Both the position numbers and the translations under genes were made by a program. From Auricularia sp. M13 (taxonomy: Eukaryota > Basidiomycota > Agaricomycetes > Auriculariales > Auriculariaceae): a stretch of 64,000 nucleotides of DNA. Numbering within the stretch: position 1 is the stretch's first letter; each line of letters opens with the position of its first letter. Positions 1 to 64,000 of this stretch are shown here, piece by piece. The stretch covers positions 186,001-250,000 of the forward strand of contig CM073193.1 in assembly GCA_037042915.1 (NCBI GenBank), in the 5' to 3' direction. The notes beneath the pieces were generated by a model that was not told the DNA's origin, ran no database searches, and saw nothing but the letters and a program-made list of their open reading frames with translations.

Positions 1-3000
1 AGACGCGGGGAAAGCGAAGTGATGTAGTACGTTATGTGCTTTCGCGGCTTCACACCGGTTGGAGAGCCAACGCGACCCTGCGATGGCCATGGTGGTAAAG
101 GCTCCGCGAAGCAATGTGCGCATCTCGCTCCTCTGCCAAATCTGAAAGATGACATGCAAGTGTAGTGCTAACGGCCGACTGCTCTTCCTATTCACCATCC
201 TTCTCCTCGCCTTCGTCCTCCGGAGGGCCCAATGACACTTGCTCTGATATTTGTACTCTTCGCTGATGACGAACCTTCGAACCCACAGAGCGATCGCGCA
301 ATGCGGCAGGATAGTTTCTGCACCTTCTGGGCAGCATTCCGTCCTGTTCGATGCTCCTGTTGGGTCCTGGCTGGCCAGCATTCTGCGCTCCGCGGCACTG
401 CCAATCCGCCGATCACGATCCTTGGCCGCTCAACAGGTTAAGGGCACTTCGACTTGAGCGCGCTGATGAATCAGCATGCATCCTGCGCAGACAATGCACC
501 CGAACGATGCGTGATGCAGGCGAAGCGGCGCCGGGAACTGGTTTAGCGTCTGCTAGCCTGGTTCTGACGGTGACCTACGAGTCCCCCGGGACACCTCTGT
601 CCCGCCTTCGTGCCTCGTGGCTACCGCGCGGTTTGTCACTGCAGTTACGCATCCGACACAGGCTCTGATGCACCTTTACAGTAAGCCTTCGGCACACGCT
701 CCACTCAGACTTGTTACTATCGGCAGTAATGATATCGAGATGACGGCCACCCCGGACCGGCATAATCTTCTCAGCGCCTGCACGAATTTCGGATGTCCTG
801 CGCGCAAGGGCTGCGTGTACCCGCCTGAAAGGGTGACGCGGTCCTCTTTGCATTGCGGGATTGGCGGCTGCGATTCGCGATGACGCCAATCCGAGCCAAC
901 TAAATCTATTGCGAGCACACAAAAGCGTCGCAACAGGCAAGTCCCCGAGTTCCCAATTCGACTCTTCGCTGAATAGATTCACACTGCGGCTGTATCAATG
1001 AGTTGCGCAGTCTTCTGGATGCCGCGCGCTTTCAATAAAGACCGTACGCGCTGCCCGATATGGTCCCTAGCCTCCAAGCTACCAGGACAATTTCTTGAAA
1101 CGGAGCGCGTGGTCGTACCAATGCATCATAGTATCATGCTTGGCGGTCTTCTACGCTCTCGACGTTGGCTGCTACTACACGCTGAATCTTGCGCGGGTTC
1201 CAAGTACAGTCCCTGGTCTCCGACTCCCCAGCACGACACTCTTACCGGAGCAGAACGCGGAGTCCCACCGTCAGTTCCATTTTCGTCGGCTTGCGCGCAG
1301 CTGCAGGGCGCCAAGGAACGTCGCGGCCGGCCCGCCGCGTTAAACTTGCACCTTGCCACCGCAGCCGTAAACCTCATGACTGTCCGATTCGTCTTCCTGA
1401 ACTGACTTCATCGTAGTGATCTCTATTGGCCGCGAGTCCCAAGCTCCTGGTAGTGTATACAGATCCACATTACATTGGAGCGTGCTAATACTATCCGGTC
1501 TTCAGGCACGAGGAACGCGCGCGGCGCGCGAGGCCGCTGACGGTGTCTTCGCCCGATGTAGCAAGCTGCCTTGCGCATTTGGTAATTTGAGATACCGGCG
1601 ATCATGGTACACTCGGCAATGGATGAATCCAATCTCATTTCGGATGATAACGGCCTGCTGGTTCGTCTGCGGGCGTACGGCAGTATTAAACGTTCGATAT
1701 TGGCCGCCATTTTGGTGGTGATTAAGAGGGAGTTGAGTGCTTCATTACTAGAAGTGCTAGCTGACGTGTTTCAGACCATATAGCGGTTGATGTTTGCTAG
1801 GAGCGCAGGCGCTACGCTGGGTCTCCAGTCATCGTGCTGTAGGTAGCGTACCGTTCTACTCCGCAATACGGGAGAAGCTGACTGAAGCGTGCGGTAGCAC
1901 TCCAAACTTTGCGCCGAGGAGACAGCTGCATTCAAGCATGCGGGCGTCTATGGTGGGCAGCAATTGCAAACCAGTGGCAGATCAAACAACCGCGCTCGTG
2001 GAATCCCGAGAAGCTCAGTGCGTCACAGACGTAATGAAAGATATCTTGGGCAAATGACATGCAATGTGTAGTTCGCTGGGCCCCGAGGAGTGGAGAGCCC
2101 GCATTCGTGCCACCGGAACGGCGCGCCGCTCTGGCGGTGTCCACGCCAAGCGCGAGCAGTTGCGTTGCTGCCGCATGCTCGTCACAGTTCACTACTCACC
2201 GCCAGGATTTCGCCATTGAGCACACGCATCGGAGCCCCCATGTTGAATCTGCACTAACGTTCCCACGGTATCTACACGCTCTCCGCTGTCGACTGTTCTA
2301 ATGCTGATAGGTTTGTGGTGTCATTCTTTGTTCCTGGAGTTATGCCGACTACGGGCGGACAAACAACTAGCAGTGCCCCAGGCCTACGCGCTGCGGACTC
2401 TGGCCGACAGTGACGTTCAGATACCGCTGGGCGACATCGACACCAGCCATCTACAACGCTTGGGCGGTCGTTACGCGGGGTTGCTAGTCTCGAAGCTCGA
2501 GAATAGTCCCTGCCTGACTCCAGCGTCTTGCTGACCCGGCATGACGCTCAGTGGTATCGTCAGCTACCGGGTATCGAGACGGTGCGATGGGCCGCCCGCA
2601 TCGAGTTTTCCCCTCCCACTGCTCTGTGTCAGTCATAGCTTCAGCGGCACGCATGGCGGGGTATTTGAATCCAGAACGCGCGCGCTGTCCTTCTCGAGGC
2701 TGGCATGTTTGCGCTTTGGCCGTCTCGCCTGTCTACTCGGACTAATCTCATGTTTGCGCGTTGGCTCTGTCCGAAACTGAAAGATCCCTTGCTTGCGCTG
2801 GCGCTACGGGAGAAGTCTCGCTTTTGCTCTTATTGTCCCTGGGAAGACTGTCAACGGCCGCCCGGACTGCACGGTTTATCTGGGCGGCGCGCCGCCTCCT
2901 TCCGCATAACTTGGGGCTGGACCGCCTAACTGCACGAGTATCTTGCTCGGGACTGGAGGGCTGGGAGCGCCCGCGCCGTGAGTGGCGACGCGCCTGCCGA

Positions 3001-6000
3001 AAACGCGCGGAATCCTCAGCCAGCCGCAGCCACGCCGCACCATCCATCTTCTCGGCGCAGCTATCGACGTAACGGAATGGACGACGATCCTGCTTGCCCC
3101 CTCGGCGCACGGTTTGAAAGGTTAGACTTTGTGTTATCGGTTATCCCGGGTTCGCGGATTGAATACTGCTGGCAGGGCCCCCGGACGCTCCTTACTTCAC
3201 GATTTCTGTGGTGGATTCGCACTTCTCGGCCCAAAGCTCAGCAGGATTCGCCACTACGTCCTGTCGATCAGCCCTGCCGTGCAAAACTGCCTATTGGGAA
3301 AATTTGCTGCTCAATCGGGATGCCGCGCAAGCAGTCAGATCAGCACCACGCGCAGGCATGCATACTCTCACGCCCCATTTCAAAGGCCGCGTCACAATGA
3401 CATTTCCTAGTCACATGTCCTAGTCGGTTGATTCGCCACTGAGAACCAGATGCACCATCGGGGAGGCGCGTGTTTGGGCCGGATACTCCGTCAGATCGCA
3501 TCGGATGTTCACAGGGTCGCCGGGGTCCAGGGACGAATAAGCTTTATCCCAGACCCTGCACGCCCACAGGCGGTGGGCGTGCCTCGACCGTTTCGACGCC
3601 TCGTGCGAATCATGACGTGCGCCGGCGTTCTCATGTCTACGGCGTTCGTATTCGAGGCGCGCCTTGAGAACACCAGGGCCGCGTGCAAGAAGACTGTCCG
3701 TACCGCGCGAAATTGCATTGAGACGCACGTCGCAGTGCGTGCCTGCTGCCCAGTGCCTCACGAGGATCCCGCCACTGCCAACCAGCAGATACAAGCGCAC
3801 TTCATGTTACATACGGACATGAATTGAGGGATCGGCTTCTATCTCAGTGACGTTATGACATTGGCGTTGAATAGATTCGCAGATGTGAACGAGTGGGGTG
3901 GTGCATTCTCACGTTTCCATTGGAACACAGGCTGACGGTTGCCACAGGTCCTGCCCCTTGGACGGCTTCGAGGAAGGCTTTGACGTTCTGAGTCTAGCCA
4001 CGAGAGTACAAGCTGCGGAGACAATGATGACTTAGAAATCAGCAATAGGGCAGAGGCAGTCGTTGAGGGTCAGACGCGCGCGTGCTGCCACTGGTGCGAA
4101 CTATGCCCAGTTGAACCATTTTCAGGCTTCCGAGCACACGCTTCGCACTTTCATCGACATTTTCGAAGCCCATTCGACGTTGAGCGCCTCGTCAACGATG
4201 TAGGAGACCGCGAAGTAACCATGCGTCGGGGTCTGTGTTGGACGGCCGCACGATTGTGCAACCTGCAGCCTCGTTGACGTCGACGCTGGCAGACAGACGC
4301 CGATTGAAGGCCACCTGGTGTGAAGAAGGCTGTCGAGGTGTTTTTGGTCTTGTTCGATTGACTTTTGTCATGTTATATTTAGTAAAGAAGACTGTACGAT
4401 CTGACGCATGCATAATCTATATCGCAACGGCAAATTCTGATCATATGGACGATCCTCCGCAGACGCTGACAGCGACATGAAACTCAGTTCACCTCACGAC
4501 TCACAAATTGCAACCCGTCGGTTCTGTGGATGGAGCAGCCTAGAAGCTCGCAAACATTGCGAAAGTTCATCCCTTTGGGTCACTCAACTCTGAGACTATT
4601 CCGCGTGATACAGTTCCAAGAAACCCATCCGGCGCCTTCAGCGAGTGGCAGACGCCGAGAGTGATTTTCCCGGCGCCTCTTGCACTTGGTTAGGTGGCGT
4701 ATGGACACCGAGACGTTGCAGTAATGAGTCTGGAGGTCTCACAAGTCCTCCGGCACTTCGGATCGAGTCTATTGGCGTGCGGGGCTGTGGATGCCCCCGA
4801 TTTCAGCACTATGCGCCGCATGCAAAGATGAGATAGTCGAGACTTGTACTTAACGTCGTCCCGGTTCGTGCTACCCAGGTATCGCGTTGACATCAGCGCT
4901 TCTTGCGTAGCAGTCACAGACACAAAGCCTGGGATTCCAGGCACACCAATCGATGGATCACGGCCAGAATCAGACCTCGAAACGTCAGAGTCTGGGCGTT
5001 TGGCTGTGAGAATTCCCAGAGATCAACGAGGGAAGGCGTAAAGGCAAATGCTGTTTGGTTTCTGCCACTGTCAGCGCCTCCTGCGTGGCAGACGCCGGCT
5101 GTCCGTCATATTCTGAACATGATCGAGATCAAATCTGAACTCTGGGGTCTCGCCGGGGATATAGGCCTTGCTAAATATTCCCCACTACGATGAGGGTGCA
5201 ACTGGAATGTTCCAAGACCAATGGATCGTCATAGTCAAGCTTGTTTACCACCGTATGCAACGAGTTTTATGGGCCGAATAACAACGCATGAACGCCTCAT
5301 GCACTGGCCCGCAGAAAGTCGCCGGATCGTCCAACTTACCGAGCTCCAAAATTGCCACTGCCACTGTCGCATCGTGCGCGCGCATGACCGGGAGTCGGGA
5401 CAATGGAAAGACGCCGCGCGGCTAGATCCCGCACCCATCCCCGATCTCATTCGCCACTGTCCCGGGTAGCGCACATGGCCGGCAAACTCGCTGGCATATG
5501 CACCATCTCCCTGTCCAGTTGCAAGCCGATTGCCGCTGGAGAGTCGCGTATGAATCGCTCAGCGTCTCAGCGGAGGTGATTGTGCGCAGTCTTGCCTGCG
5601 CGCGAACTGACGCTGAGAATCCTGGGATCAGCTCCTGGCCAGCCGATTAGGAGCCCTCCGCATTACGTGCGCAGATCATACCGTTAGTAACTTGTAGTGG
5701 TTCTGAGGCGTCGTCCTCGAGTCGGCGCGCCTGCGGCTGCATTCCGTCGACCAGCTGGCTGGGAGAGCTTTCCATGTCCCTAATCAGGGTCAAGGTACGT
5801 TCATTCATACCTCGATTGTCAGAGATGCCCTAAGAAATCATTCAGGGCGCCCCCAAGCAGCGTGGGAGTCTACCCGACGAGGGTGAAAAACTCAGGATCC
5901 CGACGACATGCTGAAAAATCTACCCAACTGTCAACAGCATGCCCTCCCGATTAAGAGCTCCTAGAGGACGGCGCTCTCCATCGCGCTGCTATATGTGTAT

Positions 6001-6412
6001 GAAGTGTTGGCGCTTGCGCGACGGCGACTAGTGGACGGAATCTGCATGCAAGATCTTTCATTACGTCCGGCGCTTGCACTGCACTAGACGCCCGCACACG
6101 ACCACATGCGTAGCCAAAAAAAGACGGAAGGTAACGTTCGTCAGGCGGACACTGGCTGAAGACAACGGCGTTCAAGTTTCTGTCGCACTTGGAGCTTCCT
6201 CGGAGATGAGCGCCTACTAGTAGCGCTGAACCGACAACGCCGCGGCCAAAAATGCCACACAGCCATGAGCTGGACCTACGAACTTCGAACAGGTCCCCCA
6301 GAGACCGCTTCTGAGATCTCAGATCCCAGCGCTTCAATGTCAGAGCGCGGCGATCGGTGAGCATGGATATGTCCAAGAACAACGAATGAAGCGATGTTTA
6401 CATACCAGAGAA

Positions 6413-6416
<4 letters not shown>
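1..6416 (+). repeat. Large repeat copy A, left part (about 7-kb family)
   Basis: This stretch matches 42925-49785 in reverse complement almost end to end. In the parts compared by eye roughly nine bases in ten agree, with small indels. Short open frames occur in both copies, but frames are broken differently in each and no domain is recognisable, so I see no gene. The window edge truncates it on the left. Near position 188 it lacks about 105 bp that copies B and C both carry, so copy A has a deletion there. The element resumes at 19948 after the LINE insertion. It could be a non-autonomous large transposon derivative (LARD- or Helitron-like) or a long-dead element. The ends give no decisive terminal structure. 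Confidence 0.85.
6401..6416. other. LINE target-site duplication, 3' side
   Basis: The 16-mer cataccagagaatctt occurs here directly before the poly(T) tract and again at 19932-19947 at the other end of the LINE. The same site without the LINE is seen in copy B near 42910-42930, in a slightly diverged form. Confidence 0.93.

Positions 6417-6452
<36 letters not shown>
6415..6452 (-). other. Poly(A) tail of the LINE (poly-T on + strand)
   Basis: An uninterrupted run of 38 T, the first two shared with the target-site duplication, sits at the 3' end of the minus-strand LINE. It is the expected product of target-primed reverse transcription from a polyadenylated RNA. Confidence 0.93.
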
Positions 6453-6453
<1 letters not shown>

Positions 6454-6618
6454 TGGAGCGTCAGATAGGGTTAGAATAACATAGTTATCCCTTGCCCATC
6501 CTTGCCCGCCTTGGCGGGCTGCTGGAGTTAGGACTGGGAGGCAGTCCATATGAAACGACGGCACCGACCGGAAAAATAGCCTTTAGCACACCTGTTGGGG
6601 TAGTGTGGGGCTTGAGAA

Positions 6619-9600
6619 TCAGCCGACACCATTCCTGGCGTCATTCCCCGTACCCACTAAAAAACCGGTCTGTTTATTCCAAAATTGTGCTTTCCAGTAA
6701 TCAGGGTTGGCACTGCGATCTATCCAGGTATCTTCATATAGTACATTGCACAGCGCCTTTGTCTTGTAACGATGTTTATTTGTGAGAAGTTTGTCTTGCA
6801 CGCGGCGTGATTCGCACATTTTCTTCCATCTCTTGGTCACTTCCTCTTCTGGCATGACCCAGTCTGGATCCTCAGCGTGCTCAATACGGGTTTCACACCT
6901 TATCTTCCAGATCAGGAAGGCGGATTCTGACACAATAATGCAGAAGATGCGCTCCAGCGCACGATTTCTTGCAGACCCCATGTGTCCTATTCGCATGGTC
7001 GCACAACCCATAATAACCCCGATGTCTATGTCTATGTTGATCTTGCGACTCTTCAGGAAGTCCTGGGCCAAGGCCCATACTGTTTCAAAACCTGAGCTCT
7101 CGCATTTTAGGAGGATGTGTTCCATGGTCTCAGTTTCCTGGCATGATGGACATGTGGCATATGACGCCCATGGTTCTGGCATTTTGCTGAAATAGTCGCC
7201 AACTTTGTGCGCACCATGGGCCATTTTCCAGAGGAAGTTGCGCACATTGCGCGAAAGGTTTTTGGATTGCAGACTCTGCCAGAATTGAGACTCCAGTGGC
7301 GTGAAGTCTGTCGCATGATGTACACGCCATTTTATTAGTTTGAGATTTTCCAGAGTCGCTTTTCGCTGTTTGACTTTTTTCTGGGCGAGCCATTTTATGG
7401 CTCTATGTGCTTCTCTCTGAGTGATATTTGCAATTGCGAGCCCAGGCTTATCGAAGGGCACCAGCTCCTCGAAGTCCGGATCAAAAGGTGGGCCCACTTC
7501 TGCAGCCACAAGGGCCATTTTTCTTGCCTCTCCAACCTGTGGCCAGTGCTTGACTCTGTTCTTGGCTATGCATGTGAACGAGGTCGGTGCACCTCTGGCA
7601 CGCAGAGCTGCAGCTGCTGCTCGCATGGCGTCTGCCTCATTTGGCAAGTCCATCCATCCAGTGGACTCATGCTTGGATAGATCGAGGGTGAGCATTCTTA
7701 CCACTGCTGCACTGGTGTTGATCATGTGCAGAGGGCGATGTCTTGGTGCCGTTGTTGCTGCCATTTTTACTGCTGTGGCTACACTGCGCACATAGGAGTG
7801 TGTATCCCCTGGGCAGAAGCCCACTTTGTCGTCGAAATCGTGTTCTGGAAAATATGCTGCAAAGCCGCCCTTGGCAATTGCTGAGTCTCCATTTATGATT
7901 GCACCGCAGACGACCACTTCCACAGCCTCTGCATCCTTGTCTCCATGAGGTCGTACAGGTGCCGCATCACATATGGTATCTGTCACCCCTCTCCCACTGA
8001 GGGCCATTGTGTCCACGAAAGCTCTGTAGTAGCTGGCCAGATCATCACCTTGGTGTAGTGTTGGGTCGAAAATTATTGGTTCACCAGTCTGAATTGCCTC
8101 CATGCGACCCTCTACGAAAGTTTCCCACATGCTGGAGTCTACTTCAGCCTGTGTGGTCGCAGTGTTCCACTTGGGCGCAAGCTCGCTCAGTATGTCACGA
8201 GCAAACTCCTGGCATTTGAAGGGGTTCTTGCAGCCCTCTGTTCTATCAGTCATGCAATTGTCGCATATGCAGGTACTAGACTCCTCATGGTCAAATTCAT
8301 CAGGTTCAGCTATCTCTTCGAGATCTTCAACCGTACAGACCGCATGAGAGGTCTTTAGGCATCGCACTTCTCTCCTGTATTCTCGCAGAACATCTGGTTG
8401 TCCCATGGCTGGGTGTGCCCATATGGGCATATCTTCCCTTATGTGCTCTGGGATCTGAGGCGCATCGAGGGCGACATTATATTTTGCTGCAACCCTCACC
8501 ATTTGCTGCAAGATGAAAGGTAGTTTCTGCTTATTGGGTCGCCACACCTGTTGGAAGGGGTTGATGCGTGCGTCGGTTGGCACCCATTTCTTGTCCTTGT
8601 TGATGATGGCAATTCTGAAGATGAAGTCTGCCAGGTAGGTCCACATTGGACGCGTCTCATCATTTTTGATATATGCGCCCACCCATTTCAGGTATTGCGC
8701 ATCATTTCTGCTCTCAGTGTGGAACAGGCCCAGACCTCCATGGTCTCTACCCAGGCGCAGAGTATCCATATTAATTGGGTGACGGCGAGAGCCTGCCCAG
8801 AGGAAGTCAAGCGTCATTTTATCCAGGCGTTTTTCCAGCTTGGTTGGCATGCCTTGGGCAGCAGTAAGGTACTGGGTAAATCCGCCTACCACAACCTGTG
8901 ATATAATGCTTCTACCATTAAGCGAGGGGCGCTTACTTTCCCATCTTTGTAGAGTTTCGGCAATTTTGTCCTGGATGGAGGACCAGGCATTCACATTCTG
9001 CACTCCATTGCCTGGCCAGGTACCAAGTATGCGAATGGGTTCGCCATCTCTGGCAATGCGCACTGAGTCTGGGATGGCAGGGTCCCCATCTTTGAGGCAT
9101 CTCGAATCCAGGACCTGTGTCCTGTACTCTTTTGTACCCATTGGAACGATTTCAGTTTTCTGCACATTGAAGCGAGCACCTGCTGCAAGGCACCACTGGT
9201 CCAGGATCTGGAAGAGGCGCTGGTAAGAGTCCTTCTCACTCATGTATACTGTTGTATCATCTGCATATAATGTGGCAATTAGTTTGCCCTCAATGCCATC
9301 AATCTTGTAGCCTTGCAGCTCAGAGCGTCTGAGCATAGCTGAGAGCGGCTCTATTGCCAAGTTAAAAAGCAAGCAGGAGAGCGGATCTCCCTGCCTGACG
9401 CCTCTGGTAACTTTAAACTTTTTGCTTGCAAAGCCGTTGATCATGACCACAGTGAAAGCATTTTCATACAGCGTCTTGACCGCATTCACAAAGTGCTCTG
9501 GGAAGCCAAAGGCTTTGAGAATCTTGTGCAGATAGTCATGTCTTATGCGATCATAAGCTTTTTCCTGGTCCAGTGCCACAATAGCGCCATTTTCTTCCTT

Positions 9601-11970
9601 GGCTTCAGCGTAATCAAGGATGAGACTCGTGATTTTGGAATGGTCTGTGATACTGCGACCTTGTACAAAGCCAGCCTGAGATTCATGAATGAGCTGGGGT
9701 GCAATGCTAGCCAGCCTGAGCGCCAGGGCCTTGGTGTAAATTTTGTAGTCTGTGTTGAGGAGTGTGATCGGCCTATAATTCGCGATCTCACTTCTATCTC
9801 CCTTCTTGTACAAGGGGCACAGCCAGCCTTCTGCGAATTTGGAGTCTGCTTCTAAGCCATGGAGTTCAATATCTTCAAAGACCATTGTCATCATACCCAC
9901 GACGTCAAAGGTTTGATCTTCTTTGCCCCTGGATTTACAGAACTGCTTGTGGATGACTTTCCAGAGTTCATATATGAGTCCATCTAAGCCAGCAGCTTTC
10001 CCACTCTTGGAGGACGCCAGAGATTCCGTTACATCCTCTCTTGATATTACAGCTGCTAGTTTGGCACGTGCACTTGCATCTGCGCGACGCTCCAGGTGAT
10101 CTAAGGCGTGCTCTATGGCTAGTGAGCGTGCAGCTTCATCTACGTCCAGATCTTTGGACTGGATCGAGTTGTGGTATTCTCCAGCCAAATCTGCCATATC
10201 GCGTGATTCCAGAACATACTGTGCTGGTTCGCACCCTGGGCGCTTGAGTTGCATCATGGTATCACGCGGTTTTTTACTTTTCACCCAACCGAACCAGGAC
10301 TTGGACATGGTCTCTGCTTCCAGCCAGACGCGTGTTGATCTATTCTGGAATATGGAGGTGTGCAAGCTATCCTGTAGATTGTAGATCTCCATTTCAGCTT
10401 TTCTGAGCTGCGCTTTTGCCTCTGTGATTTCATCAGGCGAGGATGCTGCTCTCAGGCAGGTTTTGGCAGAGTTTCTCTGTTCTTGCGCTTTTGTCAATTT
10501 TGTGCGCCTGGCGCAATTAAGATCTTTACTTCTGGCCTTGGCTGCCTTTCTTATCTGCTCTTTCAGACGTTCCCAGGTACGCTGGGGGTTGTTGAATGCT
10601 GTCCTGCCCAAGAAGGCGATGGTGTCCATCTCTGACTGGGCGCTTTTGCCAAGTTTGTACACCTCTGACATGAAAACTTTGTCCCTTGTTAGGTTCTCAG
10701 ACATGGTCCAGCGTCCAGGACCAATGTCTGGAGCATCTCTGCACACTAGTTCCACAGAGATTCTGCTGTGGTCATATGTATTTATGCCAGACACATTAAT
10801 TTCCCACTGTCTGCTGACCGCACGCATTTTGTTGGTCAGGTAGATCCTATCAATGCGAGACATGGAGGACAGAGACATGTTTCGCCATGTCCATTCGATG
10901 CTATCAGGGAAGGTGTCTCTCCACCCATCTGTGACTTTCAGATACCTTTTGAGGTCTCCGAAGGACTGAGGTGAATCAATCTTTGACAATTTTGCAGGGA
11001 AGCGATCGATGGGGTCCTCCACTTGGTTGAAATCTCCCAGCATGACATCTGGTTTGGGAATCTTGCCCTTTGCACGCCTTAGAGTCTTTTTTAGAGTCTC
11101 CCAGAACTCTTTATTTGCCTTAGCAGTGGTGGGCGCGTATATGGCGAGGACGACCAGGCTTGAGTCCCTATGCCATTCGATTTTGCACACTATCGCTCTG
11201 CCTGGTACCAGGACATGAGTGTCAATGGTGCGATAATTTGTAAGTAGCTTGTTGAAGACCAGCGCAACGCCCCCCGCGCCCGTGGGGTTTGCTGGCAGCG
11301 CAGTATTCTCTACATGTAGATGTTCATAGTAGCGATGAATTTCATCCAAGTGCTGCGCATCAAGGTGAGTCTCCTGAATGGCCATGATGCCAATCTTCTG
11401 ACTGCGAATGTCTTCTGCAATCTTTTTCCATTTGATGCTGCCAGCTACCCTCTGTGCGCCCCGGCCTTTCATATTCTCAGAGGCCAGTTTGATATAGGCC
11501 TTGGTGCTCTTCTTTGAGCGCATCTGATTGTCCTGCATTATTGGTAATACTGCATGGTTTGAGTAGTTATTCCCAGCATCAGATGGTGTCTGTACATATG
11601 CTGAGCTCGACCCTACCACTGATCGTGGCGTAGTTAGGTCGCTTGCATCAGTGCCGGATTTGCCAGACTGATGCGCATCTTGACGCCAGCCTTCTGGTGT
11701 CAGAATGTTGTTCATCACGAACTCTCCCCCCGAAGCGCTGCCTCCTGCTTCCTGAGCACCATCATCCACAGAGGGAAGGGCAGCATCAGAAACCTCTGGT
11801 TCGGTGCTCTGGAACGTGTAACCAGACCGATCGATTGTCACCTGAGATGAGTTGTTGGTGATAATTGGGCTTCGCGCTGTAGATCTTGCAGAGAGGGGCC
11901 AGCGCACCCATCTCGCACAGCTGGCATGCCGGCCAGCACGGTGAGCTATGCCAGTCAGTACTACTCGCAC
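6619..11970 (-). CDS. LINE ORF2 polyprotein: APE endonuclease, reverse transcriptase, RNase H-like, zinc-binding
   Basis: This 1783-residue frame supplies the nicking and reverse-transcribing activities of the LINE. Residues about 160-410 form an APE-type endonuclease with QETH (199-202), GDFN (312-315), SRIDRIYL (371-378) and a DH pair (400-401). The reverse transcriptase covers about 650-990, with SGKAAGLDG, the LDQEKAYDRI block, RGVRQGDPLS and the catalytic YADD (902-905). A cysteine cluster (about 1234-1253) and an RNase H-like fold (about 1350-1490) follow; the acidic residues expected in the latter are not visible. Near 1607-1623 is a CPSC...H...C knuckle of the reverse-transcriptase zinc-binding type. 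No frameshift or stop interrupts the frame. The exact start is uncertain because the first 150 residues are low in recognisable structure. Confidence 0.93.
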   Translation of the reverse strand: MRVVLTGIAHRAGRHASCARWVRWPLSARSTARSPIITNNSSQVTIDRSGYTFQSTEPEVSDAALPSVDDGAQEAGGSASGGEFVMNNILTPEGWRQDAHQSGKSGTDASDLTTPRSVVGSSSAYVQTPSDAGNNYSNHAVLPIMQDNQMRSKKSTKAYIKLASENMKGRGAQRVAGSIKWKKIAEDIRSQKIGIMAIQETHLDAQHLDEIHRYYEHLHVENTALPANPTGAGGVALVFNKLLTNYRTIDTHVLVPGRAIVCKIEWHRDSSLVVLAIYAPTTAKANKEFWETLKKTLRRAKGKIPKPDVMLGDFNQVEDPIDRFPAKLSKIDSPQSFGDLKRYLKVTDGWRDTFPDSIEWTWRNMSLSSMSRIDRIYLTNKMRAVSRQWEINVSGINTYDHSRISVELVCRDAPDIGPGRWTMSENLTRDKVFMSEVYKLGKSAQSEMDTIAFLGRTAFNNPQRTWERLKEQIRKAAKARSKDLNCARRTKLTKAQEQRNSAKTCLRAASSPDEITEAKAQLRKAEMEIYNLQDSLHTSIFQNRSTRVWLEAETMSKSWFGWVKSKKPRDTMMQLKRPGCEPAQYVLESRDMADLAGEYHNSIQSKDLDVDEAARSLAIEHALDHLERRADASARAKLAAVISREDVTESLASSKSGKAAGLDGLIYELWKVIHKQFCKSRGKEDQTFDVVGMMTMVFEDIELHGLEADSKFAEGWLCPLYKKGDRSEIANYRPITLLNTDYKIYTKALALRLASIAPQLIHESQAGFVQGRSITDHSKITSLILDYAEAKEENGAIVALDQEKAYDRIRHDYLHKILKAFGFPEHFVNAVKTLYENAFTVVMINGFASKKFKVTRGVRQGDPLSCLLFNLAIEPLSAMLRRSELQGYKIDGIEGKLIATLYADDTTVYMSEKDSYQRLFQILDQWCLAAGARFNVQKTEIVPMGTKEYRTQVLDSRCLKDGDPAIPDSVRIARDGEPIRILGTWPGNGVQNVNAWSSIQDKIAETLQRWESKRPSLNGRSIISQVVVGGFTQYLTAAQGMPTKLEKRLDKMTLDFLWAGSRRHPINMDTLRLGRDHGGLGLFHTESRNDAQYLKWVGAYIKNDETRPMWTYLADFIFRIAIINKDKKWVPTDARINPFQQVWRPNKQKLPFILQQMVRVAAKYNVALDAPQIPEHIREDMPIWAHPAMGQPDVLREYRREVRCLKTSHAVCTVEDLEEIAEPDEFDHEESSTCICDNCMTDRTEGCKNPFKCQEFARDILSELAPKWNTATTQAEVDSSMWETFVEGRMEAIQTGEPIIFDPTLHQGDDLASYYRAFVDTMALSGRGVTDTICDAAPVRPHGDKDAEAVEVVVCGAIINGDSAIAKGGFAAYFPEHDFDDKVGFCPGDTHSYVRSVATAVKMAATTAPRHRPLHMINTSAAVVRMLTLDLSKHESTGWMDLPNEADAMRAAAAALRARGAPTSFTCIAKNRVKHWPQVGEARKMALVAAEVGPPFDPDFEELVPFDKPGLAIANITQREAHRAIKWLAQKKVKQRKATLENLKLIKWRVHHATDFTPLESQFWQSLQSKNLSRNVRNFLWKMAHGAHKVGDYFSKMPEPWASYATCPSCQETETMEHILLKCESSGFETVWALAQDFLKSRKINIDIDIGVIMGCATMRIGHMGSARNRALERIFCIIVSESAFLIWKIRCETRIEHAEDPDWVMPEEEVTKRWKKMCESRRVQDKLLTNKHRYKTKALCNVLYEDTWIDRSANPDYWKAQFWNKQTGFLVGTGNDARNGVG

Positions 11971-12229
11971 AGTCCGGACTGTGCGATTTCCATCAGGCTT
12001 CAGCGTCTCCGCGCGGCTCGCTCTTGGTCTAAATAGACCTCCGCTCTCTCCTGCTGCTTCCTGTCCCCGGAGGTCAGTAAATTAGGCAGCAGGAGGGCAC
12101 TAGCTGGGATTGTGCGTAGCCAATGTTAGAGGTTGCCAGGGCCGTTGCCGGTTCAGGGCACTGTGCATCTCTATTCTTTTAAAGGGAGATATGTTTATTT
12201 GTGTATACTGACACATTATCTCCCTTGAC

Positions 12230-13850
12230 ACGTTCATGGCGTGGTTGTTTCGTGTATATTGCATGTATCTGTGTGGGATTTTGTAGTGTGCGCGCCTGCA
12301 CGAGGTATCGTGGTGTACGTGTCTCTGTGGGGGTCCATGGTGCGCACACCTGCACAAGGAATTGCAGTCCACACACTTGCGTGATAGGTTGCGGCGCGCG
12401 TATTGCACAAAAGAAAGCGGTGTGCGCACCTGTGCGAGAAGGTGCGGTGCACACGCCTGCGCGAAAATTACGGTGCGCACTTCTGCGTGAGATTGTGCGG
12501 TGCGCATGCCTGCGCGAGGAATTCTGGTGCGCACATCTGCGCAAAGGAGTTGCGGCATGCGCGTCGACGCGAGAGGTTGCGGTATACGTCTCTGTGTGGG
12601 AGAGCACGGTACGCGCACCTGCGCGAAGAGATGTGGTGCGTGCAGGAGGTCTGCGCGAGAAGGCGCGGTGCGCGCATACGCGTGAGGGAGCGCGGTGCGC
12701 GCCCCTGTGTGAGAGGTTATAGTGCGGGGAAGCGCGGTGCGCGCGTCTGCGCGGAGAAAACACGGTATGCGCGTCTGCGCATGAGGTGCGGTGTGCGCGT
12801 CGGCGTGGGAAGGCGCAGTGCGCGCCGTTGCGAGAGGGCTTAGTGCGCGTGTCAGGGCGGGAGCACACGGTATTCGCGTCGGCGTGAGAACCCACGGTAT
12901 GCGCATCAGCGCGAGGGGGAACGGCGACACGGCGTGGGGTCGTGCTTGCACACGTTGGCGCGGGAGAGCGCGACGCGCGCGTTGGTGTGCGAGAGTGCGA
13001 AGTGTGCGTTGGCACGAGAAGAGGCGGTGCGCACGCCGGCGAGAGGGGCGCGGTGCGCATGCCAGCGTGGGGGGAAAGTGGTAATGCGCGCTGGCACGAG
13101 AGAGTGCGTTGCGCGGGTTGTCGCGAGAGACCGCGTTGTATTCGCCGCTGTGAGGAGCTGCCGCTCCACGGGCTAACAATGCGCAGTGCCAGTGCGTGTG
13201 ATTGCTTAGAGTGTGTTGTCGCGAGGGAGTCTCCGTGTGTGTGCCGTCGCGAGAGGTTATGGGGCGCGCGTCAGCTCGAGAAATTACGGAGCGCGTCGCT
13301 GGCGTGAGGAATCACGGTACGTTGTCACCGTGATAAACCGCGGAGTGTGCGTCGGCACGAGAGGTCGCAGGGCGCGGGTCGGCCAGGGCAACCACGGGGC
13401 ATGGCGCCAGTGTGAGGAATCGCGGCGCATGCGCTGTCGCGATGAGTCGCGGTGTGTTCTTTGGCGCGAGAGGTCACTGGGCGCGCGCTGGCTTAAGGAG
13501 TCACGGTATGTGACGTCGACACGAGGGGCCGTGCTACATGCGCTGTCGCGAGAGGCTGCAGTGAGTGTGCCGGCACGAGAGATCATAGAGCGCGCGTCAG
13601 TTCCAGGAATTACGGTACGCTGTGCCAGCGCGAGGGGTCGCAGTGTGTGTATTTATGCCATGGATTGCGGACTGCGCATCGGCGCGGGGTTTCACGGGGG
13701 GGCGTTGGCCTGAGAGGTCGTAGAGCGCATCGCGAGTGCGGGGGATCGCAGGACGCACGCTGTCGTAAAAGGCTACGGCGTGCGCGCCGGCGCGAGGGGT
13801 CCTAGGGCGCGCGCCGGCTCGAGGGATCACGGTATGTGGCTTCGGTGTGG
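12230..13850. repeat. 27-bp minisatellite between LINE ORF1 and ORF2
   Basis: About sixty degenerate tandem units of close to 27 bp fill most of the gap between the ORF1 stop and the ORF2 start. A typical unit reads on the + strand like ggtgcgcacctgcgcgagaa followed by a G/T-rich end. The left and right halves use two diverged versions of the unit. Because 27 is a multiple of three, frames stay open for long distances on both strands and encode a nine-residue periodicity; the longest is 359 codons on the minus strand at 12100-13179. I do not call these genes, since the openness follows from the period and not from selection that I can see. Confidence 0.85.
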
Positions 13851-14176
13851 GAAGGAGAGAGCTGCTATGTATTCTTTTGCGTGGGATTCGCTACGCGTGT
13901 GGTTGTGCGACAGTGTGCGGAACTTTTGTATTGTGGGCACGTTTTACGAAATCAGTTGGGCCCCGCGCTTTATTCGTTCACAAGAGGGGGATTATACGAG
14001 TCAAGATGGGTCCGGCGTGTCAAGAGAGTGCTGGCGATGCGCGGGGCCATGTCAGCGATCAGGTTTGTGAGGAGGGGCGGGGCGCGAGCAAGAAGGTGTG
14101 GGTGAGGGATGACAAGGGGTGGAGGTGGCAAGAAAGTCCAGGCTCGGGGTCATACGGCAGTGATGAGACGCAGGCT

Positions 14177-16087
14177 TCAGAAGGCGCGGCCACGGTGCCC
14201 GCCTCCATTTCCGCGGCCAGCTCCTCCACGCCCACCTCCGCCTCGTCCACCGCGTCCTCGCGAGCTGCTGGCGTTGTTGTTTGCTGCGTGATTCCCGTTC
14301 GAAGTCGACGTTGCGCCGTGCGCGTTTGTCCAGCCGTCGATACGGGCTGTCGGGCACTTGCCCGTGGGATGGCCGGCGCTCCCGCAGACAGAGCACTCCC
14401 ATGGCTGCCTGCGCATGCGGCCATGTCCTTTGAAGGGGTGCCTGATGAGGATGTTGCGCACCGCGTCTCGGAGCTCCGTCAGCAGGTCCTGCGGCAGGAA
14501 GTCCACGTCCGCGTGGACGTTGTACTCTTTGATCGACTCCGTGCTCGCCGTCGTAGTGAGCGAGCGAATGGAGACAGAGTCGAGCACGGCGCGGATTAGC
14601 AAGTCCGCCCCGACCTTGTTGCGTGACGCGAACTTTTCCAGCGGCGCGCGGAAACTCGGGTTCGTTTCCCACGATGGCCTGATGCTCGCGCGCAGGTGTT
14701 CGCCTCTCAGTTGGGTGTTGGTGACGGTGCCGAGGTGGCCTGAGGCGAGCAGGGTGAACCTGAATGTCGTGATGCTCGCGTTGTCGAGGACGTAGTGGCG
14801 GCGATAGCAGAGCGCATCTTCCTGCTGGCGCGTGATTCCCGTCAGTAGGAAAGTGTTTTTGCGGACCGTCTTGTTGCTGCGCGGGTCTGTTTCCGCGCGC
14901 GTAACTTGAGGCTTGCTCGTCGGTAGAGCGCCCTTGACCGCCTTGGCGAGTTTCTGGATCGCTGCCAGCGGGTGCATTGACGACGGGTCTTGTCCTCCGA
15001 TGCTGTCGCAGACGAAGACTACTTTTGGTTTCTTGAGGTCTGACCACGCCGACCGTTGTGTCGGGCATAGGTTGGCGAGGTGGGCGTTGGCGGCCATGCC
15101 ATCGATGCGGCGGTTGTTTCCATTCGAGGCGACGTGGACCTTCCTCTCGCTGAAAGCAGGGTGTAACTCGTAGTCGTCGTCCGCTTCCTCGTCATCCGTG
15201 TCTTCTAGCTCCTCCTCGTCGGACTCCTCCACGATGTCGTCGTCCGACGAGGGCGCACGCCACGGTTGAGCCGCTGGGAGGTCTATGAAGGAGGCGGCGT
15301 CGTCGCCGTTAATCGGGTCGTCGATGTCCATGTCCGGGTACAGGGGTTGCCCTCGGCGCCCTGGCGGATGTTCCGCGCGCGCCGCTGACTTGTCTTGGCG
15401 GCGCTGCAGACGTTGTTCGGACGGCGAGTTTGGAGGGCCTCGACGCGACTGATCGAACGGCGCCGGGTCCGCTTCCGCGAACATGTCTTGCACCATCACC
15501 GGGGTCGCGGCCAGCGGCCTGCCGCGACGCTGCTCGCCCGGTTCTGGCTCTCGTAGGTGCGTGGGAATAGGTGGTCCGAACTTGCGCGGTGTCGAGTCTT
15601 GGACGCGCGACCAGTCTATGGGCGTCGCGGCCGGGCTCTTCGGTACAGGCTGCAAGGCGTGCTGATCGTGATCCGTTGCGGCAGCCTGGACTTGGGGGCG
15701 TTGCACCGCAGCTTGACGCGGCATTGGTGCAATTGAGCGTCCAGCGAAGACCCGCCTGACTGGGACCTTGTTCGCGTTCTTGGCGTCGTCGTCGCCTGTC
15801 TCTTGGCGCTGCAATGGCGGCCAGTCGGTTTCGTCAAGTCCCTCTATCGAGAGGCGGCGTCTCGAGCGCCGTTCATCGGCGATAAGGCGGGATTTTTCGC
15901 GGTCGCCGGGCGTAGCGGCCTCATCAGCCGTTCGAGTGGTCGCGGGGCGCGTGGGCGACAGCTCTGGGGCCGCCTGGGCAGGAGGTGGCGACGATGGGAG
16001 GAACGAGGCCGCTGTCGTGGGCTCAAGTCGGTCTGCCGCGAGTTCCACCGGCTGCGTCTCGGGCACAAGGACGACGCCTTCAGTCAC
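14177..16087 (-). CDS. LINE ORF1 protein with CCHC zinc knuckle
   Basis: This 636-residue frame is the likely nucleic-acid-binding partner protein of the LINE. The N-terminal half is rich in Pro, Arg, Ala and acidic residues, including an acidic run DESDEEELEDTDDEEADDD-like near the middle. Residues about 565-578 form a CX2CX4HX4C zinc knuckle (CSVCGSAGHPTGKC). The last 30 residues are an RGG/Gly-rich tail, typical of RNA-binding proteins. It lies upstream of ORF2 on the same strand, separated by 2.2 kb that is mostly minisatellite, an unusually long ORF1-ORF2 gap. The first Met at 16087 was taken as start; the region upstream has no convincing in-frame extension. Confidence 0.88.
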   Translation of the reverse strand: MTEGVVLVPETQPVELAADRLEPTTAASFLPSSPPPAQAAPELSPTRPATTRTADEAATPGDREKSRLIADERRSRRRLSIEGLDETDWPPLQRQETGDDDAKNANKVPVRRVFAGRSIAPMPRQAAVQRPQVQAAATDHDQHALQPVPKSPAATPIDWSRVQDSTPRKFGPPIPTHLREPEPGEQRRGRPLAATPVMVQDMFAEADPAPFDQSRRGPPNSPSEQRLQRRQDKSAARAEHPPGRRGQPLYPDMDIDDPINGDDAASFIDLPAAQPWRAPSSDDDIVEESDEEELEDTDDEEADDDYELHPAFSERKVHVASNGNNRRIDGMAANAHLANLCPTQRSAWSDLKKPKVVFVCDSIGGQDPSSMHPLAAIQKLAKAVKGALPTSKPQVTRAETDPRSNKTVRKNTFLLTGITRQQEDALCYRRHYVLDNASITTFRFTLLASGHLGTVTNTQLRGEHLRASIRPSWETNPSFRAPLEKFASRNKVGADLLIRAVLDSVSIRSLTTTASTESIKEYNVHADVDFLPQDLLTELRDAVRNILIRHPFKGHGRMRRQPWECSVCGSAGHPTGKCPTARIDGWTNAHGATSTSNGNHAANNNASSSRGRGGRGGGGRGGAGRGNGGGHRGRAF

Positions 16088-16704
16088 TGTGCAAGGCGAT
16101 TAGTATCGGCCCGAGGCTCCCTGTCGCAGAGGGCATACCATCGCCGTCGCCGTTCATGGTCGCGGCCACTGGTTCCAGGGGAGCAGCTCTATGATGGCCG
16201 CGTTCGCGTGCGTAGAGGGCTTCGGACAGGAGGGAGCATCTTGCGTGGGATTCGCGTAGCCATATAGACCAGCAGCAGGGCGCAGACAGTTTCTGGCGTA
16301 GTGGGGGCGAAAGACGACGGGAGGGGGCGGTCCGCGCTCGCCCTGGGGGACTCGTCGTCGAGGCATTACTGCTTGCATAGGGCGGCCCCTTGGACTGCCC
16401 TGATGTCCGCTCCGTTCTGCTCATCGAAGCAGCTCGGCGGCTACGTCGTGTCATCGTCAGCCAGCACGTCCATAGACTTGTACGGGACGATCAGGATGGC
16501 GGGCGCTGGGTCGGACTTTCAATACCAGGCCGCGTCATCCTTCTTGTCTCCGCCCATCACGGAGCATCAGACTGCGATCTGCTCCAGCCGTTGGGCCTGT
16601 CTGGCTGCAGATGGCCCGTCTGTGAATCGATTTATTTATTTCTAATTTACGGCAAGGCTTCGTGGTCGCTCCAAATCGGTTGCGAACTTGGCAATTCGGC
16701 ATTT

Positions 16705-17343
16705 TTACTTCGGGACGTGCTCCGGCTCGTTTCGGCCCGTCTCGGTTTCTAAAACTCCGGCCCGCTCCGGCTCCGGTCTTCGGGATATCCCTGTCATAGG
16801 GTCCGTTGTTATGCCCGTGTCATCCCGGGATATAGCGATTGCCGGCTCTTCCCTCGTACGCTCCTGGTTGGCTCGGCGAGCTCTGGCCGATTTTCTCTTC
16901 TCCCGCCAGCGCAGCGTTTCGTTGTAGTCGATTACGAGGTGCGTGCCGTTGATGGCCGACACGTGCACGTCCTCGCACTCCGGCTTCTCCAGCCAGTGCA
17001 TGTCCCGCCGGTCCCGTTGACTCCAGCGTCCGCCGCATCCTCCTTGGCAATAGTACGTGCGTTTTTTTTGATATGGAGCTGATTGTGTGAGTGGCATGGC
17101 TCGGAGAACGTCGTCTATGTGTGCAGCGGCACGTCTCGTCCTCGGCGAGCTCGGCCTTCGTGGTGGCAGGCTACTCGTCGCCGTGCTGGGATATGGCATT
17201 GACGATGCGCTCCGGTCATCGTGCAACTCCTTCGTGTTCACGGCGCGCCACGTCGGCGTCGGGGAGCGGCTTTGGGGGTCCCCTTGCTGTTGTGCCTGAG
17301 GCGGCGTCCCGGGATTCAGTGCTGCGTGAGTGGGGCGCTGCAT
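16705..17343 (-). CDS. Possible extra ORF (ORF0) in the LINE leader
   Basis: This 212-codon open frame lies upstream of ORF1 on the coding strand of the LINE. Its N-terminal half is Ser/Pro/Arg-rich. The middle holds a Cys/His cluster (YYCQGGCGG ... DMHWLEKPEC) that could bind zinc as a CX3C...HX5-7C module, followed by a basic Arg/Glu-rich stretch. I do not recognise the family. It could be a genuine third ORF, a captured host exon, or a chance frame in GC-rich DNA. Support from position is moderate, from conservation none. Confidence 0.4.
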   Translation of the reverse strand: MQRPTHAALNPGTPPQAQQQGDPQSRSPTPTWRAVNTKELHDDRSASSMPYPSTATSSLPPRRPSSPRTRRAAAHIDDVLRAMPLTQSAPYQKKRTYYCQGGCGGRWSQRDRRDMHWLEKPECEDVHVSAINGTHLVIDYNETLRWREKRKSARARRANQERTREEPAIAISRDDTGITTDPMTGISRRPEPERAGVLETETGRNEPEHVPK

Positions 17344-19931
17344 CTTAGGGGCAGTGCCTTATCTCTGGCCCTCTTTTATGGTCTTCTTGATTCCTGAGTC
17401 AGGGGGAAATTGCGGTTTGGGCCCCTGCATATACGTCATCTTGGCGCCTGGTTTTATATGGGACGTGAGCAATTCGCCTCTCAGCGCCTTGAACTTCTAC
17501 GTCAGAGGGGCGAGGCTCCAGGAGAGGGCGTTTTTGCTATTGACTGGGTTGCTATGAGTCGTGCGGGTTCGCTATCGTCGTCTCTTACCCATTCAGTCTT
17601 GGCTAAAAGCCATCTGCTCGCGCATCGGTCTTTTTGGCACTTTGCCATAAAGGAGGGCGTTCCTTTTAGGCTTGTCGTGGAAACGTTCCCCGCTGCTTGT
17701 GAACTTGGGATGTGTCGCCTAATTTCGTAAGTGCGTTCTGGCAGGGATTCGTCGCTCACGATTTTTAGGACTGTCGTAGACTGTCTTTGCGGAGTGCGTA
17801 TCGGAGTTTTGGTACAGAACACGCCATTTCTGACCCTCGTCGTCCAGCACACTGTTCGTGGTCACCGCCTGGTTCGCTGCTATTCGCATCTCTGCTATGC
17901 GCTCGGTCCGACCACAGCTTGCGTCTGTATGGACTGTCTCGAGGTACGTCGTCTAATTTTAAATTTCCCCCGCTAATTCCGCAGTTTATACCCCATAATG
18001 CCCTGCCATACGCATGGACTTCACTCGTGTCCCGTTGTTCTTTATGCAGCGGTGTTTGAAAAGGGAAGGTGTCCAACTGCGCGGGGAAGCGTGGTTGAAC
18101 GTTGGCGTTGACAGGTCCGTTCCCCGACCCGAAGCGCGTTCCGGGCGCTCTCGCGTGTTATTTTGCTCACACAGACTTGGCGCTGCAGGGCTCTTCTTAT
18201 CGTGTTACATAGCATGATTCTATTGCAGGAACAGCGCTTCTATCGTCCCGCACATTGTGTTACTGTCTCTCGCGGAGCCTCCTTCGGCGATTTGCATTGC
18301 CCGCATGCAAGGTCCTTGGATTCCGGCCGCACCGTTATCCCCGTCGGTCCACGAGCTCCATTCAGGAGTGCGTAGTGGTTCGAGCGTCAGGTACGTCGCA
18401 GTGAGTATGCTTTCCGTCCGACTCGTGCGACAGACCTTCTCAGGTTCTGTCTGTATTTGGCGCCGCATGAATGCAGGGTCGCCGGTGCTGGCCGGCGTGA
18501 GCTCGAAATAATATTTCGCGGCTCGCTCTGCCGCGGTCGAAAGCAGCGCCAGTCCAAGTCAATCGGAGGAAGGGATGTACATCTCACGTCTCCCTGCTCG
18601 AGCTGACTGGTACGCCGCGTGGCGTCCTTGGCTGGCCATCCTCAGACAGTGCGCTTGCCTGCATTGTGTGTCACGGGCGGCGTTCGTTTGGGCGTCGGCG
18701 TCTGGGCATCGTGACTACTTCGCACCATTGGCCCATGAGCAGAAGAGCTGGCCTGTCACCTGGAGACATGTTGGCTCTGGCACCTGCTTCCTGGGCACTG
18801 TGTTGTTTCGCGATTTGCATCGTCGCGCCCAGATACACTCTTCCTCGTATTCCACCCTCGTCCGCTGGCCTGAGTCGTGGTCCAGAGCCTGCCATGACGT
18901 TGTATGGTGGTAATCGCATGCTCGAGGCCCCAGAGGTGCGCGTGCTAGCTGCTGGGCTTTCCCATTGGCCTTGCCTCGGCTGGATTTGTGCGAGAGACGT
19001 ATAAAGGGCTCGTGCTGTATGCCGACTCCTTCCATATCCACTTCAGCCCCATCGCCCTCGAATGTGTCGTCCCACTCGCGTCTGGACTATATTTCATTGC
19101 GGTGTGCGTTCTACTACTTTTCTCTGCCGCCGGGCTGATTTTGGTTAGGATATGATGTGGAGCTGGTTCCTTCCCAACGTCCTGCACCCTTGTCTCAACC
19201 CCGCGTGCGCCGGAGCTTCATGGGAGGCGCAGGTTTCTTGCGAATGCGCCCTGTGCACAACCGAAGTGAGTACTTTTTATTTTAAATTCCTCGCCATTTT
19301 TTAATTCTTTCAGACGCCCAGAAACTCCCGCGTCATCCACACCGCAGATAATTGCCCCGCGCATCTTCCTCGTCCTGTTTGCCAATGCACTCTTACTTTC
19401 CGGTGCCCCAACCACGGGTTTTCTCATTTCGGCGGCTTTGGGCGCGGGGGCGGATCTGGATCCGGCCCTTCCGCTAGCCCCGCTGACCTTTAGATCTCCC
19501 CATCGTGCGTGGTCCTTATCGTTACTGCTGCTGGACTTCATTACTGATGCGCTTCAGATTACGAATTGCGCTCGCGATGTGTCCGATCCTTGTTTTTCTT
19601 GTCTTTGCACGCGCGCGTGTTCCTCTCGCCTGGGTACGCGCTCTCTTCCTCGAGCTGCGCCCCTTCTTGTACTTCATCGCTGCTGGTCCGCATGGTGTGA
19701 ATAAATGTCATTTGCGTGCTCTTCTGATCACTCGATCGTCTGCATCGTGCCGTACTAGTCGCTTATTTTCTCGAGGGACTACACGGTCTTCGATACGCTC
19801 AGATTCTTCATATTCGACAGAAAATGAGTTGTATTTACGTGCAGATGGTCTCTAGCACGTAGAAAAGGACGTTTGGTATGCTCTAGACCTGGTGTGGTCG
19901 ACGGACATGGTGGTCCGGGAAAGAGCCGTCC
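17344..19931 (-). other. LINE 5' leader, no convincing gene
   Basis: About 2.6 kb between the possible ORF0 and the 5' boundary of the LINE. Several minus-strand frames of 80-116 codons occur (17502-17852, 18220-18468, 18715-19041, 18945-19187, 19218-19541). The last has a protein-like composition (charged, Lys/Glu pairs) but no known motif. The region presumably contains the internal promoter of the LINE, though I cannot point to one. Confidence 0.5.
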
Positions 19932-19947
19932 CATACCAGAGAATCTT
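19932..19947. other. LINE target-site duplication, 5' side
   Basis: Perfect second copy of cataccagagaatctt, joined directly to gatcgaatcgcg, which continues repeat copy A exactly as in the LINE-free copy B. Confidence 0.93.
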
Positions 19948-20256
19948 GATCGAATCGCGTGTGCGACGGTAAATCTCCAAAGCGCCGGTCGGCAACGACG
20001 CAAGCGGACGAGCGTGAGAACGCCGCGGAGGAGAACGAGGGTTCGCCTTGCGCGCCGCTGCAATATTTTTTCAGATCTACCTTCCTGGGGTCAGCGAATC
20101 AGGCGTCCATTATATGCCTGTATCTGCATGCTCAACTCAGTCGCCGGCGTCGTACGCTGGCCAGGGTACGTAATGGGATCATGCTGATCGGCGTGCAGGG
20201 CGTCATGACTCATGACTCATGATGCGAAAGAACAACGAACGCGTGAGAACCACTGA
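19948..20256 (+). repeat. Large repeat copy A, right part
   Basis: This continues copy A after the LINE and matches the reverse complement of 42581-42905. Homology stops at ...gagaaccactga (20256); the corresponding point in copy B is 42581. The tract catgactcatgactcatga, a short tandem repeat, is shared by both copies. Confidence 0.85.
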
Positions 20257-20588
20257 ACCATGCTCAGTGCTGATCGGCAGGCGTGCCAGCTATCCAATCC
20301 CCTCAGTTTGGCAAATGAGACACTGACAGAAATATAAATCAGGCATCAACAAATACGGACTCCAGGCCTGATTAAAGCTCTGGCGGAGGCCTTATTGATT
20401 TTGGCCGATAGGTATCACCAGATGCATAGACAACCATTTCAATTCATGCATGTACTCGTATTTGGTTTCCTGGGGCTATACGCCGATTCTACAAAGATGA
20501 CTTCTTTACATCCCGCCAGTAAGCGTTTCATCGCGTATACACCATCTCAAAATTCTCCGAATCCCACTTGTGCGTCCTGAAAAAACCC

Positions 20589-21456
20589 TCAGCATGAGCA
20601 TTCGAAAGCCGAGAAAGTAGATAACGACACCGACCCAAAGTCCCTGCGCTCGCGGACATAGGCTCCAGCGGGTCCCGCGTCGAGGGCCTGCACGATCTTC
20701 CACAGCTTTGGTGTCTTGCTCTCATTTATGAGCGCCCCCTCGCCGAAGATCTCGTTGAACCTGACGGAGAGATTATAAAGCACGAGGTCGGGAAACGTGA
20801 CCTGCGACAATGAGTGAGCCATCGCGGCGTACAGTACGCAATGTCACCGCGCTCTGACGGACTTTGTCGCCGTAGTAGTACGGGCCGACGACGAGGCCCT
20901 CGTGCGCAGAGAGGAGCTCAGGCAGGCGGAGGTTGAGGTAGATGTCGTACAGTTCCTTGCGATCCTCCAGCAGGGGCGTGTGGGGCAGGACCCCGAGCCG
21001 GTCCTGCGCATCGTAGAGCGAGAAGACGGTCGACACCACTTCGGCCCGCGCGAGCGTGCTCGCGCTGTCGGAGCCGGTAGGGACAAGGCCGAAGGCCTCG
21101 GCAATGTAGGATTGGATGGCGCGGCTCTCCCAGATGTGCTGCAAGGTGAGAATTGGTGAGAACGCTTATGGGGATGGTGAGCGGGGCAGGATGGGCTTCA
21201 CCTGCACTTTGCCGTCGGGTGTGGTGACCGTCAGCCGCGGCACACGGCCGTAGCGCTGCTGCGGCTTGAGCTCCTCCCAGAGCTACGGATGACAATCAGC
21301 ACTTCGCATGGTCCGAGCGCTGAGAGAGTCGCAGCGCACCTCGTTAGTGAGGTATACATTCTTGTGGTCCGCGCCGACAGCCTCGAGCATGAGCCGCGAG
21401 ATGTCTGCGCGGCCGGGGTACTTGAAGTAGAGCAGTTCGTACTTGTTTTCGGCCAT
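20589..21456 (-). CDS. Glutathione S-transferase
   Basis: A cytosolic GST that would conjugate glutathione to electrophiles. Four exons give 228 residues: 21456-21340, 21282-21202, 21138-20863 and 20801-20589, joined in phase zero. The N-terminal thioredoxin-like domain starts YELLYFKYPGRADISRLMLEA, with a WESRAI segment near residue 70 where GSTs carry the glutathione-contacting ESxAI motif. The C-terminal helical domain includes GDKVTFPDLVLYNL, a form of the conserved capping-box region. The length fits sigma-like fungal GSTs. The third donor (GTCCGT) is weaker than the others. The stop follows a Ser/Phe/Cys-rich tail, and an extra terminal intron cannot be excluded. It lies just inside the inner edge of repeat copy A. 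Confidence 0.85.
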
Positions 21457-22108
21457 TCTGAACTAGGGAAACAACGTGGGTTGTGCGATGAGACTGCCAG
21501 TCTGCGATGAATGTGGCTTGCCTTTAACTATCTATGACCAACCGAGTCAGAGTCCCCTTTGGGCCAGTGCTGCGGGCGACCGCGTGAAGTTTGCAATTAA
21601 TTGTTTGACAGCATGGATGTCGGACCGTGGTCCTTGGGTGCAGTGCGGAAAACATCGTGCGTCATGGGCATGGAACTGTATCATACTCTCAGTCAGACAC
21701 ACTGTCGAGGCCGGTCGAAACTGGCCTTGGTAGCCGGGGATCGACAGACTGCGATTTTTGGTACCCTGTCCCCGATGATTAATTCAGTACGGCGTTCTGC
21801 TGCTTTCCGAGGGAGAAGTCGGGCATGAGCAGCGAGACGACGGCGGGTATGCGCGTTCAAGAATTTAGAACAAAAGTGGCGCCAGGCTTAGAGACTAACA
21901 CTTAGTACCTGTACACGCAGAGACACACACCTAGCCTATACGCTACACGCTACACATTGACCCGTACACCCTGCACACCCTGCACCGATTCAGCCGCGCA
22001 TCCTTCACTGGCATCTCCTGTCTGCCACGCACCGTTCATCCCGATTCCCGTACCCCCTCTCCGCAATTCACACTCCCAGTGGCAGCCACTGATTGAAACC
22101 TCCGCAGT
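21457..22108. other. Intergenic, nothing recognised
   Basis: 650 bp between the GST start and the dehydrogenase stop. It must hold the GST promoter. A CA-rich stretch lies near 21900-21990, but I see no clear TATA box or gene. Confidence 0.5.
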
Positions 22109-24876
22109 TCACACCGGCAGCCACGGGTCAAAGAGCACCTTGCCCCACACGCCGCGGTCGAAGCGGTCGTACGCGTCGCGCGCCTGGGCGAGCGGGACGA
22201 TGCGCTCGACAAGCGCGGTGTCTGTGCCGATCGTCGCGAAGATGTCGCGTCTGCGCGAGTGAGATTTGGGAAGTGGTCAACGAATTTTCTCAGGCTGTAT
22301 GCAGAAGCAAAAGGTTAAGGGTTAGGACGCACCGGCGCAGCAGCAGGTCCGCCGCGAGCGGCATGAGCGCGCGCACGGGGCACCGGCCGAACGTGAGCGA
22401 GACGTTCTTGTCGTACAGCGCGCCGCCCGTAAGCGGGATCACCTTCTCGTGGTTGTGCACGCCTGCGGGTGCGCGATCAGCCCAATGCCACTCGAAAAGG
22501 CGAAACAGCGAAGAAGCGGAGAGGGAGAGAAGACGCACCGACAGACGTGATGACGCCCCACGCGCGCACGAGCTTGTACGCCAGGCCCAGCGCGGCGTTC
22601 GAGCCCACAACCTAAAAGCGAAAATGCGCATCGAGATCAGCATCTTGAAATATAGAGTCGCAACACCACCGCTGCTCATGGGCGCATTCTTCCCGGGAAC
22701 AGGAGAGTATTCTTCCCAGGGAAAAGACGAATATTCTTCCCGCTGAACAGAAGAGTACTTCCCGGGAACAGGAGAGTTTCTCTCCCAGGGGAGGAGAAGA
22801 GTATCCTGCTCGGGAGCAAAAGAAAGCGTATTCTCCCTGGCGGGAGAAAGAATTCTCCGCGTCCCTGCTCTCCCTCCCAGCCTAACCCGAAAAAGAAAGA
22901 ACACGAAACGCACCTCAATAACCCCACTAAACTCCCCCTGCCTCCCCTCCGCCTCCTCAGGCGCGACATACTCCACGGGGACATCACCCGGCGCCCAGTA
23001 CTGCGCGACGATCTGCGCGGCGCGCGCCCGGCGCAGCGCGAGCGGGTCCACTGCGACGATCTTTGGCGCCTTCGCAGTCGAGGAGGAGCCGGCGGGGAAG
23101 AGGAAGTCCAGCAGGGCGACGAGTGTGCACTGCAGCGATGGAGTCAGCATGTTCTTCGGGGCGGGACGCGGACGACGCACCACGCCCACGGGCCCGAGGC
23201 CGACGACGGCAATCGTCAGCGGCGCGTCGTCCGCGTCCTCCCTGTGGGCGAGATTGACGTTGGGGAGGAGGTCGAGCTTTCCGGAGGCGGCGAGCACGGG
23301 CGACGTGCGCGGGAAGGGCTGCGCGGTGAGCCAGGTCTGGATGATGGGGTGGCTGAGGAATTGGAGGGCGGCGAAGTAGCCTGTGTAGTAGGGGCGGCGT
23401 GAGTGTCAGCGAGAGGGAGGGAGGGTGCGCGTGAGAGGTCAGGGGTTCTCTCCAATGGAAGATGGAAGACGCACCGGTGGGCACGATGTCCGCCAAAAGC
23501 AGCAGCGCAAAGTCCGGGACCGCACTCAGCGCTTGGGCGGGGACGTGGAGCGTGCCGCCCGCGCGCGGGACGACGATGTACTGCGCCTGGCCGCCGGGCA
23601 GCGTCGGCGTGCCGAAGAGGCGCGCGTAGGCGCAGCGGCAGGTGAAGCCCAGTCTGCATGCTCTGTGGGTGTGGGGAGGGTGTGAGTTGTGAGTAGGGGG
23701 AATGGGAGACGGGGAAGAGCAGCAGTCGCAGGAGCGGGATCGAGAACGGGAACGACCATTGGAGCAGACGTCCGCCCCTCGCAAATTGAACACGAAAACG
23801 AATGGGGCGTCCGCTCCTCGTTTCGCAGTGTCGAAAACGAAAATGGGTGCGGACGTCCTCGGCTCCCGGGGAGGGGCGGGGGAAGTCCACCTCGCAAACG
23901 GGAGCGGGAGGTCCACCCCGCAAAGGGGAGCGGCCACTCTCGAAATCGGATTTGGAGCTGCGCGACCCGCTCCAGACTCCTGCGACTGCCGACCAAGATG
24001 GACATTTCGATCTTCCTGCAAGAAGACGAAGACGAAGCCGCTCTCCCAGCAAGCAGGAAGGCAGGCGAATCCGCGGTCCCACTTGCGATAGGAAGACGGA
24101 TATGCACACCAAGCGGGAAGGGCGGCTCAACGGGTTGCAAAGGAAGAAAGCGAGCGATTCCACATGCATGCGTGCGGAATCGCGCTCCCCCTCACACTCC
24201 CAACCCCAACCCGCATCCTCCATCCCGATCACCGCAAAATGCATAGTAGAGCAACTCACTGGCATTCATCGCAGCTACTCGTAAAAGGCGAGACGACCTT
24301 ATCGCCGATCCTGAGCGTCGCGTACAGCGCCGGGCGGCCGTCCACGTTAGCGTTGGGGTTGGCGAAGGCGAAGGAGGCGCCGAGCGCGACGACGTGCCCG
24401 ACGAACTCGTGCCCGCAGATGAACCTGCAATTAGGAAGAGGGTGAGCGGAGGGAGGTGGTGGAAAGGGTGGAGGTGGGTGAGTGAGTAAAGACAGACAGG
24501 AAAGCAAGGCGCGCGATTGGGAAAGCGAGTGAAAATTAGAAGCACAGAGAACGAGGACCACGTACGGGCTGGCGAAGGGCTCGTTGCCGCGGTAGCAGTG
24601 CAGGTCGCTGCCGCACAGGCCCGCCAACTACAACATAACCCTTCAGCGGCAGAGTCACCGCCTGTGAAAAAGTCAAAGCACATACCTGGATGCGCACGAT
24701 CGCGTCGTCTGGGTGCGTGATCCTGCGAGCGGTAAGCATGACTGGAAGGCCAACGACGTCGGGGCGGCTGCGTACACGGGCGCGGGCACGTCCTCGACGC
24801 GGATATCGCGCGAGGGGAGGTACAGCTTGACGGCCTTGTGCGTCGCGGGCAGGTCAGTGATTGTTGCTGCTGCCAT
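22109..24876 (-). CDS. Zinc-type medium-chain alcohol/polyol dehydrogenase
   Basis: A GroES-like, NAD(P)-dependent dehydrogenase of 434 residues in ten exons: 24876-24776, 24722-24686, 24627-24566, 24424-24260, 23653-23475, 23380-23181, 23129-22914, 22611-22539, 22462-22333, 22250-22109. All junctions are GT-AG and keep the frame. Visible motifs are catalytic-zinc Cys51 in LCGSDLHCYRG, His72-Glu73 in CGHEFVGH, a reduced structural-zinc cysteine set (SCDECQLGFTCRC) and the nucleotide-binding VGLGPVG (about 242-247). The C-terminus has the family's usual A-Y-D-R-F...GKVLFDPW pattern. The substrate cannot be read from sequence. Introns are mostly short, but those at 23654-24259 and 22612-22913 are long and repetitive. 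Divergent from the neighbouring cyclophilin gene. Confidence 0.88.
22676..22870. repeat. Minisatellite inside a dehydrogenase intron
   Basis: The 302-nt intron between exons 7 and 8 contains degenerate tandem copies of cttcccgggaacaggagag-like units about 20-30 bp long. They account for its extra length relative to the ~50-nt introns of this gene. Confidence 0.6.
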
Positions 24877-25203
24877 TGCTGAGGCTTGCTGGTGAGCGTG
24901 CAAAAGTAAGCTGAGCGCCGGGATACCGGGCCGGCGCCGGGTCGGGTCGGGGATATCCGTTGTGCGCTTGGCACGGTATGAGGACTGTGCATCTCACTAC
25001 GAGATACCAAAATATCTAAGCTGGGAGGAGGCCCAGGAGGACAGAGCGGTGACCGAGGCGCTGCGAGAGGTTGGAACTTTGGATTTGTGGCCGGCGTCGG
25101 ACTCCGGAGATCACGGGGCCTAAAATCCGGGCCCGGACAGCATAAGAAGCGTCGGGCCCGCTGATCGCTCCAGATCGCGACATCTTGCCTCTGCACGACC
25201 ACC
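24877..25203. promoter_or_regulatory. Shared divergent promoter region
   Basis: 327 bp separate the start codons of the dehydrogenase (-) and the first cyclophilin (+), so both promoters must lie here. I see no clear TATA box. A GC-rich tract, ccgggccggcgccgggtcgg, lies near 24926-24950. Confidence 0.5.
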
Positions 25204-26143
25204 ATGTCCAACGTCTACGTGAGTGCCCGCTCTCCGTACCTCGCGATCCCGCGCGATGGGCTGCGATTCGAGTCGACCTGCGAGCGCTCGCCCCTGAATG
25301 CGTCATCGATGCTGATAATCTCGTGGCATCGTCGTCGCTGCTGCTCAGCGACCAGAGCGTCGTGCACGATGCGCGTTGTGAGCGCTAGATCGCGCAAGAC
25401 GTCATCGATGCTCGTCATCGCGCGCCCCATCGTCTCCTCCCTGCCCCTCTCCCCTCTTCCCTCGCTGACGCTCGCTCACTGCACCGGTGCAGTTCGACAT
25501 CACGATCGACGGCGCGCCCAAGGGGCGGATCACGTTCAAGCTGTACGACGACGTGGTGCCCAAGACGGCGAAGAACTTCCGCGAGCTCGCGACGGGCCAG
25601 CACGGCTTCGGCTACGCCGGCTCGTCCTTCCACCGCGTCATCCCCAACTTCATGCTCCAGGTCGGGACAGCGTCAGCTGGACCTATCTAATTGTCGCTGA
25701 TGACTTTGAAGGGCGGCGACTTTACCGCCGGAAACGGCACCGGCGGCAAGTCCATCTACGGCACCAAGTTTGAGGGTGCGTTCTCCTAGCAGTGCACATT
25801 GCATCCTCGCTGGCACTCCAGCATGCCCTTTGCTAGCGCTCGCACAGGGCCCTCGCTGGCACTCCCTAGCCCTCCCGCACGTCGCTGACGCTCCGTGCCA
25901 GACGAGAACTTCAAGCTGACGCACGACCGCCCGTACCTGCTCTCCATGGCCAACGCGGGCAAGAACACGAACGGCTCGCAGTTCTTCATCACCACCGTCG
26001 TCACCGACTGGCTCGACGGCAAGCACGTCGTCTTCGGCGAGGTCGTCGAGGGCAAGCAGCTCGTCAAGGAGATCGAGGCCCTCGGCTCGTCCAACGGCAA
26101 GACCAAGGGCAAGATCACCATCGCCGCCTCTGGCACCGTCTAG
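25204..26143 (+). CDS. Cyclophilin A-type peptidyl-prolyl isomerase, first tandem copy
   Basis: A cytosolic proline cis-trans isomerase of 162 residues in four exons: 25204-25218, 25493-25660, 25712-25775, 25902-26143. The single domain carries the expected active-site set: Arg53 (FHRVIP), Phe58, Gln61, Phe111 (SQFFITT), Trp119, the cyclosporin-contact tryptophan, and His124. Exon 1 encodes only MSNVY and is followed by a 274-nt first intron. No targeting peptide is present. The gene sits head to tail with a second cyclophilin of identical length 1 kb downstream, and shares its first three intron positions. Confidence 0.95.
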
Positions 26144-27161
26144 AAGGCGCGAGGCACCGTTTAGACGGCGCATCTTTGTACTTTTGAAATGAAAAAACTC
26201 AAGCTTTTCTCTCTTTTGCCGTCCGCGCACGTTCGTAGCCCCTATGCAGCTTAGCGCCCCCGAAGACACGACGTGGCCTGCCAAGGCGCTGTCCGGATTT
26301 GAAGTCTCCTCTTTGCCAGCGTCGACGATGCAATGACGTCGGCGCATTCGAGTCACAGATCTCAGATCCGCTGCACTTTGAGTTTGACCGTTGACGTACG
26401 CGATCGGTGCATACGAGTATCCCGTGCCTGGGCCCTGAAATGCCAAAATGCACCCGCACGCATTTTTCGTCCTGGGGTACAAAAATGCAGCCGCATTTCC
26501 TCCCGGACGCGGGAGTTGTTGACCGCTCATGATCAGGCGACTCAATTGCAACTGAGGTTCTCTCGCCGGCTGCGTGACTTTCTCCGCCGATGGGTCCTTC
26601 AAGTTGACGTCCGCTGTGAGGGTGGCTTCGACTGCGCGGTAAGTTATGGAGGTAGACCCGGACTTGAGATGCAGACGATAATCGATAAACCGCTCGAGCA
26701 GGGCATACTGTAAGTTTATGTAGTAACTTGAAGGCACCTCCGACTCGGAGGCGCTCATGCAGTTCGTCAACTTGAAGGAACCGTTCATTTTTGCTATTAG
26801 CCGAGTTGAACACTGTGCACGAGGCCGGCATACAGTACTTTATATGCACGAGACGCGCGGATATGCACACGCGCACGCGTGTATCCGACCTCGGGTTCTT
26901 CGAAGGATTCCACCGTCTTCCGCCGTCCCCCGCGCTTCCACCGCTTCGCCGGCGCGAGCTTAACGGCATTCTTGATGCACCCATTTACCTACCTATTCCT
27001 CCCGGATCGCCGAGGAGGTGCTGGTGCTGGGTGTCTCCGGTTAAATACAGGACATGGCACCACCCGAATTCAAGTTCTCTCCTCGAGTTCAACACAGATA
27101 TTGTATCCCTCCACTTCCGGTTTCAGGTTCCTAGAGATCGCAAGCTACAGCAGAGTATAGG
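26144..27161. other. Intergenic between tandem cyclophilins
   Basis: 1 kb holding the 3' UTR of the first and the promoter of the second cyclophilin gene. I see no gene, and no copy of the upstream promoter region is obvious. Confidence 0.55.
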
Positions 27162-28075
27162 ATGTCCAACGTCTTCGTACGCCTCTCTCTCACTTCCGAC
27201 GCGACTTGAACTGAACTTGAATTCGTCGCAGTTCGACATCACGATAGACGGCACGCCCCGCGGCCGGCTCGTCTTTGCGCTCTTCGACTCGTCGGTGCCA
27301 AAGACGGCGCGCAACTTCCGCGAGCTCGCGACGGGCGCGCTGGGGTTTGGGTATGCCGGGAGCTGCTTTCATAGGGTCATTCCGGGGTTCATGCTGCAGG
27401 TGCGTTTTGCTCTGTCGGCGTTCACTGGGGAATCAGAGCGGACTCTGCTGTTCAGGATGCAGATGGGGATGTTCTCTGTGAGCCTGATGCTGTCCTGTAG
27501 GGTGGAGACTTCACGGCGGGCAATGGGTCCGGCGGGAAGTCCATCTATGGCGGGACGTTCGAAGGTTCGTCGTATTTTTCGCATCGTGCATCATGCATGC
27601 GGAATGCAGCCCATCGAGGGAATGCAGGCCCTCCGCCAGGGGAAATTCACCCTCAGACTCTCTCCACCTGCGCTCTTCCGATCCCGGCCTCCGAGTCCGC
27701 GGCGCTAACGCCCACCCGCACAGACGAGGACCTAACACTCACCCACGACCGCCCGTTCCTGCTCTCGATGGCGAACGCCGGGCGGGACACGAACGGCTCG
27801 CAGTTCTTCCTCACCACCGTGCCCGCGCCGTGGCTCGACGGGCGGCACGTCGTCTTTGGTGAGCTTCTGCGAATTGGCGAGGACCGCCCTCCCCGATCGC
27901 GAGGAGACCCCCCCCACTCTCGGCCCCTTTTTTGATTCAATGCTAACTTGTGCGCTTTGATTTTGAAGGCGAGCTGGTCGAGGGGAAGGAGCTCGTGCGC
28001 CAGATCGAGGCGCTCGGCAGCGCGTCCGGCAGGATAAATCGCAAGGTTACTATTGCGCGGTGTGGGGTCGTCTGA
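27162..28075 (+). CDS. Cyclophilin A-type peptidyl-prolyl isomerase, second tandem copy
   Basis: A 162-residue paralogue of the gene at 25204-26143 in five exons: 27162-27176, 27232-27399, 27501-27564, 27724-27858, 27969-28075. Arg53, Phe58, Gln61, Phe111, Trp119 and His124 are all kept, so it should be active and able to bind cyclosporin. It differs from the first copy at scattered surface positions and ends CGVV instead of SGTV. The first three introns are at the same places as in the first copy; the fourth, inside the VVFGE segment, is absent there. The simplest reading is an old tandem duplication followed by intron gain here or loss in the other copy. Confidence 0.94.
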
Positions 28076-28898
28076 AGGAATTAACAGCTATGTAAACAAA
28101 CATCTGAGCTGGAATCTCATCGTAATGTAAAACAAAGTTGCTTATTTCCTGTGCGAGGCTTCTGACGCTGAAAAAGACGCAAATGATACTCGTATAGCTC
28201 TTCCAGAATATTAATACGGCTCTCAGCGAAGATTCTAGCACGCGTGTCTTTATCGGCCGATGTTCCAGCTATTTTCGATGGTGTAGAGCATAAGGATTTC
28301 GTTCACATAGTTGATTCATCAGTGATCTGCCTTTTTCGGTGGTCTGGGCACTGCTTGAGCTACCAGAAAAGGCAGATCATGATGGATTTGCTATGTGAAA
28401 GGAATTTCTTATGCTCTACACCATCGAAAATAGCTGTCAACTGTTCTTGCGTGCATCGGAGTTTGGACGTATTGCTTCCGCTACACCGCCGTCTCGTGAC
28501 CGCCCATCGCCTGCTTGCAACACGCAAGCATCGTGGGCGCTGCAGTGCTTCTGACGCGGATGGCTATGGCTATGGCTGGACTCTGTGCACGCTCAACAAC
28601 ACGAAAACGCGCGATCGGTAGGGTCTGGGACTAGACGCGACGGTCGGAATGCAGAGACCGCTGCGCTGCAGTGAGCAGGACTGGCGCATTCGGCGCACTC
28701 GACGGGGATAGCAGGCACTCGGCCGAGCAGAGCATAGAATGGCCGGGGCTGGACAGGACAGGCTCGCCATCAGCCCGGTTCTAGAGCACGGTCGATGGAC
28801 GGGAGGCCTCGCCCGGGAGCAGTAACAGCGAGCGATGCCCACGGTCCAGCCGCGCAGACTCTCCCTCGCCCATACCGCACCGTGACCTGGACGCCGCC
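28076..28898. other. Intergenic with a foldback element
   Basis: 820 bp between the second cyclophilin and the luciferase-domain-like gene. Apart from the foldback element at 28266-28436 I see no feature. Confidence 0.5.
28266..28436. mobile_element. Foldback (hairpin) element, MITE-like
   Basis: Two arms of about 75-80 bp face each other across a short loop. The outer 29 bases (cagctattttcgatggtgta and onward) are identical in inverted orientation, and the inner parts agree with a few mismatches. A transcript would form a long hairpin. No convincing target-site duplication flanks it, so either a MITE or a small-RNA precursor locus is possible. Confidence 0.7.
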
Positions 28899-29978
28899 AT
28901 GGCCAGCCGCCTGCGCATCTCTCTCTCCTCGTCCATTCTCCTTGCGCTCGCGATGGCCGCCGCCGTCTCGCTCGACCACCACCTCAACGTGCACCACCAG
29001 CGCACCCTGCTCCTCGTCGCCGCTGCCGGCGCAGCCGCTGCGCTTGTCGCTGTCTGGCGGCAGAGCGGCTCTGGTGCTGGGCGCGGGCTCGATGTGAACG
29101 CGCTCTTGTGAGTCGCGCCGTTGCCAGTTGCGGGCGAATTTCCGTGGCTGACGTGCACCGAAATGGATTAGCGGCCGCCAGCTGGAGGCCGCGGCAAGCC
29201 TCAAGCGCCGCGCGAGCACGCCGCCCAGCCGGGACGACGGCTCGCGCGAGCTGCGCGACCTGCCGCAGCGCGCGCCTCTCCCGCAAGCTGCGACGCCGTC
29301 GCATAGATGGTACGCGCCCCTGCTCTTCATTGGCTGAAGGTGACGTCGCTCATCGCGTCATTCGTTACATAGGCACCTTCTCCCGACGCCGCACGCACCG
29401 GCGCCGGCGCCCGAGCTCACGCCGCTGCAGCGCAAGTACCTCGCGCGCGTGAGCGAGAAGCTGCGGCGCGCCGCGGCGCAGCATGGGCTCTCCCTGACCG
29501 CCTCATCGTCGTCCTCCTCTCCTGCTGCATCTACCGCCTCTCCATCCCTGTCAGCTTCCGTGCCAACCTCGCTCTCGCTGCACGCCGGCTCGCTCACACC
29601 GACCTCCTCGCCCTCCTCCGGGCCGCGCATATGCATCACGACGCTCGCATCGTCGGACGGTTCGCCCAGCGCGCAATTGCGGCTGCTGGTCTCGCTGCAC
29701 GCGCGCGACGCCGAGGAGGCGTGCGCCAAAGGCTGGGCCGCGCGCGTGACGCACCATTTCGGCGTCGTGCGCGACCGGCACGAGGTCGAGGTCGCGCGCG
29801 CGCCGGGGGACGAGGCCGAGCTGGCCGTCGTGCTGGAGCTCGTCGATGCCGGCGTCAAGTATCTGCGGAGCCAGGCGGCGGACTTTCTCTGTGCGTGCGA
29901 GCGCCTGCCTCGTTTTTTTTTTGTTGAAGGCTGATTGCGTTGGGTGTAGGCAATGAGATCCTCGACCTCGTATTTTGA
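28899..29978 (+). CDS. Membrane-anchored protein with luciferase-like (DUF5519-type) domain
   Basis: 297 residues in four exons: 28899-29107, 29172-29309, 29373-29890, 29950-29978. Two hydrophobic stretches at about residues 9-23 and 34-51 suggest a signal anchor or hairpin in a membrane. A Ser/Pro/Arg-rich linker follows. The C-terminal hundred residues (LLVSLHARDAEEACAKGWAA ... ARAPGDEAELAVVLELVDAG) resemble the small domain called 'luciferase' in fungal proteins (Pfam 'Luciferase', formerly DUF5519). That name does not imply light emission. The identification rests on remembered pattern similarity and needs a profile search. The gene structure is supported by four GT-AG introns that restore the frame. 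Confidence 0.6.
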
Positions 29979-31334
29979 TTCAGATCGAATTCCTCGCCCT
30001 CTCGTCTCGCGCTGGCCGTCCGATTCTTGTCGATGCTCGCTCGCTCTCGCACTGCGCCTGTGTCTGTACCATACACATCTCGTTCTCGTTCTCTCTCGTC
30101 ACCCCCACAGCTCTATCATATTCGCCGTGCACCTCCAGCCTCTGAATCGACTCCAAAGTTTGTCGTCGTGCCCTGCCAGTGCTTTCTTTCTCGCTGCCCG
30201 TGTGCCTCCTTCTGCTTCTGTTTCTCTCTCGCCGACTCGGTTTCGCAATGCAATATTTTGAAACTCGTTCAATCGCAATGCCGCATGCGGTATTTTGGAT
30301 CATTCAATTGCAGGCTGCGCGGTCGTTGCTTTTGTTCAATGATGTTTTCGTGTGAACTGGCCCGGGTGTTTGTGTGAGCCTGCTTCGTTCCGAGTTTCAG
30401 CGTCATGCAGCTTCTCCTCGTCACTGTCAGATTGGAAGCCATTCAACTGCCAGTGTAACTACTGTGTATCGAATCCTGAATCTCACATGGGATATGCCTC
30501 GTGTGTCCCACCCGTTCGGCGCATTTGATCGCATACGGAGTTCGGTGGGTTCGGTTGGGATTCCTGCGACGGCGTCACTTTTTTGCATTAATCGTTCCGG
30601 CATTCTTGGGAGTGCGGCGACTCGCGCGCACTTGGCTGCCGTGTCATTTTCTCTTACCGTGCCGGCTTTCCAGACCCAGAAACCGTTCTTTTGGGCTTGC
30701 GTCTCGAGCCGCGCATACTTGCTCAATATTGCCTGGCCTCGTCCATCCTGCTTCGACCGTTTCATCCTCAGGCTGCGTGTTCCTGACTTCCGCATGCCCA
30801 GCGCCCAAACGTTGCAGTGCCCTTAGGCTTATGTACTGCAACTTCTAGTTCTCCCAGTGCATCCGCTTCCGAGTCATGCAGTGGAACTGGAGGCTGCTTC
30901 TACCCGAGTCCTCGCGTGATGCTCAGTGGAAGCCGCTCCCGACTATCGAATCCTGAGTCTCGCACGCCTCGTGTGTTCCACTCCGTTCGGGCGGGAGGAT
31001 TCTCTCGAGATCACGCTGCCTGTGACGGAACCCCGCCCCTTTTTGCGTGGTCCTCAAAAATTGCAATGTCCAAGTTGACGCTTCCTCTGGAAATTCATGA
31101 ATGCAGCGACTCGTACATTGTGGCCGCCGTCGACACATTGGCCTTGGCAAGTGATATCTTCAGAGCCCCTCGGTTGACTTGACGCCGAGTCTCAGTCCGT
31201 ACAAGTTTCAAGTGAGTGAAATCAAAGCATTAGCCAACTATCGCTATCCTGCGACGAGGCGTGATTCCTTCCGACATTCAGTGCGTCGCCGACATGCGCA
31301 GTTGAACTCTCACTGTTCTTTGCGCCCTGAGTCC

Positions 31335-31575
31335 CGCATGCTCCGAGTCAATACTGGACCTATGCCTTGCTTGTATCTTTTGGCAGCTTCGTCCGTTTCA
31401 GCATGAGTGGCGAAGTGCAGCGTTCCTAGGCTGTAATCCGCATGGCCGATGCCCAACTGTTGCATGCTCGATACTATAATGGACCTATGACCTCCTTGTG
31501 CCCTTCTGCCTGCTTCCTCCCTTTCAGCCCAAGTGGCAATATGGAGCATTCCTGACTACCACATGCCCAACGCAT
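31335..31575. repeat. Diverged tandem duplication, about 125-bp unit
   Basis: Two units start with gcatgctc...tactggacctatg (near 31337) and gcatgctcgatactataatg (near 31462) and continue in parallel to the atg-ccaac segments. Related phrases (cgaatcctga..., gcatgcccagcgcc) recur at 30470, 30800 and 30949, so the duplication is probably part of an older, larger repeat. Confidence 0.6.
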
Positions 31576-32216
31576 AACTAATGCAGCGCTTCAAGTTATT
31601 CCAGCACGCGAGGCTGCTTCTGCCCGAGCTCAATTTCCCATACTTAAAAGGCGCGGACCTGATCTCTTGTTGTGCGATTCCTCGGAGCCGTCAAGTTGCA
31701 ATGATCTAAAAGATCATATAGCGACCGTGCATCAACGGCTACCATTGCAACCTCCAAAGATCGTCAACGATGCATGCTACATAAGCGCTAAGCTCTCCAA
31801 CTCGCGCTTCGCGGGGTCACAGCATTTGTGGAGGAAGCATCGAATCCAATCATCTCAGTTTGATGATTACGGTTCCATCATCGCCAACTGCAACTGAAAT
31901 GCTTCGCCATCCATCTCCGGACGACTTGCGTTTGCTAGTATTACCTCGTCGCGTCGAGACGGCAGTTTCACGAGGCTACCCTAACGTTGCCACCGCCGAT
32001 CCATCTTCTCACAAGCGTGCATCGGCAGTGCTCAGTGCTAAGATACAGTATCCCCAACTTGAAGCTCACATTGCACAGACTGCGGGGTGCGCGGGTCGTC
32101 GTATAGGTTGTGCTCGACGGTTTCAAACGCAGAACGCACAAACGACGTGCCTTTTTCACATGCACCAAGGAAACAAGGAAACGGCGAGCTGAGATCGGGA
32201 GAGGACGCAGACTCAC

Positions 32217-32381
32217 TGGCAACAGCTTCCGCGTGAGGGGCTCCAGCTCCGGCAGCATTTCGTCATCAGATTCATAGTTCTCGATCTCAGGCGCCGGCGT
32301 TCTTTGTCGTACAGTCCTCATTCGGCGGCTATGGTAATTGTATGCGGATTGATCGCGCGTCCCGGGGGAGGAGGCGCCCAT
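32217..32381 (-). other. Possible isolated first exon of an unrecognised gene
   Basis: An ATG at 32381 opens 55 codons with an acidic, protein-like segment (ENYESDDEMLPELEPLTRK) and ends exactly at a consensus donor GTGAGT. I could not find a convincing following exon downstream on the minus strand. It may be a gene remnant or a chance frame. Confidence 0.2.
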
Positions 32382-35197
32382 AAAGCCGGCATGTCCATGT
32401 CATTTGTGTCGATTTCGCCGCATATTTGCCGGGGGCCGGCGTCCAAAGTCCAATAATGTCATTCATGCTCCAAGCTCCAGCGCTGTGCAGGGTCCGAGGC
32501 ACTCAGACCTCAGTGAGACTCCTGCATGCCCAAATCTTACCCCGGCGCACAGGCCTTCGACGCTTACGGGGTCCGTCTGCGCAGCATTGAGAAGCCAGTA
32601 TGTAGGCCGTGAGGCGGGGGCGCGTGGCGCGGTGCACAGGATGATGGCGCGCTGATCACCGGGATCGCCTTCAGAATCCAAGGCATACATACACACAGTA
32701 CACACTTTCTGTCACTGGATCTGGAATCTGGGATCTGGGATCTCAATCTCGCCGCCAGCGCCAGCCAGATCTGCTGTCGAAGCACCAGCGACGTCAATTC
32801 TCGAGGCTGAATCAATCGGGGGCGAGGCTTCGGTGCATTGGTGAGGATGTATCATGTAACTGGCACTGGCGTCATGGTGGGGAGCCAGGACCCCGAGTCT
32901 ACACTGGGGAAGTATTTCTGCAATCTGGGCCTTGTGCGAATGCTCCCGCGCGCGCGCGACGGCGCGATCTCAGTTGTTGTTGGGGCTTGCACGCTGCCTA
33001 TCTCGCCATGGCATCGACGACTGCCGAAAAGGGATGCGACCGCTTGCTGACAGTGCCAGTAGCGCAGGCACGACATATCAGCCCGGCCGCGGGCGTGAGG
33101 AACGCAGCTAACGCGCGACAGACGCCGGATGGAGGTGGACGTAGATGTGCCACTGGCAGAGGATGAGTGAGCGAGGATTTTCGCTGCGATCGCGATACGG
33201 GGCTCGCTCAACAGCGAGTGCGTCTCGCCTCGGCATAGATATTCAATTCAGTCGAGAGCGCATGTTACAGTTGGACGTTGGACGTCGGGCGCCCAAACAG
33301 AAGAAGCACCGGTGGGCGCCCTTCTGCCAGTACAATCGCGCATTGGCATGTACATATGATCGATATGAGCTGACGGGCGACGGCAATGAGTGCCTGTATA
33401 ACACGGATAAGACCTGCCAGTGGTGCAAGCTGCCACTGGGCCCCATGTCGCAGCTGGACTGGGCCGCCGTCGAGTCCAACATTTCCAAGCAAGCCATGTC
33501 AAACTAATAGCGAATCTCAGCCAGATTCGCTGCCAGACCAGTGTGCCGTGTGCCGCCCCACGGCATTATGCCCTCCGCAACAACGCACAGCTGCGAGCTA
33601 GCGGGCCATTCCCATTCAATTTCCATACACGCTGGCGGTTGGATGATGCCAACCAGTCCCGCGGCAGGCTAGAAGAGGCCTGCGTCAAGTTGCTAGCTAA
33701 GCTGGGATGTGCTTTATCTCTGCACTGGCACTGGCACTGGCAGCCGCAGAGTTTCGGCTCGGGCTCAGTCCCCCCATCGCCATCCGAATCGCACTGTCAG
33801 CGCCGCATGCACTACATCACCCGAGGGACTCTGGCCGAGATGCCATACCTGGACAGGGAAGGATTCTAGCGGATTCACGGTCGAGGACTGCGCGGTCTCA
33901 GAAAGAACAACGAACAAATAGCCTCCAGCTGCAAGCGGCCGAAATCGAAGTCGAAGTCGCCGGAGTAGCAAGAGAACCACACTGGGACCATGAACTGGCC
34001 TCGGAGATGCTGTCAGTGGGCGCATTGAGCGGCTGTGGCAACACCTTCGACATTCAACGTTCAACATTCACGCTTCAAGGAGGTCGGCGGCGCCGACCGC
34101 AAGCAGCCCTCCTCCGGTGCCGACGCCGACGCGGCGCTCTCCTCCCGCATCGACACCGGTTTGCTGGGTCTCGAACACCGTAGCCAAAGATGAGGCACAA
34201 GCAACTGCTTCACCTCCGGCTTTGTTTCCTCTACAGCAGATGTTCTATTGGTGGAAATAATACAGTGCAGCATCAACAGCCTACCATAGCAAGTACAGTA
34301 TGTATCAGTCTGCGAAAATAGCTGCAGGTGTACACCGCCGAATTGAGGTTCTCCAGCGCACGTTCCGTTCGGTTTGCGCTCGCCCGGCATGCGGGAGTCA
34401 GGCTTGCGAACCTTCGCGGTGCCGCAGTCGAGCGGTTCCAGCACTGGCAGCGCCCCGGGTCCCCGCAGGAGATGACACTGGGGGGCTAACGTGAGATGAA
34501 TACTATTCGCCGCGGGACAGCGCATGTGTCTCACATATCTTGAAAGTGCTAAGAATACACCTGGAGGGCGACGCTTTGAGTCGAGAGGTCGGGCACCATG
34601 ATGACGGCCGACGCGGACCCGGCTCCGCGTCTTATCCGCAGATAGGCGTGCCTCGCGCGGCCCCGCGGGTGGAATGCCGCGATGCGGGATACGGTATGCG
34701 AATCCGCGCGTGTTCCGTACAGTATTGGGGACCGCAAGCAGGCTGATCATGAGTCGCGTTGGCGGGGCCGTTGGCGCTGGCGCGCGGCCGTGGATGGGAT
34801 GGGATGTGATGACTATCTATCTTCTCGATTGCGGATGGCGGGGGTGGGAGGTGGATTCGAGATGCTGGACCCCGGGAGCGAGCTGAGCAGTGCGCGGTGG
34901 TCAATATCCAGCCTGCATGTGGGATCAGATTGGCGAAGGGAAATGGCGTTCCTACGAGCGATCCGGAGTCAACGCAGGAGCGGGGAAATGCATTTCGCAG
35001 CACTCACATCCACATCCACATCCCGACCCAGGCATTCGCATGCAAAGTAGGAGTCCAACTTCCTTCACACCCATGCAAAAATTGCCAAGCAGTTCTGGCA
35101 CGGGCGCGCGGGAGTTTTGCTCCCTCATCGAGACGGGACGTATCCTCCCACGGCCGACAAGTCCTCCCGAGGCGTGCAGCGCGATAAAACAGCAAAA

Positions 35198-35490
35198 CGC
35201 TCGCCGACGTCGACGTCGGCGTCAACCTTGCCCTGATGCTCGCGTCAGGGCTGCTGCAAATCCAAGTCGAGTCAAGATAAGTTATGTATGTCATGAAAGT
35301 TCTGATGACTTACCCCACTGGCATCTCTATCTTGCTCTGAATGTAGCTGGAGTTCTCGGGGTTGGAACGAGTGCGACGCCCGACGTCGACGTTGATTTCC
35401 TCGTCGCCCTGATGCTCGCACGGTCAGGGGTGCAAATCCAAGTCGAGTCGAGTCGAGATAGGGAGTGGGAGGGATTCTTGATGACTGAGA
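35198..35490. repeat. Direct repeat, two diverged units
   Basis: Shared blocks such as gacgtcgacg, gccctgatgctcgc (35230 and 35406) and gcaaatccaagtcgagtc recur with a spacing of about 175 bp. This is a local tandem duplication with indels. No coding sense is seen. Confidence 0.6.
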
Positions 35491-36499
35491 GCTGATGCAA
35501 CGCGCGGGGCTGGCATTTTAGACGTGAGCGTCGAAGGATCCCATCGCCGTTGGCAGCGCGCGACGCGTGTAGTATCCAGCGTCGACAGGGCCGCGGGAGC
35601 AGTCGTCCATCGGCCATCCAGCTCTCCCTTGGGTGTCTGCTAGCTGCAATTGAATAAGTCGGGAGAGCACGCGGGGCGTCATCCATGACACACTCTGCTT
35701 GCTCAGTGCAACTGGCGAGACCCCGCCGTTGCAGCTTGAATCGGCCGCGGGCGTAACCGTTTCCCTGCTACTGCAATAGCGGTTAGCCACGCGTCCGCGC
35801 GGAAGAGACTCAGACTGCGACACAGCGCGAGGCCTCGCTTATTAGCCTGGGCACAGATTCCTGCGCTATCTTAGTCCGGCGCGCTGCCTTTGAATAAACA
35901 GGCGGGAACGCATGACGCACCACAGACAAGGACAAGGGAATGCGGGCGGTATGCATCACGTCGAGGACCCCGGGGAACAGTAGAGGAGGCCACTTGGCAG
36001 CTGGTAGCGGCCCGCGGTATCCCGTCGGGGGAAGGGCTGGGTGTTGTGGTACAGTACGAGACGGTCAGCTTCGTACGGTGTCTGATCATCTTGACCGGCG
36101 AGCCAGCTCTGGAGTGTGAGCAAGACATCCATGTAGAGCAACGGCCCTCAGGCTGCGGGAGATCGATATGAAGGATGTCTGCAGGCTATCGACTGGAAAA
36201 AAAAGGACCGCACTTAGTATTCGTTGGGAATGGGAATGCAGCGATGCCTGCATACCCTGAGTGCTGGCTTCGATGGACGGGTTCGGCGTCGCAGAGGGGA
36301 GGGAGGCAGACCGGCTCTGTCATGTCCGTCAGGCCAATATCCCAATTGCGTCTGGCGAAGCGTACCAGTAGGCTTGACGAACAACTCCGAGTGTGTTTGT
36401 AATTGCACGGCGAATATGCTGGGGTGTGAAGATCTGACCTTCAACGTGCGCATGGTGGGTCTCCATCATGCCTGTCTACACAGCGCAAGGCGAGTCTGT

Positions 36500-37300
36500 A
36501 TGCGGCGCGGGTCAGTTTATAAGAGTATATACTATAGCCTCGACACACAACGCCAACGCTCACCATGGAATGCGGGGCGTCTCTCCTTCATATATAGGAC
36601 GGCGAATGAATCAATGCGCCCCGCGTCCACTGGCACGTGCGACCCAGCATCTCCGCACGCGCCACCAGGAAGCAGCGAGGGACTGCAGGATTACTCTGGG
36701 ATCGCGCTCGGGATGATTAGGTTTGGCGGTATGGGCGCGTCGCCCGCCGGGAGGATTCGCTGCTGCGGGGTATACTCTAGTCAGTTATACATCGCGCGAT
36801 TAAGGCGGGCGCACCGGGTGGCTCGTGCCAGTGCATACGGTAGGATGGAATGGGATGGGATGGAGAAGGATTAGGCCGGTCGAGTCCGCAAGTGCAACTG
36901 CAAGCTCTACCTTCGATCGCGAGCCTGAGGTCGTGACGGCGCGGGACGTCAGTATATATAGACTCCCCAAGCACCAGCTCGACCAACCGGCACACCGTTC
37001 CCTCCCCCCTCCTCATTCAGCCAGGAGCGGGTCCACGTGCGCCAAGAGCGACCCAGCATCTCCGTACGCGCCACCAGCGGGGGCGAGGCTGGGGTCGTCG
37101 AAGGGACGATCTCCCCGCGCGGCCGCTCGATGGGGAAGGAAGATTCGCCGCCGCTGCTGCGGGGTACAGTATTATTGAGTCAGTGAACATATACATCGCA
37201 CGATTAAGGCGGGCGCACCGGATAGTACAGCTGCTGCGCAGGGAGGTTGTCCAAGAAGTGAGGGGGTGCTGCGCGGAGTTTCTGCCAGCATATCTTCGCG
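36500..37300. repeat. Tandem duplication of an about 405-bp TATA-containing segment
   Basis: Each unit has a TATA-like tract (ttataagagtatatacta near 36516; tatatatag near 36952), then gcgacccagcatctccg (36639; 37048), then gattaaggcgggcgcaccgg (36798; 37202). The anchors are spaced 404-409 bp apart. Each unit looks like a core promoter plus leader, yet no substantial ORF follows either one. Confidence 0.65.
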
Positions 37301-38576
37301 CTGGGTCGTCCGCGTGCATAGCAGAATAGAGTAGAGAAGCGCGGACGTCACGGCCACGCTCGTCACGAGTGCCAGCCCGCGCAAGAACGACTCCATTCCC
37401 CCGCTGCGCCCGCATCCACGCAAAAGGGCATCCGAGCGGACGGTAACGCGCCGTGTTTCGATAGATAGATATTTACGTACGGCCAAGAGGAGAAGGAGAA
37501 TGCGTAACAGCATACAGTATCGGTTGGCAGGGTAAATGGGCGCTCGATGCTGCAACTCTGAGCCGGCCCGCGGCGAAGTGTGTGGGGTGTGTGTGTGTGT
37601 GGAGCCCCACCTCGCAGCTGCAGTGGACAAGAGCTGCGATTCCCACGCGCGCGGTTCGTGCTGGTGGGAGGGGAATTAGGCGGGGAGCACGAGGATCGCG
37701 GGATGCCAGAGGGGATGTCGCGTTTGTCAACCGCTGCCGCCAGGCACAGTTACTGTATGTATCGGTATCAAGAGCGTCGAACGAAACTCGAACGCAGCCG
37801 CTGGCAAGATTGGACACGTTCAAGCAGCAGATGTATATTGCGAAGTCAGCACCTATTATGTTTCACGCGCATCAGCGTGGGAGCGTGCAAGGAGGTTCAG
37901 GTTGCGAATCCAGCCTCGTTCTTTCGGATGTCGATGGACGTAAGACGTAAGATTGTTGGACGCGTTGCGGGAGCGGTGCCGAGTAGCTAGGAGTAGCAGC
38001 GGATAGTTCATTCACTGCACCGCGCAGGAGACAGACAGCGGCCAGACTATCCGGGCAATGCGCGATACGGTAGGCACGGGCACGGAGGGACGGAGAAATG
38101 GAGAGAGAACTGGGTGATGCGGACGTCACGGCGGGGGCAGTATACGGAGTCGGAGGAAAAGGGCATCGCGTAGGCGCCGGCGTCCGGGGACGGCAGGCCG
38201 CCTGCAGGAAGGGGTCGGGAGCAGAGTGGGAGGCGGAGGGGTGGCCGGGGGGCGTGACACTGACAGCACAAACTGCAAACTGGAAAGCAGAAGGCGCGGA
38301 AACTGCCGGCCGCGGCCTTGCCTCGTTTTTTTCCTTCGGTACGTAACCGGCGTTTGACGCGTCACGCCCCTTCGCCCTTGCCTCGCCTTGCCAGCATCCC
38401 CGCGCCCCCCGCGACGGACACGGTTTTGGGTTGTGGGCTGTGTTCTGCTTGGGTCGTGGATGATGATGCGGAGGCGGAGGGACGGGACGCTATGCTCTCG
38501 GATCCGCGCGCGCTGGGTTATACGGTTGAGTTCACCCAAACACACACTCGGGCTCTATGCACGCCCGTCCAACAGT

Positions 38577-38583
38577 TATATAA
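38577..38583 (+). promoter_or_regulatory. TATA box of the NRG1-like gene
   Basis: tatataa lies 55 bp before the chosen start codon and 29 bp before an upstream out-of-frame ATG (38606), in an otherwise GC-rich stretch. Confidence 0.6.
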
Positions 38584-38631
38584 ACCGCCGCCCGCGCCCA
38601 GCAACAATGCCCGTCCTGCAAGTCCCCGCCC

Positions 38632-39480
38632 ATGCCGTCCTCGTCGAACGGAAGCACGTCGCCGCCGCCCTCCTCGTCCTCGTCCTCGGACCCCGGCAAC
38701 GGCAAGGCGAAGAAGCACGTGTGCCCGACGTGCGACCGCGCCTTCACCACCTCCGGCCACCTCGCCCGCCACGCCCGCGTCCACACCGGAGAGCGCAACC
38801 ACCACTGCCCCTTCCCCGGCTGCAACACCCGCTGTTCGCGCCAGGATAACCTCCAGCAGCAGTGCGTCTCTTCTGTCCTTGTCCAGGCACAACACTCACC
38901 GCTGACGCTCGCTTCCAGTTACCGCGTGCACCTGAGCCCGCGCTCGCGCAACATCTCCACCAGCGCCGCGCGCGCAGAGATGGCACGCCGCGCGCTCGCC
39001 GTGCAGCAGCAGCAGGCGCAGGCCCAGCAGCACGCACAACACCAGCATGCCCATCTCCATCTGCACCAGCAGCCCCTGGCGGCGTCGCAGCTCCCGCCCT
39101 TCAGCGACGCGACGGGCTTCATGGGCTCCGCGGCGCGCCCGGTGCCCACGTCCGGCTGGTGGCCCGACGCGAACAACACGCCGTCGCCGCCGACGCCGTC
39201 CCACTCGTACTACTCCACCTCCACCTCCTCGTCGTACACGCACTCGACGCCGTCGCCCGACACGTCCTACTTCCGCGCCTCCCCACACTCGAACACGAAC
39301 GCGAACACGATGGGCGGGATGATCGATGTTGGCGGATACGTCCAGCCCGCGCCCATTCCACTCAGCGGCGGCGGCGGCGGCGGGGCGCGGTATTATTCGA
39401 GTGGGCAGCAGATGCAGCACCAGCAGCAGGCGTACCCGTGGAAGGTCGAGGACCGGCATAGCGGCCACGTCGCCTATTAG
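38632..39480 (+). CDS. NRG1-like C2H2 zinc-finger transcription factor
   Basis: A nuclear DNA-binding protein of 263 residues in two exons (38632-38861, 38919-39480). After a Ser/Pro-rich start come two adjacent C2H2 fingers: Cys31/Cys34/His47/His51 with the sequence FTTSGHLARH, and Cys59/Cys64/His77/His81 with SRQDNLQQHYRVH. The intron falls in the second finger, and splicing restores its first histidine. This finger pair is characteristic of the Nrg1/Nrg2 repressor group, which acts in glucose repression and stress response in yeasts; the role here is inferred only. The rest is Gln/His-, Ser/Thr- and Gly-rich and probably disordered. An out-of-frame ATG at 38606 precedes the start, so leaky scanning or a start-site choice may matter. 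Confidence 0.85.
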   Translation: MPSSSNGSTSPPPSSSSSSDPGNGKAKKHVCPTCDRAFTTSGHLARHARVHTGERNHHCPFPGCNTRCSRQDNLQQQCVSSVLVQAQHSPLTLASSYRVHLSPRSRNISTSAARAEMARRALAVQQQQAQAQQHAQHQHAHLHLHQQPLAASQLPPFSDATGFMGSAARPVPTSGWWPDANNTPSPPTPSHSYYSTSTSSSYTHSTPSPDTSYFRASPHSNTNANTMGGMIDVGGYVQPAPIPLSGGGGGGARYYSSGQQMQHQQQAYPWKVEDRHSGHVAY

Positions 39481-39851
39481 GTGCTCGTCGACGTTCGGCC
39501 TACTAGCCGACGCGCCGGCGCTTCTTCGCCACTTCGCCGCCGCCGCCATGGTCCTCTGCTCTCCGCCGCGTCCACATCCTCCCAATCCCTCCTCGTCAAC
39601 GCCGTCTAGCGATAGCTCGCTGCCGCCGTCTCTCCACCCCCTCCCTCTTCCCGCCCCCCGTCCCACGCTTTCTTGCTAGTATCTCCTGCTCCCTCCATCT
39701 CCTTGGGTCCCGTCGATTTACTTTATGTGTAGTATACCACCTGCCCCGCCCCGTCCCGCCCCGATTCGTCCTTAGCCAGTTTTATATTCTAGCGATAGTC
39801 TACGATGTGCGCCCTCCCGTTGTATGTAACGATAGATTAGCCTCCCCGTCT

Positions 39852-39887
39852 GGGTTCGATGGGTTCGATGGGTTCGATGGGTTCGAT
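39852..39887. repeat. Short tandem repeat, 9 bp x 4
   Basis: Four perfect copies of gggttcgat lie in the likely 3' region of the NRG1-like gene. Confidence 0.85.
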
Positions 39888-42580
39888 GCAAAAACGATGC
39901 TTTGCTTTTCCGTATGGAAAAAAAAAAAAAATCCTCCGTATCTTAATCTGAGGATGTCTTCTGCGGTCTGATCATGAGTGTCTCGTGTTGTATGCGCCTC
40001 GCTTGTCGAGTCTTTTCGTCCGCCCCGGCGTCTTGTCGCCTTCTTTATCACGACCGGCGCTAAACGGATGCCTGTCTCTAATATGCCCAATGATGCACAC
40101 TCCTCCTTTGGCCCGGCGTCTATGCACTCGACACAAAGCCGGCATCTATACACCGATCGGGGACTGTTGACAGGCAGAGGAGGCCGACGTCGCCTTGGCC
40201 TGCTGCTGTGCACAGTGACAATCCGCCCGAAAGACCGACTCTCTTCCTGCCCGAGCCCATCTCCGGTGGGATGGTGCACCGTGCACGGTGAGTGCGTGCG
40301 CCGGAGGGATGCGTTGTGCGATGCGGAGTCGGAGGGATGCGTTGTGCGATGAAGCTGTGGGGATGGAGTTGGACTGAAGCTGTGGGGATGGACTGAAGAT
40401 GCAAGATCGGCGCGATGGGATGGGACGCGAAGCTATGCATCACGGCTCATCCAGTGCCAATCTCAGTGTACACTATCTCTTCTCCATCTCTATCTCAACG
40501 CTGAGAATACAGTGATTAGTGCCTGTCCCATCGTCCCATCCATCGTTCCAAGTTGCGTGTACATTCACGATTTAATTGAACTAAGTATGAGCTCGCGCGA
40601 TCAAGCTACTCTACGTACTGTACTTACTGCCAGTCTAAGTGATACAGTATCCGCGCCTCCCAAGTCCACGCATCTTTCCTCCGACAGCTCGAAGATGACG
40701 CTCAGGTCCCTACGTACTTGCTGCCAAACTGTACAGTACTGTACATACATATCCGCGACTCTCAACGCAACTCAAAAATTAAAGATGCAGCTCGTTCAGC
40801 CTTTCGCGGGATCAGACAGCCGATAACACTACTTAGATACATCTAGTCTAATAGGGGCCATGATCTAGTAGATAATCAGCTCATCATCAGGATCGGCAGC
40901 GAGGGGGCGGGGCGTTCCTAGCCCCTGAGAGGCGTGCTGATCTTGAGATCTGGGATCTGAGATCTGAGATCTGGGACGTGGGCTTGAGCTTGAGCTTGGG
41001 ATCTTAATAGTCTGCACTCCGGATCAAGTGCGAGTCTGTGCGACTGGCTCGAGTCGCGAGTCGTCAGTCGGCTGTGCGTGCGCTGTTCTGGGGATGGGGA
41101 TGGGGATGGAGTCGCGAGGTGTCACTGTATGCGTCGCTGGATATTTCAAATATGTATCAGTTCTAGGAGACGTGTGGGTGCATCTTCTGCAGTACTCGTA
41201 CATCAGCTGAGACCTCCAGCTCCCAGCTCCGAGCTAACTTCTAGTATCTGGACCCCCATGCGCCGCGCACCGCCCCCGGCGCGATGCAGGACTCGCGTCC
41301 AACTCCAAGCTCACATCATGATCATGCTTCTTCGCTGCTGCTGCACAGCTCTGAGGTTAGCCTTCCGCGAAGACCGTGAAGATCTATCGCAGAGCTCAGA
41401 GCTGCGATGTTATTGATATGCAGCACGACCGGACGCTGCAACTTGCGACGGCGTGACGATGATCGTCGGCCTGCTCGGAGGAGGGGCTGCGACCAGTGAC
41501 CAGCAGCAGGCTCGTTACCTTGGAGCGACGAAGAGGACGCGCGTGCAGGATTCTCAGAGCAACGCGACGAGAAGCTGATGTCGAGGCTTGCTACCGTGAC
41601 TTACTCCCAACGAAGCATTCCCCAGCGAGAAGCTGATATGTACGATACAGAACGAACTCCCACTGGCAGCGTAGCCGAGGTTGCGTCGCCAGCGTGGCCT
41701 GCTACGATCATCTCAGTTGCGCCGGTGGCCAGCTTCTCCTCGCGACGCCGGACGCTCTCCGGGTCCCGTCTCCGCCGTCAGACGATGCGCGTTTCGGCCC
41801 GCGCAGCACTAGCCTGGCAGGCGGACCTCGCACTGGTCCGCGGGGATCGACAACTATTGAGCGAGTGCTACCGTGGGAGCGAGAGCCTAGGCTGTCCGGC
41901 GAGTAAATATATGCATTGAACAACTCCAGATTCATGTTAGAGTGCTGCACAGTGCATACTCTAGAAGACTCCATCGATAAACCATCTTACTCGCCCTAGT
42001 AGGTTCATGCTGGACCTCGCCTGTTAACTTATTGTTGGCTGTGGGAGAGCCGAGCGGCTTCTCTTGGATGCGGGCAACATTCAATCGGCTGGGACGAGCG
42101 CTTTCCAATTCCAATCACCTAGCCGTAGCCTGCGGTATATGCAATCAACTCAAGCTCTAATCACCGAAGCTCCTCTTTCATTCATATTTGAAATATAGAC
42201 GCTAATAGCCCCGCTTTCTGGGGCGAGTGCGTGATATCGATGGAGCCTGACATCATCTCGCTCGAGCTGCACCGAGGCGCCCTCGTATCCGGGCGTCAGG
42301 CTGAGTTCCGCCGCGGCGTTCATTTCTGACCGCCGACGAATCTCAGGCTCTAAGTGCTAGGATTCCGAGGTCCTTGCGCATTCACCGGGCCCGGAGATTC
42401 GCACGTAGTGAGCGAATGCAGCAGCATCGGCAAGCGGTCCTCCGTTCCCACGGCCGTCCTCCTCGGACTCCAGGTTATGATCCCCAACTGTTCCAGCCAG
42501 TCGTTCGTCGCGCTCATCAGCAACAGTGACAAAAACCAATCCCAAAAGTGAGCCGTCCTTCACACACAAGGCGTCGCCGC
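39888..42580. other. Intergenic, nothing recognised
   Basis: 2.7 kb up to the inner edge of repeat copy B. It has short simple-sequence patches (ctgggatctgagatctgag near 40946-40975) and no open frame with a recognisable domain. Confidence 0.5.
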
Positions 42581-43087
42581 TCAGTGGTTCTCACGCGTTG
42601 TTCTTCTGAATCATGAGTCATGAGTCATGACGCCCTGCACGCCCGCCGATCAGCATGATCCCATTACGTACCCCGGCCGCCCGGCGTTCCAATTCCAAAA
42701 CGACGCCGGCAACTGAGTTCAGAGTTGAGCATGCAGATACAGGCATATACTGGGCGCCTGATTCGCTGACCCCAGGAAGGTAGATCTGAGAAAATACTGC
42801 AGCTGCGCGCAAGCGATCTCGTCCGCGGCGTTCTCACGCTCGATCGCTTGCGTCGTTGCCGACCGGCGTTTTGGAGATTTACCGTTGCACACGCGATTTG
42901 ATCAAGATTCTCTGCAGTGGTATGTATTAAACATCGCTTCATTCGTTGTTCTTGGACGTATCCATGCTCACCGATCGCCGCGCTCTGACATTGCAGCGCT
43001 GGGATCTGAGATCTCAGAAGCGGTCTCTGGGGGACCTGTTCGAACTTGGTAGGTCCAGCGCATGGCTGCGTAGCATTTTTGGCCGCG

Positions 43088-43145
43088 GCGTTGTCGGTTC
43101 AGCGCTACTAGTCATCGCGGCGTTGTCGGTTCAGCGCTACTAGTA
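43088..43145. repeat. Short tandem duplication private to copy B
   Basis: gcggcgttgtcggttcagcg plus ctactagt is present twice in a row here, but once in copy A near 6215-6245. Confidence 0.8.
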
Positions 43146-43844
43146 GGCGCTCATCTCCGAGGAAGCTCCAAGTGCGACAGAAACTTGAACGCCGCGGTCT
43201 TCAGCCAGTGTCCACATGACTATGTAATTCTACGGCTAGATGGCCACTGGTACGCGGGCGTCTACTAACGTGCACTGCGCAGCTACTGAGCCATCCGTGC
43301 AAGCGCCGAACGTAATGAAAGATCTTACATGCGGATTCGTTCCACTGTTTAGTCGCCGCCGCGCAAGCGCCAACACTTCATACACATACAGCAGTCCGAT
43401 CTAGCGTGGACACCATGTTTTTGTGAGTTCTCAATCGGGAGGGGCTTGTTGTTGATTGTGAGGTATTAGTATTACCGTCGTGATCACAAGTTTCACGCTG
43501 CTTGGGAGGACCCTATCCGAGAACGACATCTCATGGCAATACGAGATTCGAGGTCTGAGAACATACCTGTGCCTCGATTAAGCCATACAGGGCGGTAGGA
43601 AGTTCTCAGTGGCAGCTGGTCGTCGGCGAGTCGAGGTCGCCTCAGAACCACTGCACTAACGGCATGATCTCCGCACGTAATGCGGAGGGGCTCCTACTCG
43701 GCTGGCCAGGAGCTGATCCCAGGATTCTCAGCGTCAGTTCGCGCGCAGGCAAGACTGCGCGCACAATCACCTCCGCTGAGACGCTGAGCGATTCATACGC
43801 GACTCTCGAGCGGCAATCGACCTGCAACTAAACAGGGAGATGGT

Positions 43845-44142
43845 AGGACCCCCGAATATGTCATCAGATGTTAAATTTTTTAGATACTGGATACTTGTCG
43901 GCGTGACTGGGAGCGACCCAGAACATTTGGCGAATACCGTGAATGGCAAAAACATGCGCACTACATGTGCCTTGACAGCCACCAAGTATGGTAGGTACAG
44001 CCCCTGCCGATGTCTCAGAATTGTCAAATTTGTGCATTTTGCGGCCCCCAGACCCCCTTAAATGTCCGAAAATTTTCGGCTCGCCAGTATCACGATGTCC
44101 GGAAATCCAAATTTAACATCCAAAGACATATTCGGGGGTCCT
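43845..44142. mobile_element. 298-bp MITE with 8-bp target-site duplication
   Basis: Terminal inverted repeats start aggacccccgaatatgtc, perfect over 18 bp and continuing with mismatches to about 34 bp. They are flanked by the direct repeat gagatggt at 43837-43844 and 44143-44150. Copy A has a single gagatggt (accatctc at 5502-5509) and no insert, which fixes both ends. The 8-bp duplication fits the hAT superfamily. The element has no coding capacity. Confidence 0.92.
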
Positions 44143-47100
44143 GAGATGGTGCATATGCCAGCGAGTTTGCCGGCCATGTGCGCGACCCGGGACAGTGGCG
44201 AATGAGATCGGGGATGGGAGCGGGATCTAGGCGCGCGGCGTCTTTCCATTGTCCCGACTCCCGGCCATGCGCGCACGACGCGACAGTGGCGGTGGCAATT
44301 TGGGAGCTCGGTACGTTGGACGATCCGGCGAATTTCTGCGGGCCAGTGCATGAGGCATTCATGCGTTGTCATTCGGGCCACAAAACTCGTTGCGTACGGT
44401 GGTAAACAAGCTTGACTATGACGATCCATTGCTCCTCAAACCTTCCTAGCTGCACCCTCATCGTAGTGGGAAATATTGCAAGCCCTATATCCCCGGCGAG
44501 ACCCCAGAGTTCAGATTTGACCTCGATCGTTTTCAGAAGATGACGGACAGCCGGCGTCTGCCACACAGGAGGCGCTGACAGTGGCAGAAAGCAAACAGCA
44601 TTTGCCTTTACGCCTTCCCTCGTTGATTCTCTTCTCTCAAAATTCTCACATCCAACCGCCCAGACTCTGACGTTCGAGGTCTGATTCTGGCCGTGATCCA
44701 TCGATTGGTGTGCCTGGAATCCCAGGCTTTGTGTCTGTGACTGCTACGCAAGAAGCGCTGATGGCAACGCGATACCTGGGTAGCATGAACCGAGACGACG
44801 TTAAGTACAAGTCTCGACTATCTTATCTTTGCATGCGGCGCATAGTGCTGAAATCGGGGGCATCCACAGCCCCGCACGCCAATAGACTCGATCTGAAGTG
44901 CCGGAGGACTTGTGAGACCTCCAGATTCATTGCTGCAACGTCTCGGTTTCCATACGCCACCTGACCAAGTGCAAGAGGCGCCGGGAAAATCACTCTCGGC
45001 GCCTGCCACTCGCAGTAGGCGCCGGATGGGTTTCTTGGAACTGTATCACGCGGAATAGTCTCAGAGTTGAGTGACCCAAAGGGATGAACCTTCGCAATGT
45101 TTGCGAGCTTCTAGGCTGCTCCATCCACAGAACTGACGGGTTGCAACTTGTGAGTTGTGAGGTGGACTGAGTTTTAGTCGCTGTCAGCGTCTGCGAAGGA
45201 TCGTCCCTATAATTAGAATTTGCCGTTGCGATATAGATTATGCATGCGTCAGATCGTACAGTCTTCTTTACTAAATATAACATGACAAAAGTCAATCGAA
45301 CAAGACCAAAAAAACGTCGACAGTCTTCTTTACGCCAGGTGGCCTTCAATCGGCGTCTGTCTGCCAGCGTCGAAATCAACGAGGCTGCATGTTGCACAAT
45401 CGTGCGGCCGTCCAACACAGACGCCGACGCATGGGCACTTCGCGGTCTCCCACATCGTTGACGAGGCGTTCAACGTCGGATGAGCTTCGAAAATGTCGAT
45501 GAAAGTGGGAAGCGTGCGTAAAAATGGTTCAACTGGGTATAGTTCGCACCAGTGGCAGCACGCGCGCGTCTCTCCCTCAATGACCGTCTCTGCCCTTTTG
45601 CTGCTTTCCAAATCATCCTTCTCTCCGCAGCTTGTACTTTCATGGCTAGACTCCGGTCGTCAAAGCCTTCCTCGAAGCCGTCCAAGAGGCAGGACCTGTG
45701 GCAACCGTCAGCCTGTGTTCCAATGGAAACGTGAGAATGCACCACCCCACTCGTTCACATGTGCGAATCTATTCAATGCCAATGTCATAACGTCACTGAG
45801 ATAGAAGCCGATCCCTCAATTCATGTCCGTATGTAACATGAAGTGCGCTTGTATCTGCTGGTTGGCAGCGGCGGGATCCTCGTGAGGCACTGGGCAGCAG
45901 GCACGCACTGCGACGTGCGTCTCAATGCAATTTCGCGCGGTACGGACAGTCTTCTTGCACGCGGCCCTGGTGTTCTTGAGGCGCGCCTCGAATACGAACG
46001 CCGCAGACATGAGAACGCCGGCGCACGTCATGATTCGCACGAGGCGTCGAAACGGTCGAGGCACGCCCACCGCCTGTGGGCGTGCAGGGTCTGGGATAAA
46101 GCTTATTCGTCCCTGGACCCCGACGACCCTGTGAACATCCGATGCGATCTGACGGAGTATCCGGCTCAAACACGCGCCTCCCCGATGGTGCATCTGGTTC
46201 TCAGTGGCGAATCAACCGACTAGGAAATGTGACTAGGAAATGTCATTGTGACGCGGCTTTTGAAATGGGGCGTGAGAGTATGCATGCCTGCGCGTGGTGC
46301 TGATGTGACTGCTGGGGCGGCATCCCGATTGAGCAGCGAATTTTCCGAATAGGCGGTTTTGCACGGCAGGGCTGATCGACAGGACGTAGTGGCGAATCCT
46401 GCTGAGCTTTCGGCCCAGACGTGCGAATCCACCACAGAAACCGTGAAGTAAGGAGAGTCCGGGGGCCCTGCCAGCAGTATTCAATCCGCGAACCCGGGAT
46501 AACCGATAACACAAAGTCTAACCTTTCAATACCGTGCGCCGGGGGGGCAAGCAAGATCGTCGTCCATGCCGTTACGTCGATAGCTGCGCCGAGCAGATGG
46601 ATGGTGCGGCGTGGCTGCGGCTGGCTGAGGATTCCGCGCGTTTTGGGCAGGCGCGTCGCCACTCACGGCGCGGCGCTCCCAGCCCTCCAGTCCCGAGCAA
46701 GATATCCGTGCAGTTAGGCGGTCCAGCCCCAAGTTATGCGGAAGGAGGCGGCGCGCCGCCCAGATAAACCGTGCAGTCCGGGCGGCCGTTGACAGTCTTC
46801 CCAGGGACAATAAGAGCAAAAACCAAGCTTCTCCCGTAGCGCCAGCGCAAGCAAGGGATCTTTCAGTTTCGGACAAAGCCAACGTGCAAACATGAGATCA
46901 GTCCGAGTAGACAGGCGAGACGGCCAAAGCGAAAACATGCCAGCCTCGAGAAGGACAGCGCGCGCGTTCTGGATTCAAATACCCCGCCATGCGTTGCCGC
47001 TGAAGCTGGGCCTGACATTGAGCGGTGGTAGGAGAAAACTCGATGCGGGTGGCCCATCGCAGCTTCTCGATACCCGGTAGCTGACGATACCACTGAGCGT

Positions 47101-49785
47101 CATGCCGGGTCAGCCAGACGCTGCAGTCAGGCAGGGACGATTCTCGAGCTTGAAGGCTAGCGACCCCGCGTAACGACCGCCCAAGCGTTGTAGATGCCCG
47201 ACATCGATGTAGAACGTCACTATCGGGCAGAGTCTGCAGCACTCAGGCCTAGGCACTGCTTTCAAGTTGTTTGTCCGTCCATAGTCGGCATAACCCCAGG
47301 AACGAAGAACGACACCACATTCCTATCAGCATTAGAACGGTCGACAGCCGAGAGCGTGTAGATACCGTGGGAACGTTAGTGCAGATTCAACACGGGGGCT
47401 CGGATTCGTGTGCTCACTGGCGGAATCCTGGCGGTGAGTAGTGAACTGTGAAGAGCATACGGCAGCAACGTAACTGCTCGCGAAGTTGGCGTGGACACCG
47501 CCAGAGCGGCGCGCCGTTCCGGTGGCACGAATGCGGGCTCTCCACTCCTCGGGGCCCAGCGAACTACACATTGCATGTCATTTGCCCAAGATATCATTCA
47601 TTACGTCTGTGACGCACTGAGCTTCTCGGGATTCCACGAGCGCGGTTGTTTGATCTGCCACTCGTTTGCAATTGCTGCCCACCATAGACGCCCGCATGCT
47701 TGAATGCAGCTGTCTCCTCGGCGCAAAGTTTGGAGTGCTACCGCACGCTTCAGTCAGCTTCTCCCGTATTACGGCGTAGAACGGTACGCTACCTACAGCA
47801 CAATGACTGGAGACCCAGCGTAGCACCTGCGCTCCGAGCAACATCAACCGCTATATGGTCTGAAACACGTCAGCTATGTAGCACTGTTAGAAACGAAGTA
47901 CTCAACTCCCTCTTAATCACCGCTATAATGGCGGCCAATATCGAACGTTGAATACCGCCGTCCGCCCATCTGCGCCCTGCGCAGACGAACCAGCAGGCCG
48001 ATATCATCCGAGATGAGATATTCATCCACTGCCGAGTGTACCATGATCGTCGGTATCTCGAATTGCCAAATACGCAAGGCGGCTTGCCACATCGGGCGAA
48101 GACACCGTCAGCGGCCTGGCGCGCCGCGAGCGTTCCTCGTGCCTGAAGACCGGATAGTATTAGCACGCTTCAATGTAATGTGGATCTGTGTACACTACCA
48201 GGAGCTTGGGACTCGCGGGCGGTAGAGATCACTACGATGAAGTCAGTCCAGGAAGACGAATCGGACAGTCATGAGGTTTACGGCTGCGGTGGCAAGGTGC
48301 AAGTTTAACGCGGCGGGCCGGCCGCGACGTTCCTTGGCGCCCTGCAGCTGCGCGCAAGCCGACGAAAATGGAACTGACGGTGGGACTCCGCGTTCTGCTC
48401 CGGTAAGAAGTGTCGTGCTGGGGAGTCGGAGATGAGGGAACCTGTGCAAGATTTAGCCCGTAGCATTCAACATCGAGAACGTAGAAGACTGCCAAGCATG
48501 ATGCTATGATGCATCGGCACGAGCGCGCACTCCGTTTCCGCGCCGGTTATGAAGTTGTCCTGGTAGCTTGGAGGCTAGGGACTGTATCGGGCAGCGCGCC
48601 GCGTACAGTCCTCATCCAAAGCGCGCGGCTGATATTCGGAATCCAGAAGACTGCACGACCCATTGATACAGCCGCAGTGTGAATCTATTCAGCGAAGAGT
48701 CGAATTGGGAGCTCGGGGACTTGCCTCTTGCGACGCCTTTGTGTGCTCGCAATAAATTTAGTTGGCTCGGATTGGCGTCATTGCGAGAATCGCGAATCGC
48801 AGCCGCCAATCCCGGAATGCAAAGAGGACCGCGTCACCTTTGCAGGCGGGTACACGCAGCCCTCGCGCGCAGGGCAGACGCGGACATCCGAAATCCGTGC
48901 AGGCGCTGAGAACATTACGCCGGTCCGGGGTGGCCGTCATGTTGATATCATTACTGCCGATAGTAACAAGTGGAGCGTGAGCTGAAGGGTTACTGTAAAG
49001 GTGCATCAGAGCCTGTGTCGGATCCGTAACTGCAGTGACAAACCACGCGGTAGCCACGAGGCGCGAAGGCGGGTCTAAAGCAGATAGAGGTGTCCCGGGG
49101 GTCTCGTAGGTCATCGTCAGAACCAGGCTAGTAGACGCTAAACCAGTGCCCACCGCTTCGCCTGCATCACGCATCGTTCGGGTGTATTGTCTGCGCAGGA
49201 TGCATGCTGATTCATCAGCGCCCCCAAGTCGAAGTGCCCCTAACCTGTTGAGCGGCGAAGGATCGTGATCGGCGGATTGGCAGTGCCGCGGAGCGCTGGA
49301 TGCTGGCCAGCCAGGACCCAACAGGAGCATCGAACTGGACGGAACGCTGCCCCAGAAGGTGCAGAAACTATCCTGCCGCATTGCGCGATTGGTCTGCGGG
49401 TTCGAGGGTTCGCCATCAGCGAAGAGCGTAAATATCAAAGCAAGTACCATTGGGCCTCCGGACGATGAAGGCGGGGAGACAGATGGTCAATAGGATCGGA
49501 ATCCGGCTCTTGACCACGTGGGAGCCGCAAAAGGCCAGTCTGTTAAACCAGATGAGGATGAACGCCGGAGCTAATAATTCAAGACCCCGGTATTCCTGGA
49601 TGAGCAGTCGGCCGTTAGCACTACAGCTGTATGTCATCTTTCAGATCAGATTTGGCAGAAGAGCAAGGTGCGGAGCGGAGCCTATACCGCCACCGCCATC
49701 GCAGCGTCACGTTGACTCTCCAACCGCTGGGAAGCCGCGAAAGCACACAACGTTATATCACTTCGCTTGTCCTGCATCTCCTGCG

Positions 49786-50413
49786 GCGCTATTCTCGTGA
49801 GCATGGCGACGGCGAGATCGGACTCGAACACTAGCAGCAGCAAGCGGACTCGGCGACGGATGGAGGAGGTGATGACAGAAGCCGTGATCATAATTCAGTG
49901 CAAAAGCAGAACGCCCTCGAATTGCTGGTACGTTCGGGTTACGAGGCCACGGAAGGGTCTGATAGGAGTAAGGTTATTGGCAAGCCGCTGAGGTATCGTG
50001 CTAGGTGGGCCGACAAAGATACACCGGAAGACAGCCCGAGCATGATCGCATCGGTTGGCGCGAGCCGTCGCATGATTAGCGACTCGCGGGAGAAAATGCA
50101 TACGCAGAATAAAGGCCCGAACTATCCAGTTCACAACCATGAAACAGCAAGCAAACAGAGGAAGCATTCAGGACGTCGAAAGCCAGCAGCCAAAGCGCAT
50201 CGCACAGAATGTCCAGAGAGACATGAAAAAATAGTTTCCATCGCATGAACAGACAAGAATTGTACGGTAGCGGCTGCTGCATATTCAGCATGGGCTTCAC
50301 GGTTCCTGCGAAGCAACGGCCCGTGATACGGGGATCGGAAGATGGTGGTAGGAAGGCAAGAGACGTTCCGGTCGGAAGCGGCCGCTGTGCCGCTTGCTTC
50401 GACTCAATTCACC
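49786..50413. other. Intergenic; promoter of the TRIP4-type gene and possible further repeat sequence
   Basis: 630 bp beyond the aligned part of copy B. A 116-codon open frame (49898-50248) has no recognisable domain, and the segment may still belong to the repeat family because the true outer end of the repeat is not visible. Confidence 0.45.
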
Positions 50414-51415
50414 ATGCGCCAGACTGCCTGGGCCAAGTCGACGCTGCCGTCCGATCGGCTCGCGCCCTCGCGGCCCTTAACCCCCAAAGCGAGCCCGAAA
50501 CCGTCGGCCTCGCCTTCGCCGTCGCCGTCGCCCGCGCCGAAGAGCAAAGCCGTGCGCGCGCTAGAGACGCTGCTCGCCGGCCTGCGCGCGCCTGTGTCCA
50601 AGGACCCCAAGGGCGGCTGCTTCTGCCTTGGTGCGCATTCCCACAGCCAAATAGCTTGAAATTGATACTGATAATGGTTCATTGCAGCGCGCTCTCACCC
50701 GCTCTCGCCGTACACCCCGCTCTGCTTTACCTGCGGCCTGGTGCTCTGCGCGCGCAACCCGCCCAGCGCGGCGTGCCCGTCCTGCGCGACGCCGCTGCTC
50801 GCGACGCCGGCGCTGCGCTCGCAGATGGCCGCGCGCGTGCAGGACGAGCTGGACGCGCAAAAACGCGCCGAGGAGCGTGCGGCCGAACGCGCGCGCGAGG
50901 AGGCGCGCGCGCGGGCCGGCGCGTTTCCCACCCTGCCCGGCCATGGACCTAATACTGCTCCATTACCGCCCCCACCGCCTCCAATTGTTCAGCAACCGCA
51001 AACGCACAAGGTGCTGTCGATCGGCGGCAGCGGGGGAAAAGGCAAAGGCAAGGGCAAGGGCAAAGTCACGCTCTCGTCCTACACCACCAACCCCGCCGCT
51101 CCCGCGCCCAGCCCAGCACAGTCGCACGCGGACAAAGAGAATGACATCGACCTCGACGACGGCCCGCCGCGCGTCCCGCCGCCGCCGGCCGAGCCGCCGT
51201 ACGCGCGCAAACTGGACGGCGCGCGGCCGTGGGAGGACAGACGACCTGGCGCGGACAACGCGGTGTACGTGCCGCTCCAGGTCGTCCAGCCGCCCGTGTC
51301 GTCGTCTGCTGCGACTCCCGCAGCCGGACGACGGCGGAAGCGGAAAGGCGCTGGTGCTGGCCGCGGGGACGGGGCGATTGAGGCTGCGACTGTTGGAACT
51401 ACGGCTTCGAATTGA
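50414..51415 (+). CDS. ASC-1/TRIP4-type C2HC5 zinc-finger protein
   Basis: 314 residues in two exons (50414-50630, 50688-51415). Splicing assembles a C2HC5 zinc finger at about residues 69-105 (CFCLARSH ... LCFTCGLVLC ... ACPSC), the hallmark of activating signal cointegrator 1 (TRIP4). In animals TRIP4 works in transcription coactivation and ribosome quality control with the ASC-1 helicase complex; the fungal role is inferred from the domain. A coiled-coil-like Glu/Ala/Arg stretch (about 120-145) follows, then Gly/Lys repeats and a Pro-rich tail. The finger cysteines are split across the intron, which supports the splice model. The gene starts about 630 bp beyond repeat copy B. Confidence 0.85.
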
Positions 51416-51869
51416 CCATGTGCTATATTCTCTCTGAATTCGAGTCGACCACCGATAACGATGATGACTGGACCTGCTGGCCTTGCCTTTTCATACAGTA
51501 GCAGCAGCACTGCAGCTATCGTGGAATCGCTCACTCAGCATAAACGGAGGCTGGCTGTGCGCTCTCTGCTTGTGCGCTGAACGGTTTCCTGCGCTCGACG
51601 CCGTGCTCTCTGTCATGCTATTCGATAGAAGCCTTGTCTTGGTCTAAAATGCCGCTCGAGTTGCTCAACTGTGGAGGTGTCGTGGGGAACGCTAAGATGT
51701 CGTCGGACGCCGCCACTCGTTTTACCGGGAGCTCATAATCCAGATCACAGTAGGCGCCCTGCAATTGCAAACGAGTTTCACTGTCCACTTGCACGCCTCG
51801 TTCACATGCCCCACCGCCTCCGATCGTACCGAGGCTGCACGAGGTTGAAGCTCGCATTCAATCTGACCG
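51416..51869. other. Intergenic, nothing recognised
   Basis: 450 bp downstream of the TRIP4-type gene, before the clear homology of copy C. No feature seen. Confidence 0.45.
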
Positions 51870-52345
51870 CGCGTGATGCAGGTAGGCACCAACCAGAACC
51901 ATGGAGTTGGATGGAACAGTGTCGGCTTGCTGTCCCGGAAGGTGCAGGAGCTACCCCCCACTGCCGCATTGCGCGATCGGTCTCCGGGCTCGCGTTCATC
52001 ATAAGCGATGAGAGAAAACATCAGAGTAAATGCCAACTGCCCCGCAAGAGGTCGAAGGCGGGGAGAAAGATGGTCAATCCATCGTAAATCCGGCCCTTGA
52101 CCAAATCCGAGCCGAGAATGAGAAAATTGGCCGATATATAAGCCAGACGGGATGAACGGCGGAGCCACATGGATGAGCAGTCAGCCGTTGGCACCACATC
52201 GGCATGTCAAGTGTCAGATTCAGAGGAACGACATGCGCACATAGCTTCAACGGGGGACCTATACTGTCGTCGCCGTCGGTCACGTTGATACAGCATCGTA
52301 ATAATACAATACTGTGGAGTGGCTTCCCAGATACTCAGAGAACCC
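51870..52345 (-). repeat. Large repeat, partial diverged copy C
   Basis: Matches the outer end of copy B (about 49290-49750) in the same orientation, including aggtcgaaggcggggagaaa / gatgaaggcggggagacag and the gatgagcagtc.gccgtt block. It is more diverged from A and B than those are from each other. It keeps the segment missing from copy A near 188. Edges are approximate. Confidence 0.7.
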
Positions 52346-52790
52346 GAGATGAATATGCAGTTCTCAGCTCGACCGCAGGCCAAAGCGGGTTCTGAGCGAG
52401 TCCGAATGGCCAGGAACATGAGCGCTGCTCAAGTAGCATGCCATCTTAGAAGGGAAATTAGGCAGAAAATCCCGCCGAATAGTAAAAAGCATCTGTGCGC
52501 GCTGGTCGATGGCAAATACTTGCCCAAAGGCACGATTTCTGGAGCTGATAAGTCGACCAGCAGGACCACGACGAAGAAAGACTCACCATGAAGCCAAAAT
52601 TGGCCCATTCTTCTTGCAATGCGGTCGATATGAATACGCTGTTGGGCCAAGGTTTGATACCTTGGTTGCGCGCTGGCTGTCCAGGGCAAACTGTTGGCTC
52701 GGAACGGAACGGCTGCGGACTGAAAACTCCGACATTATCCGACAGCGTGATGACGATCTACCACCTTTCTCTTCTTTCGTTCATACGACA
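52346..52790. other. Intergenic, nothing certain
   Basis: A 90-codon open frame (52319-52591) with a basic composition runs out of copy C. I recognise no domain and do not call it a gene. Confidence 0.4.
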
Positions 52791-53903
52791 ATGGTGGACG
52801 CGAAGCAGGATAACCATGAAGCTGACGGCTTGCAGGTGGTTGGCCTTGGACTCGGAAGGACGGGCACTGGCTCGGTCAAGCTCGCGCGCAAGTCCGTCCG
52901 CAGTTACAGAACGAGTTCTGACTCACTTTAGTGGAGAAACTAGGATACAAGACACTTCATAGTCAGTAACGAAAGCGCTCTCGGTATACTGGGCGGCTAT
53001 ATAATCTTGGTCACAGTGAGCGAACACCCAAAGGATATCAAGCATTTCTCCGTCAAGTGGCCAGAACTTTACAAGAGTAGGCGACAAGCTCTGCATGGAG
53101 TGTATGCTGACCTCAGTCTTAGAGATTGACGACGACTCTATTACTCGGGCAGACTGGGATGCACTGTTCAAGGATTATACGGCGACCCAAGACTTCCCGA
53201 CCTGCATGTTCCCTCGTACGCGATTTTTGTCCGTGGACGTCCGTATCTTTTACAATGTCCTTTAGGCGAACTGATTGCTGCGTATCCAAACGCGAAATAT
53301 ATTTTGACCGTGCGCGATGACCCGAAGAAGTGGCACGCGAGTGTCATGAACGTTCGTCCTCGCTCTCAGTACCTCCCTTTTGCTGACGAAGGTCGTTTGG
53401 TATCCATAGACCATCGCAAAGACATCGTTCTTCCCTTGGTGGCACTTGTCCTGGCTTCTCCGGCCACAAACACGCGGCGTCAAGCAGATCTCCAATCGCA
53501 TCTGGACCAACTTCTTCCACGGACGCGTGAGCGAGGACGGTATCTCCGTGTACGAGGCCCATATCGAGGAATGCAAGAGGCTCATCCCTGCGGACTAACT
53601 CCTCATATTCAACGTGAAAGAAGGCTGGGAACCGCTCTGCAAATTCCTTGGGAAAGATGTGCCGGTCCGTGGTTGACTTCGCCACGCCCACGCATAATGC
53701 TCACATTTGTGTTTCAGGAAGGAGAGTTTCCGCACGAGCACGAAGGCCAGGATATGGGATCGTTCATCGACAAATACCACAAGCAACTACTCAAGGAATT
53801 CTCCAGCTACGTATTCGGCGGCGCCAGTGTCGTTGCGCTTGGGGCTTTGTTGCTGCTCAAGAGGCGTACTATCGCGACCCTTCTCAGGGATCTACGCCGT
53901 TGA
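52791..53903 (+). pseudogene. Sulfotransfer_4-like P-loop protein, damaged
   Basis: The start encodes a P-loop of the fungal Sulfotransfer_4 kind (VVGLGLGRTGT). Later exons give ELIAAYPNAKYILTVRDDPKKWHASV (a PAPS-binding-like region), NVKEGWEPLCKFLG and a C-terminal single membrane helix near VVALGALLLLK, all in family order. An in-frame TAA at 53596-53598 interrupts the segment just before NVKEGW. The junction after the P-loop has no donor that restores the expected VEKLGY frame. I therefore read it as a recently broken gene, although a sequencing error or unusual splicing could give the same picture. Its 3' end overlaps the F-box gene on the other strand by 20 bp. Confidence 0.7.
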
Positions 53904-55013
53904 GACTTCGCATTTGCAGGCTGGTCGAATTCGGCGGCATCGACTCCGTGCTACGGTTGTAGACGAGGGAGCGAACATCGGCCAGTGCGGGAAGCGGCGA
54001 CTCTGGCAGGTCGACGTTACACAGCAATAGAGTATCCACGTTGCCTTTGCGCAAAATGTCCCCCGGCATGGTGATTACCGTGGCGGCGCTCGGCTCTGAG
54101 CTTGGGCTAGGCTTGAAATTGAGCTGAAGAAACTCTAGCGAGGAAGTCGAGCCCTGCAAGATCCCGAGGACTGACGAAGCGTGTGTAATGTGCACACATA
54201 CTGTAGAGCTAATAATTATTACCATGGACGTTGGACCGTGACTTGTCGGAGACATTACCTTGGGGCACCCGTGACACGTGACATTGCCAGACATACAAGA
54301 GAAATTTTGGCTCAATCAGTGCTTCTCAGCTGAACAAGGCACAACTGGACAGTGAGAAAGAGTATTTGATACAGTTATCTCATTTCTAGGCTGTTTCTGG
54401 GGCCTCCTCAGGCCCTCAAACACTTTATCTGTGCAATACATCGACCATCAGGATGCCGAACACTGTGTTTCTGCAGAGATTCTGTGAGATTTTGCTGTTA
54501 TGTAACTTGTACAATATGCGCGCCGAAGGTGCGCCGCTCCGGACGGTTACCGGTGAGAAAGTCAGTATTCGAACACCGTGACACCCTATTACCATGAGGG
54601 GTCCGTGACATGCTACAAAATGCGTTTATTACCGGGCCATGAGGCCTCCGTGACGCGTGACGCGGTAATAATTATTAGCTTTACAGTAGCACCAGGGTAG
54701 TTATGTTATGCAGATGCACAGATATCTTCGGTAGCACTGCCGTCTCCAGAAGGGCAAAGGGTTCAGGAAGCATCACAGTAATGCCGTGCGGCTTCCCAGC
54801 AGCGGCGGAGAGCTGCGAAAGGAAGAACTGTGTTTCTGTTGCTGATGCTGTCTGAAGCTGTGGGTGGCTCCAGTAATAGGGATGGGCACTGGCGATGTCT
54901 CTCCAGCGCTTGTTCATGCGCCTGATTATGGCAACGTCTGTGACCAACAATGAGTCGAACACTGCGAGCCAGATCTCCGCGGGGAGGGTCGACGTAGGAT
55001 CGCATGCCTGCAT
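53884..55013 (-). pseudogene. F-box protein gene interrupted by a MITE
   Basis: The ATG at 55013 opens a clear F-box (STLPAEIWLAVFDSLL...MNKRWRDIA) near residues 8-40, expected to bind Skp1 in an SCF ubiquitin ligase. A leucine-rich region follows and breaks at 54687, where a 486-bp transposon with TA target duplication is inserted. Beyond the element, 54198-53884 continues in the same frame (SVLGILQGSTSSLEFLQLNF...). Without the element and one TA the gene would be 642 nt, a multiple of three. With it the frame stops four codons after the ITTL segment. The gene is convergent with, and overlaps, the sulfotransferase-like gene, and divergent from the NLR-like gene. Confidence 0.8.
54201..54686. 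mobile_element. 486-bp MITE with TA target-site duplication
   Basis: Terminal inverted repeats of 23 bp (starting CTGTAAAGCTAATAATTATT on the right, read outward-in, with one mismatch on the left) are flanked by TA at 54199-54200 and 54687-54688, fitting a Tc1/mariner-like non-autonomous element. The interior has imperfect direct repeats built around gtcacgg...ggtaata and no ORF. On the minus strand the termini read CT-GTAAAG ... CTACAG, which resemble an intron donor and acceptor. Confidence 0.9.
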
Positions 55014-55519
55014 GAAAGAGCAAAGCCTTGGTCCTTCCTCGCAAGCGAATCGGAAGATATCAGAAAGAGCCGGTCAATGGCGGAGCACAAAAATCGCCGG
55101 CTCTTTCTTCATGATCCGAGTAGTCACGGACTTGGGTCGGTCTGGTGCAGACCGTGCAGTCTGAGGATCTGAGGACAGCCGCTGTGACCCTTGATTTTCC
55201 TGAGACGACGCAATACCGGCATGGTCCACCTCGATTCCGGCGTTCTACAGATGCGCCGTCGTGGAGCCCTTCGCCCTCAGCATCGCCATCTCGGTTGCGC
55301 GCGCCAGCGAGCAAACCCGTGCGCACTCTCACAACTGCTCCTGATCAAGATGCACCGCGTCTCGTGTACACAGCGAGGAAGAGCTGTTGGATAGATAAGG
55401 ACACTAACTTTCGAGCATGCCAGTGAGTAACCTCCTCATATCCCCGTTCTCAACCAGACTTTAGTCCACTCTCAGCACTTGGATTGCACTTCTCAGCAAG
55501 AATAAGATCCCCCGACCAG
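55014..55519. promoter_or_regulatory. Divergent region between F-box and NLR-like genes
   Basis: 506 bp. It must hold both promoters. A + strand frame (55145-55426, Ser/Pro-rich) followed by a donor-like site and an actaac branch-like motif near 55405 could be an upstream exon or 5' UTR of the NLR-like gene. I could not connect it unambiguously. Confidence 0.4.
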
Positions 55520-58500
55520 ATGACACTCAGTACCACTGGAAATGTCTTGGCTCAGGCTGCAGACATCTCAGGCTATGGTCCCGTACGCACCGTCTCCGGT
55601 CTTGCCAACGAAATATTTAGTTCTGCCAATGTAATCGCGGGCCGTCCGAAGGTGAGCGCTGGGACTGATACGTTCTTATAGAACGTGGGAATCAACTCGG
55701 CGACTGCGCTTTCAATCTCCCAACGCGTGACGGAGATGTCCGAGGCCATCGCCTCGATTTTAAAGGACGATCCCCAGCCTACCGACGAGGGCCGCTTGGA
55801 GCCTCTGAAGAAGATTTTGCGGTGAGCTCCGGCATTAATATGATCTGAGATTCCAGTATACTCATCGTGAGCAGTGTTCTCAATGATGTGAATGATCAAC
55901 TCCATGCCCTCGGAAAGAAGAGTTACCTATTACAGCTGCTCCATCAGCAGCGCGACAAGGAGAACTTGCTTCGGCTTTCTGAGACCGTGAGCAATGCATT
56001 CCAGGTTCTCAAAGTGTGTGGCGAACTGCAGAACACTTGACGGCCTCATACTAATTTTTTATCAGTTAGAACTCGGTATTCAGATGAGCATAACGGCTCG
56101 CAACTTAGAGCTACGCATGCAAGCCCTGGCGGTGCATGCTCCCGAGCCAGAGCTAGTTCACCAGATTCCCGCAGCGCATCTGCCGCCGAACCCAGCGTGC
56201 CACTTTGGCCGCACCGTAGAGACGGACGTCATTGTCCGCGCGGCGGTTGGTCCTAATGGCGGCCGTGTGGCGATCCTCGGAAGTCCCGGCATGGGGAAGA
56301 CCACGCTTTCCTTGACTGTGCTGCACCACCCCTCGGCGGTCGACCGTTTCGGCTCCAAACGCTTTTTCGTGCCCTGTGATGCCGCAGAAGGGCAGTCCAG
56401 CTGTCTCAACACCATCGCCGACGCCTTTGGCATTGTTTCGACCGACGCAAAGTATGTGCGCTTCCGCCTGCGCGAGATTATCGGCCCCGCGCCTGCCGTT
56501 ATCGTCCTAGACAACTTCGAGTCCGCATGGGAACTCGCAGGAAAGCGGCAGGATGCCGAAGACGTCCTCCAGTTCTTGGACTCCATTGAGAACCTATCCC
56601 TGATTCTCACCCTCCGAGGCTCCGAGAGACCTCAGCAGGTCCGCTGGAGCCGGCCGTTCTTCCCGCCACTCGTCCCGCTGAGCGAGGCTGCTGCAAAGCA
56701 GACGTTTCATTCCATTGCCGATCTCAAAGGCCTCAATGCCGATGCAGCTCTCGACGTGCTGCTTGCCCGATTGGACAATATTCCCTTGGCCGTCGTGCTG
56801 ATGGCCAATCTCGCCCAAGTGGAGTCCGCGGAGAACCTGTTGCGTAGATGGGACGAGCTGGAAACCGCTATGCTGGTCCGAGGCAATGCAAAGGACCGGC
56901 TATCCAGTCTCGACGTCTCGATTACTCTATCATTGCAATCGCCGCGTATGCAGTCAGTGCCCGCCGCCCAGCACTTGCTCAGCGTGCTCTCTCTCCTTCC
57001 ATGCGGCGTCATCGACACCGACATAGACCTATGGGACATTCCTCACAGTGCTCGTGCGCTTTCTGCCTTATCTCAGAACTCGCTTGTTCTGCGGAGCTGT
57101 AATCAACGCGTCTATGTCCTGGCCCCCATACGCAGTTTCATGCTTGCCAACTATCGCCCGTCGGAAGCGACTGCGACGCCCTTGTTCAAACATTACTTCG
57201 ACCTAGCTCAGCTTGCCGAGCAGTTCCATCAATCTGCAACCAAGGCCCATATATCGGCAATTGCATCGGAACTGGCTAACATCGACTCCATCATCCGCCA
57301 CGTCTTCCAATATTGCCCAGCTGGGCGTCCTGCCGCCATCAAAGCAGTCTCCGACCTTTGCAGCCTCTACGAGATCTGCGGTATGGGGACTGGAGCGGAG
57401 CTCTTGCCAGCGGCTGTTAAAAATGCCGATGAACTGGGTCTTGACCAGTGTCGAGCAGACCTATTGGTGCACTGGGCCAGAATATCAGGAGACCTGATGA
57501 TGCCCGGAAGTCCACAAACTCTGCTGGGTGAAGCCCGCGACATATACCAACGACTCGCCTATGAAGAAGGTGTCGTTTCCTGCAGTCTTCTCTTGACTCG
57601 ATACATATCGCCAAACGACGGCGTTCTTGAGTGTCAGAGAATATTTGACTTACTCTTTCCGCGCGGGCATTCGCTGCTGCTAGCACGATGCGTATCAACG
57701 CTGGCGGACTGTTTGCGGCGGGATGGAAAGCTACGCGAGTCTACGGCACACTACGAGCAAACGATCGACGTCATCCACCATTTAATTTGCCCAGACTCTC
57801 AACGCAACTTGGTGGGTCAATGCAAGTACCTAATGGCCCTCAACCGCAGAGCGTTGGGCGACTTCACCGGGGCCATCCAATTACTGCAGGATGCATTGTC
57901 GGTTTTTGAGGCAACAAACTATGCTCAGAGGATACAATCCATTCGCTTGGCGCTCGCTGGGGTCTTCTGTATCCTCGGCCAGCCACGCAAAACACTTGAC
58001 ATCACCGACCTGCTGTTGGATACGGATACGCCTGGGGCTGGAAACTTCTATAACCATGCAGGATGTCTGTTAATCTCTGCGGATGCTCACGCCCTGGCAG
58101 GAGATCTTGACGTAGCAACGGCGACCCTGGCCCGTATCGATTTCACCCTCGCCATAGAACGCATGCCATTCAACAAAGTCCGGGCATTGTGTATCCGCAG
58201 TGACATCGGTCTCCTCCGTGGCGATTTTGCCGAATCTCGCGCTTTGCTCCAGGTAGCATATAACATCGCGAGGGGTTATCACCTCCCCGGAGAGCCTGGT
58301 ATAATCCAAGATGCGGAGGCTCACTGCATTTTTTCTCTCAGCGAAGTGGAATGCGCCGCCGGACGCCGAGACGAATCTGCTGCCCTCATGATTCTTGCAG
58401 TTATCATATGCAGGAACCTGGGCGACTCACTGGATTGCGCACGATGCCTACCCAGGTTAGCAGAGGCCGTAGACGACGAGTTTGCCGAGCGGTTGATTGA

Positions 58501-58699
58501 GGCAGCGCTTCTGCCTGTGCAATGGATGAGGCTCCGCCACGAGCTCGCCATACTGCAGCTGCGCTCCGCGACTATAGCGCGGAATCGAGGACAGCACGAG
58601 CTGGCCCGAAAACGCGCCCAAAACGCGCTCAGATACTATGGAGAAATCAAAGGCGACTGGCGGATCGGCCTAGCGAAGGAGATTGCGTCAGTGGAATGA
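55520..58699 (+). CDS. NLR-like STAND NTPase with N-terminal helical domain and C-terminal TPR-like repeats
   Basis: 1007 residues in four exons: 55520-55630, 55682-55821, 55875-56013, 56066-58699. Residues 1 to about 150 are predicted helical (ISGYGPVRTVSGLANEIF ... LQLLHQQRDKENLLRLSE), resembling the MLKL-N/HeLo-like bundles that head many basidiomycete NLRs. The NB-ARC-like NTPase has Walker A GSPGMGKTT (202-210), Walker B VIVLDNFE (275-282), an LTLRG sensor-like motif and a DNIPLAVVLMA segment comparable to GLPLA. The C-terminal about 450 residues are helical repeats of TPR character. Such proteins are thought to oligomerise on ligand sensing and trigger non-self or stress-linked cell death. 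The start may lie further upstream. Small alternative splice sites exist at the first two introns, all in frame. Confidence 0.85.
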
Positions 58700-58979
58700 T
58701 TCGTAGATAGATATGGATCGCACCGTATTATTGATATCTGGTCTCGAATGCCTATATAGATACTGTATAATTGCTTTGGGGCTTTGTTACCGCCGACGGT
58801 ATAGATTGAAGATACGTAGAACTCTTGGTCATGGGGTTTAAAGTCTTGAAAGTCAAGTGCTGCGAGCTTATGAGCGACGTACTGAGCGTCTTGAATACAG
58901 CTCTACATTTCATTCAGATTCAAAATTAGCAACAAATACACACTCTAGACTCGCAGTACACGACAGGCGTGGCGTCCAC

Positions 58980-61900
58980 TCAGAGGAAGTACTCCGCAGG
59001 CGGCCGCTTAATCGGCACACTTCGCACGTCCTGCAAAATGATCAGCTTCAGTAGAGGGAGTCGAAGCATAGGCGAGACGTGCCGCAGGCGCGTGTGCGAA
59101 GACTTTGTACTCTTGGCGCAGCGTGTCGTCGAGCTCGAGAATCGATGCGACGTTCCCACACCTACGGTACGGTCAGCAACTGGGGGGGACGAAACGGTCA
59201 AGATACCGAGCGGCGAGCAGGGCGAAAGGCCAACCGTGGCCCAAGCCAAGGCAGGCGCAGTTGCGGAGATCAATGGTAGAAGAACGGTAAAGCCAAGGGC
59301 GCGCGCAGAATGGAGTATGTGAACCCAACGCACTCACCGATAGCAGTAATTCGGCGCGCTCCACACGGTCACGATGAGCCTGTCGAACAGGTGCTTGAAG
59401 CCCTCCATCGCCAGCTGGTGCGCGCGCGCGATGAGGTCCACGTCGTTCGCGCGCGCGAACTGCCGCACGGCGTCCCCGCCGAAGAGGAAGCCCGCGCCGC
59501 GCGGCGAGAGGCCCCAGCCGTTGATGTCTGCAAGGCGATGTCAGTACAAGCAAGGGAGGGTACGATGCGGCGTGAAAGTGAAAACGACGAGCAGAGCGAA
59601 GAAAGGTACAGCGAGGACGACGCAAAGAGCGAGGAAAAGTCAAATGGGTGGCATGGGAGCAGTATGTCGCGGCACCGAATAGCGCAGTGCCATGTTGGCG
59701 GGCAGTTCATCATGCGCGTGACAACGCAACCCGGCGGCGCTCTCGCAGAGCGCGGCACGCAGCTCCAGGGCGAACAGACGGAACCGCCCAGCGGCCGCTT
59801 GCGCAGACACCGGACAGAAAGCGCAGGATAACGAGAGCGCGTGCACGCGCAGTGTAGGCAACTCGATCAAAGGTGCAAGACAAAGCGACGCAGCGAACAC
59901 AGACAAGCGCAATGGCGCCAGCAACGCACCTTCCGGATCCGACCACAGCAAGTCGCACATGGGCCCGTCGTGCGGGACCTCCTGTTTCCTGTCGATGCTG
60001 CGAATCTGCAATGGAGAGCGAGCGTCAGCATCAGCGTCGAGGCAAGAAGGTGAACGTGCAAGCAGAAGAGTGACGGGGATAAGATTTGGAAGGGACAGAC
60101 GCGCAGAAGATGCAAGCAAGAGGACACAATGCGGCGTACGGGCAGCTGCACATCCTGCGCATGCGCGCTCTGCATGCCTGAGCGCACGCGGATGGACGTC
60201 CAGCGCCAAGCGTTATGTCGAGAACTTCTAGCGACGCGCGAAAACGAGGATGGCGATGGGTGGCAGGAGGGTACAGCGGAATACGCTACGGACGCGCAGG
60301 GAATGGACGGGCGATGCGCGACCGCGCGACCAATAAAAGCGAAACTCAAAAAGAAAAACACGGTCAACTCACCTGGTCGATCTGGCTGATATTCGGGCTC
60401 AAGCCGCCATGGACGCAGAACACGGAGCCGTCGACGACGGCGGCGAGCGCGAGGTAGTCGAACACCTCGCAGCAGTAGCGCCACACGTTCGCCGAGCCGT
60501 ACTTGCGCGTGCACTCGTCGTAGAAGCCGTACACCTGCAGAAAGGGCAGGAGGGGTTAACATGCGGGCAGATATGTAACGGGCAGCAGCGATGGACGGGT
60601 GCGCAGATGCAGGGAAAAAAAATTGGGGTATGGGGTGCAGGAATGGCCGAAATGTTGGCAGGACGGATAGGTCTGCCAGGCGGCTGCGTGCGCACTACAT
60701 GGTGTCCGCACGGGCACGAACGATGACCGGAGGAAGCAGTAGTGCGACAGCCCGCATTCAGCGCGCACCTGCGTACTGACGTCTTCTGCTCGCCGACACG
60801 CACGTCGACATGCACGAGCTTGGCCATGTCCAGCTGGCTGGGCAGGAAGTCGTGAGGCAGCACGTGGGGGGCGCAGCGTCATAATGAAGCAGCGCGCAAG
60901 ACCACACGCGCACCGCGTGCAGGCAACCAAAGCCGTCGCGGTCCTGGACGCGCGAATGGGCCCTTGCCTAGACTACGCGTGCGGCAGAGCTTTTCGAGAC
61001 GGATGCGTTGATGCCACTCGCGCGCGCAGCGGACGTTTACGACGACCGTAGTGGTCATCGACATTCCCGAGGTCGTGCGCCGAGTGTGAACACCACGCCT
61101 TGGGCTCACGGGCCCGAGGACTTAACGGAGCTGGGTTATCCTGCAATTGCAGGATACGAGCGCGGGTGCGCGCGTCGGCGCGCGCACAAGAACGAAGCAG
61201 AAGGTATGAATGGGCCGGGTCAAAGCAGGAGAACGTGCGGTGGTGTAAGGGGAGGGACAGATTTGAAGTACGGCGAAGAAAAAATGAAGAAGACGTGACG
61301 AGGCAAGAAATCGGGGAGCTGGGAAGCGGTTTGGAAAGGCACAATCTGCTGTGGCCAGAAGATATCTGACGGGACAGCTAGATTGCGTGAAGCTCGAGAT
61401 AATGAAGGCGCCGTGCGAAGGAAATGAAGAAGAAGAAGTTGGAAAGATCAGGCGTGTGCGCATCGCTGGTCGCGCGAGCAGGGTCCCTCTTCCAAGGAAC
61501 ACACTGCGGGTGGACATTTTTTGGTAGAAATGAAGTTGAGTGCAAAGCACGGCAATGGAGAATAGTGGCATGAAAAGAAACGCGTCAAAGTCAACGCGCA
61601 CACACCTGTGTAATTTGTCGACTTTCATGGTTGCCTCGTATGAGGCTTATCCGATCCGGATACCTGACCTGAAACAGCAGTAAATACTCAGCAAGAGGCT
61701 TCAACATGTATTTCTGAATGTGTGGTACCTTCAAGGCCAGCAGCAACAGGAACGTTTCGACACTGTAGAAGCCGCGATCGACAAAGTCGCCCATGAAAAG
61801 ATAGTTCGTGTCTGGACACCAGCCCCCGACCTGGAACAATCTGCAAGAGTACGAATATCAGACTAAGTAGCGCTGAGATTATTCAAGAAGGACGGACTCT

Positions 61901-62218
61901 AGGAGGTCGTAGAACTGACCGTGGATGTCGCCGCAGATGGTCACGGGCGAGTCGATGTAGTGCACGTTGGCCTCCTCGATCAGAATTTCTCGCGCCTTCA
62001 GACAAAGCGATTTGACCTCTGCCTCAGATATCGGAATGCATTTCTTTAGTTGCTCGATTTGTCTGAGCCCAGCGTGCGCGCGAGTGAAGCGGTTGTGTGC
62101 AAAGCAGAGGAAATTTGGCAGTCAAGTGATGATGACACGAAAGCAGGAGCAAAGCATGAGCATAGTTCAGGTGTGTTGCTTGATGAATATGCGCTGCGTA
62201 CCTATCCAGCTCGGACAT
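58980..62218 (-). CDS. PPH3/PP4C: Protein phosphatase 4 catalytic subunit
   Basis: A PPP-family Ser/Thr phosphatase of 304 residues in nine exons: 62218-62202, 62062-61898, 61840-61729, 61668-61606, 60534-60373, 60005-59930, 59527-59338, 59161-59083, 59030-58980. Metal-binding motifs GDIHGQ (50-55), GDFVDRG (78-84) and GNHE (110-113) are present, with the PP4-specific MSELDRQIEQL start and [21 protein letters not shown] block. The C-terminus ends YFL, the carboxymethylation signal of PP4/PP2A. Reaching YFL requires a GC-AG last intron (59031-59082). PP4 acts in DNA-damage recovery and signalling. Several introns are long for this genome: 1071, 402, 367 and 176 nt. Confidence 0.93.
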
Positions 62219-63739
62219 AGTGCTCTGGAGGTTACGGTACGGGATCAAGAGGCGCGCGCGCGGTTCGCACTCCGACACATCGCGCTCTCCGAGTCGTTGC
62301 TCACGATTGTTTCTCCCACATGGCGAGCTCTTCGCGTAGAAAAAGCGGCCTCCTGTTCTCCTCAGCGTCATTTGCGCGCGTTAATATGGAATCTTTGGTT
62401 GGCTATCGACACCCACGATCAAAGACGTGTCCCCGACCTTGCCAACTCGCCTCCACTAATAGAGCAACTTGTTGTGCGCTTTGACCCACTCTGCGCCGCT
62501 GAAGGCACTTCTAGAACGTGGTAATTGGCGACTGTAGAGGGCATTCACCGCATCATGTCTTGAACTTGTCTTTCCTGCGAAGCTGCTCCTCAGGCTAGCT
62601 AGGGCCTGCTCACCCCGGACTACTGTTTCTCTGATACAACCCGTTGCGCGCCTCGGTCCTTGGCGCTGCTTTCGACGCCTCCATTTCTATCATGAGTCTG
62701 GCCGTCTAGCCCACGATCCTGCACCTTGCATCTTATCAATGTCGTTTATACATGATGATTATGATGATTTTCGCGCATGGATCACCACGACTCGTGCTAC
62801 TTGCCAATGACGTCGATTTTTTTTAAAAGAAGGCTCTTCGTCTCCAGCTGCGCGGGTCAGGCGATTGTCGTCATGGTCAATTGGTCAATGACGCCTGAAG
62901 ACGTGCGAGGCACCGATGGCAGGCTCACGGGTCCAGAGGGTTTGCGTAATGTATCTTTGAGGTTCCCTTTCAGGAAAAGGAGCTGGTATTATGCCGTACC
63001 ACAAGAAAATTGAGATGCGTGACATTGTGGCGTGCCTGAGCCCCTGTACCTATGGAAAGCTGCATACTAGTAATAGCAGACTGGGGCACGAAATTTTCAG
63101 CACACAGCTCTCTCCGTAATGTGAATTCTATGAAACCTTAGAATTAATCTCAAGCGTTCCATAGAACACTCAGGTGACTCGGAGTGACGCGGGCGCGACA
63201 TGTGATGTGGCTAGCCTGCGACAAGTCACAAGAGGCAGGGTATATGAGATTCTAGCCAGGTTTCATCGGGACTCCATCCGTCGTGGAGTTTGCGACAGAA
63301 ATTAATGATACTATACCTTTTCGACCAACTGTTCATCTTGTCTAAAATATCTTCTGATAGCCTCGATAAGTAATCAGAGACGATCGGTGATATGTAACCT
63401 TTCTCTCGGAGGCCAGCGTTATGCGTTACGCTGAACAATTGGTCGAAAAGGTACAGTACTTGTATCCTGACCGCTGATCCGCTGATCACTAGGTCGTGAG
63501 AAATTTACGGTCGGGAATCACCGCTTCTGTTCAGCTTTCCCCACGACTAGGACTCGGAGGCGTTATTTACCGGATCCATCTCCAGGGATTCCCTGCGCTC
63601 CACCCAGACTCAGGTCCGCTGAGCATAATGGCGTGGCCAACCCCTGCCTTGCTGCCGCACTTCCGGCCGGTCAGCGTGTTGCACGGACGTTGAGCGTTTG
63701 CGCGACACGTTCATGCATGTCGTGTCTCGCCGCGCAACC
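62219..63739. other. Intergenic between PP4 and sedolisin genes
   Basis: 1.5 kb holding two divergent promoters. Apart from a short inverted-repeat element (63311-63456) I see no gene. An 87-codon minus-strand frame at 63226-63489 overlaps that element and is not called. Confidence 0.5.
63311..63456. mobile_element. Short TA-flanked inverted-repeat element, MITE-like
   Basis: Arms of 25 bp (ctgtaccttttcgaccaatt and onward on the right, read inward) face each other with two mismatches and are flanked by TA at 63309-63310 and 63457-63458. The size and TA flanks fit a small mariner-type MITE. No ORF. Confidence 0.5.
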
Positions 63740-63746
63740 TATAAAA
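63740..63746 (+). promoter_or_regulatory. TATA box of the sedolisin gene
   Basis: tataaaa lies 46 bp before the start codon, followed by a short leader ending gccgccATG, a good initiation context. Confidence 0.7.
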
Positions 63747-63785
63747 CGAGGGAAATTGTTTCCCAGGGCCTCAGCACAAGCCGCC

Positions 63786-64000
63786 ATGTTCTCATCATCC
63801 TGGCGCTCTCTCGTCTTTGCTATCGTCATCACTACATGCGCCAATGCAGTAGCCATGCGTCCCAAGATGACCGTGCACGAGCGCAGGCCTAACGCTCCGT
63901 TGGGCTTCACGCGCGTGGCGAAGGCGAAGGCGGACAGCCCCCTCAAGATGCGCCTCGCTCTTCGGCAGCGCGATACGGACGGGTTAATCAAAGCTTTGTA
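63786..64000 (+). CDS. Secreted tripeptidyl peptidase (sedolisin family), 5' part
   Basis: The first 71 codons are visible before the window ends. A signal peptide of about 22 residues (MFSSSWRSLVFAIVITTCAN) is followed by the start of a pro-kumamolisin activation domain (MTVHERRPNAPLGF, then LRLALRQRDTDGLIKAL-like). Agaricomycetes carry many such acid-active serine-carboxyl peptidases, used for extracellular protein digestion. The catalytic domain lies beyond the window, so activity cannot be judged. I see no intron in the visible part. Confidence 0.8.
   Translation, partial: MFSSSWRSLVFAIVITTCANAVAMRPKMTVHERRPNAPLGFTRVAKAKADSPLKMRLALRQRDTDGLIKAL

Follow-up and report, generated by a model that had tools for sequence, protein, structure and literature searches.

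A three-ORF LINE in the genome of Auricularia sp. M13 probably starts its second protein, ORF2, at a non-AUG codon with the help of a pseudoknotted RNA acting as an IRES, and probably carries this RNA and ORF2 in a cassette that has been joined to old 5' modules. The window, that is, the whole stretch of 64,000 nucleotides that was analysed (contig CM073193.1, positions 186,001 to 250,000), holds the element on its minus strand (Table 1). Its parts run in the order 5' end, ORF0, ORF1, minisatellite spacer, RNA element, ORF2, 3' UTR and poly(A); the RNA would place the ribosome at the non-AUG codon of ORF2, immediately 3' of a pseudoknot that resembles a tRNA. The ends of the element, its length across the family, the conservation of ORF0, the step in age between its 5' and 3' parts, the covariation of the RNA and the frame that ties this RNA to ORF2 are read from the sequences themselves, and the IRES function is deduced from them.

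Table 1. Features of the element and its target site; positions are those of the window
Feature	Positions	Strand	Remarks
Whole LINE	6417-19931	minus	13.5 kb, between the TSD copies
TSD, element's 5' side	19932-19947		exact 16-mer CATACCAGAGAATCTT
Conserved 5' end, ~66 nt	19866-19931	minus	common to seven other close copies
ORF0, 212 aa	16705-17343	minus	66 matches across the genome; alignment; dN/dS
ORF1, 515 aa from a non-conserved ATG	14177-15724	minus	frame open up to 16099
Spacer with degraded 27-nt minisatellite	12190-14176	minus	length differs among copies
Module boundary, start of near-identical 3' module	12158-12190		10/13 comparisons
Hairpin domain D1 of the RNA element	12048-12095	minus	outer stem covaries, 14 lineages
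R1, pseudoknotted RNA core, putative IRES	11874-12049	minus	3' pseudoknot ends at predicted first codon
Putative non-AUG N-terminal extension of ORF2	11716-11877	minus	open frame, RNA 3' end to first in-frame AUG
ORF2 from first AUG: endonuclease, reverse transcriptase, zf-RVT	6619-11715	minus	domains, open frame
Poly(A) tail, 38 nt	6415-6452	minus	T run on the plus strand
TSD, element's 3' side	6401-6416		exact 16-mer CATACCAGAGAATCTT
Unoccupied target site	42889-42945	minus	inside inverted segmental copy B

Ends and length of the element

Judged by its sequence, the segment between the two TSD copies is one complete LINE insertion whose ends are exactly defined, and the endonuclease and reverse transcriptase of ORF2, the poly(A) tail and the TSDs are those of an APE-type LINE, or non-LTR retrotransposon. 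The preliminary description had reported a perfect 16-bp duplication, a 38-nt poly(A) and an empty site in copy B, all of which were recovered: inverted copy B contains the target once, lacks the LINE and carries a small indel within the target itself, and the arms adjoining the site are 93-96% identical. The conserved 5' end has a predicted fold with compensatory changes (judged by eye) and gave no match in Rfam.

The same 5' end is present in 7 of 13 other close copies, six of which also have a poly(A) and a TSD and measure 12.6-13.7 kb; the remaining 6 of 13, in which no 5' end was located, fall outside the comparison of lengths from the 5' end. The element is thus not unusually long within its genome's family. 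Since close copies with the same 5' end are equally long, the leader and the spacer are not private insertions, and nesting as the source of the length is ruled out by the six full copies. Full-length copies without leader or spacer were looked for and none was found among the seven with a located 5' end: all seven have 7.3-8.8 kb from 5' end to ORF2, although the distance between ORF1 and ORF2 varies from 1.35 to 2.85 kb (ten copies, window copy included). A TSD was also sought in seven distant elements, of which L022, L026, L027 and L028 measure 10.9-12.9 kb between candidate TSD and poly(A), the TSD of L026 being only 9 nt long; L023 (candidate TSD within ORF1), L024 (5' end different from the others) and L025 (candidate TSD an 11-nt simple sequence) were left out of the length comparison. 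The 14.1 kb of L015 is an estimate only, as its 3' end was not found.

ORF0, ORF1 and ORF2 proteins

The 3.8-kb leader is not a mere leader, because it holds ORF0, which alignment shows to be conserved across much of the LINE set of this genome and which bears a zinc-finger-like motif, C-x3-C-x12-H-x6-C-x3-H. The five residues of this motif are invariant in 8 of 8 aligned sequences, the first spacing being one residue shorter in L032, and dN/dS is 0.31 in the one pair computed (window versus L007). Of the 11 close copies with an ORF0 match, 5 carry stops inside the matching stretch. Searches with ORF0 in Pfam and among solved structures returned weak zinc-finger hints only, and its single-sequence fold prediction (pLDDT 47) is too poor to use. 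It is hardly credible that the element is just an ordinary LINE of Tad1 type whose leader is untranslated, as first described: its endonuclease, reverse transcriptase, CCHC-bearing ORF1 and TSDs would suit such an element, but the conservation of ORF0 and its dN/dS would not.

The statement that ORF1 and ORF2 are both open holds for ORF2, with 1698 aa counted from the first ATG, and for the 515 aa of ORF1; the N-terminus of the latter, however, appears frame-shifted in the window, because the match to the ORF1 start region of L007 sits in another frame, with two 1-nt gaps between, and the ATG of the window copy corresponds to a Leu in L007. ORF1 has a CCHC knuckle close to its C-terminus, and nothing credible was found for it in Pfam or among solved structures. 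Its divergence is not a matter of rapid protein evolution, since synonymous sites diverge too (one pair). The minisatellite of the spacer exists as reported, albeit in degraded form (period about 27).

An RNase H domain in ORF2 is a trait of the Tad1 clade. PF03372 and PF00078 were detected in 15 of 15 ORF2 proteins and a Pfam RNase H in none of the 15. Residues 1193-1412 of ORF2 gave just two unrelated-looking matches among solved structures (E 0.047 and 1.4), and the single-sequence model of the region after the reverse transcriptase (pLDDT 36) is unusable.

A pseudoknotted RNA in a fixed frame with ORF2

In 13 distinct sequences, 93.5% of the 633 cells of R1 are paired, the structure being drawn from the same sequences on which pairing is counted, and changes on both sides occur in 30 of 49 pairs, whereas shuffling gives 15.6 +- 2.3 (none of 500 shuffles reaches 30) and sliding gives 4-9. 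Helix 3, an internal pseudoknot, has all its cells paired and covaries in 3 of 4 pairs; in helix 6 no more than 73.8% of the cells pair. Helix 9, the 3'-terminal pseudoknot GCRCUG/CAGYGC, is paired in all 13 sequences; five of its six pairs are invariant and the sixth covaries, being A-U in 6, G-C in 6 and G-U in 1. L027, which was not part of the model, reaches 65 bits and has retained both pseudoknots, the internal one in a variant of its own (GGAUC/GAUCC), and L021 has no R1 RNA in the stretch examined. For D1, none of 5000 arm re-pairings was as stable as the native set. Rfam gave no match at E<=1 in 6300-20100; for the window's RNA stretch, at E<=10, it gave no IRES and no ribozyme, only five weak matches (three microRNAs, one snoRNA and one lncRNA; E 1.2-9). 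Eight other loci yielded three matches at E<=1, none of them an IRES or a ribozyme and all outside the RNA (a tRNA in L014, mir-466 and CrcZ), and no HDV family was matched in 6300-20100, the RNA stretch or the 5' end.

ORF2 keeps one phase to CAGYGC in 26 of 27 copies and 13 of 14 lineages, and over 368-596 nt its frame has no stop in those 26 copies, against 1-15 in the other frames; the exception, L014, has two stops and also no AUG. No single frame can be read across the RNA in every lineage, and 11 of the 13 frame-keeping ones have an in-frame stop inside it. In L022, L023 and L027 the frame is open without any in-frame AUG before the endonuclease domain. The excess of synonymous change is clearest in the ORF2 frame in 6 of 8 pairs, with little contrast between frames in the other two, and these pairs share lineages. 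In the window's family the AUG at 11715 lies 158 nt past the 3' end of the RNA, is present in 14 of 14 close copies examined and could be used; polymorphisms in the extension number 3, 5 and 4 by codon position in this family, with no third-position bias. The predicted first codon is CAA in 12 of 14 lineages and CGA in the window's family. Because the RNA is pseudoknotted and covaries, the frame of ORF2 is fixed relative to it and three lineages lack an AUG, we infer IRES-driven, non-AUG translation of ORF2 that would resemble that from dicistrovirus IGR IRESs.

Alternative roles for the RNA

R1 could instead serve packaging or cleavage. It could also be a binding or priming site for the ORF2 protein (cis-preference, second-strand synthesis), comparable to the R2 5' RNA, and ORF2 would be translated in some other way. 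The RNA adjoins the start of the retrotransposase gene as part of the conserved 3' module, and an RNA with a pseudoknot to which an R2 protein binds is named in PMC12222951, which fits; nevertheless, we consider a binding site unlikely, since it leaves unexplained both the locking of the ORF2 frame to the last base pairs of the RNA in 13 of 14 lineages and the in-frame stops just upstream combined with missing AUGs. Leaky scanning, or termination and reinitiation, at AUG 11715, with the open frame upstream being accidental, seems rather improbable. Termination-reinitiation has been reported for SART1 and put forward for mammalian L1 (PMC5972666), which likewise express the second ORF of a LINE by a non-standard route, and the AUG is present in all close copies examined. 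The fungal LINE differs, however, in its AUG-less lineages and in the 1.35-2.85 kb that separate ORF1 from ORF2; moreover, every frame is interrupted within the RNA in at least one lineage, and the extension, with its absence of stops in 26 of 27 copies, is homologous to that of the AUG-less lineages.

Cleavage followed by non-AUG translation has been proposed for the HDV-like ribozymes of R2 and similar elements. Release of the ORF2 RNA by a self-cleaving ribozyme, with translation then beginning on a non-AUG codon at the newly made 5' end, would agree with the pseudoknots, the strict 3' boundary and the three AUG-less lineages, and HDV-like ribozymes, described in several non-LTR elements, also put a structured RNA beside the beginning of the retrotransposase gene. 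Such a ribozyme is nonetheless very unlikely here: the RNA is internal, between ORF1 and ORF2, its strand order seems unlike that of the HDV fold, it is apparently folded in another way, no Rfam ribozyme family matches at E<=10, and cleavage would split an RNA that needs full copying, yet full-length copies flanked by TSDs exist.

A young 3' module behind old 5' halves

In the copies of the element, old 5' halves are followed by a single young 3' module, near-identity beginning about 443-473 nt before the ORF2 AUG. Between the window and L007, dS is 0.75 for ORF0, 0.96 for ORF1 and 0.13 for ORF2. In 10 of 13 comparisons the boundary falls within the same stretch of about 30 nt, at the 5' edge of the RNA element, and the TSDs enclose the entire chimera in 6 of 7 other copies with a located 5' end. 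A cassette of RNA, ORF2 and 3' UTR has probably come to sit behind several old 5' modules; the simplest route would be a template switch near the minisatellite while the RNA was being reverse-transcribed, after which the chimeras would have spread. Since ORF2 would bring its own entry site, the cassette could work behind any 5' half.

Gene conversion that homogenised ORF2 among resident copies, with no chimeric RNAs involved, would likewise yield near-identical 3' halves. We regard it as possible but doubtful, given that ORF2 dS is 0.05-0.06 within 5'-module groups (four pairs) and 0.11-0.17 between modules, so that the 5'/3' combinations have been stable, and given that the boundary keeps so narrowly to the edge of the RNA.

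Relation to known systems and significance

Starting translation on a knotted RNA without an AUG is best known from some insect viruses. Type 6 (IGR) IRESs are defined by a core of ~178 nt, several pseudoknots, one of them 3'-terminal, and a non-AUG first codon (PMC10516663), and factor-free, tRNA-mimicking IRESs have been described from RNA viruses. When compared in sequence and predicted structure, the LINE RNA is similar to them in core length, in having more than one pseudoknot, and in the 3'-terminal pseudoknot directly before a presumed non-AUG codon, mostly CAA. It differs in sitting in a fungal LINE, in lacking an Rfam match, in its extra 5' hairpin domain D1, and in that the one candidate found for equivalents of nested PKII/PKIII and SLIV/SLV is an internal pseudoknot (helix 3). 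Among the matches listed, no paper dealt with an IGR-like IRES carried by a retrotransposon.

The extra ORF recalls L1 ORF0, also located in a 5' region. L1 ORF0 is antisense, whereas the fungal ORF0 is sense and keeps its zinc-finger-like motif in distant copies; it represents an additional, unexplained LINE protein. Differing histories of ORF1 and ORF2 have a parallel in CR1/L2 LINEs, for which a reticulate ORF1 is reported (PMC4120745), but the fungal swap is recent and lies within a single genome, where several 5' modules meet one young ORF2 at a common breakpoint, so that it can be dated and mapped.

It is conceivable, though speculative, that a genome-encoded, factor-free, tRNA-mimicking IRES drives non-AUG translation of the retrotransposase, that its portable cassette underlies repeated swaps of 5' halves, and that such LINE RNAs could be kin to, or a source of, the viral type 6 IRESs. 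The origin of the latter is stated to be unknown (PMC12221177), and a mobile genomic RNA whose 3' pseudoknot and start are similar would offer a place to look for it. At the level of LINE biology, the way in which the second protein is made is, to our knowledge, understood for few elements, and a covarying RNA that is frame-locked to the retrotransposase gene, without any AUG in some lineages, would provide a compact, testable system.

Exact ends and length within the family

The genome of Auricularia sp. M13 (52 Mb in 14 contigs, with the window at C1:186001–250000) was searched, and 28 of 205 candidates were scored, comprising the window ORF2, 13 close copies (97–98% amino-acid identity to it) and 14 distant copies (51–70%). 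A LINE insertion with exact ends, as proposed in the preliminary description, is borne out by the perfect 16-bp target repeat, the poly(A) and copy B, the inverted segmental duplicate in which the target is present once, with a small indel and without the LINE. The unoccupied site stems from a large inverted duplication that the LINE interrupts and whose scattered arms are 81–98% identical (25 pairs shown). Two diverged direct-repeat pairs, 1.7–1.8 kb apart and 73 and 80% identical, also occur in the window.

The element had been considered unusually long as well, which does not hold within this genome. Its opening 63–100 nt are present again in seven of the 13 close copies, with 7.3–8.8 kb between the 5' end and the ORF2 AUG versus 8.2 kb in the window; in the remaining six, the 5' end was not located. 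Six of these seven have a located poly(A) and target-site duplication (TSD), L015 being the exception, and total 12.6–13.7 kb; five of the TSDs match exactly, and the sixth, in L007, was recognised by eye and is separated from the element by 11 additional nt. Four distant elements measure 10.9–12.9 kb. Full-length copies devoid of the leader or spacer were looked for and none was found among the seven sharing the 5' end. The length is thus not odd in this genome. L013 and L015 are partial copies, and L011 and L012 carry one stop each. The ORF1–ORF2 distance varies from 1.35 to 2.85 kb across ten copies, this stretch containing a degraded 27-nt repeat. The first 66 nt are predicted to form a junction fold in which inspection by eye shows compensatory changes from one subfamily to another, and L026, L027 and L028 have similar starts. 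The LINE copy L014 has a tRNA gene (6814–6923, 51.6 bits) in its 3' flank, ~250 nt past the poly(A).

Features of the LINE and its surroundings in the window
Feature	Position	Strand	Remark
LINE 5' end	19931	minus	sequence boundary
First 66 nt	19866–19931		predicted junction fold
Poly(A)	6415–6452	minus	T run on plus strand
Target repeat	6401–6416 = 19932–19947		16 bp, exact
ORF0	16705–17343	minus	212 aa; 66 genome matches
First conserved RNA motif	12153
ORF2 aa 1149–1168	8212–8271	minus	Cys cluster
ORF2 aa 1193–1412	7480–8139	minus	where RNase H is expected
Inverted-duplication arms	29–20138 and 42722–49753		scattered
Direct-repeat pairs	25489–27863		two pairs

Coding capacity

The leader, previously regarded as excess length, contains the coding frame ORF0. 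By position, its matches lie upstream of ORF1 and cover 11 of the 13 close copies, of which five are interrupted by one or two stops within the matched stretch, as well as many distant ones. Against L007, ORF0 has a dN/dS of 0.31. An alignment of eight elements reveals invariant C99, C103, H116, C123 and H127, together with G102, R113, W117 and P121, the first Cys–Cys gap being one residue shorter in L032; the arrangement resembles a C2H2/C2HC finger, with weak database hints (zf-C2H2 in two of eight members, best E 0.049; zinc-finger chain, E 0.11). In the distant element L035, ORF0 is preceded by another frame with an ORF0-like finger (sense 3318–3803), and ORF0-like matches (30–32%) occur in 191-aa open frames at C1:3432119, C9:904048, C7:119527 and C4:2587636 of the same genome (G000), which may lie outside the LINEs under study.

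ORF1 has a dN/dS of 0.12, and its C-terminus carries a CCHC knuckle and a Gly/Arg-rich tail. It had been described as open along with ORF2, which needs qualifying, as the region that matches the L007 start is out of frame with the rest, two 1-nt gaps intervening, and the first ATG is not conserved; the window copy may therefore be not fully intact. In the distant elements L029, L030, L031, L034 and L035, ORFs lie shortly before or overlap the main ORF1, which suggests a split or frame-shifted ORF1.

Behind the reverse transcriptase, ORF2 has a Cys cluster (C-x-C-x2-C-x7-C-x5-C) invariant in all 15 aligned proteins. The conserved region that follows gave no Pfam RNase H match in any of the 15, and the residues aligned by eye with the expected catalytic positions are not acidic; it is possibly an inactive RNase H-like domain.

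Old 5' halves and a young 3' module

Between the window and L007, dS is 0.96 for ORF1, 0.75 for ORF0 and 0.13 for ORF2. Twelve of the 13 other close copies yielded an ORF1, at 53–86% identity by piece (60 and 86% within L008), versus 97–98% for ORF2, and the leader aligns to the window in long pieces of ~68–80%, in patches or not at all. Identity is 88–96% at 350–400 nt before the ORF2 AUG and 46–68% at 450–500 nt before it in 12 of 13 comparisons, the exception being L015, where it falls only to 84%. In 10 of 13 comparisons, BLAST matches start 443–473 nt before the AUG, and in L006, L013 and L015 further upstream; under more lenient scoring, most starts move to the query edge, 474–476 nt before it. 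Upstream identity defines the groups L008/L009/L010, L002/L004 and L003/L005, and more loosely (76–88%) L006/L013; ORF2 dS is 0.05–0.06 in four pairs within the first three groups and 0.11–0.17 in pairs computed between modules. An older case is L025/L032, with ORF1 at 63% to the window over aa 119–515 (51% over the whole alignment) and ORF2 at 52%.

Since the TSDs enclose whole chimeras, the joins either predate those insertions or arose by later conversion. The 5' halves may have been joined to the ORF2 module by template switching of the reverse transcriptase, an origin that is favoured over conversion. Reticulation of LINE ORF1 is already in print (PMC4120745).

A structured RNA and a probable ORF2 start without AUG

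The 3' module starts 5–37 nt before the first conserved motif of an RNA that folds and whose sequence 12 of the 14 distant copies share at 62–70% identity. From 13 distinct sequences, nine helices were drawn, including two pseudoknots first read by eye, with pairing in 93.5% of 633 cells. Two-sided changes affect 30 of 49 pairs (29 of 43 without the 3' pseudoknot) compared with 15.6 after shuffling and no more than 9 after sliding the structure, the latter being a control that favours the structure because it was drawn from the same sequences. Helix 6 is paired in 73.8%, and the 3' pseudoknot has six pairs, of which five are invariant. Of the two distant copies not used for the model, L027 reaches 65 bits (E 7e-18) and retains both pseudoknots in variants of its own; L021, possibly truncated, gave no RNA match, and a stop interrupts its frame 123 nt ahead of the endonuclease motif. 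Helix 1 carries a double change in the close copy L015. All 14 lineages have a further hairpin, D1, in front of the core, its native set of arm pairs being more stable than any of 5000 re-pairings. Rfam gave no match at E≤1, and neither IRES nor ribozyme among weaker matches.

In 26 of 27 RNA-holding copies (13 of 14 lineages), ORF2 stands in the same phase relative to CAGYGC, the final pairs of the RNA, and is free of stops across the 368–596 nt to the endonuclease motif; L014, with two stops, is the exception. The ensuing peptide starts with AR in the window's family; the 12 other lineages that keep the frame have (A/V)Q, followed by P in 10 of them. Of the 13 frame-keeping lineages, 11 have a stop in this frame within the RNA, in L019 with two codons between it and CAA, and no single frame stays free of stops through the RNA in every lineage. 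L022, L023, L027 and also L014 lack any in-frame AUG before the endonuclease motif, and L025 has one, 9 nt before it. Judging from this phase, the stops and the missing AUGs, ORF2 coding appears to begin at the 3' edge of the RNA, without AUG. Among eight pairs, which share lineages, six show a clear synonymous excess in this frame (pS 0.67–0.79, pN 0.33–0.50) and a weaker one in the other two; in the two pairs with the window, the contrast between frames is small. The window's family has an AUG 158 nt past the RNA, and its extension holds too little polymorphism for a decision.

A putative ribosome entry site and its rivals

In the mechanism proposed, the loop of the last hairpin would pair with CAGYGC to form the 3' pseudoknot, GYG would act as a codon-like triplet, and CAA (CGA in the window's family) would be the first codon read. 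In layout and presumed function, the RNA resembles the type 6 intergenic (IGR) IRESs of dicistroviruses. It is not assigned to that class, whose nested 5' domain may have no counterpart here and whose curated models gave no match. Three less probable alternatives are an RNA bound by the ORF2 protein, a ribozyme and reinitiation; each fails to account for the frame lock or for the lack of AUGs. Unusual ORF2 translation (PMC5972666) and type 6-like IRESs in further virus families (PMC12221177) have been published; among the literature matches listed, none concerned an IGR-like IRES in a retrotransposon. With an entry site of its own, ORF2 would need nothing from upstream, and the 5' halves could be freely exchanged; we infer in this way a link between the entry site and the swapping of 5' halves in this LINE family.
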